A DNA stretch of 64,000 nt from an uncultured Candidatus Nitrosopumilus sp. GTDB taxonomy: Archaea; Thermoproteota; Nitrososphaeria; Nitrososphaerales; Nitrosopumilaceae. Where the stretch lies: assembly GCA_951812645.1 (NCBI GenBank), contig CATOSM010000001.1, forward strand, positions 599,560-663,559, given 5' to 3'. This document shows, in pieces, positions 1 through 64,000 of this stretch. The number at the start of each line of letters is the position of its first letter. Positions within the stretch are counted from its first letter, which is position 1. The position numbers were made by a program, and so were the translations under genes. The notes below the pieces were generated by a model that had not been told where the DNA came from, did not search any database, and saw only the letters and a program-made list of their open reading frames with translations.

Positions 1-183
1 GTAGTCAATAAGGAATACCAGGGCCAAAGAATAGGCGAGAAAATTATGAGATATTTGGTTGAAAAGGCAAAAAAACGTGGCTGTTACAAAACAATCTTAG
101 ATTGCACAGATGATGTTAAACCATTTTATGAGAAATTAGGGTTTAAACAAGTTGCAAATGAATTAAGGCTAGATAATAATTAA
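1..183 (+). CDS. GNAT-family N-acetyltransferase, C-terminal part (cut by window edge)
   Basis: Only the last 60 codons are present; the gene starts before base 1. The segment YQGQRIGEKIMRYL carries the Q-G-x-G-like acetyl-CoA pyrophosphate loop of the GNAT fold, and FYEKLGFK near the end is the usual C-terminal GNAT signature. The order and spacing resemble the glucosamine-6-phosphate acetyltransferase type, but the acceptor substrate cannot be deduced from this fragment. It converges on the next gene, and the two stop codons overlap by four bases. Confidence 0.8.
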   Translation, partial: VVNKEYQGQRIGEKIMRYLVEKAKKRGCYKTILDCTDDVKPFYEKLGFKQVANELRLDNN

Positions 184-620
184 AAATATTCCTTTTTTGG
201 GCGTCTCTTTCTTTCTTTTGTTAGATATGCACCCACGCCAATTACGGGAATTGATAAAATCATGAACAGTAATGGCACATATTTTACAACATCTGTAAGA
301 TAAGCATCATCAATATTTTCCAACATTAAATGGGAAACAGTCATGCCAGCTAACAAGATTATTCCACCCAGAATGATTAGTCCCCCAATAGGTTTTGAAC
401 CATATTGTCGTTTCATAATAAACGGAACGGCAGCTAAAATACCTGCAGGAGCAACGCCAATAGAAATGAATTGGAATATTTTTGGATCAGGATCAAATGT
501 AATTGTAAATTCTATAGCTTCAGGAACATCACTCATAAAATTATAAATCGAAATCATCTCGCCAGCAAACATGGCAAATAGTCCAACACTAGTTACTGCA
601 AGCCATTTTTCTATTGCCAT
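180..620 (-). CDS. Small integral membrane protein, unknown function
   Basis: A 146-residue protein with about four hydrophobic segments, near residues 5-25, 48-68, 76-98 and 112-132. The tail ends in a strongly basic cytoplasmic-type stretch (KERKRRPKKEYF). The loop after the first helix is acidic and probably external. I recognise no family motif. It is monocistronic, convergent with the acetyltransferase fragment, and separated by 41 bases from the next minus-strand gene. Confidence 0.65.
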   Translation of the reverse strand: MAIEKWLAVTSVGLFAMFAGEMISIYNFMSDVPEAIEFTITFDPDPKIFQFISIGVAPAGILAAVPFIMKRQYGSKPIGGLIILGGIILLAGMTVSHLMLENIDDAYLTDVVKYVPLLFMILSIPVIGVGAYLTKERKRRPKKEYF

Positions 621-661
621 GTCCTAACAAATCTGGATTGATAAATAAACCATTCAAAAAA

Positions 662-1678
662 TCACACGATGCCAACTAGGTTGGCTAATTCTTTCCTACA
701 AGCTGCACCAAGCTTTTCTGCTGCCTGTTCAGGAGAAATATCGTTAAGGAATATCCCATAGCCGCGTTCTAATCCAGACCAAGGTTTTGTGATAGGATAA
801 ATTTCAACATGCCAATGGATTTGTCTACTATTTTTCTTTTCAGGGGAAAGATGGAAAACCAGATTGTATGAAACATTCTTTACAGTTTTTGACAGACCGC
901 CAAGTGTTGCTCTTAGGATTAATGATAAATCGTTAATTTCTTTTTGAGTGATTTTTGAAAAGCTTGTAGTGTGTTTTTTTGGAGATATCCAAAACTCGTA
1001 AGGATATGAAGGAGACCAAGGGCAAAATGCGATAAAGCCTTCGGTTTGAAGCACTTGGCGAGGACCGCTAATTTCCTCATTTACTGTTTGACACATAGGA
1101 CAAACACCTTTTTCATTCAAAATTTTGTGAGACGCTTCTGCTTCAGTCTCAATTACAGGGGGAATAGTTGAAAAGGTGAGGAGGCTAAGATGAGGGTGAG
1201 GATTCGCATTACCAGCCAAGTCCCCATGGTCACCGTAAATTGAAACATAGGTTACACCTTTTTGAGTGTAGAGCCAACGTAGCCTATCTTGGACGACTAC
1301 CAGCACGTTTGACCACTGTTCAGTGTCTATAGTTGCAAAAGAATCTTTTTCATTTGGAGATGCAACTACAATGTAGTGATATCCATATGCAGGTTCACTG
1401 TAGAAAGGTTTGTCACTGTAAGAATTTTCAGTTTCAACGGATACTATGGGATTTTTACTTTCAAAAACACGAATAGCCCAATCTCTTACATATTCGTCTT
1501 CATTATCCTGAAGACGTTGCAACATACCATCTTTTGCAACAAGTGACAAAACAGAAGGGTTTGTCATGGATTCATTGCCAGGTGCAAACGGTGCTTTTTT
1601 AGGATCAATGACTTTGTCGTCTTTTTTTGCGACAATCATAAAACGCTCAGAAACATAATCTTTACGCATATCCCCCAT
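662..1678 (-). CDS. Galactose-1-phosphate uridylyltransferase-like (GalT/HIT superfamily) protein
   Basis: 338 residues, the usual length of GalT-family nucleotidyltransferases. The N-terminus has the FAPGNE segment typical of the family, a CPMC pair near residue 193 suits the structural metal site, and HWHVEIYP near residue 285 is the HxHxxxxP active-site motif of the branched HIT fold. Such enzymes move UMP or AMP between a nucleotide and a sugar phosphate; the actual sugar is not determined here. Two starts are possible: base 1678, or the ATG three codons later, which leaves MRKDYVSERF as N-terminus. It is probably transcribed alone. Confidence 0.75.
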   Translation of the reverse strand: MGDMRKDYVSERFMIVAKKDDKVIDPKKAPFAPGNESMTNPSVLSLVAKDGMLQRLQDNEDEYVRDWAIRVFESKNPIVSVETENSYSDKPFYSEPAYGYHYIVVASPNEKDSFATIDTEQWSNVLVVVQDRLRWLYTQKGVTYVSIYGDHGDLAGNANPHPHLSLLTFSTIPPVIETEAEASHKILNEKGVCPMCQTVNEEISGPRQVLQTEGFIAFCPWSPSYPYEFWISPKKHTTSFSKITQKEINDLSLILRATLGGLSKTVKNVSYNLVFHLSPEKKNSRQIHWHVEIYPITKPWSGLERGYGIFLNDISPEQAAEKLGAACRKELANLVGIV

Positions 1679-1926
1679 AATGGTTAATGGAAGTAAAATG
1701 TATGTTAAAACGTTTACTAAGATCCATTCAAATCAATTCTAAAAATAATTCGTCGTAACTTTTCCATAGAGTTAAGAAAAATAATTCTGCAAAGGATGAT
1801 TACAAAAGATAAGAAAACATCGGTGAACAAATGTTTTATTTTGATCGCAAATTTTGTTGCAAGATTTAAAGCAGAGCATCAGACTTGAAATAAGCAGGGA
1901 ATATTTTGGATAATTCTGATATTCAC

Positions 1927-3192
1927 ATGATCTATGTTCTTTTAGACGGAGTAGGAGATTTACCACACCCAGATTTAGATGGAAAAACACCGTTAGAGGC
2001 TGCAAACACTCCAACGTTAGACAAAATTGCCAGTAATGGGGCCATTGGTGAAGTAATATCAGTCGGAAAGGGCATTGCTCCTGAATCAGACATTGCAGTG
2101 TTCAACATGCTAGGATACAGATTCAAGCATGCAGACTATGCAGGACGTGGAGTAATTGAAGCAATAGGAATTGGAATTGATTTTAAAGATGGGGATTTGG
2201 CATTGCGGGGAAATTATTCCACATTAGATGAGAATGAAGTGATCATAGACAGAAGAGCGGGAAGGCACATTGAAAAAGAGGATGCAGACGGAGTTGCAAA
2301 AGAAATTGAAGAGAAAATTAAGCTATCAACACATGATGTCTCAGTAGTGGTGGCTCCAACAATAGGTCATAGGGTAACAGTTAGAATCAGAAAAAACAAC
2401 CAAAAATTATCTTCAAGAATTACCAACACAGACCCAGCTTATGCCAATATTGGGGGTATGGGGGTTGCAAAGGCAGTAGGCGACTTTTTGAAAATTGAGA
2501 AATGTTTACCGTTAGAAGATAGAGAGGATTCAAAGTTTACAGCAGATTTAGTAAATCAATTTTCAGAAGAATCAATCAAAGTAATGAAAAACAGTGAAAT
2601 AAATAAAAAAAGACAATCTGAGAATAAAAAGCAATTAAGTTGTATTTTGTTAAGAGATGCAGGAAACAAATATCCAGATGTAATTCCAATTAATGAAAAA
2701 TACAGCATGAACTTTTCATGTATAGTAGATATGCCAGTAGAGATTGGAATTTCAGAGGTTCTAAAAATGAAAGCATTTGAAGCAGGGGGCCTGACAGACT
2801 ATGAGGAAAAAGCAAGAGCGGCAGCAAAAGCAATGGAAACTCAAAATTCAATTTATGTTCATCTTAAAGGACCAGACGAGTTTGGTCACGACGGAGATGC
2901 AATAGGTAAAATGAAAAATATAGAAGAGATTGATCAAAGATTCTTCAAAACACTAGTAGATAATATTGATTCAAGTAAAGTAACCGTCATAATTTCTGCT
3001 GATCATTCAACACCATGTATCAACAAAGGACATAGCGATGATCCAGTGCCAGTTTTGGTGTCAGGGGATTTCATTAAAAAAGACGGAACGACCAGAATGA
3101 CAGAAGAGCAGGCAAAAAAAGGAAGCATAGGATTACTACAAGGTGCAGAAGTGGTTGAAAAATCCCTGGAACTAATTAAATCTCAAATCTAG
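1927..3192 (+). CDS. apgM: 2,3-bisphosphoglycerate-independent phosphoglycerate mutase, archaeal type
   Basis: Interconverts 3- and 2-phosphoglycerate in glycolysis/gluconeogenesis. The start of the protein, IYVLLDGVGDLPHPDL, is the metal-binding N-terminus of the alkaline-phosphatase fold, and SADHSTPC and KGHSDDPVPVL near the C-terminus are the second metal site of archaeal aPGAM. The frame is open back to a TTG at 1906. I prefer ATG 1927 because a weak TATA-like AATATTTT sits about 26 bases upstream and archaeal homologues usually begin close to the first beta strand. The last 17 bases overlap the convergent DUF309 gene. An autotroph would use it for gluconeogenesis, together with pgk at 30.8 kb. 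Confidence 0.9.
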   Translation: MIYVLLDGVGDLPHPDLDGKTPLEAANTPTLDKIASNGAIGEVISVGKGIAPESDIAVFNMLGYRFKHADYAGRGVIEAIGIGIDFKDGDLALRGNYSTLDENEVIIDRRAGRHIEKEDADGVAKEIEEKIKLSTHDVSVVVAPTIGHRVTVRIRKNNQKLSSRITNTDPAYANIGGMGVAKAVGDFLKIEKCLPLEDREDSKFTADLVNQFSEESIKVMKNSEINKKRQSENKKQLSCILLRDAGNKYPDVIPINEKYSMNFSCIVDMPVEIGISEVLKMKAFEAGGLTDYEEKARAAAKAMETQNSIYVHLKGPDEFGHDGDAIGKMKNIEEIDQRFFKTLVDNIDSSKVTVIISADHSTPCINKGHSDDPVPVLVSGDFIKKDGTTRMTEEQAKKGSIGLLQGAEVVEKSLELIKSQI

Positions 3193-3781
3193 TTAGCTTT
3201 TTTGCTTTCTGCATAGCAATAGAATTTTCTCTAATCATATCAACATCAATAGAATGATACGTGGAGGGGGAAGTGCCTAATTTCTCCAATGCTCTTCGCA
3301 GCATTCCAACACCAATACTCTCTTCATTTTCTTGTTCATGGGCAAATGCAACTGCGACTAAAATAATACCCTGTACTAGCTCTTTTTCTCGCCCATAGCA
3401 CTGATTCCAAACGCCTTCAAATGCTTCATGACATTCCCAAAATCTTTCATTGTTAAAATAAAATATTCCATCATCCAACCCTTGCTCTTTTTCGATAAAT
3501 TCCTCAACAACATGTCGCACATTGTCAATTTCACCAATAGGAGACAAGGTTTCAAGAAGAGCATCAAGATCTTCTTTTTCAGCAGCAACGTCAAATTCAA
3601 TAAATTTAGTGGCAACTCTAGCAAGACGTACAGAGAGATTCATGCCAGATGCAAGGTCACGTGCCTTGTGTGCAAGTTCCCTACAATTTTCAGGTGAATA
3701 TTTGTCATTTTTAAAATGTAGCAAATAGCGTTCCATAAGATAGTTCTGAAGGAATTTCTTAAATTTCTTCTGTAATTTCAA
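3176..3781 (-). CDS. DUF309 domain protein
   Basis: 201 residues. The central stretch GIFYFNNERFWECHEAFEGV contains the F-N-x-x-x-F-W-E-C-H-E-x-x-E signature of the DUF309 family, an all-helical fold of unknown biochemistry common in archaea and cyanobacteria. The N-terminal 100 residues are basic and helical and are not part of that domain. The gene overlaps the convergent apgM by 17 bases and stands back to back with the S24e gene, so its promoter lies in the short gap before 3819. Confidence 0.75.
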   Translation of the reverse strand: MKLQKKFKKFLQNYLMERYLLHFKNDKYSPENCRELAHKARDLASGMNLSVRLARVATKFIEFDVAAEKEDLDALLETLSPIGEIDNVRHVVEEFIEKEQGLDDGIFYFNNERFWECHEAFEGVWNQCYGREKELVQGIILVAVAFAHEQENEESIGVGMLRRALEKLGTSPSTYHSIDVDMIRENSIAMQKAKKLTRFEI

Positions 3782-3787
3782 TCAAGG

Positions 3788-3795
3788 TTTATATG
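3788..3795 (+). promoter_or_regulatory. TATA box of the S24e-S27ae operon
   Basis: TTTATATG centred about 27 bases before the ATG at 3819. This spacing places the transcription start at the start codon, so the mRNA would be leaderless. Confidence 0.65.
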
Positions 3796-3818
3796 AAATA
3801 TCTAGAGATTTTTGATAC

Positions 3819-4199
3819 ATGTCCATTATTGAGACAGTTACAGACGTCGACAATGCCTTCTTGTCACGAAGGGAATTAACATGTAATTTTGCAGGATTGG
3901 CTGGAAAACTCAAAAGTTTAGAGGCCACAGACATGATTACAAAAGAATTCAAACTTGACGGCAAAGTAGTAATTCCAATGAGATTGAAAACTCAGGTTGG
4001 TAAATCCTCGATAACAGGAACATTCTATGTTTATGACGACGAAGGATTAGCTAAGAAGCATATTAACCCAACAATATTTGCAAGATTAGAAAAAAGTAAA
4101 GCAAAGATTGCAGAGGCTGAAGCAGCAAAAGAGGCTGAAGAAACTCCTGCTGAGGTTAAAGCAGATGAAGAAACCAAAGAAGAGGAGAAATCTGAATAA
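3819..4199 (+). CDS. rps24e: 30S ribosomal protein S24e
   Basis: Small-subunit ribosomal protein shared by archaea and eukaryotes. Residues 1-100 match the S24e fold: FLSRRELTCNF near the start, and GTFYVYDDEGLAKKHINP, where YDD and the K-x-x-x-P ending are characteristic. After residue 100 comes an acidic, Ala/Glu/Lys-rich tail longer than in many archaeal homologues. The stop codon shares bases with the next start (TAATG), so S24e and S27ae are translationally coupled. Confidence 0.93.
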   Translation: MSIIETVTDVDNAFLSRRELTCNFAGLAGKLKSLEATDMITKEFKLDGKVVIPMRLKTQVGKSSITGTFYVYDDEGLAKKHINPTIFARLEKSKAKIAEAEAAKEAEETPAEVKADEETKEEEKSE

Positions 4200-4384
4200 T
4201 GCCCGTAGAGAAAAAAGGTAAAAAAGGATCTAGCCCAAGTATTGCATCATATTATAAAATGGAAGGAGACAAAACATCAAGAACAAGAAAAGTTTGTTCT
4301 AGATGTGGTAAAGGGACATTTATGGCACAACACAAAGACAGAAACACTTGTGGTAAATGTGGATTAACAGAATTTAAACAATAA
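4199..4384 (+). CDS. rps27ae: 30S ribosomal protein S27ae
   Basis: A 61-residue zinc-ribbon ribosomal protein. Two CxxC knuckles are visible (CSRCGKG and CGKCGL) separated by about 15 residues, with the YYKMEGDK stretch before them that is typical of archaeal S27ae. In eukaryotes the homologous domain is fused to ubiquitin; here it stands alone. It overlaps the S24e stop by one base. The downstream neighbour is convergent. Confidence 0.93.
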   Translation: MPVEKKGKKGSSPSIASYYKMEGDKTSRTRKVCSRCGKGTFMAQHKDRNTCGKCGLTEFKQ

Positions 4385-4389
4385 AAAAA

Positions 4390-4761
4390 CTATCTTAAAA
4401 TTTTAGAAAAACTTCCATTTTCATTATCCACATCATCATGCATTGGAAATCCAATATCAAGGACATCATTAAGAGCAGAGTCAACTTCTCCAACTTTGTA
4501 AGTACGTAAAAATTTAGAGTTAGATATGGAACGAATATATTTTTCAACGTTTTCAATTTTTAAAGTTAAATCAACAGAGAATCTCGATGCATCACATAAA
4601 ACATTAAATGCAATCCGGCCTTGAAAATTTTCGTTGATTATCAGTTTAACAGATTTTGCCCATTCATTTTCAAATTCCAGAGGAGATTTTTCAGGGTCAG
4701 GTACTGAAAAATATGAAAATAGTTTCACAGAAGACAAATACTGATTCAAACTAATTTTCAA
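4390..4761 (-). CDS. Conserved hypothetical protein
   Basis: 123 residues, no motif recognised. The sequence alternates short strands and helices (RIAFNVLCDASRFSVDLTL, then IENVEKYIRSI) with an acidic C-terminus and is probably a small soluble alpha/beta protein. It follows the HExxH gene by 10 bases on the same strand and looks like the last member of the dph6-srp54-pus10 run. Confidence 0.55.
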   Translation of the reverse strand: MKISLNQYLSSVKLFSYFSVPDPEKSPLEFENEWAKSVKLIINENFQGRIAFNVLCDASRFSVDLTLKIENVEKYIRSISNSKFLRTYKVGEVDSALNDVLDIGFPMHDDVDNENGSFSKILR

Positions 4762-4771
4762 TTACAGTACT

Positions 4772-5485
4772 CTAGTAAAGTCTTTTTTTATGAATTTTGG
4801 AGCTTTTTTCTTCTAATTGCTCCAGTCTTGAAACAAATGCAGGATCAAGTTTAATTTTAGATAAAGATTCAGCAGGCAGTTTTATTGTATTTGTATCCAA
4901 AGCGATGTTTGTTTTTGGAAGATTTCTATCCGCCCAAAATTTCATTACTTTGTCTTCAAGTTTAAAATCACGAAATCCAGCAGGGAATTTTTTAGTAATA
5001 TGATTCAGCAATGTGCGATCTTTGAAAACCACACGGGGTTCAAACAGTCTGGTTTCATCACTGTAAACATTTTCGAAAAGATTACCAGAAAGTTCATCTG
5101 ACAATAATTCCATTTTTGAAATTTTTCTCATCAAGTCTAAAAAATGTAAAAATTCATGAGCTAAAATTGCATGAATGGTTCCCTTAAGACCATATGCAAT
5201 TAGAGGAGCAGAAATTTGAATTACAACTTGAAATTTTTCTTCAAATAGAATAGGAATGGTTCTTGCAAATAAAATTCCAAATTCATAAGAATTAGAGCTA
5301 GATGCAGACAGCACTAAGGAAGGTTCTACATATGCTATAGGATATTGGATTCCAGATGCTTTTTCAATACGATTAATCCCAGCGATAGTGATTGGGAATC
5401 GTTTCATAGCTAAATCAAATACATCGTCAGGAATGATTCCTTTAGAGTGCGCGTCTTTGAAACGTACTAGTGGATCCAATATCAC
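4772..5485 (-). CDS. Putative zinc metallopeptidase-like protein (HEFLH motif)
   Basis: 237 residues without signal peptide or clear membrane segment. Residues around 110-117 read LAHEFLHFLDL, an HExxH zinc-protease helix preceded by small residues and followed by a hydrophobic face as in gluzincin/metzincin active sites. I cannot place the third zinc ligand; the region around DELSGNLFENVYSDETRLFEP supplies acidic candidates. The first half is mainly predicted beta strand. It is encoded between the small basic ORF and the hypothetical gene, downstream of pus10, so it may be co-expressed with tRNA modification and SRP genes. The functional call rests on one motif. Confidence 0.55.
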   Translation of the reverse strand: MILDPLVRFKDAHSKGIIPDDVFDLAMKRFPITIAGINRIEKASGIQYPIAYVEPSLVLSASSSNSYEFGILFARTIPILFEEKFQVVIQISAPLIAYGLKGTIHAILAHEFLHFLDLMRKISKMELLSDELSGNLFENVYSDETRLFEPRVVFKDRTLLNHITKKFPAGFRDFKLEDKVMKFWADRNLPKTNIALDTNTIKLPAESLSKIKLDPAFVSRLEQLEEKSSKIHKKRLY

Positions 5486-5521
5486 CCCTCGACAATTTTG
5501 AATGTAAAAAGGTTGATTAGA

Positions 5522-5614
5522 TCAGGAACGCGGTTTACCAGCTTTCTTTTTCTTGCGAGTATCGGCCCTTTGATCAGCATGTCTCATGTGTTTACCTTTT
5601 TTTCTCATCGGCAT
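5522..5614 (-). CDS. Very small basic protein (30 residues), candidate gene
   Basis: An ATG-started frame of 30 codons lies in the 170-base gap between pus10 and the HExxH gene. The product starts MPMRKKGKHMRHADQ and ends KKKKAGKPRS. It is extremely basic, with His and Arg in a patterned way reminiscent of tiny ribosome- or RNA-associated proteins such as L41e, although it is not obviously L41e itself. It is on the same strand as its neighbours, 41 bases after pus10. Without comparison to other genomes it could be a chance ORF, but its composition differs from random AT-rich sequence. Confidence 0.5.
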   Translation of the reverse strand: MPMRKKGKHMRHADQRADTRKKKKAGKPRS

Positions 5615-5655
5615 AAGGAATTACCTCACATAGTGCTAGTTAATTGTTGCCATCG

Positions 5656-6792
5656 CTATACTTCAATATCAATAAAATCAAATTCCTCACAGATGCATTC
5701 AACATCAAGAATTTGTGAAACCCCAGGAGCAACATCATCCCCCGTAACAAATCGTTTGAGGGGTAAACCACCTTCAGTCCTGACAAAAAGAGTAAACATG
5801 TTCTTAGAATTTTTCTTGTATTTTATCTCAAAAATTTTTTTCTCAGAACGTTTTCCAGATTTGTCATAAACTGTCACAGGTCCAATGGTAAGATCTTTTA
5901 ATTTTTTAAGATCTTTTGAAGTGACTTCAGAATTGGTAGATATTTTCATATTGATACTAGAAATGAATTTTATGGGTCTTTTTGGAGATTCATGCACAAG
6001 TTTTAGGCAAATAAGTTTAACAGAATCTAAAGAAATAGCAGATAATTTGGAATTTCTTTTTAGAGGATTTTGTATTTTTGCGAAAAAAGGTCTCCCACTA
6101 CCTAAAACTAAACTAGACTTATCCTCACCTCCAATCCAAGTAAATTTTACTGTAGTTCCACCAAATTTTTTAAAAAATAGCTTAGACAGCACACCTTCAA
6201 TACTATCAAATTCAGCGATACCGTGAAAGTCACACATTCTGCAGCCTTTGCCAGAGCAATTCTCACAAGGTTTTTGTTTTTGAGATAGGCCTCTCTCAGA
6301 TTTTACATATCTTCCATAAACAGTGATAGATTTTGAGCGTAATTGACAGGATTCGTCTTTTAAATTTAGCGTAAAAGTGATTTCAGGATCTACAGAATCA
6401 ATAATTTTTTTTGTTTTTTTAGAATATAATTTTCCCAATTCTTTTGTAACATCAGTTTTGATACTGTCAATTCCTTTTAGTTTGTATTGAGACCTAATAG
6501 AATCATCTCTGTCAATTACAGACGGTTTTAACATTGCACCAACATTGAAGGTTTTAAAAGAATGCTCTGAAGAAGCGTCAATCATTAATTTTAAAAAATA
6601 ACTTAAATTTGCAAATAGATTCTTACACACATGGCATTTTTCTACAGATTTTGGATTTAGCTTTTTACCAAGTAGTTTATTGGAAGAAAGACGCAGTTGT
6701 TTAGAAAATAGTCGACCTAAGCAATAATGACATAAATCGTATTTTTCAATAATTTTGCTCGATATAGGAATTATTTGTTGATAAGTAGACAT
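5656..6792 (-). CDS. pus10: tRNA pseudouridine synthase Pus10
   Basis: Archaeal Pus10 makes pseudouridine 54 and 55 in the T-loop of tRNA. The N-terminal THUMP-like half carries zinc-binding cysteine pairs at residues 21/24 and 53/56 (CHYCLGRLF, CHVC). A second zinc-finger-like set, CENCSGKGCRMC, lies near 176-187. The catalytic domain follows: GGEDKSSLVLGSGRPF near 221 holds the presumed catalytic Asp (224), and the C-terminal EGGLPLKRFVTGDDVAPGVS segment is strongly diagnostic. Length 378 is slightly short for the family. It lies 25 bases downstream of srp54. Confidence 0.9.
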   Translation of the reverse strand: MSTYQQIIPISSKIIEKYDLCHYCLGRLFSKQLRLSSNKLLGKKLNPKSVEKCHVCKNLFANLSYFLKLMIDASSEHSFKTFNVGAMLKPSVIDRDDSIRSQYKLKGIDSIKTDVTKELGKLYSKKTKKIIDSVDPEITFTLNLKDESCQLRSKSITVYGRYVKSERGLSQKQKPCENCSGKGCRMCDFHGIAEFDSIEGVLSKLFFKKFGGTTVKFTWIGGEDKSSLVLGSGRPFFAKIQNPLKRNSKLSAISLDSVKLICLKLVHESPKRPIKFISSINMKISTNSEVTSKDLKKLKDLTIGPVTVYDKSGKRSEKKIFEIKYKKNSKNMFTLFVRTEGGLPLKRFVTGDDVAPGVSQILDVECICEEFDFIDIEV

Positions 6793-6817
6793 GCTTATCT
6801 GAAATCCAAATCGGATA

Positions 6818-8146
6818 TCATCCCAGGCCCATTTTTCTAAGAGTTCCCTGCATTTGACGCCCCTTAGATGCCTTCATCATATTCTTAGAATTTTTATAAT
6901 TTTTAATTAATTCCTTGACTTCACTTTCAGGCCAACCAGAGCCGCGAGCAATTCTTTTGATTCTTGAAGAGCTCTTCAGCAGATCAGGATCTGCCTTCTC
7001 GTCTTTGTTCATACTTTGAATGATATACCGCCATTTTGAAACTCGACCCTCCATTTGACCGACTTGATCACCTTTGACCATTCCAGACAAACCAGGCATG
7101 CTGTCAAGCAATCCTTGTAGTGAACCAACTTTAGTAACTTCTTCAAGTTGATAAAAGAAATCATCCATATTCATTTTACCGCTTGAAATTCTTTTCATCC
7201 TAACATCATCACCTTCATTTTCTAATCGTTTAGCTAAATCCAACACAGCTTGAATGTCACCCATACCAAGTAATCTTCCAACAAATCTAGTTGGAGAAAA
7301 TTTTTCTAAATCATCTATTCGTTCACCAGTTCCGATGTACATTATTTGCGCACCAGTTGCAGCAGATGCTGCAAGTGCACCGCCACCTTTTGCAGAACTA
7401 TCTAGTTTTGTAATAATAACACCGCCAACAGGGATTGTTTTGTGAAAGGCTTCAGCCTGGTTGAAGCATTGTTGTCCAATAGTGCCGTCAATTACCAATA
7501 AAGCTAAATCAGGATCTGCTGCCTGATTGATTCTATCCATCTCTTCAAGTAAATCTTGTTCTTCTTTATGGCGACCGGCAGTATCAATTAGAATAACATC
7601 CAAAGTCTGTCCTGCAAAATGTTTTAAACCATTTTTTACAATATTAGGGGAATCTTTGTTATTCTCCTCACCGTAAACTTCAACATTTGATTTTTCACAC
7701 ATTGTTCTTAATTGAACTAATGCCCCAGGTCGGTAGGTATCTGCACCTACAACACCTACTTTGTATCCCTGTCCAGTCAAAAATTTGGCAAGTTTAGATG
7801 CTACCGTTGTTTTTCCACTACCCTGAATACCAAGTAAGATTATCTTATTTTGTTTACCAGGTTTAAAATCAAAATCAGATTCAGTGCCTAATAATTGCGA
7901 AAGTTCGTCATAGAGAATTTTTACAACGTGGTCTTTTCGAGAAAGGCCAGGTGGGGGGGTCTCATTTAGAGCACGTTCTTCCAAATGTTTGGTAATTTCA
8001 AGAACCAATCTAACATTTACATCAGACTGAAGTAAAGCTCTTTGAACGTCTTTTGATAATTCTTTGATTAATTCTTCATCAATCCCAGAGGATTTTACGA
8101 TTTTTTTTAGAGCATCCCCGAGACTTGTCTTAAGACCATCAAGCAT
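6818..8146 (-). CDS. srp54: Signal recognition particle GTPase SRP54
   Basis: GTPase that, with SRP RNA and SRP19, targets nascent membrane and secreted proteins to the translocon. Domains in order: helical N domain (1-90), G domain with P-loop GIQGSGKTT (106-114), DTAGRHK, and TKLDSSAKGGGAL, then a methionine-rich M domain from about 300 that binds SRP RNA. Length 442 is normal. It overlaps the upstream dph6 by eight bases, so the two are co-transcribed. The partner SRP19 gene is at 16.9 kb. Confidence 0.95.
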   Translation of the reverse strand: MLDGLKTSLGDALKKIVKSSGIDEELIKELSKDVQRALLQSDVNVRLVLEITKHLEERALNETPPPGLSRKDHVVKILYDELSQLLGTESDFDFKPGKQNKIILLGIQGSGKTTVASKLAKFLTGQGYKVGVVGADTYRPGALVQLRTMCEKSNVEVYGEENNKDSPNIVKNGLKHFAGQTLDVILIDTAGRHKEEQDLLEEMDRINQAADPDLALLVIDGTIGQQCFNQAEAFHKTIPVGGVIITKLDSSAKGGGALAASAATGAQIMYIGTGERIDDLEKFSPTRFVGRLLGMGDIQAVLDLAKRLENEGDDVRMKRISSGKMNMDDFFYQLEEVTKVGSLQGLLDSMPGLSGMVKGDQVGQMEGRVSKWRYIIQSMNKDEKADPDLLKSSSRIKRIARGSGWPESEVKELIKNYKNSKNMMKASKGRQMQGTLRKMGLG

Positions 8147-8828
8147 TGAGATTCAACCCCGCATCCACTATTTCAAACCTTCCTCTATAACCATCCCATT
8201 CTTTTTGAAATTTATTAATCTTGATCGAGCTACTGAAAAGAGGACAATTGATGACGAATGTTTCAGCCTCGCCGCCTTCGAAATTTAAGTTAAAAGCAAA
8301 TTTTTCAGAGAGGTGCTTTAACGATAAGATATCATATTTAGAAATAATTTTTCCAAGCCACGAATCATCCAACCCATCAGAAGAAACAGCTGTTAAAATA
8401 AATTCAAAGTTTGAATCAATCAGATCATTCATGTAAAGTTCAGGTTCAGCATCCCATAACGGAGAAATTACACTTAGATTTAATTTTGAACAGATTTTTT
8501 CAAAGTTATTTTTTTGAAATTTACTCTGTATTCCACCATGAACCAACCCCTCAATCTGAAATTGCGCAATTGCATCTTGTAACAAATTTTCAATTAAAGA
8601 TAATTCATCATCAGTTTGATCAGAATTGGAGTTAATAGTTAATTGGGGAATATTCATGGATTCGGATTGTAATCGAGTCCAAATCATGTTTGGATGATGT
8701 AACAAATGACTTTCGTCGGATTTAGGAAAAACACTCAACAGACATTTGGTTTCATGTCCCTGTTTTTTAGCAGCATGTATCGCATATGTGCTATCCTTAC
8801 CACCAGAAAAAAGGGAAGCCAATTTCAT
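8139..8828 (-). CDS. dph6: Diphthine-ammonia ligase-like ATP pyrophosphatase (Dph6 family)
   Basis: Likely performs the last, ATP-dependent amidation step making diphthamide on elongation factor 2. The N-terminus MKLASLFSGGKDSTYAIHAA contains the SGGKDS PP-loop of N-type ATP pyrophosphatases, and GGEAETFVINCP near residue 190 is the conserved C-terminal motif of the MJ0570/Dph6 family. Length 229 suits the archaeal form, which lacks the eukaryotic extension. It is first gene of the run dph6-srp54-pus10. Confidence 0.85.
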   Translation of the reverse strand: MKLASLFSGGKDSTYAIHAAKKQGHETKCLLSVFPKSDESHLLHHPNMIWTRLQSESMNIPQLTINSNSDQTDDELSLIENLLQDAIAQFQIEGLVHGGIQSKFQKNNFEKICSKLNLSVISPLWDAEPELYMNDLIDSNFEFILTAVSSDGLDDSWLGKIISKYDILSLKHLSEKFAFNLNFEGGEAETFVINCPLFSSSIKINKFQKEWDGYRGRFEIVDAGLNLNA

Positions 8829-8883
8829 AATCTAAAAAATACTCATTTCAACAAATTTTTTAAGTTTATGAGAAAGGGATGCC

Positions 8884-8980
8884 TCAATACTCATAATCGT
8901 CATCATAAATCAGACGGCTTTTCCGATAATCATCAGCATCCGCATTAGTCCTTAACGCGCATTATTTTAGCTTCACCCAT
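8884..8980 (-). pseudogene. Short ORF interrupted by a one-base frame change, uncertain
   Basis: Reading leftward from ATG 8980 gives MGEAKIMRVKD and then a stop. Skipping one T at that point opens a frame that continues NADADDYRKSRLIYDDDYEY to a stop at 8884. The two parts together would make a 31-residue acidic-tailed peptide. The composition of the second part looks protein-like, and a TATA-like CTATAAA lies upstream. It may be a small gene with a frameshift, a sequencing indel, or chance. It lies in the gap between dph6 and the DUF3800 gene, where I see nothing else. Confidence 0.3.
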
Positions 8981-9133
8981 AGAAAGTATTTCTTGTTTAT
9001 AGTGCAAATATGTCATTACTAATACTAAATTTATCCAGATATTAAATCAATTTTTTAGCAAATGAAAGAAATTTTGCTAATTTTTATAATAACTTATTAC
9101 AATCAGGATCCAAACGTCAGTACTTTGAACATA

Positions 9134-9847
9134 ATGTATGTAGATGATTCAGGAGCAGCAGATCACAAAGATAAATCAGAACAATACATCTTGTCAGGTG
9201 TGATTGTACACAAAGATAATGTTAAGAACATGAAAAATGCTGTGAACCAATACAAGACAGACCATTTTATTGATGATTACATAGATGCTGAAATTCATAC
9301 ACATGATATTTTCAAAAGCAGAGAGGAATTCACCAGGATTACTTTAGAAACAAAATATCAACTTCTGAATAATTTATACAATACAGTTTCCAATTTGGAT
9401 ATCACAACCATTTCTGTAATTATTAACAAAAAATTATTGAAAGAGCAATATCCAACATGGAAAGTTTTCAACACAGCTTGGACATATTTAATCGAAAGAT
9501 TTGACAAACACATTGAATGTGGTGATCATGCAAATGAAGGAGGAATTGTAAAAATTGATAAAAGTACAAGTAAACAACAGGCAGACGTATTCAAAATTGT
9601 AAATGAATTAAGAAAAGAAGGATCATATTGGCAAAATGTAAACCATATAATTCAAGAGCCAACATTTGTAAATTCAGCAGGAGTTGAAGGAGTACAAGTT
9701 GCAGATGCAATTGCATATTGTACATTTAGAAATAAAACAGGTTCTACAAAATTTAAACCGTATTGGGATAAAATTTATGATAAATTTAGAAAAGGAAGTG
9801 ATGGAAGAGTAAGCGGATATGGGATCAAGGAATTTCCAGAAGTATAA
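9134..9847 (+). CDS. DUF3800 family protein
   Basis: The protein begins MYVDDSGAADHK, the YxDDSG start strand of DUF3800, has DAEIHTHDIF near residue 60, and ends with VQVADAIAYCTFR, the conserved late QxADxxAY motif. These acidic residues suggest a metal-dependent, RNase-H-like nuclease fold, although no activity is established for the family. The frame is open upstream to 9062, but homologues start right before the first strand, so ATG 9134 is preferred. Such genes are usually accessory and often near defence or mobile genes. Here it sits alone between core genes and is followed by two short perfect dyads (9894-9924). Confidence 0.75.
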   Translation: MYVDDSGAADHKDKSEQYILSGVIVHKDNVKNMKNAVNQYKTDHFIDDYIDAEIHTHDIFKSREEFTRITLETKYQLLNNLYNTVSNLDITTISVIINKKLLKEQYPTWKVFNTAWTYLIERFDKHIECGDHANEGGIVKIDKSTSKQQADVFKIVNELRKEGSYWQNVNHIIQEPTFVNSAGVEGVQVADAIAYCTFRNKTGSTKFKPYWDKIYDKFRKGSDGRVSGYGIKEFPEV

Positions 9848-9893
9848 TCGAGAACATGTAACGAGGAACCCCCCATTCAACACGCTCTCTCAT

Positions 9894-9924
9894 AGTGCGA
9901 CCGCACTACTTGTTACCAGTAACA
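9894..9924. repeat. Two adjacent short perfect dyads
   Basis: AGTGCG-AC-CGCACT (9894-9907) and TGTTAC-CA-GTAACA (9911-9924) are perfect inverted repeats with two-base centres, three bases apart, just after the DUF3800 gene. They could be protein-binding sites or a recombination scar; the centres are too tight for good RNA hairpins. Confidence 0.4.
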
Positions 9925-10048
9925 CATCTATCCCTATAAGTGTTAGTAGGCAATCATAAGGAACTGACACATTGAAAAAATACTTCGGGAATTAAATATT
10001 AAAAATAAATTTCAGCGTAGATCAAAATTAAATGCGGAACAAATAGGT

Positions 10049-10459
10049 TTAGTTTTTGACTCTCATAATTTTAGTTCTATCCATCACAACCCAGTACTCT
10101 ACATTTTGACCATTTTCTAATTTTCCTTTGACTTCATCATCAATCAAGGAAATGTCAATAGTCTCAAAAGATTCAGAATCCATAACTTGTATGGTATCAC
10201 CATTAATTGAGATGATTTGACCAACTTTTTTGTTAATCATTGGAATGTGAATTTGCATACTGACTGGACCTACATGAGGTCTTTTCTGACCATCAAAAAT
10301 CCCTTCACCGACAATTCTTGCTTTTGCTGCACCGTGTTTGCCCGGTTTTGATGTGTCATATTCTACAATTCTACAGGGTTCCCCACTAGGTTGATCTGAA
10401 TGAGGCAATAGAATGTATGATCCAATTTTCAAGGAACCAAGGTCAGATGGTTTACTCAT
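10049..10459 (-). CDS. eif5A: Translation initiation factor 5A (aIF5A)
   Basis: Binds the ribosome and promotes peptide-bond formation at stalled sites. 136 residues: an N-terminal SH3-like barrel with the hypusination loop TSKPGKHGAAKAR (modified lysine at residue 41), then a C-terminal OB fold. A TATA-like TTAAATAT about 25 bases upstream of the ATG suggests a leaderless transcript. No deoxyhypusine synthase is seen in the window. Confidence 0.95.
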   Translation of the reverse strand: MSKPSDLGSLKIGSYILLPHSDQPSGEPCRIVEYDTSKPGKHGAAKARIVGEGIFDGQKRPHVGPVSMQIHIPMINKKVGQIISINGDTIQVMDSESFETIDISLIDDEVKGKLENGQNVEYWVVMDRTKIMRVKN

Positions 10460-10492
10460 GAAAAACAGTTTTTGGTCGAATATTTAACTTTT

Positions 10493-11104
10493 CTACTTTA
10501 GATGGTCGAGAATTGAAAGACTCATCAGATTAGTCATTGTCAGTCCTTTTCGATTAATATCACGTCGAGTTTGATCACAATACTTCTTTACACTCTGATG
10601 ACTTTTTTCGCTTGCTACTTCAATTACCACGATATTTTCAGAATAAGGAAAAGTGAATTTTGAGGTGTTTAAACAAAATGTATTCATATTTCCTAGTCCA
10701 GCAATCTCAATTTTGTCTCTTTTTAGTAAGAGATTGGCAATTTCTTGTAAATCATCCCCATCATCACCATACTCTAAATAATAAACAGAAACAAAATTTG
10801 TTTCACCCTGAACTTCACGTTGGAAAAGATCATCTTTGATGTTAAACACAAAAGATGTTTTCTCTTGGTTGTGAACAGATAGATCTTTTGTGATTTGGGC
10901 ACTGTCTTTGAACTTTGCTAGAATGTAATGATTTGTTGAATCTGAAAAATAGGGTTTGCTTTCACTAGAAAATGTTCCTGTGACAAAATACATTTTTTCA
11001 ATATTATCAGAATTCATCCATGATTCCTTTAATTCTACAGATTCATGGTTATGAAGATAAGGGGCACAGACATATCCAGAATATGATAGGGCTAGTTTAG
11101 ACAC
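10493..11104 (-). CDS. Hypothetical protein
   Basis: 203 residues, soluble, no recognised motif. It is rich in short strands (MYFVTGTF, TSFVFNIKDD, NFVSVYYLEYGDDGDD) with a helical, basic C-terminal third. It may form a mixed alpha/beta fold. It is transcribed in the same direction as the aIF5A gene, 33 bases upstream of it, and may share a promoter or be independent. Confidence reflects that it is a long clean ORF with backbone-like composition. Confidence 0.6.
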   Translation of the reverse strand: MSKLALSYSGYVCAPYLHNHESVELKESWMNSDNIEKMYFVTGTFSSESKPYFSDSTNHYILAKFKDSAQITKDLSVHNQEKTSFVFNIKDDLFQREVQGETNFVSVYYLEYGDDGDDLQEIANLLLKRDKIEIAGLGNMNTFCLNTSKFTFPYSENIVVIEVASEKSHQSVKKYCDQTRRDINRKGLTMTNLMSLSILDHLK

Positions 11105-11211
11105 GACGATTTCAACTTTTCAGGCTATTTATGCTTTAGAGATCATTCCGATCATTTAGAAAAAATCATCTACGATAGTTTTTTAATAGTAGAGATCTTC
11201 GTTTTTTTGTC

Positions 11212-11337
11212 CCGTGGTAGCTCAGCCTGGTAGAGCTTCCGGCTGTAGTTGTTGGCTTTAGATGGCTGACCGAAAAACAGCATATCAGGCATACAGAAAC
11301 CGGGTTGTCGGTGGTTCAATTCCGCCCCGCGGGACCA
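11212..11337 (+). tRNA. tRNA-Tyr (GTA) with intron, CCA encoded
   Basis: Acceptor strands CCCGTGG and CCGCGGG pair over seven positions (one G-T), followed by discriminator A and an encoded CCA. D stem GCTC/GAGC and T arm GGTGG-TTCAATT-CCGCC are intact. The anticodon stem TCCGG/CCGGG encloses CTGTAG...A, with GTA at 11245-11247. About 50 bases (roughly 11249-11298) interrupt the loop after position 37, the canonical archaeal intron site, which is removed by the splicing endonuclease. Confidence 0.93.
11249..11298 (+). other. tRNA-Tyr intron
   Basis: A 50-base insertion between anticodon-loop positions 37 and 38. Exact borders may shift by a base or two because flanking bases repeat. It can pair with the exon to form a bulge-helix-bulge, but I did not fold it formally. 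Confidence 0.7.
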
Positions 11338-11424
11338 CAATTTTGAAAATGACTTTAAAAATAATAAAAAGATAGACTAGTTTAAGAAATAAAGATGAAA
11401 TCTTAAATTTACAAAACTTGTTGC

Positions 11425-11619
11425 CTATGCTGTTTTTTTGACTTTTTGGGCTGCTGGTCCTTTTTGACCTTCGCCTACTTCAAACTCGACTTTATCGCCC
11501 TCGTTGATGAATCCGTCAACATCTGATTTGTGAACAAACAGATCTCCTTCTCCACCTTCTCTTTCGATAAAACCAAAGCCCTTGGTTCGATTGAACCATT
11601 TTACGGTGCCTGTTTCCAT
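11425..11619 (-). CDS. Cold-shock domain protein (CspA type)
   Basis: 64 residues forming one OB-fold nucleic-acid-binding domain. [14 protein letters not shown] is the RNP1 motif and DLFVHKSDV the RNP2 motif, both complete. It likely acts as an RNA chaperone. Bacterial-type cold-shock proteins are rare in archaea but regular in Thaumarchaeota, so this supports the taxonomic placement. It is a single gene with its own TATA-like element (TTAATATA about 28 bases upstream). Confidence 0.93.
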
Positions 11620-11688
11620 TTGATACTAAAACAATCAACTGACTATATTAACTAAGGCATCAAAACAGAATCAAGTCAGGATAAAGAA

Positions 11689-12000
11689 TCAGAAATCTTT
11701 TGGAATATGATCATTTTCTTTTAGCCATTCAACTTGCGGAAGCGTAAATCTCCAAACAATATCTCCACGCTCACTCTCCTTAAAATCCCAAGGGGCAATG
11801 ATTACAATATCATTATCTCGAATCCAAACTCTCCTCTTTAATTTACCACGGATTCTGCCACGTCGGGTAACATTATCATCACATTTTATCATCACATTTT
11901 CTCCCCCTAGCATTTTTAAAACACGTCCAAAAAGTTCACCCTCTTCAGGCAATCTAATTTCTTTTAATGCACTTTCATTCTTTACTTGACGCTTACCCAC
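11689..12000 (-). CDS. eif1A: Translation initiation factor 1A (aIF1A)
   Basis: 103 residues with the S1-like OB fold of aIF1A: EGELFGRVLKMLGGENVMIK, then RGRIRGKLKRRVWI with the basic rRNA-binding strand, and DIVIIAPWDF. It helps mRNA and initiator tRNA binding on the 30S subunit. The start is GTG at 12000. A TTATATG box 25 bases upstream makes that a leaderless GTG start, and no in-frame ATG exists nearby. Divergent from the YkgJ-like gene. Confidence 0.93.
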   Translation of the reverse strand: MGKRQVKNESALKEIRLPEEGELFGRVLKMLGGENVMIKCDDNVTRRGRIRGKLKRRVWIRDNDIVIIAPWDFKESERGDIVWRFTLPQVEWLKENDHIPKDF

Positions 12001-12105
12001 ATTCCATATTCACATGATGAGCATATAACTGGTAGGGTTAGCATGCGAGGGGGATTAAGAGTAATCATGCATAAGAGATTTTTATCAAGGAGCATATGAA
12101 AAAAT

Positions 12106-12672
12106 GTGGAATTTAGATGTATAGATGAATGCTCACAATGTTGTATTGAAAGAGAATATTATCCAAGTAAAAAATTTGGGAAAATTGGCGTGTTGATTAT
12201 TCCAGAAGAAAAAGAAAGAATTGAAAAACTTGCAAAAGAGAAAGAGATTGAAATTAGGATCTTGCCAAGAGTAGGAACATCTAAAAGAACGGATTCAGTG
12301 CCTACAAAAATTTTAGCATATCAATTGATGGGTAAAGAAGAAAATGGAAACACATGTCCGTTTTTAGATACAGATAGCGGCAGTAAATCACCACATGGAG
12401 GATTTCCATGTAAGATATATGATGACAGACCGCTTGCATGCACTGCGTATCCGCTTATAGGACCAAATCCAATTACACTTGATGAAAAATGTAAATTTTG
12501 TAAAGAACATCAAAATCCAAATGAGAATTTGAATCTTGAAACAGAGGCGCTTTTTAAAATTAAAGAAAAAATGACTCCAGATGCAGAATTAATTTGGAGG
12601 TATGCAACAAATGTAGGGGAATCAGAAGATAGACAAGTAATGGAATCAGGTTGGATTCTAGAGGAAGAATAA
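12106..12672 (+). CDS. YkgJ-family cysteine-cluster protein
   Basis: 188 residues with the metal-binding cysteine set of the YkgJ (zinc/iron chelating) family: CIDECSQCC at the very N-terminus, CPFL and CKIYDDRPLACTAYPL in the middle, and CKFCKEH near 125. These proteins probably bind an iron-sulfur cluster or zinc; their role is unknown. The start is GTG 12106, because nearby ATGs are out of frame and the cysteine motif begins at once. It is followed by the decayed Lrp gene on the same strand. Confidence 0.8.
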   Translation: MEFRCIDECSQCCIEREYYPSKKFGKIGVLIIPEEKERIEKLAKEKEIEIRILPRVGTSKRTDSVPTKILAYQLMGKEENGNTCPFLDTDSGSKSPHGGFPCKIYDDRPLACTAYPLIGPNPITLDEKCKFCKEHQNPNENLNLETEALFKIKEKMTPDAELIWRYATNVGESEDRQVMESGWILEEE

Positions 12673-12733
12673 ATCCCAAAAATAGGAATTGGTACAGATT
12701 CAACCAAAAATTCAAAAGGCATTACATGTTGTA

Positions 12734-13231
12734 ATGGATATGAGTGAAGACGCATGGTCAAATCTGGACAGAGTTGATCAAAAAATCATCTAGATTCTCA
12801 ACAACAATGCCAGAACGCCGTCTAAAGAAATCGCATCAGAATCAAAAAGATCAGGCCATGATGTGTAAGATAGAACAGTCAGAAAAAGAATAGAGCGTCT
12901 AGAAAAAAGCGGAATCATCAAAGGGTACAAGGCAGCATTAACAGATGTGTCATGCATTAGTGAACATCAGGCAGTGTTGATGAAATTAAAACCGTCAGAA
13001 TCATCGGAGGCAGTTAAAGATTTCATTGCAAAACCTGGCAATTATATCCCAGTGTCAGATATTGAAGGGGGATGGAACGTGCCAGTATTATTACAAATCA
13101 ATTCAGAAAAAACAAACACGTCACAGAAAATTGTTGAGAAATTTTCTGATGAATTAATCGATTATAGAATAAATCAGATCGACATAAAAGATGTAAACAT
13201 TTTGAATGTGTCTTTACTGTCATTGCAATAA
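12734..13231 (+). pseudogene. Lrp/AsnC-type transcription regulator, inactivated by two in-frame stops
   Basis: Translation from ATG 12734 gives a helix-turn-helix regulator (RVDQKII-x-ILNNNARTPSKEIA ... RTVRKRIERLEKSGIIKGYKA) followed by an effector domain that runs to 13231. TAG at 12791 and TAA at 12866 interrupt the frame inside the DNA-binding domain. Both could be single-base changes from Leu (TTG) and Ser (TCA). No frameshift is needed; everything else is intact, so the decay is recent or the stops are sequencing errors. Only the part after 12947 remains translatable as an ORF. The start of the C-terminal domain has lost little. It overlaps the convergent response-regulator gene by 12 bases. 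Confidence 0.8.
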
Positions 13232-13972
13232 GGAATATTCAGATTCTGGAATATCAATTGCTTTTTTGAGCTCATCAAGAGCGAAGGGTTTTTCAATAAA
13301 TGCAGATACTCCCGTACTGATAGTTTTGTTCACACGTGCAGTAGTTTTTTCATCAGCTGTAATAACTGCAATTTGCAGACTGATTTTTTCTTTTAGTAAT
13401 TTTGTAGCAACGACATCACCTTGAAGATCTGGCAATCCCAGGTCAAGAAGGACAGCAGGTTCTTTGTTTTCAGAAAATATTTTCTTGCATCCTTTTACAC
13501 CATCTTTTCCATTTTCAAAAACATGAATCTCAGAATATCCTGATTTTTCTGCATATGTTTTCAGTTTCATTGCAATTGATTTACTGTCATCAATGATAAC
13601 AATAGGCCCAATAATCTGAATTGCGGATTGTATTATAGATTTATCTTTTTGATACGCATCTTTAGCTTTGTCAAAATCACCCAAGCTTAAAAGACATTTT
13701 GAAGCGCAAGGTAATGCGCCTTTCACATTAGAAGAATTTTTTGAGTTGGAATATTTTAAAAATAAACCACTTGCTTCCTTGATTTCGTTTTCAGAATCTT
13801 TGGCTTGACGAGTTTTACATTCACCTGCCAGCATGCATGGTAAGACAGATTTTAAAAGTTCAGACTTTTTCAAAGATTCAGCCTGATCAATCGGTAAATT
13901 ATGTGCAGCGATAAATGGTTTATTTTTAAGATGGGCTAGTGCCACTTCACAACTTGTTTTAGTATCCAACAA
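13220..13972 (-). CDS. Response-regulator receiver protein with helical N-terminal domain
   Basis: Residues 1-120 are helical with several cysteines (PCMLAGECKT, PCASKCLLSL) and no recognised domain; they could bind metal or form TPR-like helices. Residues 122-245 are a CheY-like receiver: acidic pair D128/D129 (VIIDDSKS), phospho-acceptor D177 (VLLDLGLPD), switch Thr in ITADE near 205, and Lys 228 in IEKPF. No DNA-binding output domain is present, so signalling is probably through protein contact. No histidine kinase lies nearby. Confidence 0.8.
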   Translation of the reverse strand: MLDTKTSCEVALAHLKNKPFIAAHNLPIDQAESLKKSELLKSVLPCMLAGECKTRQAKDSENEIKEASGLFLKYSNSKNSSNVKGALPCASKCLLSLGDFDKAKDAYQKDKSIIQSAIQIIGPIVIIDDSKSIAMKLKTYAEKSGYSEIHVFENGKDGVKGCKKIFSENKEPAVLLDLGLPDLQGDVVATKLLKEKISLQIAVITADEKTTARVNKTISTGVSAFIEKPFALDELKKAIDIPESEYSLLQ

Positions 13973-14010
13973 AAGTGCTAACTTTTTTCAGTTATGAGAT
14001 TTCGTAGTAA

Positions 14011-15072
14011 TTATTTGGACCAAGGGTTGATTACAGCACGGCCAAGAATCTTTCTAGATTTAAGATCCTCCAAGGCGGCATTTGCCTCATCCAAAGAATA
14101 TCTTTTTGAAATAACGGGATTAATTACTCCTTTTCTTGCAAGATCAAGAAGTTCCACCATGTCATTATAATTTCCAGTGTATGCACCTTGAATGGTAAGA
14201 GACTTTAGCGGAATCGTAACAAGAGACATTTCTATAGAACCCCCAAATAGTCCAACCAGTACAAGATTGCCACGTTTTCTTAGAACAGCTAAACCAGTTT
14301 TTACTGTAGGTGGGGCATTGACAAAGTCAACTACACTATCAGCGCCTTTATCATCACATATTGAAAGAATTTTTTTGACAGTGTCAGGATCTTTGGAATT
14401 TACAGTGAAATGAGCCCCCATTTCTTTGGCAGTTTCTAATTTCCTGTCATCCAAATCCACACAAATAATTTTGGCATTTGTTATTTCACTTGCGATTTGA
14501 ACACCCATCAATCCCAATCCACCGGCACCTACAATTACAATAAACCCAGGAGAGTTTTGATTGGCTTTTTTGATTGCAGTGTATGCAGTTAATCCAGAAC
14601 AAGCAAGGGAGGTAGCAGCATCAGGGTCTACACCGTCAAGTTTTGCCAAATATTTAGAATCAGGAATCAAAGTATAATCAGCGTAACCGCCATTTTGGAA
14701 AAGACCCATAGATTTCGGTGTATCGCACAGATTTTCATTGCCCACTTTGCAAGCAGGACATTCTCCGCAACCCATCCAAGGGAAAACTAGAACATCATCA
14801 CCCGTAGAAACATCAGAAACACCTTCCCCAATTTCTTCAACGGTTCCAACGATTTCATGTCCAGGGGTAACGGGGTATTTGACGCCTCTATCAGTGACTT
14901 TAAGAAATTCGCCATCCCCAAGATCATATCCGCCTTCCCACAGGTGTAAATCACTGTGACAAACACCCTCAGACTTTACCTTTAGTAAAACCTGAGTGCC
15001 CCGAGGTTTTGGATTTTCAGATTCGGATATAGTAAGAGGTTCATTTGGGGCAGGAATTCGGGCAGATTTCAT
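14011..15072 (-). CDS. Zinc-dependent alcohol dehydrogenase (medium-chain family)
   Basis: 353 residues, NAD(P)-dependent MDR fold. The catalytic zinc ligands are visible in CHSDLH and GHEIVGTVEEIG. The structural zinc site CGECPACKVGNENLC has all four cysteines near residues 96-110. The dinucleotide-binding glycine motif VGAGGLGLMGVQIA follows near 180, and ICVDLDDRK ends the second strand, its acidic Asp favouring NAD. The substrate is unknown; a semialdehyde or alcohol intermediate of carbon metabolism is possible but not shown. Divergent from scpA with 31 bases between starts. Confidence 0.88.
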   Translation of the reverse strand: MKSARIPAPNEPLTISESENPKPRGTQVLLKVKSEGVCHSDLHLWEGGYDLGDGEFLKVTDRGVKYPVTPGHEIVGTVEEIGEGVSDVSTGDDVLVFPWMGCGECPACKVGNENLCDTPKSMGLFQNGGYADYTLIPDSKYLAKLDGVDPDAATSLACSGLTAYTAIKKANQNSPGFIVIVGAGGLGLMGVQIASEITNAKIICVDLDDRKLETAKEMGAHFTVNSKDPDTVKKILSICDDKGADSVVDFVNAPPTVKTGLAVLRKRGNLVLVGLFGGSIEMSLVTIPLKSLTIQGAYTGNYNDMVELLDLARKGVINPVISKRYSLDEANAALEDLKSRKILGRAVINPWSK

Positions 15073-15103
15073 AGATCAGTTTTCCGTACTAACAATATAA
15101 GAG

Positions 15104-15844
15104 TTGACTGGATGTGAGAAAAAAATAGAGCCCTTAGATATTATTCAATATGAAAAGACAGAGTGTGTGAGTGAAGCGCAGACTCCCAATAGTATTTCTC
15201 AGGAGCCAGTAAACATTCTGTTTAGTCCATCATCAGTTGTCAAAAAGGATGTGTGGGAAATTGATCTCAACCAAATTTTGAATTTACTAATCAAAATTCT
15301 TGAAAAAACAGGTAAAAAAGATCTCAAGGTCGCAGGAATGGCTGCACTATCATCATCATTAATTTACAGAATGAAAGTTGAAAGTATTTTCGCATTACAG
15401 AAAGCGGCAATGGAGAAAAAACCAATGCATCAGAGGACAGACGTAGATATTGAGCTGATTGATATTCCATACAGACATGAATCCACATATCCAGTTTCAC
15501 TAGATGATTTACTAGGATTATTACAGAATCTTATTGGAACAATAGCAAATCCGCAATCAAGACGCAATAAGCAATTAGAGATAGAACCAATCGTTGCACC
15601 GGATTTTCAGGAATATTTTATTTCATTGGAAAGCATAATTGGCAAATATGAAGATCTAATCATGAATAAATTAAAAGATAAAGGATTCGGATTATTACAA
15701 GATATTATTGTAGACCTGGACCAAGTAGACTCCATCAGATGTTTCTTTGCAGCGTTATTTTTAGCAAGAGATCAAAAAGTAGATTTAGAGCAAGTTGAAG
15801 ATGACATCAGGATTATCATAATCAAAGACGAGTTGGTCAACTAG
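15104..15844 (+). CDS. scpA: Segregation and condensation protein A homologue
   Basis: Kleisin partner of SMC in chromosome organisation. After a variable 45-residue start, VWEIDLNQILNLLIKILEKT and LKVAGMAALSSSLIYRMKVE match the conserved N-terminal ScpA helices that contact the SMC neck. The C-terminal helices (FFAALFLARDQKVDLEQ) match the winged-helix end. The start is uncertain. TTG 15104 is the first possible codon, only a few bases after a TATA-like AATATAAG, and a GTG at 15167 is an alternative. Followed by scpB 15 bases later, so the two form an operon. Confidence 0.8.
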   Translation: MTGCEKKIEPLDIIQYEKTECVSEAQTPNSISQEPVNILFSPSSVVKKDVWEIDLNQILNLLIKILEKTGKKDLKVAGMAALSSSLIYRMKVESIFALQKAAMEKKPMHQRTDVDIELIDIPYRHESTYPVSLDDLLGLLQNLIGTIANPQSRRNKQLEIEPIVAPDFQEYFISLESIIGKYEDLIMNKLKDKGFGLLQDIIVDLDQVDSIRCFFAALFLARDQKVDLEQVEDDIRIIIIKDELVN

Positions 15845-15859
15845 GGAGAATAGAGCACA

Positions 15860-16432
15860 ATGGCAAGAATTGAAGATTTAGAGGAGGCAACAGCAAGAAT
15901 TGAAGCGGCATTGTATTCCGCAGGCAGGCCACTAAGAATAGAAGATATCATCAGGGCTTCAGGCACAGAATCCAGGACAAAAACATCAGATTTACTCAAC
16001 AGCATCATGAAAAAAACAAAATCGGCCTTCAAGGCATTAGAAATTGTAATGCTACCAGATGGATCGTACGTGATGCAATTAAAACCAGAGTACAGTGCAA
16101 CAGTCAAAAGATATGCATCAAAACCAGTTCTTCCAAATGCAACATTAAAGACGTTGTCATACATTGCATACATGCAACCGATTTCATCAAAACAGCTTGT
16201 TGAGACAAGAGGCTCAGGAGTATATGCACATCTCAAAGAATTACGACAATTGGATTACATAGGTCATCAAAACGTAGGAAGAATGAAGATCTATACAACG
16301 ACAGAAAAATTCCAAAAATATTTTGGAATACAAGGAGACGTTGAAGATCTAAAACAAAGACTGTTTTCCAAAATAAGGAAAACGGCTAGCAGGCAAACAG
16401 CTGCTCCGCCAATTACCACGGAAGCAAACTAG
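15860..16432 (+). CDS. scpB: Segregation and condensation protein B homologue
   Basis: 190 residues: two winged-helix domains of ScpB. EEATARIEAALYSAGRPLRI is the classic N-terminal helix, and KTLSYIAYMQPISSKQLVETRGSGV begins the second winged helix, where bacterial ScpB has a similar AYxQPxTxxxIExIRG pattern. The C-terminal 40 residues are basic and probably disordered. It works with ScpA and SMC; no smc gene is in the window. The ATG follows scpA closely. Confidence 0.88.
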   Translation: MARIEDLEEATARIEAALYSAGRPLRIEDIIRASGTESRTKTSDLLNSIMKKTKSAFKALEIVMLPDGSYVMQLKPEYSATVKRYASKPVLPNATLKTLSYIAYMQPISSKQLVETRGSGVYAHLKELRQLDYIGHQNVGRMKIYTTTEKFQKYFGIQGDVEDLKQRLFSKIRKTASRQTAAPPITTEAN

Positions 16433-16468
16433 GCATTTTTTCAAATCAAGGCTAATTGTTTGCGTTTT

Positions 16469-16476
16469 GTATAAAT
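16469..16476 (+). promoter_or_regulatory. TATA box deciding the S8e start
   Basis: GTATAAAT lies only about 9 bases before the first in-frame GTG (16481) but 26-27 bases before the next GTG (16499). The normal archaeal spacing therefore points to a leaderless start at 16499. Confidence 0.65.
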
Positions 16477-16498
16477 TAGAGTGATTCGGACATCAATC

Positions 16499-16882
16499 GT
16501 GAGAAAATCCGTAGAGAATTTAGCAACCAGTAAAATTACCGGGGGTCGTAGAGTACCATTAAGAATTAGAAGAAAGTATGAAACAGACAGGTATCCAAAC
16601 GAGCCAATTAACGGAGCTCAAGTTACAGTTACAAGAAGAATCAGGGGTAATAATAAAAAAACAGCTTTGAAATCAATCGACTTTGTTAATTTAGCAACAG
16701 GTGAAGCTAGAGTAAAGAAATCAAGAATTATCAAAGTTCTAGAAAATGCTACAAACAACGATTACCAAAGGAGAGGCATCATTACAAAAGGTGCAATTCT
16801 TGAAACACAAGAGGGTAAATGCAGAGTTGTTTCAAAACCAGGACAGAACGGAATCGTTAACGCAGTTTTACTAAAGGAATAA
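16499..16882 (+). CDS. rps8e: 30S ribosomal protein S8e
   Basis: Archaeal/eukaryotic-type small-subunit protein of about 127 residues. TGGRRVPLRIRRKYETDRYP and VRRIRGNNKKTALK-like segments (TVTRRIRGNNKKTALK here) identify S8e, with GIITKGAILETQEGK near the end. The frame is open from GTG 16481, but the TATA-box spacing favours GTG 16499, giving MRKSVENLATSKI. It heads a compact plus-strand run with SRP19, Gar1 and TFB. Confidence 0.92.
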   Translation: MRKSVENLATSKITGGRRVPLRIRRKYETDRYPNEPINGAQVTVTRRIRGNNKKTALKSIDFVNLATGEARVKKSRIIKVLENATNNDYQRRGIITKGAILETQEGKCRVVSKPGQNGIVNAVLLKE

Positions 16883-16883
16883 C

Positions 16884-17183
16884 ATGAAAGATTACGAACA
16901 TGTCGTAATCTGGTTGGATTATTTCAACAAGAATTTAAAAAAATCCAAAGGAAGAAAAGCAGGATTAGAAAAGTGTGTTTTTGATCCCTCACTAAAAGAA
17001 TTAACAGATGCAGCAAAAGCAAGCGGACTAGAAGTTACAGAGTCAGACGATAAAGTACGATTTCCTAAAAGGCCCTTTGTAAGGTCAGGCTATGTTGTCG
17101 TGCCAAAAGGATCCTCCAAGACGAAAATTCTTAACAAAATTTCGGAAAAGTTGGTGGCAAAAAGATCCAAACAACCGAAATAA
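16884..17183 (+). CDS. srp19: Signal recognition particle subunit SRP19
   Basis: 99 residues; binds the tips of helices 6 and 8 of SRP RNA and prepares the SRP54 site. HVVIWLDYFNKNLKKSKGRK is the typical N-terminal strand and basic loop. RFPKRPFVRSGYVVVPKG is the second RNA-contacting segment. The C-terminus is Lys-rich. It begins one base after the S8e stop codon, so they are co-transcribed. Confidence 0.92.
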   Translation: MKDYEHVVIWLDYFNKNLKKSKGRKAGLEKCVFDPSLKELTDAAKASGLEVTESDDKVRFPKRPFVRSGYVVVPKGSSKTKILNKISEKLVAKRSKQPK

Positions 17184-17278
17184 GACGAAATCTAGCTCTT
17201 AGCTAAAGTAAAGTTGACAGAAGTCTATGAAAAGAATACGATAACTAGTAATTCTAATTGCAGGAGGTAGGCGAAATA

Positions 17279-17527
17279 ATGCACCTAGCCGGTAGTGGCA
17301 GGGTAATCATTCAACTGACAACAGAGTTAGCTGAAGGACAAATACTCTGTGACGAAAAAGGTACTAGAGTTGCAAAAGTAAATGAACTGATAGGTCCAGT
17401 AAAAAGACCGTTTGCATCAGCTACGCCATTAACAAACAATATCAAAAAATACATTGGCAAAAATGTTTTCGCATCTCAAGAATCTCCTGCTAACAAACCA
17501 AAAAACAATAGGAGAAGAAAGTATTGA
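17279..17527 (+). CDS. gar1: H/ACA RNP protein Gar1
   Basis: Component of the H/ACA ribonucleoprotein that guides rRNA pseudouridylation; binds Cbf5. It is a small beta barrel: GRVIIQLTTELAEGQILCDE, VAKVNELIGPVKRPFAS with the conserved GPVxxP turn, and a basic tail (NNRRRKY). The frame is open from TTG 17258. A strong Shine-Dalgarno GGAGGT at 17263-17268 sits ten bases before ATG 17279, which therefore is the better start. This is one of few genes here with a clear ribosome-binding site, as expected for an internal operon gene. Confidence 0.88.
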   Translation: MHLAGSGRVIIQLTTELAEGQILCDEKGTRVAKVNELIGPVKRPFASATPLTNNIKKYIGKNVFASQESPANKPKNNRRRKY

Positions 17528-18477
17528 ACGTACTAGAAAAACAAAACTGTCCTGAATGTAAATCTACACTAGTGGATGACATGCAGAATGGTGAAATAAT
17601 CTGTTCTGGTTGCGGCGTTGTCGTCGATGATCAGATTGCAGATTTTGGTCCAGAGACAATAAGCTCAAACTTCGAAGACAAGATGAAGCTTGCAAGAGCA
17701 ACCGGACAAACAACGTATTCTCAACATGATTTGGGAATAACAACTGAGATTTCAATCAGTGCTAAAGACTTTAGCGGAAAAACAATCAACCGTGAAGTTG
17801 CAGGCCAGATGAACAATCTTAGAAAGTGGCAACAAAGAGTAAGAGTTTCCTCACCAAGGGAGAGAAGACTGGCAAGTGTTTTAACAAAAATGGGTGAAAC
17901 ATGCGAGGGTCTAAACCTTTCAAAGAACGTGTTGGAAACCGCATCTATGATTTACAGAAACTTGGATGGACATGTAGAGGTGAAGGGAAAATCAGTAGTC
18001 AGCATTACTGCAGCTACAATCTACATGGCATGCAAACAATGCGACGTAGTAAGATCATTGGAAGAGATTTGCCGAGGAATTTGTCCAGCAAAAGATGTTA
18101 AATCAAAAACAAAACTTGCAGCTAGATACTATAGAACCATGGTAATGGAAATGGGACAACTACATGCCCCAGTTGTAACCATGGACAAATACATCTCAAA
18201 GATAGCAAACATGACACAGACAGAGGTAAGGGTTGAAAGACTAGCCTTAGAAATTGCCGAAAAAACCAAAGACAGCAGCATTGCTGACGGAAAGGCTCCA
18301 AACGGAATTGCCGCAGCATATCTGTATGTGGCATCTGTTCTGCTTGGACAAAACGTCTTACAGAGAGATGTTTCAAGTATTGCAGGAGTCACAGAAGTCA
18401 CTATCAGAAACAGATGCAAGGAAATTCTAACATGCTACAAGCTCAAAATTACTTTGAGACCATCCCTGGCCAACTAA
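17524..18477 (+). CDS. tfb: Transcription initiation factor TFB (TFIIB)
   Basis: General factor that joins TBP-bound promoter DNA to RNA polymerase. The N-terminal zinc ribbon has CPECKST and CSGCGVVVDD (residues 9-35), the B-reader/linker region follows, then two cyclin repeats (about 110-205 and 210-305). Length 317 is standard. The start is TTG at 17524, overlapping the Gar1 stop as TTGA; no ATG could precede the ribbon. Gar1 and TFB are thus translationally coupled. Confidence 0.93.
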   Translation: MNVLEKQNCPECKSTLVDDMQNGEIICSGCGVVVDDQIADFGPETISSNFEDKMKLARATGQTTYSQHDLGITTEISISAKDFSGKTINREVAGQMNNLRKWQQRVRVSSPRERRLASVLTKMGETCEGLNLSKNVLETASMIYRNLDGHVEVKGKSVVSITAATIYMACKQCDVVRSLEEICRGICPAKDVKSKTKLAARYYRTMVMEMGQLHAPVVTMDKYISKIANMTQTEVRVERLALEIAEKTKDSSIADGKAPNGIAAAYLYVASVLLGQNVLQRDVSSIAGVTEVTIRNRCKEILTCYKLKITLRPSLAN

Positions 18478-18541
18478 TTATATCCCCCCTTTTCATTTTA
18501 TTATCCATTCCTACGGTTAGGATTAGCTAAATTTCGTCGGT

Positions 18542-18549
18542 ATTATATA
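18542..18549 (+). promoter_or_regulatory. TATA box of sufC
   Basis: ATTATATA centred 26-27 bases before ATG 18572. It supports that ATG over the upstream in-frame ATG at 18557, which would lie too close to the TATA box. Confidence 0.6.
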
Positions 18550-18571
18550 GAGAATCATGACAAAACGGGAC

Positions 18572-19342
18572 ATGGCAGTTCTAGAAATCAGAGATCTTCA
18601 CGTAACAAGAGAAGGCAAGGAGATTCTCAAGGGCGTAAACTTGAAGACAGGCCCAGGAGAAGTACATGCCATCATGGGACCAAACGGTTCAGGAAAGAGC
18701 ACACTAGCATACACATTACTTGCACACCCAAAATATGAAGTCACCAAAGGAGATATTTTGTTAGATGGCGAAAGCATCTTGGAATTAACAGCAGATGAGA
18801 GAGCAAAGAAAGGGTTATTCTTGGGATTCCAATACCCGACTGAAGTTTCCGGAGTGGGATTTTCTCATTTTCTAAGAACGGCATACAATTCTCTAAGTAA
18901 AGCGCTAGAAGGTGACGACAGAGAAGTTTTCATTACAGTTAGAGAATTCCAAAAATATCTTAAAGAAAATTTAGAAAAAGTTGGATTAAGGGAAGAATTC
19001 CTGTCAAGATATCTTAATGAAGGATTTTCAGGGGGGGAGAAAAAACGTGCAGAAGTTTTACAGATGGCGGTTTTAAAACCAAAGATTTCAATTTTAGATG
19101 AACCAGATTCAGGATTAGACATTGATGCAGTTCAAGCAGTAGCACAAGCGATCAGTAAAGTTTCGGGTAAAGATGCAACAGTAATCATAATCACCCACTA
19201 TGCCAGAATTTTGAAATTCTTGGATAAATTAGACTTTGTACATGTATTTGCAAAAGGTCAGGTATTGAAAACAGGAGATGCAGCACTTGCAGATAAACTC
19301 GAAGCAGAAGGTTATGAATGGGCCTTGGAACAATCAGCCTGA
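18572..19342 (+). CDS. sufC: Fe-S cluster assembly ATPase SufC
   Basis: ABC-type ATPase that drives the SufB-SufD scaffold. Walker A GPNGSGKST, the Q-loop LGFQYPTEVSG, signature EGFSGGEKKRAE and Walker B SILDEPDSGLDID are all complete. The YPTEV and SGGEKKR forms are SufC-specific. The frame allows ATG 18557, but the TATA spacing favours 18572 (MAVLEIRDLHV). Its partners sufB and sufD are about 15 kb away on the other strand, so the system is split into two transcription units. Confidence 0.92.
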   Translation: MAVLEIRDLHVTREGKEILKGVNLKTGPGEVHAIMGPNGSGKSTLAYTLLAHPKYEVTKGDILLDGESILELTADERAKKGLFLGFQYPTEVSGVGFSHFLRTAYNSLSKALEGDDREVFITVREFQKYLKENLEKVGLREEFLSRYLNEGFSGGEKKRAEVLQMAVLKPKISILDEPDSGLDIDAVQAVAQAISKVSGKDATVIIITHYARILKFLDKLDFVHVFAKGQVLKTGDAALADKLEAEGYEWALEQSA

Positions 19343-19447
19343 TCAAATAAAAAACCGTCAATATATTCACAGTACAATTTTACATTAAATCCGGATGTAA
19401 GATATCAGGAAACAATTTAAATTTCACAACAGGGAATCTAGTTTTTG

Positions 19448-19455
19448 TTTAAATA
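19448..19455 (+). promoter_or_regulatory. TATA box of the Cld-like gene
   Basis: TTTAAATA centred 26-27 bases before ATG 19478, again a leaderless arrangement. Confidence 0.6.
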
Positions 19456-19477
19456 GGGTTTTAAAATTCGGGATGAT

Positions 19478-20152
19478 ATGTCAGAAAATAATGAGCGATA
19501 TTACTTTAATTTCGCATTTTTCAAGGTTGACCCAAAATGGAGATGGATGGCAGACTTGGCAAAGGAAGAATCTGCAAAAGAAGTTGAAAATGTAATTAAT
19601 AATTCAGGAATTAAATATAGAACATATTCAAATTTAGGATTACGTGACGACACAGACTTTTTGTTTTGGTTTGCAGCAAAGACAGTTGAGGAAATTCAAA
19701 AAGTGATGGAGAAAATATACAAAACAGTATTTGGCAAATACATTATTCCTTCAATGACATACTTGTCATGCACACGGCCATCATTGTACGTACAAGAACA
19801 AAAAACCTTGGGATTCATGACAGGAAATGATCCAAAAAAACACGTTATAGTATATCCATTTACAAAAACAAGGGAATGGTATCTCTTACCAAAAGAGAAA
19901 CGTCAAGAGATAATGGATGAACATATAGAAGTCAGTAAAAAATACCCACAGATAGTTCTCAATACTACGTACTCTTTTGGAATACATGATGAAGACTTTA
20001 TGCTAGCTTTTGAAGTAGATGACATTAGGGATTTCCAAGACTTGATCATAGATTTAAGAGAAACTCAAGTCTCAACATATGTTAAAAACGACATTCCAAT
20101 GATTGTATGCGTCAAAAAGGATATTGTGCCACTAATATCGAGTTTAGGATAG
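19478..20152 (+). CDS. Chlorite-dismutase/HemQ-like haem protein
   Basis: 224 residues of the Cld superfamily (dimeric ferredoxin-like fold). YPFTKTREWYLLPKEKR, followed by DEHIEVSKKYP and YSFGIHDEDFMLAFEVDD, matches the HemQ branch, whose members decarboxylate coprohaem to haem b. True chlorite dismutation is less likely because the organism lacks that context. It is surrounded at a few kb by tetrapyrrole genes, including the sirohaem decarboxylase. AhbC and AhbD were not seen in the window. Its role as the terminal haem-forming enzyme is an inference. An aldo/keto reductase starts six bases later, probably in one transcript. Confidence 0.8.
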   Translation: MSENNERYYFNFAFFKVDPKWRWMADLAKEESAKEVENVINNSGIKYRTYSNLGLRDDTDFLFWFAAKTVEEIQKVMEKIYKTVFGKYIIPSMTYLSCTRPSLYVQEQKTLGFMTGNDPKKHVIVYPFTKTREWYLLPKEKRQEIMDEHIEVSKKYPQIVLNTTYSFGIHDEDFMLAFEVDDIRDFQDLIIDLRETQVSTYVKNDIPMIVCVKKDIVPLISSLG

Positions 20153-20158
20153 ATAAAG

Positions 20159-21157
20159 ATGAACTACAACAAGATAGGAAAAACAGACATCAAAGTATCA
20201 GAATTAGGATTTGGTGCATGGTCAATCGCACTTGATTGGTGGGGCAAAAAAATTGAAGAGGATGAGGCAAAAATAATGCTCAAAAAAGCATACGATTTGG
20301 GAATCAACTTTTTTGAAACAGGAGACATGTATGGAAAAGGAAAAAGTGAAAGACTCATCGGCGAAGTCTTCAAAGACATGAGAGATGAGGTAGTAATATC
20401 TACAAAATACGGTTATGATTTTTCAGGAGTAGAACAGATCGGACATAGCGAACTGCCTCAAAGATTTGACGAGGGTTTTACACGAAAAGCACTTAGGGCA
20501 AGTTTGGAAAGGTTGCAAACAGATCACTTAGACATGTATGGATTACACAACCCAAAATTAAACCACATAAGAGATGATTCAATCTTTAATGTTTTAGATA
20601 GTTTTGTTGCAGATGAATCAATCAGAACATACCAAGTAGCTTTAGGTCCTGCAATAGGATGGACTCGAGAAGGAATGGAGGCAATGGAAAGACCAAATGT
20701 CAGCGCAGTGCAAACAGTTTACAACATTTTAGAACAAACACCAGGAAATGAACTGATGAGAAAGGCAGAAGAAAAAGACGTAGGCATTCTTGTCAGAGTA
20801 CCAGAAGCGTCAGGAATTTTAACTGGGAAGGTCAACGCTGAAACCAAAATAGATGAAAAAGATCACAGATCAGTAAGGAAGGGAGAATGGATCAAGGCAT
20901 CATTGAAAAAAGTCGAACAGCTAAAATCAATTACAGAAAGAAACGAATTAACAATTACTGAATTATCAATGAAATTTATCATGTCAAAAAAAGGATTCGC
21001 ATCGGTATTTCCTACAGTGGTAAGTGAAGAAGAGATTATCAATTATGCAGAGATGACAAAAGGAGAATACATTCCAGCGTCAGATATGAAAGAAATCGAA
21101 GAATTGTACAACACATGGCCACCTTACGAATTAAAAGCAACTCCACAAGCAAGTTAA
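20159..21157 (+). CDS. Aldo/keto reductase
   Basis: 332 residues, NADPH-dependent TIM-barrel oxidoreductase. GFGAWSIALDWWG and INFFETGDMYGKGKSERLIGE (Asp and Tyr of the catalytic tetrad) lie near 15 and 50. STKYGYDF supplies the catalytic Lys, and DHLDMYGLHNP the His. The C-terminal part (FPTVVSEEEI) binds the nucleotide phosphate less canonically than typical AKRs. The substrate is unknown. It begins six bases after the Cld-like gene. Confidence 0.85.
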   Translation: MNYNKIGKTDIKVSELGFGAWSIALDWWGKKIEEDEAKIMLKKAYDLGINFFETGDMYGKGKSERLIGEVFKDMRDEVVISTKYGYDFSGVEQIGHSELPQRFDEGFTRKALRASLERLQTDHLDMYGLHNPKLNHIRDDSIFNVLDSFVADESIRTYQVALGPAIGWTREGMEAMERPNVSAVQTVYNILEQTPGNELMRKAEEKDVGILVRVPEASGILTGKVNAETKIDEKDHRSVRKGEWIKASLKKVEQLKSITERNELTITELSMKFIMSKKGFASVFPTVVSEEEIINYAEMTKGEYIPASDMKEIEELYNTWPPYELKATPQAS

Positions 21158-21164
21158 TTTGTAG

Positions 21165-21503
21165 ATGAATACCCCAATTGATTCAGAGAAAACTATCGAA
21201 ATTATTGAAAAAATGAAACTTGCCAACATTGGCAAATACAGAAAATGGGAATCTATGATAAAAAAAATCAAAAATAACCAAACATTAAACCCAGAAGAAT
21301 TAGAATATTATTCCAACATTACAAGAATTTACAAAAATTCAAGCATTACGTCTAGAAGCAAGATATTTCATACAAAATTATCAGAACTTGATGAAAAACC
21401 ACCATGCAAGGAATGTGGAAAAGATTCCCTGTTCTATTGCAACATGAATGACGAGTATTTTTGTACAATTCATGTCGTAGGACACGACGAAAATGAAATT
21501 TAA
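21165..21503 (+). CDS. Small hypothetical protein with C-terminal zinc-binding motif
   Basis: 112 residues. The first 80 are helical and charged; the last 35 contain CKECGKDSLFYCNMNDEYFC followed by IHVVGHDE, a CxxC-x8-C-x7-C/H arrangement resembling a B-box or small zinc ribbon. It probably binds zinc and nucleic acid or protein. It starts seven bases after the aldo/keto reductase and ends overlapping by four bases the convergent AhbAB gene. Confidence 0.65.
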   Translation: MNTPIDSEKTIEIIEKMKLANIGKYRKWESMIKKIKNNQTLNPEELEYYSNITRIYKNSSITSRSKIFHTKLSELDEKPPCKECGKDSLFYCNMNDEYFCTIHVVGHDENEI

Positions 21504-22549
21504 GACACAGGAATTGTTTCTTCCAAACTAAAAGAACTCTCTACAAAATATTCTACGCGGGTTTTCTTAAATTCTCTAGAACTAAAGAGAATTTTGAATT
21601 CGTCTACATTGATTTGATCTTGTATGGTTTTTGCCATTTCATTTGCTTCCTCATGGGTTTTACAATGAATCATTGAAAATACATTGTAAGGCCAATCGGC
21701 GTAAGTCGGCCTTTCATAGCAATGACTAACTTGTGGGAAAGAACCCAAGGTTTCACCAACTTTAGCAACCCTGTCTTCAGGTACCTTCCACACAATCATT
21801 CCATTTGCAGTAAATCCTACCTGTCTATGTCTTAAGATTGCGGCAAATCTTCGCATTACACCAATGCTCTCATAATGTCTCATTTTTGCAAACAATTCAT
21901 CTTCAGTGATTCCAAGATTCTTTGCGGCAAGAACAAAAGGCTCATCAATAATATCCATATCTTTTTGTAATTCTCGGACAAAGTCCTTGTCTTCTTCAGT
22001 AGGAACAAATTTCACATTTTTAATTTCTTTTTTCTCTTCAGTAGGGGCTACATCGTGTTTCTTACCATCAACCATGTCAAGTTTTACACCGATTTTGAAC
22101 AATTGCAAAGTAGGAAGCATTCTGACCTTTTTAATTCCCTTTAGAACATTGAATTTTTCCAATTCTTCCTTTAAATCAGAGCCAGGCGGTACTGCTAAAG
22201 TAAACCAAAGATTGAATTGGTGTTCTCGCTCATAATTATGACTGACACCGGGATGACGGTTGATTTGACTTGCAACATATTCCAGTTTATCATCTTCAAT
22301 TTCCATTGCTACAAGAGAGCTAGTGTATCCAAGTTGTCTGGTATCAAAAATAGCACCAAGTTGTCGTAAAACACCAATTTCTTTTAATTCACTTAACCTT
22401 GATTTGACCTCTTCAGGAGTAGTATCGAATTTTTTTGCAATAGCATCAAAAGGTCTAGTTACGAGCGGAAAAGTCCATTGAATTTCATTTAGAAGTTCTT
22501 TGTCAGATTCGTCCATTGAGGTCAATAAGTCAATAACTTGGCCATTCAA
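21500..22549 (-). CDS. ahbAB: Sirohaem decarboxylase, AhbA-AhbB fusion
   Basis: Converts sirohaem to didecarboxysirohaem in the alternative haem pathway. Two Lrp-like modules lie in tandem: residues 12-165 (winged helix DAIAKKFDTTPEEVKSRL, then GVSHNYEREHQFNLWFTL) and 185-340 (VLAAKNLGITEDELFAKM, then VSHCYERPTYADWPYNVF). In other organisms these are the separate subunits AhbA and AhbB, or NirDL/GH. Both halves keep the HNYER/HCYER motif. The open frame starts at a TTG (22549); ATG at 22516 (MDESDKELLNE) is an alternative. The regulator-like fold should not be mistaken for a transcription factor. Confidence 0.85.
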   Translation of the reverse strand: MNGQVIDLLTSMDESDKELLNEIQWTFPLVTRPFDAIAKKFDTTPEEVKSRLSELKEIGVLRQLGAIFDTRQLGYTSSLVAMEIEDDKLEYVASQINRHPGVSHNYEREHQFNLWFTLAVPPGSDLKEELEKFNVLKGIKKVRMLPTLQLFKIGVKLDMVDGKKHDVAPTEEKKEIKNVKFVPTEEDKDFVRELQKDMDIIDEPFVLAAKNLGITEDELFAKMRHYESIGVMRRFAAILRHRQVGFTANGMIVWKVPEDRVAKVGETLGSFPQVSHCYERPTYADWPYNVFSMIHCKTHEEANEMAKTIQDQINVDEFKILFSSREFKKTRVEYFVESSFSLEETIPVS

Positions 22550-22619
22550 TTAAAAATGTAGCTGGAATTTTGGGCTTTGATTTTTAATACATAAATAGAA
22601 ACCGAAGTCCCTTTGATCG

Positions 22620-23273
22620 ATGATAGTTGATTTTAACCTTCAAGGGAAAAAAATAATCATCATAGGAGGAGGAAATGAAGCACAGAAAAGAATCAATTCG
22701 ATAATCAAACAAGAATGCGACATTACAGTTCTTAGCGATAAGATTAATGCTCAAATCAACAAGCTTGTAAAAACAAAGAAGATAGAATTTGTAAAACAAA
22801 AAACCACAGATACGAAATTTATTTCAAAATTCAACCCAGACATGATAATAACGACCACCGATGACAAAAAAATAAATCAAAAAATCATTGCAGATGCAAA
22901 GAAAAAGAAAATTCTTGCTTATAGTTCGGATAATCCAGATGAAAGTGATTTTTCAAATCCGGCAATTATAGACTTTGAAAATATGATACAAATAGCAATT
23001 TTTACCGGTGGAAGAAGTCCTGCAATGTCTAAGAGAATTAAAAACAAATCAGAAAAAATTTTCAAAAAAATCATTTCAAAGGAAGATATTTCTCAAATCA
23101 AAATTCAGAAAATTTCAAGAAAAATAGCAAAAGAAGCCATAGATACACAAGCAGAACGAAAGAAATGTCTACGTGCTATCATGAGCGATAATGAGATTGA
23201 TCAGTTAATAAAAGACGGACAGGTGAAAAAAGCTGAAAGGCGAGCAATTACAATATTGAGCAATTGGAAATGA
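22620..23273 (+). CDS. Precorrin-2 dehydrogenase / sirohydrochlorin ferrochelatase-like
   Basis: 217 residues like the N-terminal half of CysG or Met8p. GKKIIIIGGGNEAQKRINSI is the NAD-binding Rossmann motif, and IITTTDDKKINQKI the second conserved segment; FTGGRSPAMSKRIK matches the family's catalytic/dimerisation region. It oxidises precorrin-2 to sirohydrochlorin and may insert iron. The methylase half is separate (cobA at 38.1 kb). A TATA-like CATAAATA lies 26 bases upstream. It overlaps hemA as ATGA. Confidence 0.85.
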   Translation: MIVDFNLQGKKIIIIGGGNEAQKRINSIIKQECDITVLSDKINAQINKLVKTKKIEFVKQKTTDTKFISKFNPDMIITTTDDKKINQKIIADAKKKKILAYSSDNPDESDFSNPAIIDFENMIQIAIFTGGRSPAMSKRIKNKSEKIFKKIISKEDISQIKIQKISRKIAKEAIDTQAERKKCLRAIMSDNEIDQLIKDGQVKKAERRAITILSNWK

Positions 23274-24535
23274 ATCAAAACATAATCAACGCACGTGTCA
23301 CTTTTCGTAACTCTCCAATACACATTCTAGAACAATTTACGATCAAAGACATGAAAAATGCATATGAACGATTCAAAAAAGATTCAGAGTTAGAAGAATG
23401 CGTAATTATTCAAACGTGTAACAGAATAGAGCTGTTTGGAAGGTCTAAAACACAGAGTTCAGAGAAAATCAAAAAAACATGGGCCACGATTACAGGATTG
23501 AAAGAAGAAACATTTGATGAAAATATAGAGTTTGTAGAGAATCATGATGCGTTACACCATTTGTTGAAATTAACATCGGGGCTGGATTCCATGGTACTGG
23601 GAGAAGAACAGATTCTCGGTCAGATAAAAGATTCAATTACATCTGCCAGAAAAGTCAAGGCATCAGGACGGCACCTCAATACATTATTTGACAAAGCAAT
23701 CAGAATTGGAACCAGGATTAGAAATTCAAGCGGAATTGGTGCAGGTGGAATTTCTATAGGATCCATGGCAGTCAAATTAGCAGAAGAAAATATCGATGAA
23801 CTAAAAACAAAAAAAGTTTTACTTATCGGAACAGGTGAAGTGTCAACGCTAGTTGCAAAGTCACTAGAGAGGCGGGGATATGCATTTGATGTCACAAGCA
23901 GAACAATGGGAAGATCAGAGACATTTTGTGAAACGATGGGAGGTAGTCCAATTAAATTTGAATCAGTACTCTCAGGCTTTGATAATTATGACGTAATCTT
24001 TGTTGCAACGACTGCACCGTATTTTCTAGTGACGGATGAGAGAATCACAGAAGCTATGAAAAATAAAGACAAGGGAATGATGATTTTAGACTTATCAAAC
24101 CCCAGAACGGTCGATGAAAAAGTAGCAACCATTGGAGGGGTCAAACTCATGAATTTGGATCAAATTGCAGAAATGGTAGAGAAGAACATGCATGCACGAT
24201 TAAACAAGGTGAAAACAGTTGAAAACATAATTAATGAGGAGGTCTCCGTATTAGAAGCCTCAATGAAAAGATTGGATGCGGAACCGCTTGTAAAAGACGT
24301 GTTCAAGAATATAGAAAACTTGAGAGAAAAGGAGTTACAAAAAGCACTTCAAATGCTAGATGAAAAAGATGAAAAGAAAATCAAGATTATTGATGAACTA
24401 ACCAAGGCAGTAGTAGAGAGTATTGTTGCAACCCCAATGAACAACATAAGAAAGGCTTCAGAGCAGGGCAAGCCAGATGTTGTAGAGCTTGCCAGTAAAT
24501 TATTTGACTATAAAAAACAGAACCAGGCCGACTAG
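23270..24535 (+). CDS. hemA: Glutamyl-tRNA reductase
   Basis: First enzyme of the C5 route to 5-aminolevulinate. IIQTCNRIELFGR holds the catalytic Cys near residue 47. LTSGLDSMVLGEEQILGQIK is a family signature, and VLLIGTGEVSTLVAKSL the NADPH-binding motif. The C-terminal helical dimerisation domain spans 300-420. Length 421 is normal. Although TTG 23264 is in frame, ATG 23270 overlaps the previous stop as ATGA and is the natural coupled start. The next enzyme, HemL, is encoded at 39.7-41.0 kb. Confidence 0.93.
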   Translation: MNQNIINARVTFRNSPIHILEQFTIKDMKNAYERFKKDSELEECVIIQTCNRIELFGRSKTQSSEKIKKTWATITGLKEETFDENIEFVENHDALHHLLKLTSGLDSMVLGEEQILGQIKDSITSARKVKASGRHLNTLFDKAIRIGTRIRNSSGIGAGGISIGSMAVKLAEENIDELKTKKVLLIGTGEVSTLVAKSLERRGYAFDVTSRTMGRSETFCETMGGSPIKFESVLSGFDNYDVIFVATTAPYFLVTDERITEAMKNKDKGMMILDLSNPRTVDEKVATIGGVKLMNLDQIAEMVEKNMHARLNKVKTVENIINEEVSVLEASMKRLDAEPLVKDVFKNIENLREKELQKALQMLDEKDEKKIKIIDELTKAVVESIVATPMNNIRKASEQGKPDVVELASKLFDYKKQNQAD

Positions 24536-24537
24536 GA

Positions 24538-24545
24538 TTATATTT
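24538..24545 (+). promoter_or_regulatory. TATA-like box upstream of hemB
   Basis: TTATATTT centred about 25 bases before ATG 24566 suggests that hemB has its own leaderless promoter besides read-through from hemA. Confidence 0.5.
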
Positions 24546-24565
24546 TAGATGGAGAGATTTGTAGC

Positions 24566-25546
24566 ATGTCATTTCCAACTAGACGGCTTCGTAGACTGAG
24601 AACGACAGACAAAATGAGAGAACTGGTACAGGAAACTACCCTTTCACCAAAAGATTTCATTTGTCCGGTATTTGTTCAGGAGGACTTGAAGGAAAAAGTC
24701 AAAGTGGAATCAATGGCCGAAATTGAAAGATTGCCGTTAAATGATGTGAATGTGGAAGTTCAAAAAATTATAGATTTAGGAATTCCAGCAATCATGGTGT
24801 TTGGAATTCCATCAAAAAAAGATGAGGCCGGAAGTTCGGCATTTGATGATAACGGAATAGTTCAAAAAGCCATCAGACAGATCAGGGAGAAGTTTGGAGA
24901 GAAGATAGCAATCATGGCAGACGTATGCCTATGTCAATTCACATCTACAGGGCATTGCGGAATTGTTCAAGGGGATAAGATCGATAATGATACAAGCCTA
25001 GACACGTTATCAAAAATTGCAACTAGTCTGGCAAAAGCTGGAGTAGATACGGTCTCACCTTCAGCAATGATGGATGGCCAAGTATCCGCAATTAGAAAAG
25101 CGCTCGATACAGAGGGATTCACAGATGTTTCAATCATGTCACACTCTGCAAAGCATCGCTCAAACTTTTATTCTCCATTTAGAGATGCAGCAGGATGTGC
25201 TCCAAAATTTGGAGATAGGAAAACATACCAAGTTCCATTTACAAACGCAAGAGAAGCAATGATGGAAGTTCAGACAGACATTGAAGAAGGGGTAGACATT
25301 GTGATGATAAAACCGGCCTTGTCATATTTGGATTTGATTGCAGAAACCAGAAGAAAGTACAATGTTCCAGTATCAGCATATAGTGTTTCAGGCGAATATG
25401 CTTTGGTTAAAGCAGCATCACAGCTAGGATATGTTAATGAAAAAGACATCACACTGGAAATCTTACATTCAATTAAAAGAGCAGGGGCAGATATGATAGT
25501 CACATACTTTGCAAAATCAGCTTCAAGATTTCTTCAAGAATCATGA
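24566..25546 (+). CDS. hemB: Porphobilinogen synthase (5-aminolevulinate dehydratase)
   Basis: Condenses two aminolevulinates. RRLRRLRTTDKMRELVQET is the usual N-terminus. The metal loop DVCLCQFTSTGHCG keeps three cysteines (121, 123, 131), so this is the zinc-dependent class. Schiff-base lysines appear in HSAKHRSNFYSPFRDAAG (Lys 196) and MIKPALSYLDLI (Lys 249). Length 326 is normal. Its stop overlaps the start of the next small gene by four bases. Confidence 0.93.
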   Translation: MSFPTRRLRRLRTTDKMRELVQETTLSPKDFICPVFVQEDLKEKVKVESMAEIERLPLNDVNVEVQKIIDLGIPAIMVFGIPSKKDEAGSSAFDDNGIVQKAIRQIREKFGEKIAIMADVCLCQFTSTGHCGIVQGDKIDNDTSLDTLSKIATSLAKAGVDTVSPSAMMDGQVSAIRKALDTEGFTDVSIMSHSAKHRSNFYSPFRDAAGCAPKFGDRKTYQVPFTNAREAMMEVQTDIEEGVDIVMIKPALSYLDLIAETRRKYNVPVSAYSVSGEYALVKAASQLGYVNEKDITLEILHSIKRAGADMIVTYFAKSASRFLQES

Positions 25547-25854
25547 GAAACGACGAGCGTTTTGAGATTCAAAGAGCATTTGATTTACTTCCACATGTAG
25601 TTGGTGCAAGCTGGACTGCAGTATGGTTCAGAATGAAAGGAATCAGAAAACCAACCAGAGAAGAATTTAGAGAAAAAACACTAGAGTATTTACAACTAGT
25701 TGAGCCTGTCTTCCAATCCTATCCAGAAGAGGAGGAATTTGCGGAAATTATGAAGTACGTTAGATTTAGAAAAAATGAAGAATATGAGAAAATCAGGGCA
25801 GGGGAAAATAAAGAAGTTGAGACCAGATATGACAGATATGTCGATTATGGTTAA
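25543..25854 (+). CDS. Conserved hypothetical protein after hemB
   Basis: 103 residues, charged, helical: RAFDLLPHVVGASWTAVWFRM, then EEFREKTLEYLQLVEPVFQS. Ends with a tyrosine-rich acidic/basic tail. No family recognised. The ATGA overlap with hemB implies coupled translation, so a role linked to tetrapyrrole synthesis is conceivable but unproven. Confidence 0.6.
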   Translation: MRNDERFEIQRAFDLLPHVVGASWTAVWFRMKGIRKPTREEFREKTLEYLQLVEPVFQSYPEEEEFAEIMKYVRFRKNEEYEKIRAGENKEVETRYDRYVDYG

Positions 25855-25877
25855 AGAGTTAGACCGCAGTCAATCGA

Positions 25878-26036
25878 TTATGGAAATCTTCCTTCATCGA
25901 GTAATTCTTTGTACATGGTAGATTCAATACGACTTTGTGACGCACCACATTTACCACACATTCCGGTTTCATTAGGATCTTCTTTCATTTTTTTCTCACA
26001 TTCCACACATCTGCTAATGCCTTTTTTGAATCCCAT
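25878..26036 (-). CDS. Small zinc-ribbon protein (52 residues)
   Basis: An ATG-started minus-strand frame. It encodes MGFKKGISRCVECEKKMKE, then CGKCGASQSRIES and a helical end (YKELLDEGRF). Two CxxC pairs about 14 residues apart form a plausible zinc ribbon. It lies between the hypothetical gene after hemB and the HD-domain gene, with its own short intergenic spaces. The paired CxxC motifs argue that the frame is real despite its size. Confidence 0.65.
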   Translation of the reverse strand: MGFKKGISRCVECEKKMKEDPNETGMCGKCGASQSRIESTMYKELLDEGRFP

Positions 26037-26083
26037 GTCGAAATTTTCTCCAATCCAGATAATAACTTTTAGTCATAGACAGA

Positions 26084-26707
26084 TCACAAAATCTCTTGTT
26101 TTAGATTTTTAAGATATTCTTTCAAAACCTTGGTTCTCTTTTTTGCTTCAACCTTACCAGATTTCGTATTCATCAGGGATTCCAATTTTAGTAATTTTTT
26201 ATAAAAGTGATCCACAGTCCAAATCTCATCATCAGGGGTCCTAGCACTGCAAAAAGGATCATCAATATTGTAAAAAGGGCGTTTTAGTGAACCTCCAGTT
26301 GCAAATACTCTAGCAATCCCTACCGCGCCTAAAGCATCCAATCTATCGGCATCTTGAAGTATTTTACCTTCCAAAGTAGCGGGAGTTTTATTTTGAGAAA
26401 AACTGTGATCACGAATGGCATCATGGATGATGATGATTTCGTTATCTGAAAAATCATATTTTTTTAGAATTAATCTTGATTTTTTCGCACTCTCTATAGA
26501 AGAAAGTTTAGAACGTTTGTCAGATTTTGGATAGGAAACAGTATCATGCAACAATGCGGAACTGAGAACTAATTTTTGATTTGCATTTTCTTTTTTACAT
26601 AATTTTTGAGCATTTCTATAGACTCTCATAATATGCTCAAAATCATGCGCAGAATCATTATCAATTAATTTCCTAACATCGATTTTAATAGAATCAATTA
26701 CCGTCAT
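26084..26707 (-). CDS. HD-domain phosphohydrolase
   Basis: 207 residues. AHDFEHIMRVYRNAQ supplies the first His, LVLSSALLHDTVSYPK the HD pair, and KILQDADRLDALGAVGIARVF the distal Asp, in the order of the YedJ/YpgQ-type HD hydrolases, which act on nucleotides. The substrate is not defined. The start codon directly abuts the stop of the upstream membrane-protein gene, so both are co-transcribed. Confidence 0.82.
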   Translation of the reverse strand: MTVIDSIKIDVRKLIDNDSAHDFEHIMRVYRNAQKLCKKENANQKLVLSSALLHDTVSYPKSDKRSKLSSIESAKKSRLILKKYDFSDNEIIIIHDAIRDHSFSQNKTPATLEGKILQDADRLDALGAVGIARVFATGGSLKRPFYNIDDPFCSARTPDDEIWTVDHFYKKLLKLESLMNTKSGKVEAKKRTKVLKEYLKNLKQEIL

Positions 26708-27328
26708 TTAAAATCTCCATATTTTTGGTTTGACAAATCTAATTTTCCTTTGGGTGATTAACAAGGTCCAATTAATTGAAGCAAATAAAATAATCAAACC
26801 AATACCGGCGCCGTCAATTAATAATATAGCAGTAAGACGATCTTCAAAAATTTCTAAAAACGGTTTTAATACGGCATTTCCAAAATAAATCATTACAACA
26901 TAAGAAATAGCTCGTCCAAACCAAAATCCAACATAGATACCAATACTCTTTGCACGCATTAATCCATATGTGATAAACAACATGTTACTTGGCAAAGGGG
27001 TAGCACCGAAAAGAAATGATGCAATCACATAACCATATTTTTTATTATTTAGATACTCACCCATGGTATCAAGATTAGATTTTTGTTCTTCAGCAACAAA
27101 TTTTCTAAATGTTCCACTAATTTTTTTAAGAAGAAATCTGCCAAGAGTCGCACCTGTGGCACCAGTCATTGCAAGAAGAACCACATCTAAAGTTGGATCA
27201 AGTAAATAAAACGACGTCAGAACAATCCAACTAGGAGGCATCAGAATTGGGGCTGCATTAATTCCAATCAATACAAGAAAAATTCCAAAATATGAAAATT
27301 CTCCAAAAATTTCAAAAATATCCAGCAT
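26708..27328 (-). CDS. DedA/VTT-like membrane protein
   Basis: 206 residues with about five hydrophobic segments (near 12-32, 42-62, 98-120, 130-152, 168-190). GATGATLGRFLLKKISG and FGATPLPSNMLFITYGLMR fit the conserved G-x-x-x-G and re-entrant F-G/P motifs of the DedA/SNARE-associated (VTT) superfamily, thought to scramble or transport lipids. It is compact relative to bacterial DedA. It shares a transcript with the HD hydrolase. Confidence 0.65.
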   Translation of the reverse strand: MLDIFEIFGEFSYFGIFLVLIGINAAPILMPPSWIVLTSFYLLDPTLDVVLLAMTGATGATLGRFLLKKISGTFRKFVAEEQKSNLDTMGEYLNNKKYGYVIASFLFGATPLPSNMLFITYGLMRAKSIGIYVGFWFGRAISYVVMIYFGNAVLKPFLEIFEDRLTAILLIDGAGIGLIILFASINWTLLITQRKIRFVKPKIWRF

Positions 27329-27484
27329 TGTTCAAAAATTCTATCGTGTTTTTTGCTTCTAAACCCTTGGGTTTTCGGTTTTGTCATGAGAAAATATCAT
27401 TCTGATCCAAAAAGTTATAAAAATTACATTTTTTTAGAAACAATGATCAGGTATTGTAATAAATTGGATCAATCATGCAATATC

Positions 27485-27492
27485 CTTATAAG
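27485..27492 (+). promoter_or_regulatory. TATA box of the 40-residue zinc-finger gene
   Basis: CTTATAAG centred 25-26 bases before ATG 27514. It singles out that ATG over the in-frame ATG at 27499 and supports that the tiny gene is real. Confidence 0.55.
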
Positions 27493-27513
27493 CAATTTAT
27501 GCCTAGACTAGGC

Positions 27514-27636
27514 ATGTCTGAGATGGTTTGGAAATGTTTTAGATGCAATCTATCCTTTAAAGACGACCAATTGGCTGAAATACATAAACAAATTTCAGCA
27601 CATTCTGTAACCAAAGTGAAAACCATTGTTGCATAA
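27514..27636 (+). CDS. Tiny C2H2-like zinc-finger protein (40 residues)
   Basis: The ORF encodes MSEMVWKCFRCNLSFKDDQL then AEIHKQISAHS. Cys-x2-Cys followed by 14 residues and His-x5-His is close to the classical C2H2 finger, with the F and L of the hydrophobic core also in place. The remaining ten residues are basic. A well-placed TATA box gives a leaderless mRNA. Small single-finger proteins are common in Thaumarchaeota and probably bind DNA, but no target is known. It lies just before the tRNA-Leu gene on the opposite strand. Confidence 0.6.
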   Translation: MSEMVWKCFRCNLSFKDDQLAEIHKQISAHSVTKVKTIVA

Positions 27637-27679
27637 TCACAAAGTTTTACGCAAATTAGTCATTTTAGATGAAAGTTAG

Positions 27680-27780
27680 TGCAGAGGGTGGGATTCGGAC
27701 CCACGAACTCCTGAGAGAAGGGATTTCCTATCCTGAGGATCTTGAGTCCCTCTCGGTTGACCGGGCTTCGATACCTCTGC
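27680..27780 (-). tRNA. tRNA-Leu (CAA) with 16-base intron
   Basis: On the minus strand, acceptor GCAGAGG/CCTCTGC is perfect. D arm TCG...CGA has the long loop of class II tRNAs, T arm GTGGG-TCCGAAT-CCCAC is perfect, and the variable arm holds a CTC/GAG stem. The anticodon stem AGGGA/TCCCT pairs fully only if 16 bases (27725-27740) between loop positions 37 and 38 are removed. The loop then reads CTCAAGA with anticodon CAA (27742-27744). CCA is not encoded, unlike the tRNA-Tyr gene. Confidence 0.92.
27725..27740 (-). other. tRNA-Leu intron (16 bases)
   Basis: Sequence ATCCTCAGGATAGGAA on the tRNA strand. It lies at the canonical 37/38 position; without its removal the anticodon stem would contain an A-C mismatch and a G-T pair. 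The internal ATCCT...AGGAT is self-complementary. Confidence 0.75.
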
Positions 27781-27869
27781 AATGAGATTGTGTATGGACC
27801 AATATTTCTCGATTGCTATTTTGAAGAAATTACAATCTGATCTGTGATTTTAAGAATTTTTTAACAAAG

Positions 27870-27877
27870 CTTATAAT
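27870..27877 (+). promoter_or_regulatory. TATA box of the OB-fold SSB gene
   Basis: CTTATAAT centred 27 bases before ATG 27901; leaderless arrangement. Confidence 0.55.
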
Positions 27878-27900
27878 CATGCTAAAGGGTTTCAAAAATA

Positions 27901-28215
27901 ATGTCAGAATTCATACCAATTTCCGAAGCAAAAAAAATGCGAAGTGGAGTTAATGTTGAAGCTGTTGTTAAAAGCAAAGGAGAACCCAGAACTGTCAACC
28001 TCAAGAGTGGGGGAACAGTAGATGTCTGTGATGCAGTAATTTCTAACGGTGACACTGAAGATGACCAAATGAAACTCACGTTGTGGGCTGACGATATCAA
28101 AAGAATAGATGTTGGAGATACCGTTGTCATTACAAATGGATATACCAATGAGTTCAAGGGAGAAGTATCCTTAACCAAAGGCAAATTTGGCAAGATGGAT
28201 GTTAATCCTCAGTAA
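27901..28215 (+). CDS. Single-OB-fold single-stranded DNA-binding protein
   Basis: 104 residues, one OB fold: VNVEAVVKSKGEPRTVNLKSG, then DVCDAVISNGDTEDDQMKLTLWADDI, then VGDTVVITNGYTNEFKGEVSLT. This strand pattern (with T-L-W-x-D and I-x-N-G) is that of crenarchaeal SSB and the RPA-type OB fold. It lacks the long acidic tail of Sulfolobus SSB. It probably protects ssDNA in replication and repair. Convergent with a membrane protein gene, overlapping by seven bases. Confidence 0.82.
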   Translation: MSEFIPISEAKKMRSGVNVEAVVKSKGEPRTVNLKSGGTVDVCDAVISNGDTEDDQMKLTLWADDIKRIDVGDTVVITNGYTNEFKGEVSLTKGKFGKMDVNPQ

Positions 28216-28814
28216 TTTCTTTCATCATCAAATTTATTTTTCAAATCTACTAAAATTATAACCACGCCTATAATTGAAACAATCATTCCCAGAATGAGTA
28301 AAAACCCAGAAGCCAATAATGGAAGAACCATGTTCATTACAGATGAATCAGAATTAGAAGATACATCCGAATTTTCCTGATCTTCAGAAAACATCACAAC
28401 GACAGTTACAATTTGTGAACCAGTATTTGTAATCTCAAAATTCAAAGTGTCGGACTGAGTTACATGTAGAGATTCAAACAAAACAGGCTCAGACATTGTA
28501 AATTTACCATAATTATCTCCAAAAATATTAGAAACGTCGATCAACAAAGAGTCGTTTGGAGAATACTCCACGATTTGGACTCCCCAAAGTAAAGGGGTTT
28601 CAGATAAGAATGCATCATACGAGACATAGGCTGAATCTCCAGGCATGATTGCAATCTCATTTGTCACCTCATCAAATAATCCTTCAAACATGTTGGCCGT
28701 GGAAAGATCACCGGGGCCAGTAATGCCAGAAGGGACAACCAAAGCTGCAATAGTTAAAGAAATTCCAATTAAAATTAATCCAATTATAATAATTACAAAA
28801 CCGTGTTTTTTCAT
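28209..28814 (-). CDS. Membrane-anchored extracytoplasmic protein, unknown
   Basis: 201 residues. One hydrophobic helix at 5-30 and another at 162-192 frame an extracellular-type central domain rich in Asp, Ser and beta strands (SAYVSYDAFLSETPLLWGV, DTLNFEITNTGSQIVTVVVM). The topology is that of a surface protein held at both ends. Similar emp24/GOLD-like central domains occur in thaumarchaeal membrane proteins, but I cannot assign a family. Convergent with the SSB gene. Confidence 0.6.
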   Translation of the reverse strand: MKKHGFVIIIIGLILIGISLTIAALVVPSGITGPGDLSTANMFEGLFDEVTNEIAIMPGDSAYVSYDAFLSETPLLWGVQIVEYSPNDSLLIDVSNIFGDNYGKFTMSEPVLFESLHVTQSDTLNFEITNTGSQIVTVVVMFSEDQENSDVSSNSDSSVMNMVLPLLASGFLLILGMIVSIIGVVIILVDLKNKFDDERNY

Positions 28815-28864
28815 TTCAAAAATAATGAAAGAAATCCTACTTTTATGTTATGGATGGCAGAGAT

Positions 28865-29602
28865 TTATCGTCTAGGTTTCTTTTTAGCTGCAGTCTTTTT
28901 CTTTTCTGGTTTCTTTTTAGCTGCAGTCTTTTTCTTTGCAGCAGTTTTCCTTCTATTTGCCAACAATTCCTTTGATTTAGAATAAGCTTTATCCAAAGAT
29001 TTTTGTGCAGACTCTTCAGATTTTGTTCGCCTTTCTACTTCCTTGAGGAATTTTTGTAAAGATTTATGGCTTGAAGTCTTGGTTTCACGCAAGGAAGGTT
29101 TCGATTTAGTTTGTTTTTGTATTTTTGAGGTAATTTTGGATTTAATATCAGAAAAGTTAGCTACATCATTTGAAATCTTTTTTGCGGTTTTTTGTCGGTT
29201 TTTGATTTCTTCAACTAATTCACTCACACGATCATTTAATGAACGTAATCGAGCCTCAGCATTTTGTTTTTCTATAGAATCATCAGCAAATTCAATTTCT
29301 TGTTTGGTCTGTTCAATGGCCTCTTTTTCTTTAGTGAGGCGATCTTCAGCTGCAGCTATTAGTCTTGCTATGCTATCTAACTGAGAATTCTTTTGGAGAA
29401 GAACAGTTGAAACATCAATGGATTCTTCTTTTTCAGATTCTATTTTTTTATCAAGAGAATGTAAACCAGAAACAGAGCGTTTTTCAGCAGCACGGAATTG
29501 TCTTACCTCTTCTTCAGCTTTTTTACGTAGTTTTGTTGCTTCTTGCTTCTTTTGTCGTAATTGAATTACTAATTTTTCTAATGAGGCCAATGATTGAATC
29601 AA
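28865..29602 (-). CDS. Coiled-coil protein with histone-H1-like Lys/Ala/Pro tail
   Basis: 245 residues. Residues 1-165 are a long heptad-rich coiled coil (LRQKKQEATKLRKKAEEEV and similar). The end consists of tandem KKKTAAKKKPEK-type repeats, the composition of eukaryotic histone H1 tails and bacterial AlgP/Hc1 proteins. This suggests a DNA- or nucleoid-associated protein that oligomerises through the coil. The DNA of the tail is itself a short tandem repeat, so repeat number may vary between strains. Confidence 0.65.
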   Translation of the reverse strand: MIQSLASLEKLVIQLRQKKQEATKLRKKAEEEVRQFRAAEKRSVSGLHSLDKKIESEKEESIDVSTVLLQKNSQLDSIARLIAAAEDRLTKEKEAIEQTKQEIEFADDSIEKQNAEARLRSLNDRVSELVEEIKNRQKTAKKISNDVANFSDIKSKITSKIQKQTKSKPSLRETKTSSHKSLQKFLKEVERRTKSEESAQKSLDKAYSKSKELLANRRKTAAKKKTAAKKKPEKKKTAAKKKPRR

Positions 29603-29719
29603 GGCAAAAGCGTCGGTTAAGTTATAGATATAATCATGATTTGACTTGCAAGTTAAGAAAATTAACTTAGTTTGATCGCTTAAAACGATTATTTTAAAAA
29701 ATATTAGTTAAGAGAAAGC

Positions 29720-30040
29720 ATGATCAGTATGGAATTTCATCCGAAAGATTTGCCAATAGCAAAAACATATGATCTGAAAGATGAAAAAGAATCGGCAGAA
29801 GCAGTAGAAGACATGGTAAATCAAGGATTCAAAGGAAAAAAAGAAGGATACAGAGTCCTAATGCCAAAAGAATCAAAAATTGCTAAAAGAATAGGATATT
29901 CGGTAACAACGGGGATAACGGCAGGCCTTGGACAAAAAAAGGAAGATCGAGATATAAAATATTGGACATATCATCACGATGATGATCATTATGCAATAGT
30001 TCTAATTCATAGAGATAGGTTAACAGAATTAGGTTTTTGA
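29720..30040 (+). CDS. Hypothetical protein
   Basis: 106 residues, soluble and charged. The middle part GYSVTTGITAGLGQKKED is glycine-rich. The end YWTYHHDDDHYAIVLIHRDRL contains a His/Asp cluster that could bind metal. A start at ATG 29729 (MEFHPKDL) is equally possible. No family recognised. It overlaps the convergent PAP2 gene by 12 bases. Confidence 0.55.
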   Translation: MISMEFHPKDLPIAKTYDLKDEKESAEAVEDMVNQGFKGKKEGYRVLMPKESKIAKRIGYSVTTGITAGLGQKKEDRDIKYWTYHHDDDHYAIVLIHRDRLTELGF

Positions 30041-30703
30041 TTTTTCAAAAATCTTATACAATTTTGTTCTGTTTGCCATTACTCCAGCTAGCATGACACC
30101 AATCACAGTGCCGCCAATCACATCCATCGGATAATGCTCTAAAACATAGATACGGCTTAACGAAATCATCACAGGATACAGGAACATCAAATATGCACCA
30201 CGTGGGAATCTATCAGATAGTGCAAATCCAAGAACAATAGCAAAAATCATTGATCTTGCAGCATGGCCAGAAGGATAAGATGCGTCATATCCACCCTCAC
30301 AAAACAAGGCAAAGGTGTCCCTACTTACAGGCACAGGAAATGAAACTGCATCATAATCATAATCATAATCAGGCCTATCTCTATCTATACCACATTTTAC
30401 ATATCCAGTGAGAAGCGTTGAGATTACAATCAATATCATCAGAGTGATTCCAACTCGACGTGTTTTTGGAACAAGTAAAATCAAAATTGCAAAACCCAGC
30501 ATCCATAATGCTTCGCCACTTTCTGTGATAGACTGCATTATCAAATCCAAGGCAGGGTTACCAATGTTTTCAGAGAAAAATAGAATTACAGATTGATCAA
30601 AACTTTCAGTGATGCCAGAATAAACAATTCCAGTAAGTATTAAAAATAAAACAGCGAGTAAAACAAATGAACGAGACCTAAGGTCAAAAAGCCAATTTTG
30701 CAA
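30029..30703 (-). CDS. PAP2-family membrane phosphatase
   Basis: 224 residues with about six transmembrane helices. All three catalytic motifs of the PAP2 superfamily are present: KCGIDRDRP (K-x6-RP), SYPSGHAA (PSGH), and SRIYVLEHYPMD (SR-x5-H-x3-D). It likely dephosphorylates an isoprenoid or lipid phosphate (for example polyprenyl diphosphate) at the outer membrane face. The first 60 residues contain two helices and a long external loop. Single gene. Confidence 0.88.
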   Translation of the reverse strand: MQNWLFDLRSRSFVLLAVLFLILTGIVYSGITESFDQSVILFFSENIGNPALDLIMQSITESGEALWMLGFAILILLVPKTRRVGITLMILIVISTLLTGYVKCGIDRDRPDYDYDYDAVSFPVPVSRDTFALFCEGGYDASYPSGHAARSMIFAIVLGFALSDRFPRGAYLMFLYPVMISLSRIYVLEHYPMDVIGGTVIGVMLAGVMANRTKLYKIFEKSKT

Positions 30704-30812
30704 TTAATAAAACCTCAAGCATGTGTCTTTTAATTTTTGTCAATAGATAAGTTTTGGAATGAGGTAATTCTGATCGGCTAAAGAATTTAACCAAGTGGAG
30801 AATAGACAAGTT

Positions 30813-32021
30813 GTGAAGGTACTCACATTAGATGATTTTGACCTAAAAGGTAAGACCGTTTTTTTGCGAGTGGATATGAATTGCCCGATAGATCCAGAAA
30901 CTTTAGAGATTTCAGGTACTAAAAGAATTGAAGAATCTGTAGAGACCCTGAATTCATTAAAAGAATCCAAGGTTGTCATAGGATCACATCAAGGCAGAGT
31001 TGGAAATAATGAATATGCCGGAATGGACAAACACGCAAAAGTTCTCGAGAAATTAATGAATAGGGAAATAAAATATGTGGAAGATACGATTGGCGAAGCG
31101 GCTCAAAATGCAATTAAAGATTTAGAAGGTGGGGAAATTTTACTTTTAGACAATCTCAGATTATGTGCAGAAGAGAATTATGAGTTTACACCGGAAAATG
31201 CAGCTAAAACAATCATGGTTTCTCGTTTATCCAAACTATTTGATCTTTGTGTATTAGATTCATTTCCAAGTGCACATAGATCACATCCATCAATAGTAGG
31301 GTTTCCACAGGTTTTACCAGCTTGTGCTGGAAGAATTGTAGAGAGGGAAGTAAGGAATCTGGATGAAATTATCACAGTGGCCAAGGCACCGCATGTTATT
31401 GTACTGGGAGGCTCAAAAATCCCAGATAGACTAGAGGCAATAAAATTATTGATTCAAAACTGCCGTGCAGATCATGTTTTGCTGACAGGTTTGATTGGCA
31501 ATGTCTTCATGCGTGCACAAGCACGATTGAAATCTCCGATGGGCATTAAGCGGGAAGAGGAAGTGGTAGCAAAAGCACATTCCCTGATAGGCGAATATCC
31601 AGATGTGTTTGCAACCCCAGTGGATATTGCAGTTGACAAAGACGGAGAAAGAATGGAGATGGACGTAAGGGAAATGGGCAAAGGCGATAAAATATTTGAT
31701 TTAGGCCCAAAGACCGTAGAGTATTATTCAAGATTAATTGCAGGGGCAGGAACCGTATTTATCAGCGGTCCCGCAGGATTTTTTGAAAAAGAAAGTTTCA
31801 GTTACGGAACAAAAGCATTGCTAAACTCTGTTGCAAATTCAATGGCCACGACAATCGTAAGTGGAGGACATCTCACCACTGCATTAAAGCAGCAAGGATT
31901 AGATGGTAAGATTAATCACGTCAGTACCGCAGGAGGAGCACTGGTACTTTACCTTACAGGAGAAAAATTGCCAATGATTAGAGCGTTAGAAGATGCCGCA
32001 ATGAAACACAAATCTAGATAG
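30813..32021 (+). CDS. pgk: Phosphoglycerate kinase
   Basis: Reversible ATP-dependent phosphorylation of 3-phosphoglycerate; works with ApgM in gluconeogenesis. The N-terminal TVFLRVDMNCPIDPETL, the substrate-binding GSHQGRVG and DSFPSAHRSHPSIVG, and the C-terminal FISGPAGFFEKE and VSTAGGALVLYLTG nucleotide loop are all present. The frame runs back to GTG 30795. A GAATTTAA element lies 26 bases before GTG 30813, giving MKVLTLDDFDLKG, which is the expected N-terminus. Confidence 0.92.
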   Translation: MKVLTLDDFDLKGKTVFLRVDMNCPIDPETLEISGTKRIEESVETLNSLKESKVVIGSHQGRVGNNEYAGMDKHAKVLEKLMNREIKYVEDTIGEAAQNAIKDLEGGEILLLDNLRLCAEENYEFTPENAAKTIMVSRLSKLFDLCVLDSFPSAHRSHPSIVGFPQVLPACAGRIVEREVRNLDEIITVAKAPHVIVLGGSKIPDRLEAIKLLIQNCRADHVLLTGLIGNVFMRAQARLKSPMGIKREEEVVAKAHSLIGEYPDVFATPVDIAVDKDGERMEMDVREMGKGDKIFDLGPKTVEYYSRLIAGAGTVFISGPAGFFEKESFSYGTKALLNSVANSMATTIVSGGHLTTALKQQGLDGKINHVSTAGGALVLYLTGEKLPMIRALEDAAMKHKSR

Positions 32022-32361
32022 AGGACCTACAGGAAGAGTTGGGGCATTTTCTCTCTTCAGAAGGGCCCAAAAAGACATCGTTGCCACAGGAATCGCAGCG
32101 GAGTTTTTCCATAGGATCAAATAACTTCAGATACATTGTGGTAAAGTTTTGTGCAATGTTACGAGCAAGACCAGAATCGCACAAAATATTGAAAAAAGAT
32201 TCAGTGTCGTCAATTATCCAAGATGGATCAACATCGCCATTTGTTTTGATAATTTCAAAAATATCATCGTTGGTAAATTTAGTATCAGGATCATTGAACT
32301 TTTCAAAAATGATTTTTCTAATTTGTAGTTCGATTGGCACAGCAGGCGTAAAATCACTCAT
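32014..32361 (-). CDS. Small zinc-ribbon protein, unknown
   Basis: 115 residues: a helical N-terminal domain (IRKIIFEKFNDPDTKFTNDD, resembling a winged helix) and a C-terminal CDSCGNDVFLGPSEERKCPN zinc ribbon with CxxC and CxxxxC. It is the last gene on the sufB-sufD-Rieske-sufS-sufU strand, starting one base after the sufU stop, so it is likely co-transcribed. It overlaps the end of the convergent pgk by eight bases. Confidence 0.6.
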   Translation of the reverse strand: MSDFTPAVPIELQIRKIIFEKFNDPDTKFTNDDIFEIIKTNGDVDPSWIIDDTESFFNILCDSGLARNIAQNFTTMYLKLFDPMEKLRCDSCGNDVFLGPSEERKCPNSSCRSSI

Positions 32362-32362
32362 A

Positions 32363-32806
32363 CTAGTACAGATTTGCCGCCTCTTCTTTTAATTTATCAG
32401 CATCTTCAGAATCTTTGAGATTCTTACCAATGTAGGTATAAAGAGCAGATTTGAGTACCTTCAAAGAAAGCAATGCACATTTGATACGTACGGCCTGAAG
32501 ATGTTCTAGCCCCAATTCGCTTAAAACGTCACTTTTCTCAATTGCCCGTGCCTCATCAACGCTCTTACCTTTTGTTATTTCTGTTAAAACAGAAGAACAG
32601 GCCATGCAAATTGCACATCCCTTGCCATGAAATTTAATATCAGTGACTTTGTTTTCATCAATCTTCATATCAATATCAATGCTATCACCACAGAGGGGGT
32701 TGGAGTCATGAAAGGTTACATCGTGATTTTCGATCTCCCCATAGTTAATCGGATTTCTTGAATAATCGACAATCATTTCATGATAGATGTCTGCATTACT
32801 GCTCAT
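32363..32806 (-). CDS. sufU: Fe-S scaffold / sulfur-transfer protein SufU (IscU-like)
   Basis: 147 residues. Conserved cysteines appear in NPLCGDSI, KGCAICMACSSVLTEI and IKCALLSLKVL, the SufU/IscU pattern with the Cys-x-x-Cys pair before ACS. SufU accepts sulfur from SufS. The gene overlaps sufS by four bases (ATGA). Confidence 0.88.
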   Translation of the reverse strand: MSSNADIYHEMIVDYSRNPINYGEIENHDVTFHDSNPLCGDSIDIDMKIDENKVTDIKFHGKGCAICMACSSVLTEITKGKSVDEARAIEKSDVLSELGLEHLQAVRIKCALLSLKVLKSALYTYIGKNLKDSEDADKLKEEAANLY

Positions 32807-34047
32807 AATTTGAACACCTTTGCCACAGTATTTAACGAGTTTACCAGAATATCAATGTCTTGCCTAGTATTGTAAATGTAAAAACTAGCTCTAGATGTTG
32901 CTGCCACATCGAGTCGTTCCATCAACACTTGTGCACAGTGATGACCAGATCTAACCGCAATTCCCTCCTCATCGATAATTTGTGCAACGTCATGAGGATG
33001 CACATCTGCAAAATTAAAAGAGACGACACCGCCACGTTTTGAGATATCTTTTGTACCATAGATATGGAGACCTTTAACGGCAGACAATTTTTCTATAGCG
33101 TATTTTGTTAATTCAATCTCATGTTCCCGTACATTATCCATTCCGATTTTAGTCAGATAGTCAACTGCAGAACCCAATCCAACAACATCTGCAATGTTCG
33201 GAGTGCCCGCCTCAAATTTGTAAGGCAAATCATTCCATGTGGTCTCATACTTGTGAACTTCTCGAATCATGTCACCGCCGCCATGAAACGGACTCATGGT
33301 TTCCAACACGGATTTTTTGACCCACAAGACGCCAATTCCAGTAGGGCCAAGCATTTTGTGCCCAGAAAACGCAAAAAAGTCACATCCCAAGTCTTCAACA
33401 TCGACTTTCATGTGAGGAACTGCCTGTGCGCCATCAATCAGGGTTAGAACACCTGCAGCTCTGCATTTTTCAATTATTCCTTTGGCATCGGTAATCGTTC
33501 CAAGCACGTTTGACACCAAGCTAAAAGTTACAAGTTTGACTTTACCAGTTGCAAGATGCTTGTCAAGATCATCTAAAATTAATTCACCGTTATCATCCAT
33601 TCCAATGTATTCTAATTTTGCATGATTTGCCCGAGTTGCAAGTTGCCATGGTACAATGTTACTGTGGTGTTCATACTCAGTTGTAACGACAGCGTCACCC
33701 TCCTTTAGATGGGTTCTTCCCCAAGCATATGCAACTAGATTAATTGCCTCAGTAGTACCCCTAACAAAAATAATCTCTTGGCGATTTTTGATGTTTAAAA
33801 AATTTGCAATTTTATCTCTTGTTGCCTCATATGCCTCAGTGGCCTCTTCAGCCAGTGCATAAACTGCCCTGTGGATATTCGCGTTATGGTTTTGATAATA
33901 ATCGGCAATAGAGTCAATTACCTGGTTTGGTTTTTGAGTGGTGGATGCATTATCCAGGTAAACAAGAGGTTTGTTATCCCTTACAGTCCGTTTTAAAATT
34001 GGAAAGTCGTTTCTAATGTTTTCAAATAAAGATTCCGTACTTTGCAT
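32803..34047 (-). CDS. sufS: Cysteine desulfurase SufS
   Basis: 414-residue PLP enzyme that takes sulfur from cysteine. VYLDNASTTQKP at the start, TEYEHHSNIVPW, the PLP lysine in FSGHKMLGPTGIGVLW, and the active-site Cys in RSGHHCAQVLMERL near 367 are all present; the short Cys loop marks the SufS (group II) class. It sits between the Rieske gene and sufU with 3-4 base spacing or overlap. Confidence 0.93.
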   Translation of the reverse strand: MQSTESLFENIRNDFPILKRTVRDNKPLVYLDNASTTQKPNQVIDSIADYYQNHNANIHRAVYALAEEATEAYEATRDKIANFLNIKNRQEIIFVRGTTEAINLVAYAWGRTHLKEGDAVVTTEYEHHSNIVPWQLATRANHAKLEYIGMDDNGELILDDLDKHLATGKVKLVTFSLVSNVLGTITDAKGIIEKCRAAGVLTLIDGAQAVPHMKVDVEDLGCDFFAFSGHKMLGPTGIGVLWVKKSVLETMSPFHGGGDMIREVHKYETTWNDLPYKFEAGTPNIADVVGLGSAVDYLTKIGMDNVREHEIELTKYAIEKLSAVKGLHIYGTKDISKRGGVVSFNFADVHPHDVAQIIDEEGIAVRSGHHCAQVLMERLDVAATSRASFYIYNTRQDIDILVNSLNTVAKVFKL

Positions 34048-34050
34048 GTC

Positions 34051-34431
34051 TTATAGCTCCACGTAAATTTCATTAGCATCTATTTTAACATTGTATGTTT
34101 TCAAAGGAGTTTCGGCGGGAAGGTTTTGTGGCTCTCCGTTTACCAGATTGAAAACAGAGAGATGTAACGGACATCGTACACCCTCATCACTTAGAAAGCC
34201 AGTAGAAAGATCAGCGTCAGCATGAGTGCATATCAAATCAGTTGCATGAATTTTACCCTTAAGGTTGGCAATGAGTAGTTTCTTGTCCTCATGAACGAAC
34301 CCAAAAAGTTGGCCTTCTTTTACCTGCCCAGTACTGCAAGCCCTAATCCATTCAGACAGAATATCACCTATACTTGTAGTGCTGTTCGATTTCGGAATCT
34401 TCGTTATAACGGGTTTCTTCGATTTCAACAA
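34051..34431 (-). CDS. Rieske-type [2Fe-2S] ferredoxin in the suf cluster
   Basis: The C-terminal 100 residues form a Rieske domain: ICTHADADLSTG (CTH) and VRCPLHLSVF (CPLH) are the cluster ligands, followed by LKTYNVKID. It is a soluble, NirD-like ferredoxin, perhaps the electron donor for cluster assembly. The ORF drawn here overlaps sufD by 68 bases. The domain really begins near SEWIRACSTGQV, so a rarer start (such as CTG near 34361) after the sufD stop is likely. The actual start is unresolved. Confidence 0.75.
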   Translation of the reverse strand: MLKSKKPVITKIPKSNSTTSIGDILSEWIRACSTGQVKEGQLFGFVHEDKKLLIANLKGKIHATDLICTHADADLSTGFLSDEGVRCPLHLSVFNLVNGEPQNLPAETPLKTYNVKIDANEIYVEL

Positions 34432-35764
34432 ATTTGGTCAGTTCGTCATCGGTGTTAATTGTGAGTTCTTTGTCATCCCATTTAGATTCAATAAGATATG
34501 CAATCCATGCCCTTACCTGGAAAGACATTTTTCTTGAAAGGGGCTCCAAGAACCCTTCAACGATGGTTCTCTCAGCTTCCTCATGGCTTAGACACCTACT
34601 TTTCAAATAGAACACTTGTTCTTCGTCAATTTGGGCAACAGAGGCAGAGTGAGTTGCCTTTACATCATTAGTGAAAATTTCCAATCCGGGAATTGCGTCG
34701 GATTTTGCATCCTTATCTAACAGAATTGAACGGCCAGACAAGAATGAGTTTGATTTTGCTGCATTTTCTTTGATTCTAATCATTCCCTTGAAAAGGGATT
34801 TTGATTTGTTTCTAAGAATAGATTTTTCGACGACTCTTCCTTCAGTCGCAGGGCTTTCATGGTTTACGTTTGTTTGAATGTCAAATGATTGCTCGTTGTT
34901 TCCAAAAATTACTTCAGAGTCATTGCATGATGCACCGGCACCATTAAGGAAGTAATCTATTCTGTATCTAGACAACATGGAGCCAAACAGTCCTGAATAC
35001 CAGTTTGCTCTGGCATCCCGAGCCAGATCAGTACGCCTTGTAGAAAATGCTACTGCATGTTGATCAATCATTTGTAGCGTTGTGACATCCAACTGGGCGT
35101 TTGCCCCAAGGTTGGTGTTGATTAATTCCAAGTATGCCTGTTGAGTTTGAATGCAAGGAGAGTATAATTCCTGGACAATTGTAGCCTTGCTACCTTCATC
35201 TGCAAATATCACATTTCTAGAGATTGTTGAATGCCCGTCTTCGGACATGCAAATCATAAAATGAATTGGTTTGTCTATGACCAAATTGCGAGGAATGTGA
35301 ATGAATATTCCAGAGTTAAAGGCAGCATTGTTTAATGCGGTAAACTTGTCATCTTTGGCATTTGAGGCCTCTAGTGCTTTTTTTACTAATTCAGGGTTAT
35401 TTTCGATGGCATCAGAAAGGGAAGAAATTGCCAATCCCTTTGATTTCAAGTCTTCAGGAAGATTGATTCTGTGGATGTTTGTTCCAATCTGAATGATGCA
35501 AATTTCATTTTCCAATTCGCCCAATCTTTTTGTAAGAAAACCAGGAATTGTCTCAGCAGTGGATGTGGAAAGAGACACCTTTTCAGGATCCATCTTTTTT
35601 GCATCAGTGTATTTATTGTAAAGGGGGGACATCTCAATTGGAAGACTGTCATAGACGGACAGTGAATTCTTTCTGTAATCTTTTAACCAATCAGGCTCAT
35701 TTCTAGAAGATGAGATTTCGTCAACGGTGGCTGTATTGAGTTTTGAAAGAATTTCTTGAGACAT
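34364..35764 (-). CDS. sufD: Fe-S cluster assembly protein SufD
   Basis: 466 residues of the SufB/SufD beta-helix family. It has GIFIHIPRNLVIDKPIHFMI, and the C-terminal core KATHSASVAQIDEEQVFYLK with SRCLSHEEAERTIVEGFLEP. It is less conserved than SufB and lacks the SufB catalytic Cys context, which is why it is called SufD. It forms the SufBC2D scaffold with SufB and the distant SufC. It starts 24 bases after the sufB stop. Confidence 0.88.
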   Translation of the reverse strand: MSQEILSKLNTATVDEISSSRNEPDWLKDYRKNSLSVYDSLPIEMSPLYNKYTDAKKMDPEKVSLSTSTAETIPGFLTKRLGELENEICIIQIGTNIHRINLPEDLKSKGLAISSLSDAIENNPELVKKALEASNAKDDKFTALNNAAFNSGIFIHIPRNLVIDKPIHFMICMSEDGHSTISRNVIFADEGSKATIVQELYSPCIQTQQAYLELINTNLGANAQLDVTTLQMIDQHAVAFSTRRTDLARDARANWYSGLFGSMLSRYRIDYFLNGAGASCNDSEVIFGNNEQSFDIQTNVNHESPATEGRVVEKSILRNKSKSLFKGMIRIKENAAKSNSFLSGRSILLDKDAKSDAIPGLEIFTNDVKATHSASVAQIDEEQVFYLKSRCLSHEEAERTIVEGFLEPLSRKMSFQVRAWIAYLIESKWDDKELTINTDDELTKFVEIEETRYNEDSEIEQHYKYR

Positions 35765-35788
35765 GGTTTTTCAGAGCGGTTTGGGGTC

Positions 35789-37189
35789 TTATCCCACTGA
35801 ATCATCCATTTCGAGTTTGATGAGCCTGTTTAGTTCGACAGCATACTCCATCGGTAATTCTTTTGTGAATGGCTCCATAAAGCCATTGACAATTAAAGAC
35901 AATGCCTCTTCCTCGCTAAACCCCCTGCTCATAAGATAGAAGATCTGTTCATCGCCAATTTTTCCAACTGTTGCTTCGTGGGTAATTGTTGCGTCTTCCT
36001 GATTAATTTCCATGTAAGGATATGTGTCAGTTTTTGATGTATCGTCTAAGAGTAATGCGTCGCATCTTACAGTGGATTTTACGCCAGTGGCACCTTTTGC
36101 CACGTTTAGCATCCCTCTGTAGGTTGAACGTCCATCCAGCCTGCTTACGGACTTTGACGTAACTTTGGAAGTCGTGTTTGGCGCAAGATGAACCATCTTT
36201 GCCCCCGTATCCTGATGTTGCCCTTTGCCTGCAAAGGCAATGGACAGCGTTTCACCATAGGCTCTTTCGCCCATGAGGTATACGCCGGGATATTTCATGG
36301 TCAATTTGCTGCCAATGTTTCCATCAATCCATTCTACTGTTGCGCCTTCATATGCATAAGCACGCTTGGTTACAAGGTTGTAAACGTCGGCACTCCAGTT
36401 CTGGATTGTCGTGTATCTTAGTTTTGCATCCTTGTGTGCAACTAGCTCCACAACTGCAGAGTGTAGCGATTCAGAAGAGTAGACAGGGGCAGTACAGCCT
36501 TCAATGTAATGTACTTCTGCACCCTCATCGACAATGATCAGTGTTCTTTCAAACTGACCGATGTTTTCGGCATTAATTCTAAAGTATGCCTGTAGAGGCA
36601 TGTCAACTTTGACACCGGGTGGAACATAGATGAATGAGCCGCCACTCCATACGGCACTGTTTAATGCGGCAAATTTGTTATCCTCAGGAGGAATGATTTT
36701 GCCAAAGTATTTTTTGAAAAGCTCCGGATGCTCATGCAATGCTGCATCGGTATCCAAAAAGAGAACGCCCTGCTTTGCCAAGTCTTCTCTAAGGCTGTGG
36801 TATACCACCTCAGATTCGTATTGTGCGCCGACGCCTGCCAGGAATTTCTTTTCAGCTTCAGGAATTCCCAATTTGTCAAAAGTGTTTTTGACATTTTCTG
36901 GAACGTCGTCCCAGTTCTTTTCAACCTTGTCAGATGCTTTTGCATAATAGTAGATGTTTTGGAAATCAATCACACTGAGATCCCCACCCCAAGTTGGCAT
37001 TGGTTTTTTCATAAAGGTTTCAAAAGAACGCAGTCTGAAATCAAGCATCCAATCTGGCTCGTTTTTCATTTTACTAATGCTAATTACGGTTTCCTTAGAC
37101 AGGCCTTTCTTGCCAAGGTGGACATACAGTTCTGTAGAGTCCTTAAAATCATATTTTGAATAATCCATATCCAGATTTTCAGCAGTCAT
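35789..37189 (-). CDS. sufB: Fe-S cluster assembly protein SufB
   Basis: About 466 residues. [60 protein letters not shown] and [20 protein letters not shown] are highly conserved SufB segments. It is the main scaffold subunit. The frame runs up to TTG 37195, but ATG 37189 ([10 protein letters not shown]) is 24-25 bases after a good TATA box. It heads the suf operon. Confidence 0.93.
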
Positions 37190-37209
37190 GCTCAAAATAA
37201 CCCCGTTAT

Positions 37210-37217
37210 ATTATAAA
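37210..37217 (-). promoter_or_regulatory. TATA box of the suf operon
   Basis: On the minus strand TTTATAAT lies 24-25 bases before ATG 37189. It separates the suf unit from the hem operon that ends at 37267 on the same strand. Confidence 0.6.
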
Positions 37218-37266
37218 TACATGAGGAAAAATAGGCAGAGCTAAATAGCTTCAGCTAAACGTCCCA

Positions 37267-38064
37267 CTAGGCAGTCAGGGCATTCTTCATAGAGGCAAAG
37301 GCACCAGCAACGGTGTGAACTTCTGCGACAGTGTTTTTGACTTTGAATTTTTTTAATTCGTCAGATGTGAGCTGCCCAATGGAAACCACAGACAGTTTTG
37401 TGAGATGATCAAGTAGATCGCTGATTTCGTAATCCTTTGACATAATCTCAAAAAAACCCCGTACGGATGACGCACTAGTGAAAATAACACCGTCTACTTT
37501 ATGCTGAGAGAACAGTTCACGAAAGCCATTCCATTGAGTTGTATCCCTAAATGCACATACGTCATACAGATGAATCTCAACCACATTGATTCCAATCTTA
37601 TTTAGCAATTCTTTCAAAAAAGAATTCGAGGCGCCGCTACGAGGAATGATTACTTTTTTTCCGACTGCGCGGATTTGAGAGAACTCTTCGCCGACGCCGA
37701 CTGAGGAATTGTTTTCGGGCTCATAGTTTACTTTAATCCCACAGGTATTCAAAGTTGCAGTGGTTTTAGGACCAACGGACATTACCATGGTGTTTGCAAC
37801 TGCCAACTGTAATTTCTCAAAATTTCCGGTGTTTCTTGCAGTATCAAAGAGAACTTTTACAGCCTTTGAGCTGAGAAATACAGAATAATCAGGACTTTCA
37901 GATTCAACCAAACTCAGAAAATCATCGACGATTTTCTCACCCCTGCTTACAAGCTCTATTGTAGGTAAAGTAACGGGAGTTGCCTTGTGTTCTCGGGCAA
38001 GAGAAATGAATTCGGATGCATCGTCTTTGGAACGAGTAATGGCTATGGTTTTTCCATCAAGCAT
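37267..38064 (-). CDS. hemD: Uroporphyrinogen-III synthase
   Basis: Two-lobed, poorly conserved enzyme that closes the tetrapyrrole ring with inversion of ring D. TIAITRSKDDASEFISLARE at the start, FLSSKAVKVLF and VDGVIFTSASSVRGFFEIM in the middle match the family, and the length (265) fits. ATG 38064 overlaps the cobA stop as TAATG. A TTG at 38073 is in frame but less likely. It is the last gene of the hemL-hemC-cobA-hemD unit. Confidence 0.85.
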   Translation of the reverse strand: MLDGKTIAITRSKDDASEFISLAREHKATPVTLPTIELVSRGEKIVDDFLSLVESESPDYSVFLSSKAVKVLFDTARNTGNFEKLQLAVANTMVMSVGPKTTATLNTCGIKVNYEPENNSSVGVGEEFSQIRAVGKKVIIPRSGASNSFLKELLNKIGINVVEIHLYDVCAFRDTTQWNGFRELFSQHKVDGVIFTSASSVRGFFEIMSKDYEISDLLDHLTKLSVVSIGQLTSDELKKFKVKNTVAEVHTVAGAFASMKNALTA

Positions 38065-38804
38065 TATTTCCAACCCACGGTATCGGATAAATCAACGACG
38101 TTTCCAATTATGATGTTTGTAGGGGGGACTATTTTATTTTCTTTAACTTTTTTAGCAATATCAGTCACATTTCCTTTGATCATTTTTTGCTTAGGCGTAG
38201 TACCGTTTTGAATCACGGCTACAGGAGTCTTCTTATCCATACCCCCGGCAACGAGCTGCTTACAGATAACGTCAATTCTGGAGAGACCCATCATGATTAC
38301 GATGGTATCAACTGATTTTGCAAGGTTTTTCCATCTGACAGCTTCCTTTTTCTTTTCAGGATCTTCATGACCTGTAACAAAGGCTACTGATGATGCATGT
38401 CTTCTGTGAGTCAGTGGAATTCCAGCATATGTTGCAGAGCCAATTCCAGAAGTGATTCCCGGTACAATTTCATATTTTACTTTATTTTCTTTTAGAAACT
38501 CTGCCTCCTCTCCACCACGTCCAAAGATGATCGGATCACCGCCCTTTAGCCGTACCACGTTTTTTTTAGATTTTGCATACCGTACCATCAAATCATTCGT
38601 AGTGTTTTGATGTGCAGTATCATCGCCCACTGCACGGCCGACATAGACTTTTTCGGCCTTTTCAGGGATCATGGAAATTATTTTTTTGCTTACCAGCCTG
38701 TCATACAAGACAACATCGGCCTTTTCTAATAATTCAACTGCACGTAATGTGATTAGCCTGCTGTCTCCAGGGCCTGCACCGACAAGATACACTTTTCCGG
38801 TCAT
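38064..38804 (-). CDS. cobA: Uroporphyrinogen-III C-methyltransferase
   Basis: SAM-dependent methylation at C2 and C7, giving precorrin-2. VYLVGAGPGDSRLITLRAVE is the SAM-binding N-terminus, VVRLKGGDPIIFGRGGEEAE the conserved GGDP loop, and YEIVPGITSGIGSATYAGIPLT follows. Length 246 is typical of the stand-alone enzyme. Its product goes to the dehydrogenase at 22.6 kb. It overlaps hemC as ATGA. Confidence 0.93.
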   Translation of the reverse strand: MTGKVYLVGAGPGDSRLITLRAVELLEKADVVLYDRLVSKKIISMIPEKAEKVYVGRAVGDDTAHQNTTNDLMVRYAKSKKNVVRLKGGDPIIFGRGGEEAEFLKENKVKYEIVPGITSGIGSATYAGIPLTHRRHASSVAFVTGHEDPEKKKEAVRWKNLAKSVDTIVIMMGLSRIDVICKQLVAGGMDKKTPVAVIQNGTTPKQKMIKGNVTDIAKKVKENKIVPPTNIIIGNVVDLSDTVGWK

Positions 38805-39736
38805 GTCTTATTCCATTCCCCTACTTTTTCCCTCCAATTTAATGCAAGATCATTTACTCCTTTAGCACGTAGCTCCTCCCCAACACTTTTGCCCAAGGAT
38901 TTAGGATCCTCTTTTGTCCCACACCTACTTACCTGAAGAGATTGCTTTCCATCGACAGAGAAAGCAAAGACAGTCAAAGTCATCTCCGAGCCGTCGGACT
39001 TGGCATATGCGCCTAAGGGAAATCGACATCCAGAATCAAGATAGTCAGACAGGGAGCGTTCAGCCTCAATTTCCAGTCGGGAATCAGCATCTTCGATTCT
39101 CTTTAGCATTGAAATGGTTTTAGAGTCATCAGCTCTGGCAACGATTGCAATGGCACCCTGACCGGGAGAGGGTGAGAAATCATCTACGGATAATGGGGTG
39201 TACTTTACATCAGATCCCAATCTGGAGATGCCAGCTTGTGCAAGAACTATTGCGTCATAGTTATCACCAGATGCTTTTCGGATACGGGTTTCAATGTTGC
39301 CCCGTATTGGTTTTACAGCAACGTCAGGTCTTTTTCTTGATACCTGTACTGCTCTGCGTAAAGAACTGGTGCCAATTACAGAGCCAGCTTTGATGTCATC
39401 CAATGTAGAACCGTCTGAAGAGATGAATACGTCATTTACTGCCTCTCGCTTTGGAACAGATGCGATGATCAAGTTTTCGTCCAATTCGGATGGGACATCC
39501 TTGAGACTGTGTACCGCAAAATCCACTTCCTTTCGGGCAACTGCCCTATCAATTTCTTTTTCAAAAATTCCTTTTTGATCTATCGTAAATAATGGCCGTG
39601 TATCAATGTCACCCTTTGTGGTGATTGGTTTGATTTCATAATCACAGTCAGGATTTACTTTTTTTAATTCGGATATCACCCAACTGGTTTGTGCCACAGA
39701 TAGTCGGCTGCCTCTAGCGCCTACAACATGCTTCAA
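38801..39736 (-). CDS. hemC: Hydroxymethylbilane synthase
   Basis: Porphobilinogen deaminase. GARGSRLSVAQTSWVI, ALSLKDVPSE-like HSLKDVPSELDE, GTSSLRRAVQ and RGNIETRIRK bind substrate, and DSGCRFPLGAYA holds the dipyrromethane-cofactor Cys near 236. 311 residues, normal length. Overlaps both neighbours by four bases. Confidence 0.93.
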   Translation of the reverse strand: MKHVVGARGSRLSVAQTSWVISELKKVNPDCDYEIKPITTKGDIDTRPLFTIDQKGIFEKEIDRAVARKEVDFAVHSLKDVPSELDENLIIASVPKREAVNDVFISSDGSTLDDIKAGSVIGTSSLRRAVQVSRKRPDVAVKPIRGNIETRIRKASGDNYDAIVLAQAGISRLGSDVKYTPLSVDDFSPSPGQGAIAIVARADDSKTISMLKRIEDADSRLEIEAERSLSDYLDSGCRFPLGAYAKSDGSEMTLTVFAFSVDGKQSLQVSRCGTKEDPKSLGKSVGEELRAKGVNDLALNWREKVGEWNKT

Positions 39737-41010
39737 TTTTTCACCGATTTTAATGCCAAATGGTAGGCATCAAGTGTTTTGTTTAGATCAGATTGTGTAT
39801 GAGCGTCAGAAAGAAAAACCACCTCAAATTGGGAGGGTGCAATGAAAATTTTGTTCTTCAGCAAAGTTCGAAACAGTTTTTGAAATTTCTCTGCATTTGC
39901 ATTTTTAGATGTTTGATAGTCCACCACGGGCTTGTCGGTAAAGAAAATTTGGAGCATTGAGGCCGTAGAATTGACTTGGTGGGGTATTTTCATGTCTGCT
40001 GCCACATCATCCAAGGCAGTGGAGAACAAAAGGTTGAATCTTTCAAGTTTGGAGTAGAGTTTGTTTTTGATTTTGTCAATTGTCTTAATTGAACTGATTG
40101 CGGCGCTAACAGAGATCGGATTTCCAGCAAATGTACTTGCCTGGTAAACTCTGCCTCCGGGAGAAAGTAAATCCATAATCTCTTTTTTGCCACCAACCGC
40201 AGATATGGTAAAGCCGCTACCGAGAGCTTTGGCCACTGTGGTGATGTCAGGTTCTATTCCAAAATGTTCTTGGGCCCCACCGGGTGCAACTCTGAAACCG
40301 GTTACAACCTCATCAAAGATTAACGGAATGTCGTTTTCCTTAGTTATTTTTCTCAAATCGGAAAGAAAGCCCTTTTCAGGCAAGATCAATCCCATGTTTG
40401 CAGGGATAGGCTCTACGATAACCCCTGCAATGTCTTTGTTTTTTCGGATTGTTTTTTGTAAATCCTCCATATCGTTATACCCTACAACCAGCGTGTTTTT
40501 TGAAACCTCGTCTAAACCGCCATCGGACACGGATATGCCATTATGTGCAGAACCGGAACCTGCTTTTACCAGAACAGAGTCATGCGCGCCATGATAACAG
40601 CCTTCAAATTTTATTATTTTTTTCTTTTTTGTAAATCCACGAGCTAGTCTAATGGCAGTCATTGTGGCCTCGCCGCCCGTATTCATTAATCGAACTTTTT
40701 CAACAGATGGAAAATTTCCAATGATTAATTTTGAGAGTTCGGTTTCAGATTCAGTAGGGGTACAGTAAAGAGTTCCTTTTGAGAGCTGTTTTGATACAGA
40801 AGATATGATTTCTTTTCGCCGATGCCCTAAAAGCAAGGCGCCATAACCATTGCAAAAATCAATGTATCGGGTATTGCCTGCATCCCAAATGTATGCACCG
40901 TTTGCTTTTTTTGTAAAGAAAGGATAGGGCTCAAAATATCTAACAGGGCTGTTAACGCCTGAAGGAATCATTTTTTTTGCAGTATTGAACAATTTCCTGG
41001 ATTCGGACAT
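39733..41010 (-). CDS. hemL: Glutamate-1-semialdehyde 2,1-aminomutase
   Basis: PLP enzyme forming 5-aminolevulinate from the HemA product. Landmarks: IPSGVNSPVRYFEPYPFF at the start, RLMNTGGEATMTAIRLARG, FEGCYHGAHDSVLVKAGSG, PLIFDEVVTGFR, and the PLP lysine in TVAKALGSGFTISAVGG. 425 residues. First gene of the four-gene hem operon; a weak AATAATAA lies about 26 bases upstream of the ATG. It flanks the decayed integrase region on its other side. Confidence 0.93.
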   Translation of the reverse strand: MSESRKLFNTAKKMIPSGVNSPVRYFEPYPFFTKKANGAYIWDAGNTRYIDFCNGYGALLLGHRRKEIISSVSKQLSKGTLYCTPTESETELSKLIIGNFPSVEKVRLMNTGGEATMTAIRLARGFTKKKKIIKFEGCYHGAHDSVLVKAGSGSAHNGISVSDGGLDEVSKNTLVVGYNDMEDLQKTIRKNKDIAGVIVEPIPANMGLILPEKGFLSDLRKITKENDIPLIFDEVVTGFRVAPGGAQEHFGIEPDITTVAKALGSGFTISAVGGKKEIMDLLSPGGRVYQASTFAGNPISVSAAISSIKTIDKIKNKLYSKLERFNLLFSTALDDVAADMKIPHQVNSTASMLQIFFTDKPVVDYQTSKNANAEKFQKLFRTLLKNKIFIAPSQFEVVFLSDAHTQSDLNKTLDAYHLALKSVKN

Positions 41011-41095
41011 CAGTTAGAGGTATTTTGGGTCATTATTATTCGTAATAGGGGAAAGAAAAGCACTGCTTACACAATAACTCTCCGGGATCAAAATC

Positions 41096-42040
41096 ATGCC
41101 AGTAAACCACATTGGCACATTATTGACTCGCGAAGGGTTTTTTGACAAGGCCTACCAGAAAGGCAAGTCAAGGGCATATGAGAGACCAACAAAGTCCGCA
41201 CCAAGCAACCCAGATATTTTTTGCACGGACAAGGACGGTTTAGAGACTGACAGGATTATTCTAGATTTGAAAGAAGGGACTGATGAAACAGGTGATACGA
41301 GTTTTGAAATTGTTGCAGGACTTTGTAAACTGGCTGGCAGAAGATCATATGGAGCTATCCACCAAGAGCAGTCAGCCAATTAAAAAAAAGGTTCCACAGC
41401 CAATCAGAAACTATGTTAGCCGAGCTAGAAAATGCGTGAAACCTTGTGGCGGAATAAAGATGTATAGAGGACTTTGCAGATTCTGTCGTAATTCCTGCAG
41501 ATGAGAGTGGTAAGGGGCCAAAGCCGTTACTCAAGGAAGAATTAAAACCAATCATTGAAGACATCACAGACCCTAGACGTAGAACCGCGGTAATGTTCAT
41601 GAAAGACACAAGAGCAAGAATACCAGGAACATTACCAGTAAAGAAGAAATATTTTGATTTAACAGCTGATCCTATTACTGTAATATTGCCAAAGGCTATC
41701 GTTAAAGTAGAAACAAAGAAACGAACATTATTCATAACAAGAGAAACTGCGCCAGGAATCAGACAGGTGTTAAGAAATCTCGAAGATGATGACTTTGTAT
41801 TCAGAGACAGCCCCAACTAAGACACTGCAAGAAGCGACGAAGGGAGAAACTGGAATGGTTTGATGAAGAAACTTGGATTTACAGACAGATATCCAAGTGG
41901 TCACGAAAGCATTCACAGTACAGGCTCATTTAACATGACTGCGCTGGAAGAATCTACTAAAGATCCTGATTATGCGCATCGGTATAACGGTATGGACATA
42001 TCTTTGTATCCTAGCGAACGTAAGATGGTGGTGCACCAAT
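41096..42040 (+). pseudogene. Tyrosine recombinase/integrase of archaeal type, multiply frameshifted
   Basis: Pieces in different frames add up to one archaeal integrase. They run from 41096 (REGFFDKAYQKGKSRAYERP, core-binding N-terminus) through about 41283-41460 (LQDFVNWLAEDHMELSTKSS) to 41500-41817 (KEELKPIIEDITDPRRR, FDLTADPITVILPKAIVKVE, RTLFITRETAPGIRQVLRNL). The last piece is 41860-42040 (LMKKLGFTDRYPSGHESIHS). At least three or four frame changes are needed. The C-terminal catalytic HxxR/Tyr box is degraded: the expected NIHSIR segment is truncated to ESIHSTGS, and no clear Tyr motif remains. It is dead and marks a former mobile element beside hemL. Confidence 0.75.
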
Positions 42041-42464
42041 AGTTTATCATAACAACGGTGTGTCAGAATTAGCAGGCATACATAAAGGCGGCGGATGTGT
42101 ATTTGGTGCACCATCTGAAAACCAAACCAAGTTGAACGTAAATGGAACAAGTATATCATTTGCAAACGGCGTTGCAGCAGTTAGTAATGCGATGAACAGT
42201 GTAAGTGCCCACTACTTTGTCATTGTGATTTTCAGAAATTTTTGAAATTAAAGTGTGTTAATTGTTTAGAGATTCACAAGGAGAATCAAAAAATATCTCG
42301 TTTAATTCGATGTGGTTTAACTGGTATCGAATGGAAGAATGACCCATCATATCTTTTTTATCAATTATTACTTCTTTTGATAAAACAGGATGATAAAGAT
42401 AGCAGGTGAATTCATTGTCACTTTCAGGCATGTGAAAAAACCCTAATTTATTAAAAACATTAAC
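42041..42464. other. Gap with decayed coding remnants
   Basis: Fragments such as ELAGIHKGGGCVFGAPSENQ (plus strand from 42060) and a Cys-rich frame ending at 42411 (KCVNCLEIHKENQK) look protein-like but lack starts or continuity. They are probably debris of the same former element as the integrase. No RNA gene or promoter identified. Confidence 0.35.
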
Positions 42465-43336
42465 AACTCATCCTAAAACCGATCATTTTGTAAATAATTC
42501 ATGACAATCGGGATCCAAGAATGACCCTGCTGACGTATCTTTCATGATTCACAAAGAAATGTCAGACATTCAATGGAACAGTTCTATCACATCTGCCAAA
42601 GCCTGCAAAAACTGGCAGGCCAGGATGCAATGACAGAAACACAATCAACGGAATTTTGTTTGTCCTAACAACAGGATGCAGGTGGGCAGACATGCCGGAC
42701 AGATACGGTTCAAAATCCACCGCACATCTGAGATTCTCAGAGCTGCAGCAAAAGGGAATATGGAAAAGGATTCTATCCAGTTCAATCAAATCTGCACACA
42801 GGCAGGGAAAAATCAGCCTGGAAAAAATTTTAGTTGATTCATCATCAGTTGCCGCCAAAAAAAGGGGGACAAAACAGGATATGACGGGTTCAGGAAGATC
42901 CTGGGCACAAAGATTCACGTTGCAGCAGACAGGACAGGACTGCCAATCCCAATCAGGGCCAGCCCTGCAAATGTCCATGACAGTACGAAATTCATTGGTG
43001 TGTCAGAAGACATCCCAGAACCTGCAGATGATGGTTTGATACGGCAGATCATCTCAGCGTATGCCGACAAGGGATACGATGCGGCATGCATCAGAAGATA
43101 TCTGAGATCCCATGGGATTGACCGTTGCATTCCATACAAAAGGAACTCGAGGAACGTTGCACAGAACAGGAATCAAAGACATCATGGCAAGACATGGTTT
43201 GTCGTAGAGCGGTTCCTTGCCTGGCTCAAGTGCGGGCTTCACGGGACGGCAGTCAGATACGAAGGGAACTGACAACCGTCTTGGATTTGTGCATCTGGCA
43301 TGCATCATGACGTATTGGAGGGTTTTAGGATAAGTT
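42465..43336 (+). mobile_element. IS5-family element, copy A (degenerate)
   Basis: 872 bases bounded by inverted repeats AACTCATCCTAAAACC and GGTTTTAGGATAAGTT. The transposase reads in pieces: GCRWADMPDRYGSKSTAHLR and VDSSSVAAKKRGTK (first ORF), then after an A7G5 run the second ORF with PEPADDGLIRQIISAYADKG and VVERFLAWLKCGLH. Several frame changes within the halves make it inactive. Closely related to copies D and E and fragment B. Confidence 0.82.
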
Positions 43337-43479
43337 CATCATCAAGTCTGGTATCGATGCTCGTCATGAAATCCTGTGCCCGTTGAGGAGTCCTTTCCGT
43401 CATGATATATATATGTACATGTTGTCTCGAGGCTTATAATGTTTGGCATTTCTCACAATCGGGAATCATATTTTGGTTT

Positions 43480-43755
43480 TTATTCCAAGGCATCTACGCG
43501 TTTTGACAGAACCTCTACTCCGTTTCCATTTGCCTGTACGATTTCCAATATCTGTGGCAACAGTTCGGTATCCTTTCTGATGTTGGAAATTTCATTGCCC
43601 AATCTATCCAGTTTACCGCAGTTTACGACGGTCTGTTTCTTCAGTTCCGCAACATCGTCTATCAGCTGACCGGATCTTTCCGTTTGCTTTCTCAGTTCCG
43701 CAACATCGTCTATCAGCCTCTTAGCCCATTCGGGAGGTGTCTTTTCCGTCATCAA
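43480..43755 (-). CDS. Short coiled-coil protein with internal repeat
   Basis: 91 residues, strongly helical and charged. The segment LIDDVAELRKQTERSGQ is followed at once by a second LIDDVAELKKQT, so a repeat of about 17 residues has been duplicated; the DNA repeat is visible at 43646-43720. The last third (LPQILEIVQANGNGVEVLSK) is also helical. It may be an oligomerising surface or regulatory protein; no family known. It starts 46 bases before the divergent TA-like pair. Confidence 0.5.
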   Translation of the reverse strand: MMTEKTPPEWAKRLIDDVAELRKQTERSGQLIDDVAELKKQTVVNCGKLDRLGNEISNIRKDTELLPQILEIVQANGNGVEVLSKRVDALE

Positions 43756-43866
43756 ATTAGGTATAAGTGATTTGTATTTTAATATTATTATTATTCAGGT
43801 CTCGAAGATTACACAGAACCTATTATGACAATACCTTTATGTAACATATGTCATATATTTTGTAAC

Positions 43867-44010
43867 ATGGCCACAACTCGGAAATGGACATTCTCTGAAG
43901 TGAAAGGTTTTTCAGAATGGGATAAAAAACGTAAGGACGGCAAGTTAGGTGCACCTGTGCGTTTTGAAACCGTAAATGAATTAGAGAGTTGGTTGCATGA
44001 GCAAAAATAA
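43867..44010 (+). CDS. Small protein, possible antitoxin-like partner
   Basis: 47 residues from ATG 43867, MATTRKWTFSEVKGFSEW ... ETVNELESWLHEQK; the frame opens earlier at 43825 but that part is unlike protein. It is basic in the first half and helical at the end, and its stop overlaps the next start (ATG 43997). Such overlap of two tiny genes is typical of toxin-antitoxin loci. No known family is recognised. Confidence 0.45.
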   Translation: MATTRKWTFSEVKGFSEWDKKRKDGKLGAPVRFETVNELESWLHEQK

Positions 44011-44211
44011 TAATTGGTCTATCCAAGTCTACCCTTTGTCTGCTTTTAAAACAGAATTTATTGATTTAAAACCTTTATCACAGAAAAAATAATCAAATTA
44101 TTAAATGAATTAGTTACATTTGTTGATCCTGAAGATCATGATTTCTCAATAGATTGTCCTAGCATACAAGGATTCAATCATGCTGTAAAATATATCCTAG
44201 ATGCCATTTGA
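43997..44211 (+). pseudogene. Small gene overlapping the previous one, frame broken in an A-run
   Basis: Translation starts MSKNNNWSIQVYPLSAFKTE and stops at 44092. Shifting back one base in the adjacent GAAAAAATAATC restores a frame that continues KIIKLLNELVTFVDPEDHDF to TGA 44211 and gives about 71 residues in total. The homopolymer position suggests an indel (or a programmed slip). With the upstream 47-residue gene it resembles a toxin-antitoxin pair. Confidence 0.4.
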
Positions 44212-44278
44212 TATTGTTAGTTGCATTAGACCGAATTGATAGTGGTGTGCAAATTGAACGAACAGCCACTCTTTATTC

Positions 44279-44296
44279 CTGTTCTGAATAGAACAG
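44279..44296. repeat. Perfect 18-base dyad
   Basis: CTGTTCT-GAAT-AGAACAG, seven-base arms around a four-base centre, followed by TTTT. Could fold as a terminator-like hairpin after the TA-like pair or be an operator. Confidence 0.4.
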
Positions 44297-44378
44297 TTTT
44301 GAATTAATGTAATCCATTTATTATCCCCTTTAATTCCATACCACAAGCTTCTAATGGTGTTTTGTTATGTAATGCATG

Positions 44379-44566
44379 GGGACATTGGACAAAACAGGAA
44401 TCAAAAGAATCATGGCAAGGCAAGATTTGTTGCAGAATGATTCCTTGCATGGCTCAGGTGTGGATTTCACAGGACTGCAGTCAGACACAAAAGGAACCGT
44501 GGGAATTATTCGGGGTTTGTCTGCCTGGCATGTATAATCATGCATCGGAGGGTTTTGGAACGAGTT
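44379..44566 (+). mobile_element. IS5-family fragment B (3' end only)
   Basis: About 190 bases matching the right end of copies A, D and E, including the transposase C-terminus in decayed form and a terminal GGTTTTGGAACGAGTT. The left part of the element is missing. Confidence 0.7.
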
Positions 44567-44728
44567 GAACATATCAATACTTTTAGATTTTTGAATCCAT
44601 GCAGACAAAAACTAAAAAAGTATTTAATCAAGTGATTTTATGTTTCAAAATGGGCATATTTTCTAAATTTTAATGTATTTTAGCTTATATTACAAGGACA
44701 CTTTCGAGCTTGTCCCATATCCAATTTG

Positions 44729-46540
44729 CTAGCTCATACGGACTGACCTGATCCCTTTTGCAGCAAGGTATGTGCCAAGGGCAGGCAGGCCTGCATATAT
44801 TGCACCGTTTAGTGCAATTACCAAGGCGCCCAGCGATATGACTGAGGCATCATCGTCTGCATTTTCCATGACAGACAGGGTAGACAGCATCGGAGTAATG
44901 CCGATTCTTACAAGCTCGTTGAATGCGGGGTTTTGCCTCTGATAGTCTGCAATGTCAGGCGAGAAGGAATAGTAAATCTCATTAAACATGCCCATAAAGG
45001 ACTTGCCAGAAGGCGTCGCCAGCAACTGCGAGTCCCTTATTTCACGCAGCTGTTGCACCTGTGGTGCCAGCTCGCCTCCAAATGCGGCAGTAGCTATGAG
45101 GCATCCGCCGCCTGTATTATCAGATGTGGCCTGGCATATGCCGTCTACCAAGACCGTGCCGTCGCCGCATGTCGGCTCTTTTATGACATCAGGTAATGGC
45201 TCTTTGGCATATTTTAGCTCTGCTACAGGTTTTTCTGAAGGCTCTGCCACTCCGACTGCCTCGTAGATGCTGTCATATTCAGGGTAATTCTCATGGAACC
45301 ACTTTTTGTATTCTGGCTCGCTGTTGTATCGGTCTATGTAAAACTGTGGATCCTTTGTGACATCGACAAAGGGTGCAGGTACTGGCGGTTTTTCCGTATT
45401 GGTATCACCGCCTGGTGTGGCATCCTTTGGAGGTTCTTTTGTTGCCATGTCTTTTCTAGCCTCCACATCCTTTTGCGGTACCTGGTACTGTTTTGAGCCG
45501 GCACAGGAATTCACGTCTATTGACTCGTCAACAATGGAAGAGTCTCTGCCAGACATTGATATTACCTTGATTCCAAGATAGTCCTCGGCCTGTTTCATCG
45601 TTGCAGTAAATTTCTTAAAGCCTGGAATTTTATCCTCGGACAGCGTTGCCTGCTGCACGCCACCCTGTGATGTTCTGACGGTTACTGACAATGCATCAAC
45701 ATCGGGTCCTGCAATTACAGTTACGATGCCTGCCTTGCAGTCCCATGATACCTCCTTGAGGTATACCGTATCGGCAGTACTGACAGGGTTTTTGCTTATT
45801 GAACCGCCGCCGCCGGAACTCCCGCCTCCGCGGTTGCCTGAGCCGGAATTGCCAGCAGTGTTAGTTGAACTGCCAGATGGTGTTGCAGTAGGGCTTTCTT
45901 TTGGCGGGGTTTTTGGAGTCGTAGTTGTCGTCTGGCTTTTTGATGTTCCGCCAGGAGTGGTGGTTGTCTGTTGTGTGTCGTCCTTGCCCTTTGGCGCAGT
46001 AGTCGTAGTCTGGGTTGTGGTGTCCGTCTCGCCCTTTGGCGCAGTAGTCGTAGTCTGGGTTGTGGTGTCCGTCTTGCCCTTGGGTGTTGTCGTGGTTTGA
46101 GATGACTGTTCTTTAGAGTCAGCAGATGATGTTCCATCAGATACTATAATGTAAAATATACTTCGTACGGCAGTATTTTGGCCTGAATCTGCTTCCGGTA
46201 TGGCATATGCAATTACCTTATATGTCCCAGCAGATGCGTCATTTGGTATTGATATGGCAAAGGTTACAGTCTTTCTCTCACCGCCAGGAATAGTCAAGCT
46301 TTGCGGGGGTGTGACAAATTTTGCGCCATCATGTTCTGCTGAAAAAACAACAGTGATGGGATTTGATGGATCATTGTTTATCACAGTCCAGCTTGTATTG
46401 TAGGTATCACCTGTGTTAAGAGAAATATTTTTTTCGATATTGCCGATACCTTCAAAGGATGCAAGTACATCGTGTGGGAATATCATGACGGATACCGATA
46501 AAATAATTAATAATATAATAAAAAGGGGGGGAGATGTCAT
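44729..46540 (-). CDS. Secreted protein with Thr-rich repeat linker and CFI-box C-terminal domain
   Basis: 603 residues. A signal peptide (1-28) precedes an Ig-like NEW3-type domain to about 130. A long low-complexity region then includes tandem 15-residue units of APKGxTDTTTQTTTT type (DNA unit 45 bases near 45985-46080) and a Gly/Ser-rich stretch; a second folded domain lies around 255-345. The C-terminal part has GGGCLIATAAFGGELAPQ, QLREIRDSQLL and YYSFSPDIADY, the CFI-box (CLIATAA) C-terminal domain found on surface proteins, followed by a hydrophobic helix and a basic end. It is probably exported and membrane-anchored. It is transcribed downstream of the first beta-helix gene, six bases away. 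Confidence 0.75.
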   Translation of the reverse strand: MTSPPLFIILLIILSVSVMIFPHDVLASFEGIGNIEKNISLNTGDTYNTSWTVINNDPSNPITVVFSAEHDGAKFVTPPQSLTIPGGERKTVTFAISIPNDASAGTYKVIAYAIPEADSGQNTAVRSIFYIIVSDGTSSADSKEQSSQTTTTPKGKTDTTTQTTTTAPKGETDTTTQTTTTAPKGKDDTQQTTTTPGGTSKSQTTTTTPKTPPKESPTATPSGSSTNTAGNSGSGNRGGGSSGGGGSISKNPVSTADTVYLKEVSWDCKAGIVTVIAGPDVDALSVTVRTSQGGVQQATLSEDKIPGFKKFTATMKQAEDYLGIKVISMSGRDSSIVDESIDVNSCAGSKQYQVPQKDVEARKDMATKEPPKDATPGGDTNTEKPPVPAPFVDVTKDPQFYIDRYNSEPEYKKWFHENYPEYDSIYEAVGVAEPSEKPVAELKYAKEPLPDVIKEPTCGDGTVLVDGICQATSDNTGGGCLIATAAFGGELAPQVQQLREIRDSQLLATPSGKSFMGMFNEIYYSFSPDIADYQRQNPAFNELVRIGITPMLSTLSVMENADDDASVISLGALVIALNGAIYAGLPALGTYLAAKGIRSVRMS

Positions 46541-46546
46541 TTTGCA

Positions 46547-48286
46547 CTAACTACAGTCTGCAATGTATGTTACAGTCTGCTTGATAGGTCCACTTGGTCC
46601 ATTACTGTTTCCCGTCATATCCACACGATAGTCAAGGGATAACTTGCTATTACCGTCACGTGGTTGAGGAAGATTGTCTGTAATCTCAACGGAGCTGCCG
46701 GGTTTTACAACATTCCAGCTGTTTTCTCCACTTGACTTTACCTCACTGTGTACGTCAGGTACTGTACTACCAGTATTGTCAGTCCAATCAGATACCCTTA
46801 CCTCTATTGCACTAAGTTCAGCAGATCCTGCATTTGTAACGCCTTGTGTTGCAATGCCCGATGTCTTGCCATACTGTGATGGAGGAAGATCAAGGCTTGA
46901 TTTGTCTAGGTCTATAGAGCACGTATTGTATGCACCAGTTTGTGTCTGCTTAGAACCGGAACGTTCAGCTATCTGTGTAAGGGATGCATCTATGTACCAA
47001 GGGCCAAAGATGACATTACCGTAGATGGGAGGATGAGTTGCATTTTGTACCAATGGTGATGCAGGGGAGCCGTAGTAGTTGAGAGGTGCAATCATTGTAC
47101 CGACTGCCATATTCATAAGGTAAAAGCCGTTTACGTTATCAAAAGTATTATGGGTAAACAGGTTTGTGTTGTCAGTCTTTGTTGCCTTATCAGTGGTAGC
47201 ATCAGCATAATAATAATCTCCTGAGGGTTGGTGACGTAGTCCACATACTCCTGTACAATAAACAATTCCGTTATTGCCGCCAGCGATGGTGTTGTTGTTC
47301 ACAACAACATTAGAGTTAGTCTCTCCCCATAACACAATAGCTCCTTCAGTAATAATTCCGTTATCAATATCTTCTTGAATTCCATTGACTAGTACGTTGT
47401 TTGCATTATGGATGTGATTGTCAAGAATACGTATCTGGTCAGTTGATTTAACTTTGATTGCAGGGCCAGGAACATTTGAGATTGTGTTGTTCAACACCAA
47501 AACACCTTCAGCATCACGCAAGTTTATTCCACCAAATGTCGTAGTATCAATGGTGTTGCCGGTAATTTTGGAATGATGTAGGCCGACTTGACTTGATTCA
47601 ACATTAACAAACGTCATTGCACTATACAATTTGGCCTCCTTTTGTTTATCACTTAAGGTAGGTTGATAAAATGTTCCAATGCCGTTAAACACATTATCTG
47701 TGACAGTCAAGTTTTGTGTTGGTGCTACATCTTTGACATAGATTCCGTCTCTTCCAGTATTATTAAATGTGTTTTTGTCTATTATTATATGAGAACTGCC
47801 ACCAGCGATTTCTATGCCAGCGTATATCGTATTGTTGATATAGTTGTTCTCAACAACAATATTGGATTTACTTGGATGGACAAATATTCCATGCGATCTC
47901 GCATCTACAATCTTGATTCCCTGAACCTTTACATTGTCTGCGTTTATCCGGATTCCGGTGCCGTTAAAAATTACGTCATCCTTGGCATGGTCGCCATTTG
48001 TAGACTTTAGGGTGATATGTTTGTTAAGTGTTATGTATTTAACCGGATCATCAAAATCAAGATATCTGCCATCAGCAACGACTATAACATCGCCTTGAGC
48101 TGCGGCTGTAAATGCCGCACTAGGATTCTTGAATGTCGTTCCGTCATTACATGTGCCATCATTATCGTCATCCTGACATGTTCCATTCACATTGACTGTA
48201 GCTGCATATGCGGAAGGAACTGTAATCAGTAGGGTTAGTGCCGCAATCATAAATATTGCATATTGTGAAGTCGTTAACTTTGTCAT
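46547..48286 (-). CDS. Secreted parallel beta-helix repeat protein, copy 1
   Basis: About 579 residues. The signal peptide ends at PSAYA. The central 400 residues show repeated beta-helix (PbH1/NosD-like) coils with Asn ladders (ITGNTIDTTTFGGINLRDAE, VVNNNTIAGGNNGIVYCTGV). The C-terminal 120 residues form a beta-sandwich-like domain ending YIADCS. The DCxDDDNDGTCND-like motif after the signal peptide may bind calcium. GTG 48295 is open, but ATG 48286 is 26 bases from a TATA box duplicated in the paralogue. It is a cell-surface carbohydrate-binding or structural protein by inference. Confidence 0.78.
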   Translation of the reverse strand: MTKLTTSQYAIFMIAALTLLITVPSAYAATVNVNGTCQDDDNDGTCNDGTTFKNPSAAFTAAAQGDVIVVADGRYLDFDDPVKYITLNKHITLKSTNGDHAKDDVIFNGTGIRINADNVKVQGIKIVDARSHGIFVHPSKSNIVVENNYINNTIYAGIEIAGGSSHIIIDKNTFNNTGRDGIYVKDVAPTQNLTVTDNVFNGIGTFYQPTLSDKQKEAKLYSAMTFVNVESSQVGLHHSKITGNTIDTTTFGGINLRDAEGVLVLNNTISNVPGPAIKVKSTDQIRILDNHIHNANNVLVNGIQEDIDNGIITEGAIVLWGETNSNVVVNNNTIAGGNNGIVYCTGVCGLRHQPSGDYYYADATTDKATKTDNTNLFTHNTFDNVNGFYLMNMAVGTMIAPLNYYGSPASPLVQNATHPPIYGNVIFGPWYIDASLTQIAERSGSKQTQTGAYNTCSIDLDKSSLDLPPSQYGKTSGIATQGVTNAGSAELSAIEVRVSDWTDNTGSTVPDVHSEVKSSGENSWNVVKPGSSVEITDNLPQPRDGNSKLSLDYRVDMTGNSNGPSGPIKQTVTYIADCS

Positions 48287-48307
48287 TGGTACCACCTGAA
48301 CATGGGT

Positions 48308-48316
48308 ATTAATAAA
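48308..48316 (-). promoter_or_regulatory. TATA box of beta-helix copy 1
   Basis: TTTATTAAT on the minus strand, 26 bases before ATG 48286. The same sequence and spacing occur before copy 2. Confidence 0.6.
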
Positions 48317-48362
48317 CTATTACATGCCAATGGATCATTTTGTTAGATCAGTTGCATAATTG

Positions 48363-48375
48363 GATCAGTTTGATC
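48363..48375. promoter_or_regulatory. GATCA-GTT-TGATC dyad, candidate operator
   Basis: Perfect inverted repeat about 80 bases upstream of beta-helix copy 1, conserved before copy 2 at 51840-51852. More GATC half-sites surround both. Conservation is partly explained by the recent duplication. Confidence 0.35.
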
Positions 48376-48385
48376 ATACTTGGCG

Positions 48386-48489
48386 CTGTCCTAAAACCCA
48401 GATTTGTATCTGACTTTGAGTGACTTGGCGACTAGAGATATTTCAGAATATGGCAGACATATGACTGTTTTGTGATTTTAGGATAAGTT
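48386..48489. mobile_element. Possible miniature element with IS-like ends
   Basis: About 100 non-coding bases bounded by GTCCTAAAACCC and GATTTTAGGATAAGTT, resembling the inverted repeats of the IS5-family copies. It may be an internally deleted derivative (MITE). Confidence 0.4.
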
Positions 48490-48654
48490 GGTAAAATTGT
48501 GCATAGACTGTCATTCAATGTTGCAATGCCCCCATATTTTTCTCGAGCAAAAAGCAAGTCTACAAGACCATTATTTTGTATGTCAGACAATGACGGACAA
48601 GATACATCCCAATGTCTAAAATTCTCTTTTCAAACCCTATTTGCTTGAGATCAT

Positions 48655-48716
48655 GGGCTGGTTAACATTGTGTCATTTTTGATGCATTGCAGGGTTTTAA
48701 GATGAGTTGAATATTC
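48655..48716 (+). mobile_element. Relic of an F-type IS end
   Basis: GATGCATTGCAGGGTTTTAAGATGAGTTGAAT matches, reversed, the left terminus of IS copy F (56529 onward). Only about 60 bases remain. Confidence 0.65.
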
Positions 48717-48894
48717 CGTTGATTGCATTTCTTTCATTACATCCTGGTCTTCCAGTTTTTGCAGATGTGATGCAACTGTGTTCCATTGAATGTCTGACAG
48801 TTCTTTGTGAATCATGAAAGACGTATCAGCAGAGCCATTGTTAGATTCCGATTATCACGAATTATTCATAAAATGATCGGTTTTAGGATGGGTT
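48717..48894 (-). mobile_element. Relic of an A/E-type IS end
   Basis: About 180 bases matching the 5' end of copies A and E in reverse orientation, ending GGTTTTAGGATGGGTT at 48894. It directly abuts the F-type relic, suggesting nested insertion or recombination between IS ends. Confidence 0.7.
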
Positions 48895-48977
48895 GAATGC
48901 CTTATGAGTGAACAAAAAATTTCCCATTCATGTATGAATGACATTAAAATCATTAAAAAACACTGGTTTTGAGGTAG

Positions 48978-49914
48978 AACTGATCCCAAAACCAACCATT
49001 TAGACAATTTCTGATGACCATCTGGATCTGTTCATCACCAAACACAGCATGTTTTCATGAAATTTCAGGAATTGACAGATTCGCAACGGAGTGTCATTGT
49101 ACCGCATCTGCCAAAGCCTGCAACAACTGAAAGGCCAAGAAGTGACGACAGAACCACAATAAACGCAATCATGTTTGTACTGGTTACAGGCTGCAGGTGA
49201 GCTGACCATATGCCGCAGAAAAAAAAGTTGAAATTAAAATCAGTACTGGTTACAGGTTGCAGGTGAGCTGACCTGCCTGTACAGTACGGTTCCAAATCAT
49301 CAGCACACAGAGGGTTCCAGGATCTGCATAAAAAGAAATCTGGAAGAAGATTCTGTCTGAACTGATAAAATCTGCACACAAACAAAACAAAATCAACCTG
49401 AAAAAAACATCCGTTGATTCATCATCAATTGCCGCCAAAAAAGGGGGGACAAAACAGGATATGACGGGTTCAAGAGGATCCTAGGCACAAAAATACACGT
49501 TGCAGTAGTCGGGACAGGACTGCCAATCTCAATCAGGGCCAGCCCTGCAAATGTCCATGACAGTACGAAATTCATTGATGTGCTAGAGAACATCTCAGAA
49601 CCTGCAGGTGATGATTTGATACGGCAGATCGTCTGTGTATGCCGACAGGGGATACGATGCGGCATACATCAGAGACTATCTGAGATCCCATGGGATTGAC
49701 CGTTGCATTCCATACAAAAGGAACTCAAGGAACGTTGCACAGAACAGGAATCAAAAAAATTATGGCAAGACAGGGTTTGTCGTAGAGCGGTTCTTTGCCT
49801 GGCTCAAGTGCGGACTTCACAGGACGGCAGTCAGATACGAAAGGGACTGACAACTGTCTTGGATTTGTGTATCTGGCATGCGTCATGATGTATTGGAGGG
49901 TTTTAGGATAAGTT
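48978..49914 (+). mobile_element. IS5-family element, copy D (degenerate, internal duplication)
   Basis: Bounded by AACTGATCCCAAAACC and GGTTTTAGGATAAGTT. It carries the A6G6 run (near 49437) between the two transposase halves: DSSSIAAKKGGTK, then GRYDGFKRIL-type and AYADRGYDAAYIRDYLRSHG segments; stops and shifts interrupt both. A segment near 49169 (GTACTGGTTACAGGCTGCAG) is repeated near 49241, making it longer than copies A and E. Confidence 0.78.
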
Positions 49915-49920
49915 GTATAT

Positions 49921-50031
49921 ACATCAGAAACGATCTGAGAAGTCATGAAATTAATTTTTGCATTCCCTACAGGAAAAATTCCAAATTCACGGTGTCTGAG
50001 AATCAGGAAAATGTCTGCAACAAGACGTGAG
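49921..50031 (+). mobile_element. Fragment of a third IS5-type transposase
   Basis: The reading frame YIRNDLRSHEINFCIPYRKN is homologous to the YVRSYVRSRDIIPCIPFRKN region of copy F and to YIRDYLRSHGIDRCIPYKRN of copy D but clearly different from both. About 37 codons remain, squeezed between copy D and beta-helix copy 2. Confidence 0.6.
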
Positions 50032-50069
50032 TTGTATATAATAAAAAGTGGGTAGATGTCATTTTTTCA

Positions 50070-51764
50070 CTAACTACAGTCTGCAATGTATGTCACAGTC
50101 TGCTTGATAGGTCCACTTGGTCCATTACTGTTTCCCGTCATATCTACACGATAGTCAAGGGATAACTTGCTACTACCGTCACGTGGTTGAGGAAGATTCT
50201 CTGTAATCTCAACGGAGCTGCCGGGTTTTACAACATTCCAGCTGGTTGTTGCCCTTGGCTTTACCTCACTGTGTACGTCAGGTACTGTACTACCAGTATT
50301 GTCAGTCCAATCAGATACCCTTACCTCTATTGCACTAAGTTCAGCAGATCCTGCATTTGTAACGCCTTGCGTGTCAATGCCTGATGTCTTGCCATACTCT
50401 GAGAGAGGAAGATCAAGGCTTGATTTTTCTAGGGCTACAGAGCACGTATTGTATGCACTAATTTGTGTCTGCTGGGAGCCGGAACTTACAGCTATCTGTG
50501 TAAGGGATGCATCTGCATACCATGGTCCATAGACAACGTCTCCGCGAATGGTAGGGTCAGTTACATTTTGTACCAATGGTGATGCAGGAGAGCCGTAGTA
50601 GTTGAGCGGTGCAATCATAGGACCTGTTGCCCTATTGATAATATCAAAGCCCTTTACATTATCAAAAGTATTATGGGTAAATATGTTTGTCCTGCTATTA
50701 TCCCGTGTTGCATTAAGTTCATCCAAATTATTTCTGGCACCTGCCAAGTGATCCAGATTTGCTCCCTTACATATTCCGGCACAGTTAACAATTCCGTTGT
50801 TGCCGCCAGAGATGATGTTGTTGCTAAAAGTAATATTAGTCAAGCCACCTGCCGTCCAAAAGATAACAGATCCTCCCTTACGTTCATTTTCAGGGACTTC
50901 ATTATGCCCTACTGCAGAGTTTGCATTATGTATGTAATTGTCAAGAATCTGCATCTGGTTGCCGCCTAATCTGACTGTGATTGCAGAGGCAGGGACATTT
51001 GAGATTGTGTTGTCCTGCACCAAAATATTTTCAGCATTACCCAGGCCTATCCCGTAACCTGTCGTAGTATCAATGGTGTTGCCGGTAATTTTGGAATCTT
51101 TTATGCCCAAGGCCGAGCCTGCAATATTACCAACAAGGTGTATTGCAGTAAAGGCTTTTTCGGCCCTACTATCATGTGGTTTAGTAAATGTTCCAATGTT
51201 CTTAAACACATTATCCGTCACAGTCAGGTTTTTCATTGGAAAGTCGGTTTCCGGTTTTAGTTCGATTCTTATTCCGTGTCCGTTGGTATCCCTAAACGTG
51301 TTGTTGTGTATTGTTATATCAGACAAACCGTTGGCAATGTTAATTACAGGTGCTGGTTGAAAATCTGATGGTATAGCTTTTGAGGTATTTTTAAAGGTGA
51401 TACCTTTTATGGTCACATCATCGGAAGTTATTCTGATATTAACTGGTCCGCTAAAGGTCACCCTGTCGCTTGGAGATGCAGACTGGATTGTCAACGGTTT
51501 GCCAATTGTTATTTGATGAAGATCATTATCATATGTTCCATTTTTGATGGATATGGTATCACCTGATTCTGCTTTTCCAATTGCAGCCGAAAGCCAGATA
51601 TATTTTTCATTATCAGGAGCCTTACATGTGCCGTTTTTCTCATTCTTGTTGAGACATGATGCATCCAGGACAAGCGTGTTTGCATATGCGGAAGGAACTG
51701 TAATCAGTATGGTCAGTGCCGCAATCATAAATATTGCATATTGTGAAGTCGTTAATTTTGTCAT
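50070..51764 (-). CDS. Secreted parallel beta-helix repeat protein, copy 2
   Basis: About 564 residues, paralogue of the protein at 46.5 kb. The signal peptide, the C-terminal 125 residues (VTNAGSAELSAIEVRVSDWT etc.) and the promoter are nearly identical. The middle, with Asn-ladder coils such as ITGNTIDTTTGYGIGLGNAE, differs more. The N-terminal cysteine motif reads SCLNKNEKNGTCKAPD instead of the Asp-rich form of copy 1. The start ATG 51764 is chosen by TATA spacing; GTG 51773 is also open. Just downstream a few bases resemble the beginning of the 603-residue gene, cut off by IS material. Confidence 0.78.
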   Translation of the reverse strand: MTKLTTSQYAIFMIAALTILITVPSAYANTLVLDASCLNKNEKNGTCKAPDNEKYIWLSAAIGKAESGDTISIKNGTYDNDLHQITIGKPLTIQSASPSDRVTFSGPVNIRITSDDVTIKGITFKNTSKAIPSDFQPAPVINIANGLSDITIHNNTFRDTNGHGIRIELKPETDFPMKNLTVTDNVFKNIGTFTKPHDSRAEKAFTAIHLVGNIAGSALGIKDSKITGNTIDTTTGYGIGLGNAENILVQDNTISNVPASAITVRLGGNQMQILDNYIHNANSAVGHNEVPENERKGGSVIFWTAGGLTNITFSNNIISGGNNGIVNCAGICKGANLDHLAGARNNLDELNATRDNSRTNIFTHNTFDNVKGFDIINRATGPMIAPLNYYGSPASPLVQNVTDPTIRGDVVYGPWYADASLTQIAVSSGSQQTQISAYNTCSVALEKSSLDLPLSEYGKTSGIDTQGVTNAGSAELSAIEVRVSDWTDNTGSTVPDVHSEVKPRATTSWNVVKPGSSVEITENLPQPRDGSSKLSLDYRVDMTGNSNGPSGPIKQTVTYIADCS

Positions 51765-51785
51765 TGGTACCACGTGAACATTGGT

Positions 51786-51794
51786 ATTAATAAA
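51786..51794 (-). promoter_or_regulatory. TATA box of beta-helix copy 2
   Basis: TTTATTAAT on the minus strand 26 bases before ATG 51764, identical in sequence and position to copy 1. Confidence 0.6.
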
Positions 51795-52071
51795 CTATTA
51801 CATGCCAATGGATCATTTGTTAGATCAGTTGCGTAATCGGATCAGTTTGATCATACTTGGTACGGGTTGGTCTAAAATCTTGCAAATCCGTCACAGTTAA
51901 AACGACTTCAGAGTTAGGGCATGGATTGATCGTTGTTTGATAAATTTAATTATCAAGTCTAGAATTCTAAAAATTGAATGAAAATAATCAAAGCCGTCAA
52001 TCCCATGCTCATAATGAATGCGGAAATACTGTCTGTTTTTGGGATCTTTACACTGACAATGATTCATCGTT

Positions 52072-52311
52072 TTGCCAGATGCGATAGCTCGGGAAGATGC
52101 GACAAACGAATCTGAAAAGAAATCACTCAATCAGGCGCTTAAACAGATAGCCCAACGACAAATGACTCGAGACGAAATGGTTCAAACCACTGTTGGACAT
52201 GATCTCAAACGGGCAGGGTTTGAAAAGGGGATTTTAGGCATTGGGATGGAATATGGCAATAAGAAAACTCGGATCAGCAAGAAGTCTGACGCCATCCATG
52301 ACGAGATGTAA
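52072..52311 (+). CDS. Hypothetical small protein, weak candidate
   Basis: 79 residues from TTG 52072, charged and helical: EKKSLNQALKQIAQRQMTRD, then TVGHDLKRAGFEKGILGIGM. An internal ATG (MTRDEM) could start a shorter form. The composition is more protein-like than the opposite strand, but there is no motif, no ATG and no clear promoter. May be a remnant. Confidence 0.35.
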   Translation: MPDAIAREDATNESEKKSLNQALKQIAQRQMTRDEMVQTTVGHDLKRAGFEKGILGIGMEYGNKKTRISKKSDAIHDEM

Positions 52312-52337
52312 TCTGACAGGTGCTGGGAAATGATTGG

Positions 52338-52773
52338 CTATGCCCCTAAATGTGAATCATCGGCCTGTCTTTCAAAATCAGAAGGAGGGCGTTCTTGAGT
52401 TGCTTTGATCGGATTCCGATTCACGGTACCCATGCAGACGGGAATTTTTTCGTGTAAAAACAGGACGTAATCAGCACGGTCTGCATGTGCATGAGTCAAA
52501 AGTACTGGCTTCAGTATCAGGTTCGGCTGATTTCCTACCGGCACTTTTAACCAGATCATCACGACAAGCCCCTTCGGTATCAGAAACTAATCCCATGGTT
52601 GGAAAATCAACAGTTCCGTTTGCCTGTCTAGGTTTTAGGCATTCTTTGAAAAATTTTTCTCCGGATCAAAAACATTTTCCAAAATCTAAAAAAACTTTGG
52701 CATCTTTATCTTCTAGGAGGATTTCGTTTCCGCCAATTTCATCAGATCCGCCATAAAATGTAAGGCTGACCAT
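52338..52773 (-). pseudogene. RNase J-like metallo-beta-lactamase protein, truncated and frameshifted
   Basis: From ATG 52773 the frame reads MVSLTFYGGSDEIGGNEILL, LEDKDAKVFLDFGKCF, then an in-frame TGA. It continues with RQANGTVDFPTMGLVSDTEG and after a frame change VLLTHAHADRADYVLFLHEK and IPVCMGTV. YGGxxEIGGN, LDFG and THAHADxxxY are hallmarks of archaeal RNase-J/MBL exonucleases; the His-x-His-x-Asp zinc motif survives but the rest of the ~400-residue protein is missing. It starts within three bases of the AlbA_2 gene stop, so the pair was an operon. Confidence 0.75.
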
Positions 52774-52774
52774 A

Positions 52775-53854
52775 TCATTCACCAAAGTGTTCCTTGCAAT
52801 AATCCAGAAAATCTTTTGGAGGGAATTTTTCAGATTTTGGCCCTATGCGGACATATGATTCCTGATTTGCATCATGAACAAAAATTGCTTTGTTAGATAC
52901 AGGGACTTCAATAACGCAGATTTTTTTATCGTTGATGCTATGCAGTGAAACGGCTAGTTTTGTTTCGAATGTTCTGTTTTGGAGATAGTCTTGGATGGAT
53001 TGCCAAAGTGTTCTTTCAAATTTATCATCATTGCAGTTTTCAAGCAATTTGTAATCGTTTGATAGTCCGATGATCTCCCCATTATCACGAATTCCAAGGA
53101 ACAGTGTACCGCCTGAACTGTTGGCCATGGCAGAAATGGTGACTGAGATTTCTTTTGCTACCTCTTTGTTTGTGACTAACTTTCCATCTCCTTTTTCCAA
53201 CCGTGCCAAATCAGCCCTGAAGGTAGATTTGAATTCGCTTGTTTGGTCTTCACTTTCAGGAATAGTGATTTTAGGTGTTTGTATTGAACCGGGGTTTTCT
53301 GAATGGGGAGACTCTGGAACATCTCCAGTTAGAATTTTTTTGACTCTTCCAGTTTTTCCGCTATCTAGCTTGACAAGAGTTCCATGCGGATGGATTTCAG
53401 AACCTGTCAGTATTTCAGAAATTTTTCCATCAAATTGGGCAATGGAAGATCCAGATCCCTCTTCAATGCGAACATATGTTCCAATCTTTAATTGACTTCG
53501 CGGGATATTCTCAAGAAAGTAAAGAAATACATTTGTGATTTTTTTATGGAATCTCGGACTCTGTTTTTTTAATGATGCGCTTTGTTCCGTGCCTTTTTCC
53601 TTAATTTTCAATGACTTTTCTTTGACTGATTTTAAATATTCCTGGGATTTTAAAAGTTCGGTTCCAGTGTTTGCAACTTTATTTATTTTTTCTAGGGATT
53701 CTTTCCCTGCCTGTTTTCCATGCCTTAGAGTTTCAGAACAACTTTTTGATAAACCGCTGAAAATTTCCCCTTGTTTTTCACGAATTGTTTTTTTAATATT
53801 TCTCGATTTTTTATTTTTGGCCATTACAATCTCGTGTATGTTTCTATAAATCAC
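52775..53854 (-). CDS. AlbA_2 (Schlafen AAA-4 type) domain protein
   Basis: 359 residues. Residues 1-110 are lysine-rich and helical. Residues 115-175 form a small SH3-like beta domain (LKIGTYVRIEEGSGSSIAQF, TLVKLDSGKTGRVKKIL). Residues 205-355 are an AlbA_2 domain: SEFKSTF-type entry, VAKEISVTISAMANSSGGTL, FLGIRDNGEIIGL and YVRIGPKSEKFPPKDF. Such domains occur in putative DNA-binding regulators and in defence-related Schlafen-like proteins. A start at 53824 (MAKNKKSRN) is equally likely. Downstream lies the dead RNase J-like gene. Confidence 0.75.
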   Translation of the reverse strand: MIYRNIHEIVMAKNKKSRNIKKTIREKQGEIFSGLSKSCSETLRHGKQAGKESLEKINKVANTGTELLKSQEYLKSVKEKSLKIKEKGTEQSASLKKQSPRFHKKITNVFLYFLENIPRSQLKIGTYVRIEEGSGSSIAQFDGKISEILTGSEIHPHGTLVKLDSGKTGRVKKILTGDVPESPHSENPGSIQTPKITIPESEDQTSEFKSTFRADLARLEKGDGKLVTNKEVAKEISVTISAMANSSGGTLFLGIRDNGEIIGLSNDYKLLENCNDDKFERTLWQSIQDYLQNRTFETKLAVSLHSINDKKICVIEVPVSNKAIFVHDANQESYVRIGPKSEKFPPKDFLDYCKEHFGE

Positions 53855-54304
53855 TTATTTTAACATCCCCATTTCATTACTATGATTGCCCCATTAAAGA
53901 TTCTATTGTGTGCATACATTTTGTTTGGCTCCTGTAAGCGTGCCGTGTTAATAGACATGGATTCCTTATCAAACCATTCTTCTTATAAGTACATTTTACG
54001 ATTCATCTCGATTTAAATCCAAGATAGGACATGTGTCTATTTGACAAGATGACAGCATATGAAAAAGCACATGATAAAATTTCTAAAATTATGAGCGGTG
54101 ACAGAGACAAAAATGGGTCTTAGAGGGATTGTTCATAAAGAACGACGTGATAAAAAAGACCGACGTTGCAAGACAGAGACAAAAATGGGTCTTAGAGGGA
54201 TTGTTCATTGAGACAATAGGAGATCAGATGTGAGTTACATGTTATTTAGATCCCGTAATCTATGAAAAGTGAATAAGAATTAATCAAGTGGAAGAACATC
54301 ATGG
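53855..54304. other. Gap with direct repeats and tiny ORFs
   Basis: Between the AlbA_2 gene and IS copy E. It contains the two 37-base repeats listed next. A 30-codon frame (54031-54123, MCLFDKMTAYEKAHDKISKI) and a 37-codon GTG frame (54098-54211) containing the repeat peptide are both weak gene candidates. No other signal seen. Confidence 0.4.
54100..54208. repeat. Two 37-base direct repeats, 35 bases apart
   Basis: GACAGAGACAAAAATGGGTC...GATTGTTCAT occurs at 54100-54136 and 54172-54208 without a mismatch. The 72-base period equals 24 codons, and in one frame both repeats encode TETKMGLRGIVH. No third copy exists on either side. Confidence 0.8.
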
Positions 54305-55180
54305 AACTTATCCTAAAACCCTCCAATACATCATGACGCATGCCAGATACACAAACCCGAGACAGTCATCACAGTTCCCTTCGTATCTGACTGCCGTCCC
54401 GTGAAGTCCTCATTTGAGCCAGGCAAAGAACCGTTCTACGACAAAACCTGCCTTGCCATGATGCTTTTGATTCCTGTTTTATGCAATGTCCTTTGAATTG
54501 TTCCCGTATGTAATGCAACGGTCAATCCCATGGCATCTCAGATAGTTTCTGACGTATGCCGCAACGTATCCCCTGTCGGCATACGCTGAGATGATCTGCC
54601 GTATCAAACCGTCATCTACAAGTTCTGAGATGTCTTCTGACACATCGATGAATTTTGTACTGTCATGGACATTTGCAGGGCTGGCCCTGATTGGGATTGG
54701 CAGTCCTGTCCCGTCTACTGCAACGTGTATTTTTGTGCCCAGGATCTTCCTGAACCCGTCATATCCTATTTTGTCCCCCCTTTTTTGGCGGCAATTGATG
54801 ATGAATCAATCGATATTTTTTGCAGGTTGATTTTTCCCGGCCTGTGTGCGGATTTGATCAGTTCTGATAGAATCCTTTTCCATATTCCCTTTTGCTGCAG
54901 CTCTAAGAATCTCAGATGCGCAGTGGACTTTGAACCGTATCTGTCTGGCATGTCTGCCCACCTGCAGCCGGTTGTTAGGACAAACGATATTCAGTTGGTT
55001 GTGTTTCTGCCATTGCATCCTGGCCTTCCAGTTTTTGCAGGCTTTGGCAGATGTGATGCAACTGTGTTCCATTGAACATCTGACATTTCTTTGTGAACCA
55101 TGAAGGATGCATCAGCAGAGCCATTCTTGGATCCCGATTGTCATGAATTATTTACAAAATGATCGGTTTTAGGATGAGTT
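54305..55180 (-). mobile_element. IS5-family element, copy E (degenerate)
   Basis: 876 bases in minus orientation between AACTTATCCTAAAACC and GGTTTTAGGATGAGTT. ORF 1 carries HLPKPAKTGRPGCNGRN, a stop, then GCRWADMPDRYGSKSTAHLR and IDSSSIAAKKGGTK. After the A6G6 run, ORF 2 gives GYDGFRKILGTKIHVAVDGT with the second catalytic Asp and VERFFAWLK, but contains at least two stops. Inactive, yet it shows the architecture most clearly among the A-type copies. Confidence 0.82.
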
Positions 55181-55186
55181 GACACT

Positions 55187-55810
55187 TTAATTTGATTTTA
55201 ATTCAAAAATATTATTTAATGCAGTAAGGACCAAGTTATCAAGAAATTTAGAAAGTTTACCGAAACATTCATTTTCTTCACCACCATGAAAAAATTCATT
55301 TCTAATTGAATAAACGCACAACATTGAATATTTCCAAACTTCAGAATGATTATCATCTTTAATCCCTTTTTTCAGTTTAGTTGAATAATTTTTAGTTTTT
55401 TTCCTATTAAAATGATCTTTTTTATATAACTTTTTAAAAAAATCCATACTACTTTGTATGTGTTGAGATGATTCTGGAAATTTAGAAAAACGGATTGCAA
55501 ACTTTTCTATAGATTTACGTTCTAAATCACCATCATCTGATTTATATGAATAAATCTGATTAAATGAAATCCATTTATAAAAAAAACTTTCTCTTTCATT
55601 GGATGTATTAGTTGTAAGTAAATTTAATATGTTGTCAATGTATTCCTTATCTTTATGATTTTTTATTTTATTGTATATGTTTTCAATAGAATGAACATCC
55701 TTTTCCGAAAATGAAATTGGGCGACTGAGAATTTTACGTGAAGTAATAAATAACTTTGAAACTGTTAGTTCATGTCCAGCAGGAAGATCTACAGGCTCAA
55801 TCCATTCCAT
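55187..55810 (-). CDS. HEPN-like protein (Apea type), C-terminal half of a two-gene unit
   Basis: 207 residues, helical, AT-rich. Near residue 170, YSIRNEFFHGGEENE contains the R-x4-H motif of HEPN RNases in the Apea-like form (R-N-x-x-x-H-G). Homologous whole proteins usually have an N-terminal beta-rich region joined to such a domain; that region is encoded by the preceding overlapping ORF. HEPN proteins act as RNases in toxin-antitoxin and phage-defence systems. Start ATG 55810 lies inside the previous gene. Confidence 0.6.
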   Translation of the reverse strand: MEWIEPVDLPAGHELTVSKLFITSRKILSRPISFSEKDVHSIENIYNKIKNHKDKEYIDNILNLLTTNTSNERESFFYKWISFNQIYSYKSDDGDLERKSIEKFAIRFSKFPESSQHIQSSMDFFKKLYKKDHFNRKKTKNYSTKLKKGIKDDNHSEVWKYSMLCVYSIRNEFFHGGEENECFGKLSKFLDNLVLTALNNIFELKSN

Positions 55811-56106
55811 TTAACTTCCAAACTCAATCCCTTCAATAGAATAATTCTTTTGAAATTCTCAAATTCCTTTTGTTTTATTTGTTCAGCCTTTGTTTCTGCA
55901 CTATTTACGCTATTATCATAATTAGAAAATTGGAACAAAAAATAACCAGCCATTTTTTCTTTTGCAGGTTCTAGAAAAACTGTACATTTATCTAATTTTA
56001 TTTCATAAGATTTATCAATTACTGCATGAGTAACATCATCTTTCCATGCCTTTGCAATAAATGAAACTTTCCATGTTTGTAGATTTGATTCACTCACATA
56101 GATCAT
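55789..56106 (-). CDS. Hypothetical protein upstream of the HEPN gene
   Basis: 105 residues, mainly strand and then a charged helix (ETKAEQIKQKEFENFKRIIL). It overlaps the HEPN ORF by 22 bases in another frame. It is either a coupled small partner or the N-terminal half of one protein broken by a frameshift, the join falling at GLSLEVK / WIEPVDLPAG. No motif by itself. Confidence 0.5.
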   Translation of the reverse strand: MIYVSESNLQTWKVSFIAKAWKDDVTHAVIDKSYEIKLDKCTVFLEPAKEKMAGYFLFQFSNYDNSVNSAETKAEQIKQKEFENFKRIILLKGLSLEVKWNGLSL

Positions 56107-56310
56107 CAGCAGATGGGAAAGTAACCTGATTTAAATCAGAAACTATCAGGCGTCTCATCTAATTGTTCAGGCAGAAAAAGCCTGATGGATGTGTGTCGTT
56201 CCATCAAGGCATGCATTGGGCTTCATTTGATACCTTGACACACTAGGGTGTAAAGCCATCACAGGTATTTGAGATGGTCGCCAAAATAATGCATCTCCTA
56301 CAGGTTCATG

Positions 56311-56528
56311 GTTGAGAAAAACAATGCAGATTCAGATGGAGACGGCATTGGACAACACGATATCCTCATTACAAGATCCAAGTGTGTTTGAAAATCCAGT
56401 AACAGTTGCAATTGACAAGCATCTCATACCAAGATATGAAAAGACCCAGATGAGTTTTTGATAAAATCAATGGCCAAAAAAGGTACAACTCATTTTGGGA
56501 GTTATTGTACGATTAGCGTAACTGAATA
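56311..56528 (+). pseudogene. ISH3-like transposase fragment
   Basis: The frame reads ALDNTISSLQDPSVFENPVT, VAIDKHLIPRYEKTQ and, after a frame change near 56450, FLIKSMAKKGTTHFGSYCTI. The IDKHxIPRY and KKGTTHFxSY segments are typical of archaeal ISH3/IS1634-type transposases. It is cut at 56528 by IS copy F, with only a few codons continuing after 57404. The 200 bases before it (56107-56310) contain nothing recognisable. Confidence 0.6.
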
Positions 56529-56534
56529 TTCAAC

Positions 56535-56981
56535 TTATCTTAAAACCCTGCAATGCATCAAAAATGACGTAATGCTAACCAGCCCGGGATAATTTCCCGC
56601 GTTTCTTTCATGTCTTGTTATGTGAAATCCGTTTTTCAGCCAGGCAAAGAACCGTTCCGCTACAAACCTTGTCCTGTTGTAACTGTCCTTGCCTGCACCA
56701 TCATCTGCCGTCTTGCTGTTTTTTCTAAAAGGAATGCACGGAATGATGTCTCTTGATCTTACATAACTGCGGATTGGTTTTGAATCGTATCCCCTGTCTG
56801 CATAGACTGAAACCATTTGTTCCATCATGGAATCATCTGCAAAATCCGAAATTGATTCCATCACATCTGCAAATTTTGTACTGTCGTGAATGCTTGCAGA
56901 GATCATTACAATTGATATCGGCAAACAGGTACCACCTACTGCAACATGTAATTTCGTGGCTGAAATCCTCTTGAATTCGTC
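56535..56981 (-). CDS. IS copy F transposase, second ORF (reached by -1 frameshift)
   Basis: The C-terminal transposase half. The frame entered after the A6G4 run reads SIRYDEFKRISATKLHVAVG, then GGTCLPISIVMISASIHDST, VSVYADRGYDSKPIRSYVRS and RFVAERFFAWLKNGFH with the ERFFAWLK glutamate box. An independent ATG exists only at 56924. The position of the second catalytic Asp (VDG in copy E) is Gly here, so the enzyme may be inactive. The start given (56981) is an approximate frame entry, not a start codon. Confidence 0.65.
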   Translation of the reverse strand, partial: DEFKRISATKLHVAVGGTCLPISIVMISASIHDSTKFADVMESISDFADDSMMEQMVSVYADRGYDSKPIRSYVRSRDIIPCIPFRKNSKTADDGAGKDSYNRTRFVAERFFAWLKNGFHITRHERNAGNYPGLVSITSFLMHCRVLR

Positions 56982-56986
56982 ATATC

Positions 56987-57322
56987 TTATAGAATCACCC
57001 CTTTTTTGGAGGGAACTGACGATGAATCAACTGATGTTTTTTCCAGGCTAATCCTGCCCGATTTATGTGCGGATTTGATTGCACATCCCAAAATCTTTTT
57101 CCATATGCCAAACTCCTGCCGTTTTCTTAGCCTTGGATTGGCAGTTAAACCATCACCGCATGTTTTTGGCATCTCACCCCATCCGCATCCGGAAACCAGC
57201 AGGCAGATGATTCCATTTAAAACCATTCGGTCATTGCTTCTTGGACGTCCTGTAGCGGCAGGTTTTGGCAATAACGGTTCCATCATGTTCCGTTGTCTAT
57301 CTGTTATCTCGGTGAATTTCAT
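56987..57322 (-). CDS. IS copy F transposase, first ORF
   Basis: N-terminal half: MKFTEITDRQRNMMEPLLPK is the IS5-family start (the frame is open to 57367 but that part is unlikely). GRPRSNDRMVLNGIICLLVS is the helix-turn-helix region. It ends VDSSSVPSKKG with the first catalytic Asp, immediately before the slippery A6G4. The ribosome must slip back one base to add the second half. Confidence 0.72.
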   Translation of the reverse strand: MKFTEITDRQRNMMEPLLPKPAATGRPRSNDRMVLNGIICLLVSGCGWGEMPKTCGDGLTANPRLRKRQEFGIWKKILGCAIKSAHKSGRISLEKTSVDSSSVPSKKGVIL

Positions 57323-57420
57323 GTACAGTTTGGAAACTAACAGCTCATGGATCCAAATGATCCCCAAATATTGTCCAAAGGGTTAGTTTTAAGACGAGTT
57401 GAATATATGCCATTTCCGAC

Positions 57421-58110
57421 CTAACTTATTCCTAATTTGCCAGCTCTTTGTGCTCGAAATTTGGCTTTAAAGAAAAATGCCGCAATGATAGCTCCGACAA
57501 AAGGAGCAGTCAGATACAGCCACAGATTTTCAAGAGTTCCTGACAACAATGCAGGGGCCAATGCCCTAGCAGGATTCATAGAAGCGCCGGAAACAAAGGC
57601 TAAAAACAAGATGTCCAATCCAACAATTCCACCAATTGCAACCCCGCTAAACCCCCTCAAGCCTTTTGTATACACAACATAAAAAATAACCCCCATTAAC
57701 ATTGCGGATGCCAAAACTTCAACTGGAAAGATTACAAACGCGGAGAAATCGGGATTGGGGGCATTTGCTCCAAGGTTTGCCTTGTCTCCAATAAAAGTCA
57801 GGACAAAGAGAGAACCAAGTACGGCGCCGATAATTTCAGCTGCAAAATAATATGCGACTTGGATTTTTGTAATATGGCCTGTAACGTAATACCCAATAGT
57901 CACTGCAGGGTTAAAGTGAGCCAAGGAGACCTTTCCAAAAGAATACACGCCGATTAACAAAGCAACGAAGGGGGCTAAAGCTGCAAAGGGAACTCCCAAT
58001 TTGCCATCAAAGACTTTGGCATCATAAACTATAGAGCCTGTTGCAAAAACTACAAGAATAAAAGTCCCAATCAACTCTGCTGTAAAAATCTGTAAACTGG
58101 AATAGGCCAT
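57421..58110 (-). CDS. MIP-family aquaporin / aquaglyceroporin
   Basis: 229 residues, six membrane helices. Both pore motifs are present: LAHFNPAVTIGYY (NPA 1) and ASMNPARALAPALL (NPA 2 with following Arg). The start overlaps the arsC stop as TAATG. In some bacteria an aquaglyceroporin next to arsC lets arsenite leave the cell (AqpS), which the operon suggests here; water or glycerol transport is the alternative. Confidence 0.88.
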   Translation of the reverse strand: MAYSSLQIFTAELIGTFILVVFATGSIVYDAKVFDGKLGVPFAALAPFVALLIGVYSFGKVSLAHFNPAVTIGYYVTGHITKIQVAYYFAAEIIGAVLGSLFVLTFIGDKANLGANAPNPDFSAFVIFPVEVLASAMLMGVIFYVVYTKGLRGFSGVAIGGIVGLDILFLAFVSGASMNPARALAPALLSGTLENLWLYLTAPFVGAIIAAFFFKAKFRAQRAGKLGIS

Positions 58111-58517
58111 TAATCAGAGGCCTCAAGGGTTTTTATTAGATTCAAGACTTCGGATTTTATTTGATCACGAATCTTTCTGACTTCGTCAAGGGATTTTTCC
58201 TTGGGATCAGGGATATTCCAATCGAGGACGTCTTTAACAAACAGAGAAGGACATGACTCTCTATCCATGCATCCCATGTTTACAGTTACAGAAGAGTTTT
58301 CAACCATATGTTCGGATAATGATTTTGGCTCTTGATTTGACAAATCAATTCCCATTTCATCCATTACTTGTATTGCAAGCGGATTGAGTTGGGATGAAGG
58401 GGTTGTACCAGCACTACATACGTCAAATTTGTCAGAGGCAAATTTCCTAAAAAAAGCTTCGGCCATTTGGCTTCTACCGGCATTTTCTACGCACACAAAC
58501 AAGACATTTTGGGGCAT
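58110..58517 (-). CDS. arsC: Arsenate reductase ArsC, thioredoxin-coupled (LMW-PTP fold)
   Basis: 135 residues. The P-loop VCVENAGRSQMAEAFFRK carries the catalytic Cys 8 and Arg. NMGCMDRESCPSLFVK carries the two redox cysteines that form the disulfide cascade, and DWNIPDP the catalytic Asp. These are the marks of thioredoxin-linked arsenate reductases, not of plain phosphatases. It is the first gene of the unit with the aquaporin and is divergent from arsR. Confidence 0.9.
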   Translation of the reverse strand: MPQNVLFVCVENAGRSQMAEAFFRKFASDKFDVCSAGTTPSSQLNPLAIQVMDEMGIDLSNQEPKSLSEHMVENSSVTVNMGCMDRESCPSLFVKDVLDWNIPDPKEKSLDEVRKIRDQIKSEVLNLIKTLEASD

Positions 58518-58562
58518 ATGCCATATTCACATAAATATCGGTTTATATAAATTTAGGTTGAT
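58518..58562. promoter_or_regulatory. arsC/arsR divergent promoter region
   Basis: 45 bases separate the two starts. They contain TTTATATA (58542-58549) and an ATATT-n6-AATAT arrangement suited to an ArsR-type dimer. Overlapping promoters and a shared operator would allow arsenite-relieved repression of both sides. Confidence 0.5.
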
Positions 58563-58862
58563 ATGAACGGGGTCAGCCTGCTAAAATCCATATGCGATGA
58601 AACGCGTTTTGAAATTCTGGAACTGTTGCAAAGGAACAAGGAATTGTGCGTTAATGATTTTGTAGAAAAGTTGGAAAGAGATCAACCGCTAGTGTCACAT
58701 CATCTAAAGACGTTAAAAAAATGCGGAATAGTCAAATCAAGGGATGAGGGTAAAAAAGCAATGTACGCAATCACGGGCAAACAGCTGTCAGAATTGATAT
58801 CAAACATTACAAAAGCAAGCAAGAAAATTCCGGTCTTGTGTTCAGACGGCAGCTGCTGTTAG
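58563..58862 (+). CDS. arsR: ArsR-family transcription regulator
   Basis: 99 residues. The winged helix-turn-helix lies at 8-80 (CDETRFEILELLQRNKELCV, QPLVSHHLKTLKKCGIVKSR). Cys at the ELCVNDF position and the C-terminal CSDGSCC cluster are candidate arsenite-sensing ligands. It is divergent from arsC, consistent with regulation of arsC-aquaporin. It overlaps the next convergent gene by four bases. Confidence 0.88.
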   Translation: MNGVSLLKSICDETRFEILELLQRNKELCVNDFVEKLERDQPLVSHHLKTLKKCGIVKSRDEGKKAMYAITGKQLSELISNITKASKKIPVLCSDGSCC

Positions 58863-59161
58863 AATTTTTCGGTTCTTACTACGCCAACATCACTGACATA
58901 CAGGACGATTGCAAAATCTGCAAACAGCGTTCTTGATATTTCCTCCACAACATCTTGCAGTTTTTCCTCACGCATTATCACCTCGACTTTGACATTTTTT
59001 TCATTTTTCAGTCCCTGTCCGCGAATACCACGTGCGCCGTTTCCGTCAACCTCATAGGCGGTATATCCGGTAATCCCATGCTTGCTTAGAATTTCAACGA
59101 TATTTTTTTGTGCAAGGATTTCACAGGTGACTGTTAGCAATTTTACGTTATAGAGTTTCAT
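58859..59161 (-). CDS. PII-like signalling protein (SbtB type)
   Basis: 100 residues with the ferredoxin-like PII fold. KLYNVKLLTVTCEILAQKNI begins it, then a short T-loop region around YEVDGNGARGIRGQ, and DFAIVLYVSDVGVVRTEKF at the end. It has the reduced T-loop of SbtB and not the uridylylation site of GlnB, and lacks the C-terminal CGPxGC of cyanobacterial SbtB. Overlap with sbtA by four bases makes it the likely regulator of that transporter, perhaps binding adenine nucleotides. Confidence 0.8.
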   Translation of the reverse strand: MKLYNVKLLTVTCEILAQKNIVEILSKHGITGYTAYEVDGNGARGIRGQGLKNEKNVKVEVIMREEKLQDVVEEISRTLFADFAIVLYVSDVGVVRTEKF

Positions 59162-60243
59162 ATGAATCCCATCGTAATGTAGTTGAATAAGCCTATCGTT
59201 CCCTCTTCATCATGTAAAACAGTAGACAGTGCAAGCAGAATGGGCAATGTGATAATGATGTTAAAGGGGAATGTTATTCCCAAGGCGGATGTTATGTACA
59301 GGCTTGGTTTTGCCTGAGGTATGGCATAACGCAAAATTGCAGGTGCGGCAATAAATGAGGCACTGGCCATGAGCAATCCAAACATTACTGCACCTCCAAC
59401 ACTTAGACCAAGCAAAGTTGCGACTAAAACACCGATTACGCCATTGAATACAGGCATGATGATTGCAAAGGACACAAGAAAGACGCCCACTTTTTTGATA
59501 TCGCCAAGTCTTTGACCGGCAATTATTCCCATCTCAATCATGAAAATCACTATTGCCCCAGTAAACATATCGTCAAATACGATCCTGATTGATTCAAAAC
59601 CTTCCTCACCAATGACATACCCAATCACGATACTTCCAAGAAGAATTACAATTGCTTTTCCAGTAATAGACTCGTGCAAAACTTTTGAAAGCTTTGTCTT
59701 TGTTTGGTTTAAATCAGCATCAAGATCTGCAGAGTCGCCATCTGCGAAGGATTGCTTCCTTGCTTTGACCTGTTTTGATACTGCCATATTTGTCATAAAT
59801 ATCGCCATAATGAATGCAAGGGGCTCCAGGACTGCAAGAATCGCCGCAATGTATCCTTCCGAAGTGACGCCCTGATTTTTCAAAAACGACAAGCCAACGG
59901 AGAAATGAACTGCGCCTACAGCGCCGTATGTGGATGCTAGCGCGTACGAATCAAAGATGCTGAACTTGCCGAGCCTTCGTAAAATCTGGTAATGGTTCAA
60001 TGTGAACAGTAGGGACAGACCAATTGCGGCAAGCATTGGAATCAACATGTTTTCAAACCCCGTATTGCGCATCTCTATCCCACCATGAAGACCAATCGCA
60101 GCTAGGAGATAGATAGGTAGGAATTCAGAAATGGCCTCGGGGATTTTTAAATCGGATTTTATTCTGGCTGCGGCGATTCCAAATAGGAAGAAAAGGATTA
60201 TCGGAGTAAGTAGATTGGCTTGAATCAGTTGTAGTATGTCCAT
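59158..60243 (-). CDS. sbtA: Sodium-dependent bicarbonate transporter SbtA
   Basis: 361 residues, about ten membrane helices in two inverted halves with a charged cytoplasmic loop near 155-185 (KARKQSFADGDSADLD). IPEAISEFLPIYLLAAIGLH, GGIEM, and STYGAVGAVHFSVGLSFL match the SbtA/DUF897 family. It would import bicarbonate with sodium for the 3-hydroxypropionate/4-hydroxybutyrate cycle, which uses bicarbonate directly. It forms a two-gene unit with the PII-like gene, 46 bases downstream of phoU. Confidence 0.87.
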   Translation of the reverse strand: MDILQLIQANLLTPIILFFLFGIAAARIKSDLKIPEAISEFLPIYLLAAIGLHGGIEMRNTGFENMLIPMLAAIGLSLLFTLNHYQILRRLGKFSIFDSYALASTYGAVGAVHFSVGLSFLKNQGVTSEGYIAAILAVLEPLAFIMAIFMTNMAVSKQVKARKQSFADGDSADLDADLNQTKTKLSKVLHESITGKAIVILLGSIVIGYVIGEEGFESIRIVFDDMFTGAIVIFMIEMGIIAGQRLGDIKKVGVFLVSFAIIMPVFNGVIGVLVATLLGLSVGGAVMFGLLMASASFIAAPAILRYAIPQAKPSLYITSALGITFPFNIIITLPILLALSTVLHDEEGTIGLFNYITMGFI

Positions 60244-60289
60244 CTGAATATCTCAGAGGGTTTTTGCTAGAATAAAAACCAAGTAGAGG

Positions 60290-60946
60290 CTAATTCTTGG
60301 TGTGGGAGGCTATGCGCTCCTCACTAGGCCTATGTTTGCCTGTAACAATGTAGTTAATGGCATCACTCATGAATACCGCATGATCACCGATTCGTTCAAG
60401 ATACCTCAAAACCAGGGCCTCAGCCAAAGCACACTTGGTATCGTCAGATTCAATTAGTTTTGGCAAGCGCTCTTTGTAGATTCGATCAATGACCTTTTCA
60501 CCCTCACGGATCTTGATTGCTTTTCTTACATCAAGCTCAGCAAAAGACAGCACTGCTTCTCTGATCATATGTTTTACTTTTTTCGAAGATTCAACGAGAG
60601 AGGCGTTTTTACATTCGGAAACATCTCCGAATAAATCGCGAACCAGGGTTATATCATATGCGTATCGTCCAAACCTTGAAAAGGCATATGAGATTTCAGT
60701 TGAAGAGCGAATCAATCTAAAGTCATCAGCTACTGGTTGATATTTCAAGAGCATTTCAAAAGTCAAATCCTCAACTTCAAAGTATTTTTCTCTGATTGCG
60801 TCAGAAAGCTTCAAAACCTTGTCTTTGGTATTCACGCCGTCAATATAGGAATCTATTGCCAAAGAGATGGATTCTACAACCATATCGCCCATTTCGGCCA
60901 TTATGAAAGACAGCCTCTGAAGAGAGGCATCGATAAGACGAGTCAT
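60290..60946 (-). CDS. phoU: Phosphate uptake regulator PhoU
   Basis: 218 residues, two three-helix bundles. LSFIMAEMGDMVVESISLAI, AIREKYFEVEDLTFEMLLKY and ALVLRYLERIGDHAVFMSDA carry the repeated E-x-x-x-D metal-binding helices of the PhoU family. It modulates the Pst transporter. It begins directly after the pstB stop. Confidence 0.9.
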   Translation of the reverse strand: MTRLIDASLQRLSFIMAEMGDMVVESISLAIDSYIDGVNTKDKVLKLSDAIREKYFEVEDLTFEMLLKYQPVADDFRLIRSSTEISYAFSRFGRYAYDITLVRDLFGDVSECKNASLVESSKKVKHMIREAVLSFAELDVRKAIKIREGEKVIDRIYKERLPKLIESDDTKCALAEALVLRYLERIGDHAVFMSDAINYIVTGKHRPSEERIASHTKN

Positions 60947-61789
60947 TTAGCCGAACTGACCTTGAACGTATTTTGCCGTAAGTTCGTTTTTAGGATCAGT
61001 AAAGAGTTTCTTTGTTTCTCTAAACTCGATTAAATCACCCAGATACATGAATCCAGTATAATCAGAAACCCTAACTGCTTGCTGCATGTTGTGTGTCACA
61101 ATAACGATCGTGTATTCTTTTTTTAATTCGGTGATGGTTTCTTCAATTTTTTGAGTGGCAATGGGATCTAACGCAGATGCCGGTTCGTCCATGAGTAAAA
61201 CTTCAGGCTGTATTGCAAGGGCACGTGCAATACATAGGCGCTGCTGCTGACCGCCGGATAATTCAATGGCGGATCTTTTCAAATCATCCTTTACCTCGTC
61301 CCAAAGATACGCCATCCTGAGAGAATCCTCAACGATTTCACCAAGGATTTTCTTATCTCTGAGGCCGTTTAGTTTTAATCCGGCAACTACGTTGTCATAA
61401 ATCGACATGGTAGGGAACGGATTTGGCTTTTGGAAGACCATCCCAACTTTTCTTCGGTGATAAATCGGATCAATGGATTTGTCATAAAGATCAATATCGT
61501 CAATCGTTACTTTTCCGTCAACCTTTGCATTCTTTGTCATATCATGCATCCTGTTCAGGCACCTCAAGAAAGTTGTTTTTCCACAGCCAGAAGGGCCGAT
61601 TAATGCAGTAACCGAACGTTCTTTGAATTTCATTGTAACGTCTTTTACGGCTTCAATTCCGTCATAGCTGATTGTCACATTTTCAGCAATCATTTTGTAT
61701 TTTTCAGAATCAGCAAGGTCAGAAGCATCCAAAGTGTCAGATGCTGTCTGTTTTTCAATATTTTCGGATTCCGTTGCCAACGCTGTCAA
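60947..61789 (-). CDS. pstB: Phosphate ABC transporter ATPase PstB
   Basis: 280 residues. Walker [10 protein letters not shown] (65-73), [20 protein letters not shown] with the PstB-specific Q-loop, signature [11 protein letters not shown], and Walker [14 protein letters not shown]. The N-terminal 30 residues are an acidic extension. Overlaps pstA by four bases. Confidence 0.95.
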
Positions 61790-62718
61790 TTTCTTCCAGG
61801 CACTCCTTTCTTAATTAATTGTCCGAAAATACGCTGCTTTCCTTTTCCACTGGAGAAGTAGTATCGAACCCCCAGATTGATTCCAAGAATTATAATTATC
61901 AGAACCAGTGCCGCCCCCCATCCTTGCATTTGTGCACTGTCATAGGGCAACAAAGACAGTCTCCATATTCTTAACGGAAGGGCGTCCATCGGGGCGTCCA
62001 TACTGCTAAAGAACTGGCTACTGCCCAAAATTGTCATGATTAACGGAGCCGTCTCACCGCCAATTCTAGAAACGGACAAAAGAATTCCTGTAATCATGCC
62101 GTTTTTTGCAGCAGAGACAACAATTCTAAAAGTAACAACCCATTTTTTGAGTCCCAATGCGGTTCCTGCCTCACGGTAAGTTAGAGGCACCATCTTCAAT
62201 GATTCTTCGGTAGTCCTTGCAACTATAGGGAACATAATCAAGGACAGGGCAAATGCCCCTGCCCATATTGAAAAATGACCCAAAATTAAAACAATGATCA
62301 AAAATGCGAAAATACCCATTACTATGGAAGGGAATTCCATAAAGACGTCGTTGAAAAATCTAACATTCCTAGCAAGTCTGTTATCGCCATATTCTGAAAG
62401 AAATATTCCAGACATGACACCTATGGGTACGCCGATAAGACTAGACAGTCCGATTATGATCAATGTTCCTTGAATGGCAGGGCCGATTCCCCCATCACCG
62501 GTGCCAACGGCACCCGGGACTTGGGTTAGGAATTCGTAGCTGATGGCTGCAGCGCCATTTTTGAATACTTCTACCAGTATACTTCCAAGAGGAATGATTG
62601 CGACAATCACGCATGCAAAAACAATCATTCGGACAACTCTATCAACCATTAGTCGCTTCCCAACATTTTGTTTGAATAATGCACGGTACTCTAATCGCCT
62701 CTCTCTGGTGGTGCTCAA
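61786..62718 (-). CDS. pstA: Phosphate ABC transporter permease PstA
   Basis: 310 residues, six or seven membrane helices. The EAA-type coupling loop ([20 protein letters not shown]) and [20 protein letters not shown] identify the permease; [20 protein letters not shown] is PstA-specific. It overlaps pstC and pstB by four bases each. Confidence 0.93.
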
Positions 62719-63692
62719 TTATTTATGGCACCCTCCTTAACTTTTAGCATTCTAGTGACAAGAATATGCGCAACTACGTTGATTGCAATTGCAATTACCA
62801 GCAATACCACGGCAACTCCGATTAATGCAGGAAGATGCAATGTTCCCAATGTTGCTTCGTTGAACTCATTTGCGATAATACTAGACATTGTTTGGCCAGG
62901 ATCAAACAGAGAGGGAGCAAGTGCATTTATCCCAGTTGCATTTCCGATTAACATCGTAACGGCCATAGTTTCACCCACTGCCCTACCAAGACCAAGAATA
63001 GATGCACCAATCAAGCCGGTCTTTGAATATGGGAATACGGCCAGTTTGAACATCTCCCACTTTGTAGCTCCCAGCATGTATGCTGCTTCCTTTTGTTGTT
63101 GTGGGACAGCTCTCATGACTTCTCTAGAAACAGCAGAAACGGTAGGAATAATCATTATAGCTAAAATCACACTTGCAGTTAGAATGTCAAGACCAAACGG
63201 CGTTCCTGAAAAGAGCCAGATACTGTCCCCAAATGCATTATGGAGTGGTTTTTCTACCCAATCCACAAAATATACACGAAATACAAACAGCCCCCACAGA
63301 CCATAGATTACACTGGGTACCGCAGCTAAAAGTTCCACAAGAAAGCCCAAGGGACCACCGATTTTGGAGGGGGCATCAGAGATAAACATGGCGATTCCAA
63401 TACTCAGAGGGACGCCGATTGCCATTGCCAAAGCCGATGTGACAAGGGTGCCAAATACGTAAGGCAGCACACCAAAGTCCTGACGATCCTCAACAGCGTT
63501 CCATTCGGTTTTCACAATAAATGACAAGCCATATTCTTCCCATATCAGAGAAGACTCTGAAATTAATTGAAAAGCCAATAGAGCAATAACAACTAAAACA
63601 TAAACGCCAGCTAGCGTTGCGCCTAATTTGAAGATCTTGTCGGATAACGGCAATCGTCCCACTTTTGGCCGAGTAAGCTTGTGCCTTCCCAT
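62715..63692 (-). CDS. pstC: Phosphate ABC transporter permease PstC
   Basis: 325 residues, six or seven helices. LPYVFGTLVTSALAMAIGVP, IYGLWGLFV, the coupling loop KEAAYMLGATKWEMFKLAVF and GLGRAVGETMAVTMLIGNAT are typical. It is first gene of pstC-pstA-pstB-phoU; the 190 bases upstream to the next gene hold its promoter but no clear PHO box was identified. No substrate-binding pstS is visible unless the gene at the right edge is it. Confidence 0.93.
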   Translation of the reverse strand: MGRHKLTRPKVGRLPLSDKIFKLGATLAGVYVLVVIALLAFQLISESSLIWEEYGLSFIVKTEWNAVEDRQDFGVLPYVFGTLVTSALAMAIGVPLSIGIAMFISDAPSKIGGPLGFLVELLAAVPSVIYGLWGLFVFRVYFVDWVEKPLHNAFGDSIWLFSGTPFGLDILTASVILAIMIIPTVSAVSREVMRAVPQQQKEAAYMLGATKWEMFKLAVFPYSKTGLIGASILGLGRAVGETMAVTMLIGNATGINALAPSLFDPGQTMSSIIANEFNEATLGTLHLPALIGVAVVLLVIAIAINVVAHILVTRMLKVKEGAINN

Positions 63693-63882
63693 AAATTTTT
63701 GGCGTGAAAAATTGCATATCTAGGATCCTACCATATTTTATGAGAAAATAATAGTTCTATATAGTCAGATAAAAGATCGCTGTTAAAAAAATTCAGCAAA
63801 TATTCACAGTAAAAAATAAAGCAATTACAGAGAATGAATTAACTTTAAATACGCTTTTTACCAGTGATGATCATAAAAGAAT

Positions 63883-64000
63883 ATGAAAACCGCTGCTAAA
63901 TCAATAGCAGGGTGGGCATAGCGGTTTCGTTTTCAGTATTTTTTGTTTTGTCTTTTATTATTTTTCCAGAAACAGGGGAAAGAATACCATATGGAAAACA
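63883..64000 (+). CDS. N-terminal part of a membrane-anchored protein (cut by window edge, frame uncertain)
   Basis: ATG 63883 gives MKTAAKSIAGWA and a stop. A one-base shift at the GGG near 63910 gives GIAVSFSVFFVLSFIIFPET, a signal-anchor helix, and then GERIPYGK to the edge. Either translation starts at GTG 63912 or one base is missing. The position, divergent from pstC, makes a phosphate-binding PstS possible, but nothing beyond the anchor is visible. Confidence 0.45.

Follow-up and report, generated by a model that had tools for sequence, protein, structure and literature searches.

The question raised by this locus is how an ammonia-oxidising archaeon (AOA) proceeds from sirohaem to haem b. 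The window, a stretch of 64,000 nucleotides from an uncultured Candidatus Nitrosopumilus sp., harbors genes matching a precorrin-2 dehydrogenase of the CysG N-terminal/Met8 type (22620-23273, plus strand; TIGR01470, 87.5 bits against a cut-off of 62.3), glutamyl-tRNA reductase HemA (23264-24535, plus; TIGR01035, 339 bits, above cut-off) and porphobilinogen synthase HemB (24566-25546, plus; NF006762, 452.8 bits, above cut-off). On the minus strand we found uroporphyrinogen-III synthase HemD (37267-38073; PF02602, 153 bits), uroporphyrinogen-III C-methyltransferase, SUMT (38064-38804; TIGR01469, 309.9 bits, above cut-off), hydroxymethylbilane synthase HemC (38801-39736; TIGR00212, 311.6 bits, above cut-off) and glutamate-1-semialdehyde aminomutase HemL (39733-41010; TIGR00713, 532.4 bits against a cut-off of 527.3). 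These family matches show that the steps up to sirohydrochlorin are encoded in the window; an earlier sequence-only reading, which had the route complete as far as sirohaem, is borne out to that point.

The sirohaem decarboxylase lies at 21500-22549 on the minus strand (listed start TTG, provisional). Its single chain of 349 amino acids matches the NCBIfam equivalog models of both subunits, AhbA (NF040708, 274.6 bits against a cut-off of 140) and AhbB (NF040707, 260.2 bits against 125), and its residues 16-338 match the solved fused protein 4ch7 with 253.9 bits. The two modules are thus carried by one protein, as the sequence-only reading had it, and membership in this family, within the Lrp/AsnC fold family, suggests that the fused AhbA-AhbB (AhbAB) acts as a sirohaem decarboxylase. 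Such a fusion is ordinary, having been reported in almost all archaea except methanogens (Storbeck et al. 2010, PMC3004389 section 3.6).

Two genes away, separated from the fusion by an aldo/keto reductase gene and by a gene for a 112-aa protein without a family, a Cld-family protein is encoded at 19478-20152 on the plus strand (PF06778 of Pfam, 201 bits). The HemQ-type motifs that had been noticed in it correspond to key ChdC residues: Y126, K130, W134 and H149 are conserved, the catalytic Tyr of the distal pocket (Y126) being present in 90 of the 91 aligned AOA rows (the other has an X) and the proximal haem His (H149) in all 91. Among proteins of solved structure, those closest to it in sequence are ChdCs, and Y126 is aligned with a Tyr of Corynebacterium ChdC, presumably Y135 by numbering; a Y135A mutant is named among the solved Corynebacterium matches. 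Counting against ChdC, the distal His of the Corynebacterium enzyme is replaced by Lys or Gln in the AOA rows. The nearest NCBIfam model, HemQ_actino, gave 149.3 bits, under its cut-off of 235, which bars filing the protein in that subfamily; it does not bar a ChdC-like working, because the model, by its name, covers the actinobacterial branch. The gene clusters of relatives that carry HemE support the ChdC reading, since in these sister families Cld lies within hem clusters with URO-D (L128, L131 and L112), two of which (L128 and L131) also have an adjoining ferrochelatase. From the residues and from these clusters, we infer that the Cld-family protein is a coprohaem decarboxylase (ChdC/HemQ). 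In Haloferax volcanii, a report on the ChdC protein PitA describes very slow growth in air without it and rescue by haem (PMC5746218).

A search of the whole genome, by models and by examination of 16 radical-SAM hits, yielded neither AhbC nor AhbD; the sequence-only reading had seen neither in the window and had proposed the wider search. The best scores of the genome, 38.5 bits on the AhbD model and 30.2 bits on the AhbC model, belong to one and the same protein, the tetraether lipid synthase Tes (689.5 bits against a cut-off of 450). Hidden radical-SAM versions of AhbC or AhbD were looked for by scanning the 15 distinct proteins behind these hits against NCBIfam, and none matched beyond the weak scores of Tes. 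The set holds CofH, BioB, MqnC-type, Tes, MtaB/MiaB-like-B, ELP3, RlmN, CofG and TYW1, together with MqnE-like, QueE-like, two B12-type and one KamA-like proteins that are under cut-off, and a 293-aa protein, present twice, without any family over cut-off. Since the curated cut-offs are strict (AhbC passes in 1 of 14 control genomes and in none of the 250 genomes of the phylum), the absence rests on the score gap and not on the cut-off. In genome G058, the gene adjoining a 583-bit AhbC, presumably AhbD, scores 187 bits on the AhbC model, so that AhbD-grade proteins should show as well. In the 49 sampled AOA genomes (families f1-f3), all of which have both AhbA over cut-off and Cld, the AhbC model gave nothing better than E 2.4e-17. 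A complete Ahb route, with AhbC and AhbD in the genome, is thus not what we observed here. The passage of a 2014 genome paper that deals with haem describes ahb-nirJ1/J2 as missing from AOA and the haem synthesis genes as needing more work (PMC4010524). A strong AhbC-model match is also missing in 3 of the 14 genomes of family f18, which we read as Sulfolobaceae, and a gap in AhbC/AhbD in Haloquadratum comes from Storbeck et al. 2010.

The aldo/keto reductase gene (20159-21157, plus; PF00248, 165 bits) starts 6 nt after cld. In 80 of the 81 listed AOA-clade genomes it directly follows cld, the 81st stopping at a contig edge (one row, the 43-bit second Cld fragment of G285, was set aside from this count), and among 19 sister genomes that have both Cld and HemE, 18 gave no close match; this pattern of linkage may record one event. 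The protein has Glu (E53) at the position of the catalytic Asp, along with Y58, K83 and H130, which together we take to be the catalytic tetrad positions, and the Asp is replaced by Glu in most AOA rows. We regard it as no more than a lead to the enzyme of the AhbC step. As a plain AhbC substitute it was not adopted. By formula, two acetic acids are lost on going from didecarboxysirohaem to coprohaem, with no net redox change, and the net AhbC reaction therefore calls for no NADPH or other reductant. Its relatives (E<=1e-30), moreover, occur in all 14 f18 genomes, whether the AhbC-model match is strong or not, and in two that lack a strong match (G059 and G210) the relative lies away from haem genes. 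Different aldo/keto reductases, grouping outside the AOA clade, lie between precorrin-2 dehydrogenase/HemD and AhbAB in G101 and G247 (probably Aeropyrum), two genomes with strong AhbC-model matches of 236-237 bits, and next to hemA in G010. The 112-aa protein (21165-21503, plus) has no Pfam or NCBIfam match; its BLAST relatives occur in most Nitrosopumilaceae loci, and none were found in the loci of families f2, f3 and f50. DUF1802, whose fold model is poor (pLDDT 55.6), was rejected as an essential component, since neither this genome nor any of the 19 genomes listed for its genus carries it.

We propose, with a probability of roughly 70%, that haem is made here by an aerobic version of the sirohaem-dependent route, running from AhbAB through an enzyme other than AhbC to ChdC. 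The fused AhbA-AhbB would convert sirohaem to 12,18-didecarboxysirohaem, and an enzyme not recognisable as AhbC would remove the two acetate groups of rings A and B to give coprohaem. With H2O2, and through a tyrosyl radical on Y126, ChdC would then form haem b from coprohaem by converting two of its propionates to vinyls, the aldo/keto reductase next to cld probably belonging to the same process. The sequence-only reading had suggested a hybrid ending in which the Cld-like protein decarboxylates coprohaem. Its last step stands: the residues, the clusters of the relatives and the lack of AhbD genome-wide support a ChdC that plausibly takes the place of AhbD. A clear AhbD elsewhere together with a loss of haem-binding residues would have spoken against that ending; AhbD was not found and the proximal His is present. 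The hybrid is incomplete all the same, because it still needs coprohaem, and the search turned up no AhbC to produce that from didecarboxysirohaem; with no enzyme for this step, a gap is left in the route. That earlier reading named AhbC as absent yet missed the gap at its step and the aldo/keto reductase beside cld. Much more speculative, and in our view unlikely, is a wider proposal in which strictly aerobic archaea swapped the oxygen-sensitive AhbC and AhbD for an oxidant-driven ending. The AOA module would be cld, DUF1802 and the aldo/keto reductase, and ChdC, alone or with that reductase, would both remove the ring A/B acetates and make the vinyls, Sulfolobus and Haloquadratum having done so independently.

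Instead of taking part in haem synthesis, the Cld-family protein could be a chlorite dismutase or some other haem enzyme that forms O2 or detoxifies. AOA papers use the chlorite dismutase name: a table in a 2018 genome paper gives one in each of 7 AOA genomes (PMC5817080), and a 2023 review, where it treats O2 production, calls the function in AOA unknown (PMC10432482). Chlorite dismutases are also near in fold, the predicted structure (middling, pLDDT 63.6) placing them nearly level with ChdC (Z 16.6 vs 17.5), and Foldseek and VIA matches part the two by little. However, chlorite dismutases are described as having Ile at the position of the ChdC Tyr, and a distal Arg (PMC7611857), and across the 91 AOA rows the Cld-family protein shows the Tyr instead (an X in one row) and L, N or T at positions 161-163, with Arg in one row only. 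Those positions, some 13 residues beyond the proximal His, are where we assume the distal Arg of true chlorite dismutases to lie; a plasmid search for true chlorite dismutases to align gave 33 records with hemQ-type and family-level names, none of them named as such an enzyme. Taken with the hem clusters of the relatives, these residues make a chlorite dismutase improbable. A ChdC fed by a hidden uroporphyrinogen decarboxylase (HemE), as in Gram-positive bacteria, has a precedent in the clusters of sister families of the same order. It is nonetheless a most improbable arrangement, given that it leaves AhbAB without a role, that this genome has no URO-D candidate, and that no URO-D passes the cut-off in any of the 80 genomes where cld and the aldo/keto reductase are linked (the 18-bit match of G269 falls short of it).

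A radical-SAM enzyme from some other family might also carry out the work of AhbC, and perhaps of AhbD, the aldo/keto reductase then being incidental. The 293-aa protein at C1:1012573 is a candidate, with weak matches to HpnJ (47.5 bits), HemW (30.7) and BchE (20.2), as are the two B12-type proteins, whose matches are only weak; still, Pfam finds a bare radical-SAM domain in the 293-aa protein, whereas AhbD is described as carrying two auxiliary clusters (PMC10452713), and we consider this explanation possible, if unlikely. Lastly, no haem might be made at all, with AhbAB and Cld serving a sirohaem-derived cofactor or regulator. The Lrp/AsnC fold of AhbAB would suit a regulator, and N. maritimus was described as showing no sign of haem proteins, its haem synthesis being called questionable (Storbeck et al. 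2010, PMC3004389). Yet S. acidocaldarius, listed there with the same AhbC/AhbD gap, is haem-positive in Table 1, and the 2014 genome paper, in its passage on haem, reports a cytochrome b/b6 protein in AOA genomes and judges haem uptake implausible (PMC4010524), so that we give this reading very little weight.

Three elements of this account are each already in print: that AhbA and AhbB are fused, that AOA lack nirJ1/J2, and that the role of their 'chlorite dismutase' is unexplained. We did not find the three joined in the literature; part of this account may already be given by Dailey et al. 2017 and Dailey and Gerdes 2015. Two puzzles stated in passages of earlier papers meet here, the gap in AOA haem synthesis (PMC4010524) and the function of the AOA chlorite dismutase-like protein (PMC10432482), in organisms that the latter counts among the most abundant on Earth. 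If Cld is the last haem enzyme, half of the matter would be answered; what is left would come down to a single reaction, in which two acetate groups are taken off without AhbC, and for which a few genes are candidates. The argument that the Cld-family protein supplies AOA with O2 would lose weight too.

The proposed route shares the precorrin-2 and sirohydrochlorin enzymes, AhbA and AhbB with the Ahb route of Methanosarcina and Desulfovibrio, and differs in that AhbA and AhbB are fused, as is common in archaea, and in that AhbC and AhbD were not found. It also shares its Cld-family ChdC ending with the coproporphyrin-dependent route, as this occurs in Gram-positive bacteria and in the sister families that have HemE. 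However, that route reaches coprohaem through HemE and ferrochelatase, while no HemE was found in this genome, where AhbAB indicates a route starting from sirohaem. Haloferax volcanii likewise pairs Ahb genes with a ChdC, PitA, described as serving aerobic growth (PMC5746218). Both AhbC and AhbD are reported for it, whereas neither was found in the present genome, and PitA contains an additional ABM-like domain, the candidate described here being a single-domain protein.

Because the best named matches of the Cld protein encoded at 19478-20152(+) are Nitrosopumilus genomes (91-93% identity among the best four matches), we judge the window to be DNA of an ammonia-oxidising archaeon (AOA). The source genome comprises 2.2 Mb in 7 contigs, with a completeness of 99.64% and a contamination estimate of 8.79%. 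Part of the latter would fit redundancy, as with an unassigned 293-aa radical-SAM protein that is identical on two contigs (C1:1012573, L010, and C5:5317, L011). In the window, SufC (from 18557) opens a gene row that continues with cld, an aldo/keto reductase (20159-21157(+)), an unknown 112-aa protein, the fused AhbAB (21500-22549(-), on the opposite strand to its neighbours), precorrin-2 dehydrogenase, HemA and HemB, while HemD, SUMT, HemC and HemL are found farther along.

Elsewhere in the window, two similar large proteins about 1.8 kb apart (46547-48295(-) and 50070-51773(-)) have, by eye, signal-like starts and bodies rich in repeats, and look like a duplication. Transposase-like frames at 42656-43272 and 56535-57367, seen by eye as two overlapping or neighbouring pieces, are possible IS remnants. 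A membrane protein at 58859-60243(-), which we take to be akin to SbtA bicarbonate transporters, adjoins a PII-like protein; neither had an NCBIfam match at 1e-10.

Judged from its residues, the Cld protein reads as a ChdC, or coprohaem decarboxylase. Its best-matching solved proteins by sequence are the ChdCs of Streptomyces and Corynebacterium. In the fold comparison a Streptomyces ChdC variant ranks first, at Z 17.5 (196 residues at an rmsd of 3.4), although the margin over the best chlorite dismutase (Z 16.6) is too small to decide. In an alignment restricted to matches that span at least 60% of the query, the ChdC Tyr is retained in 90 of 91 AOA rows, the remaining row having X, and none of the 91 departs from K130, W134 or the proximal H149; the eight non-AOA archaeal rows agree at all four positions. 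The distal His of the Corynebacterium ChdC is not retained. In chlorite dismutases, according to a review (PMC7611857), Ile takes the place of this Tyr and a distal Arg is needed.

Each half of AhbAB exceeds its own curated model cut-off, and residues 16-338 align with the solved fused protein 4ch7, whose two mutually similar stretches are retained in the displayed AOA rows. The fusion is not new, since section 3.6 of Storbeck et al. 2010 reports it in almost all non-methanogen archaea and a 2024 survey (PMC11237513) names 14 TACK lineages and most of the Euryarchaeota as carriers.

In the source genome, the sole match to the AhbD model (38.5 bits) and to the AhbC model (30.2 bits) is the tetraether lipid synthase. 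A radical-SAM search gave 16 matches, two being one sequence on two contigs, and an NCBIfam scan of the 15 distinct proteins yielded neither AhbC nor AhbD. A phylum sample comprised 250 genomes, including 49 of families f1, f2 and f3, which kinship and gene content, among other evidence, suggest are the AOA families Nitrosopumilaceae, Nitrosocaldaceae and Nitrososphaeraceae, and 14 of f18, on similar grounds probably Sulfolobaceae. All 49 AOA genomes have Cld and AhbA above cut-off; the AhbC model reached a best E of 2.4e-17 among them, with no match at all in three. For scale, one compared genome (G058) has an AhbC at 583 bits beside a gene, presumably AhbD, that scores 187 bits. The model cut-off of 650 bits was exceeded by none of the 250 genomes and by one of 14 controls, and the absence claim therefore rests on the score gap; a score of about 200 bits may be within reach of other radical-SAM families too, which could inflate presence, not absence. 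All 14 f18 genomes have Cld and an AhbA-model match (a frame of 322-339 aa at 88-105 bits, under cut-off), and 11 of them reach 230-315 bits on the AhbC model, a grade lacking in G059, G071 and G210. Storbeck et al. 2010 already list a fused gene (NMAR_0512) for N. maritimus and record nirJ1/J2 (AhbC/AhbD-type genes) as absent, note the same gap in Sulfolobus acidocaldarius and Haloquadratum walsbyi, and doubt haem synthesis in all three. A 2014 AOA genome paper (PMC4010524) restates the gap and reports finding no haem protein gene other than one for a cytochrome b.

The linkage of cld to the aldo/keto reductase is strong. In an order sample of 121 genomes, 81 of those listed belong to the AOA clade (f1, f2, f3 and f50, the last counted because it shares the cluster, L132), and in 80 of these the reductase is found downstream of cld in the same orientation, with 43 to 2528 bases separating the two matches. 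The remaining genome (G278) has the reductase at the start of a contig and no Cld. Two further genomes of the 121, without Cld and outside the lists, could be exceptions. Outside the clade, only G259 (f59) has both genes, its reductase relative being 37% identical and on a separate contig, and the 18 other Cld-bearing sister genomes gave no match at E<=1e-60. URO-D (HemE) exceeded its cut-off in none of the 80 linked genomes. Another sample, which overlaps the first and draws 72 loci from named genomes plus 6 others, placed the reductase after cld in all 78 AOA loci having at least 1.1 kb beyond cld. The gap is below 400 bases in 60 and wider in 18, of which 15 contain a DUF1802 frame (Pfam confirmed 4, the others were judged by look), L095 has a broken one, and L083 and L098 have none recognisable; a few genomes (G282, G303) show a distance larger than DUF1802 accounts for. 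In L095 (2029-2531) the DUF1802 gene appears spread over two frames, either by decay or by sequencing error, and is whole in other Nitrosarchaeum loci. The pair remains intact where AhbAB is located elsewhere (L106, L109, L110, L134).

A quick tree of 37 rows puts the AOA reductases in one supported group. At the alignment position that we take to be the catalytic Asp, 81 of 84 AOA rows have Glu and 18 of 20 others Asp. Since AOA are one clade, a single event may account for the pattern of presence. A different reductase group occurs inside haem gene clusters of two f12 genera (L137, 5878-10469; L138; L151), adjoining AhbAB or hemA, a second link of this enzyme type to tetrapyrrole genes.

The genes, residues, linkage and absences, at the scores given, are established observations. 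In the route that we propose, AhbAB would produce didecarboxysirohaem, an enzyme other than a recognisable AhbC would convert this to coprohaem, and ChdC would yield haem b using H2O2, the oxidant that ChdC uses according to two reviews (PMC10548856, PMC7242693). A bold reading is that a single oxidant-driven module carries out both late steps. Our literature search found no publication that reads AOA Cld as ChdC or remarks on the reductase. An N. maritimus metabolic model (PMC6038301) refers to Dailey and Gerdes 2015 in filling its gaps and may for that reason already assume ChdC.

Cld occurs in 99 of the 121 order genomes, 19 of them in sister families outside the AOA clade (f54, f55, f59), which offer a natural comparison, and URO-D is over cut-off in all 19. 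In one locus each of f55 (L128) and f59 (L131), Cld lies between hemB and hemL, in a row that also includes hemA and hemC and runs on into hemE and ferrochelatase; a locus of another family of the phylum (L112, f14) reads hemC, D, B, A, cld, hemL, hemE. The gene set of these three loci is the coproporphyrin-dependent one, in which Cld is ChdC.
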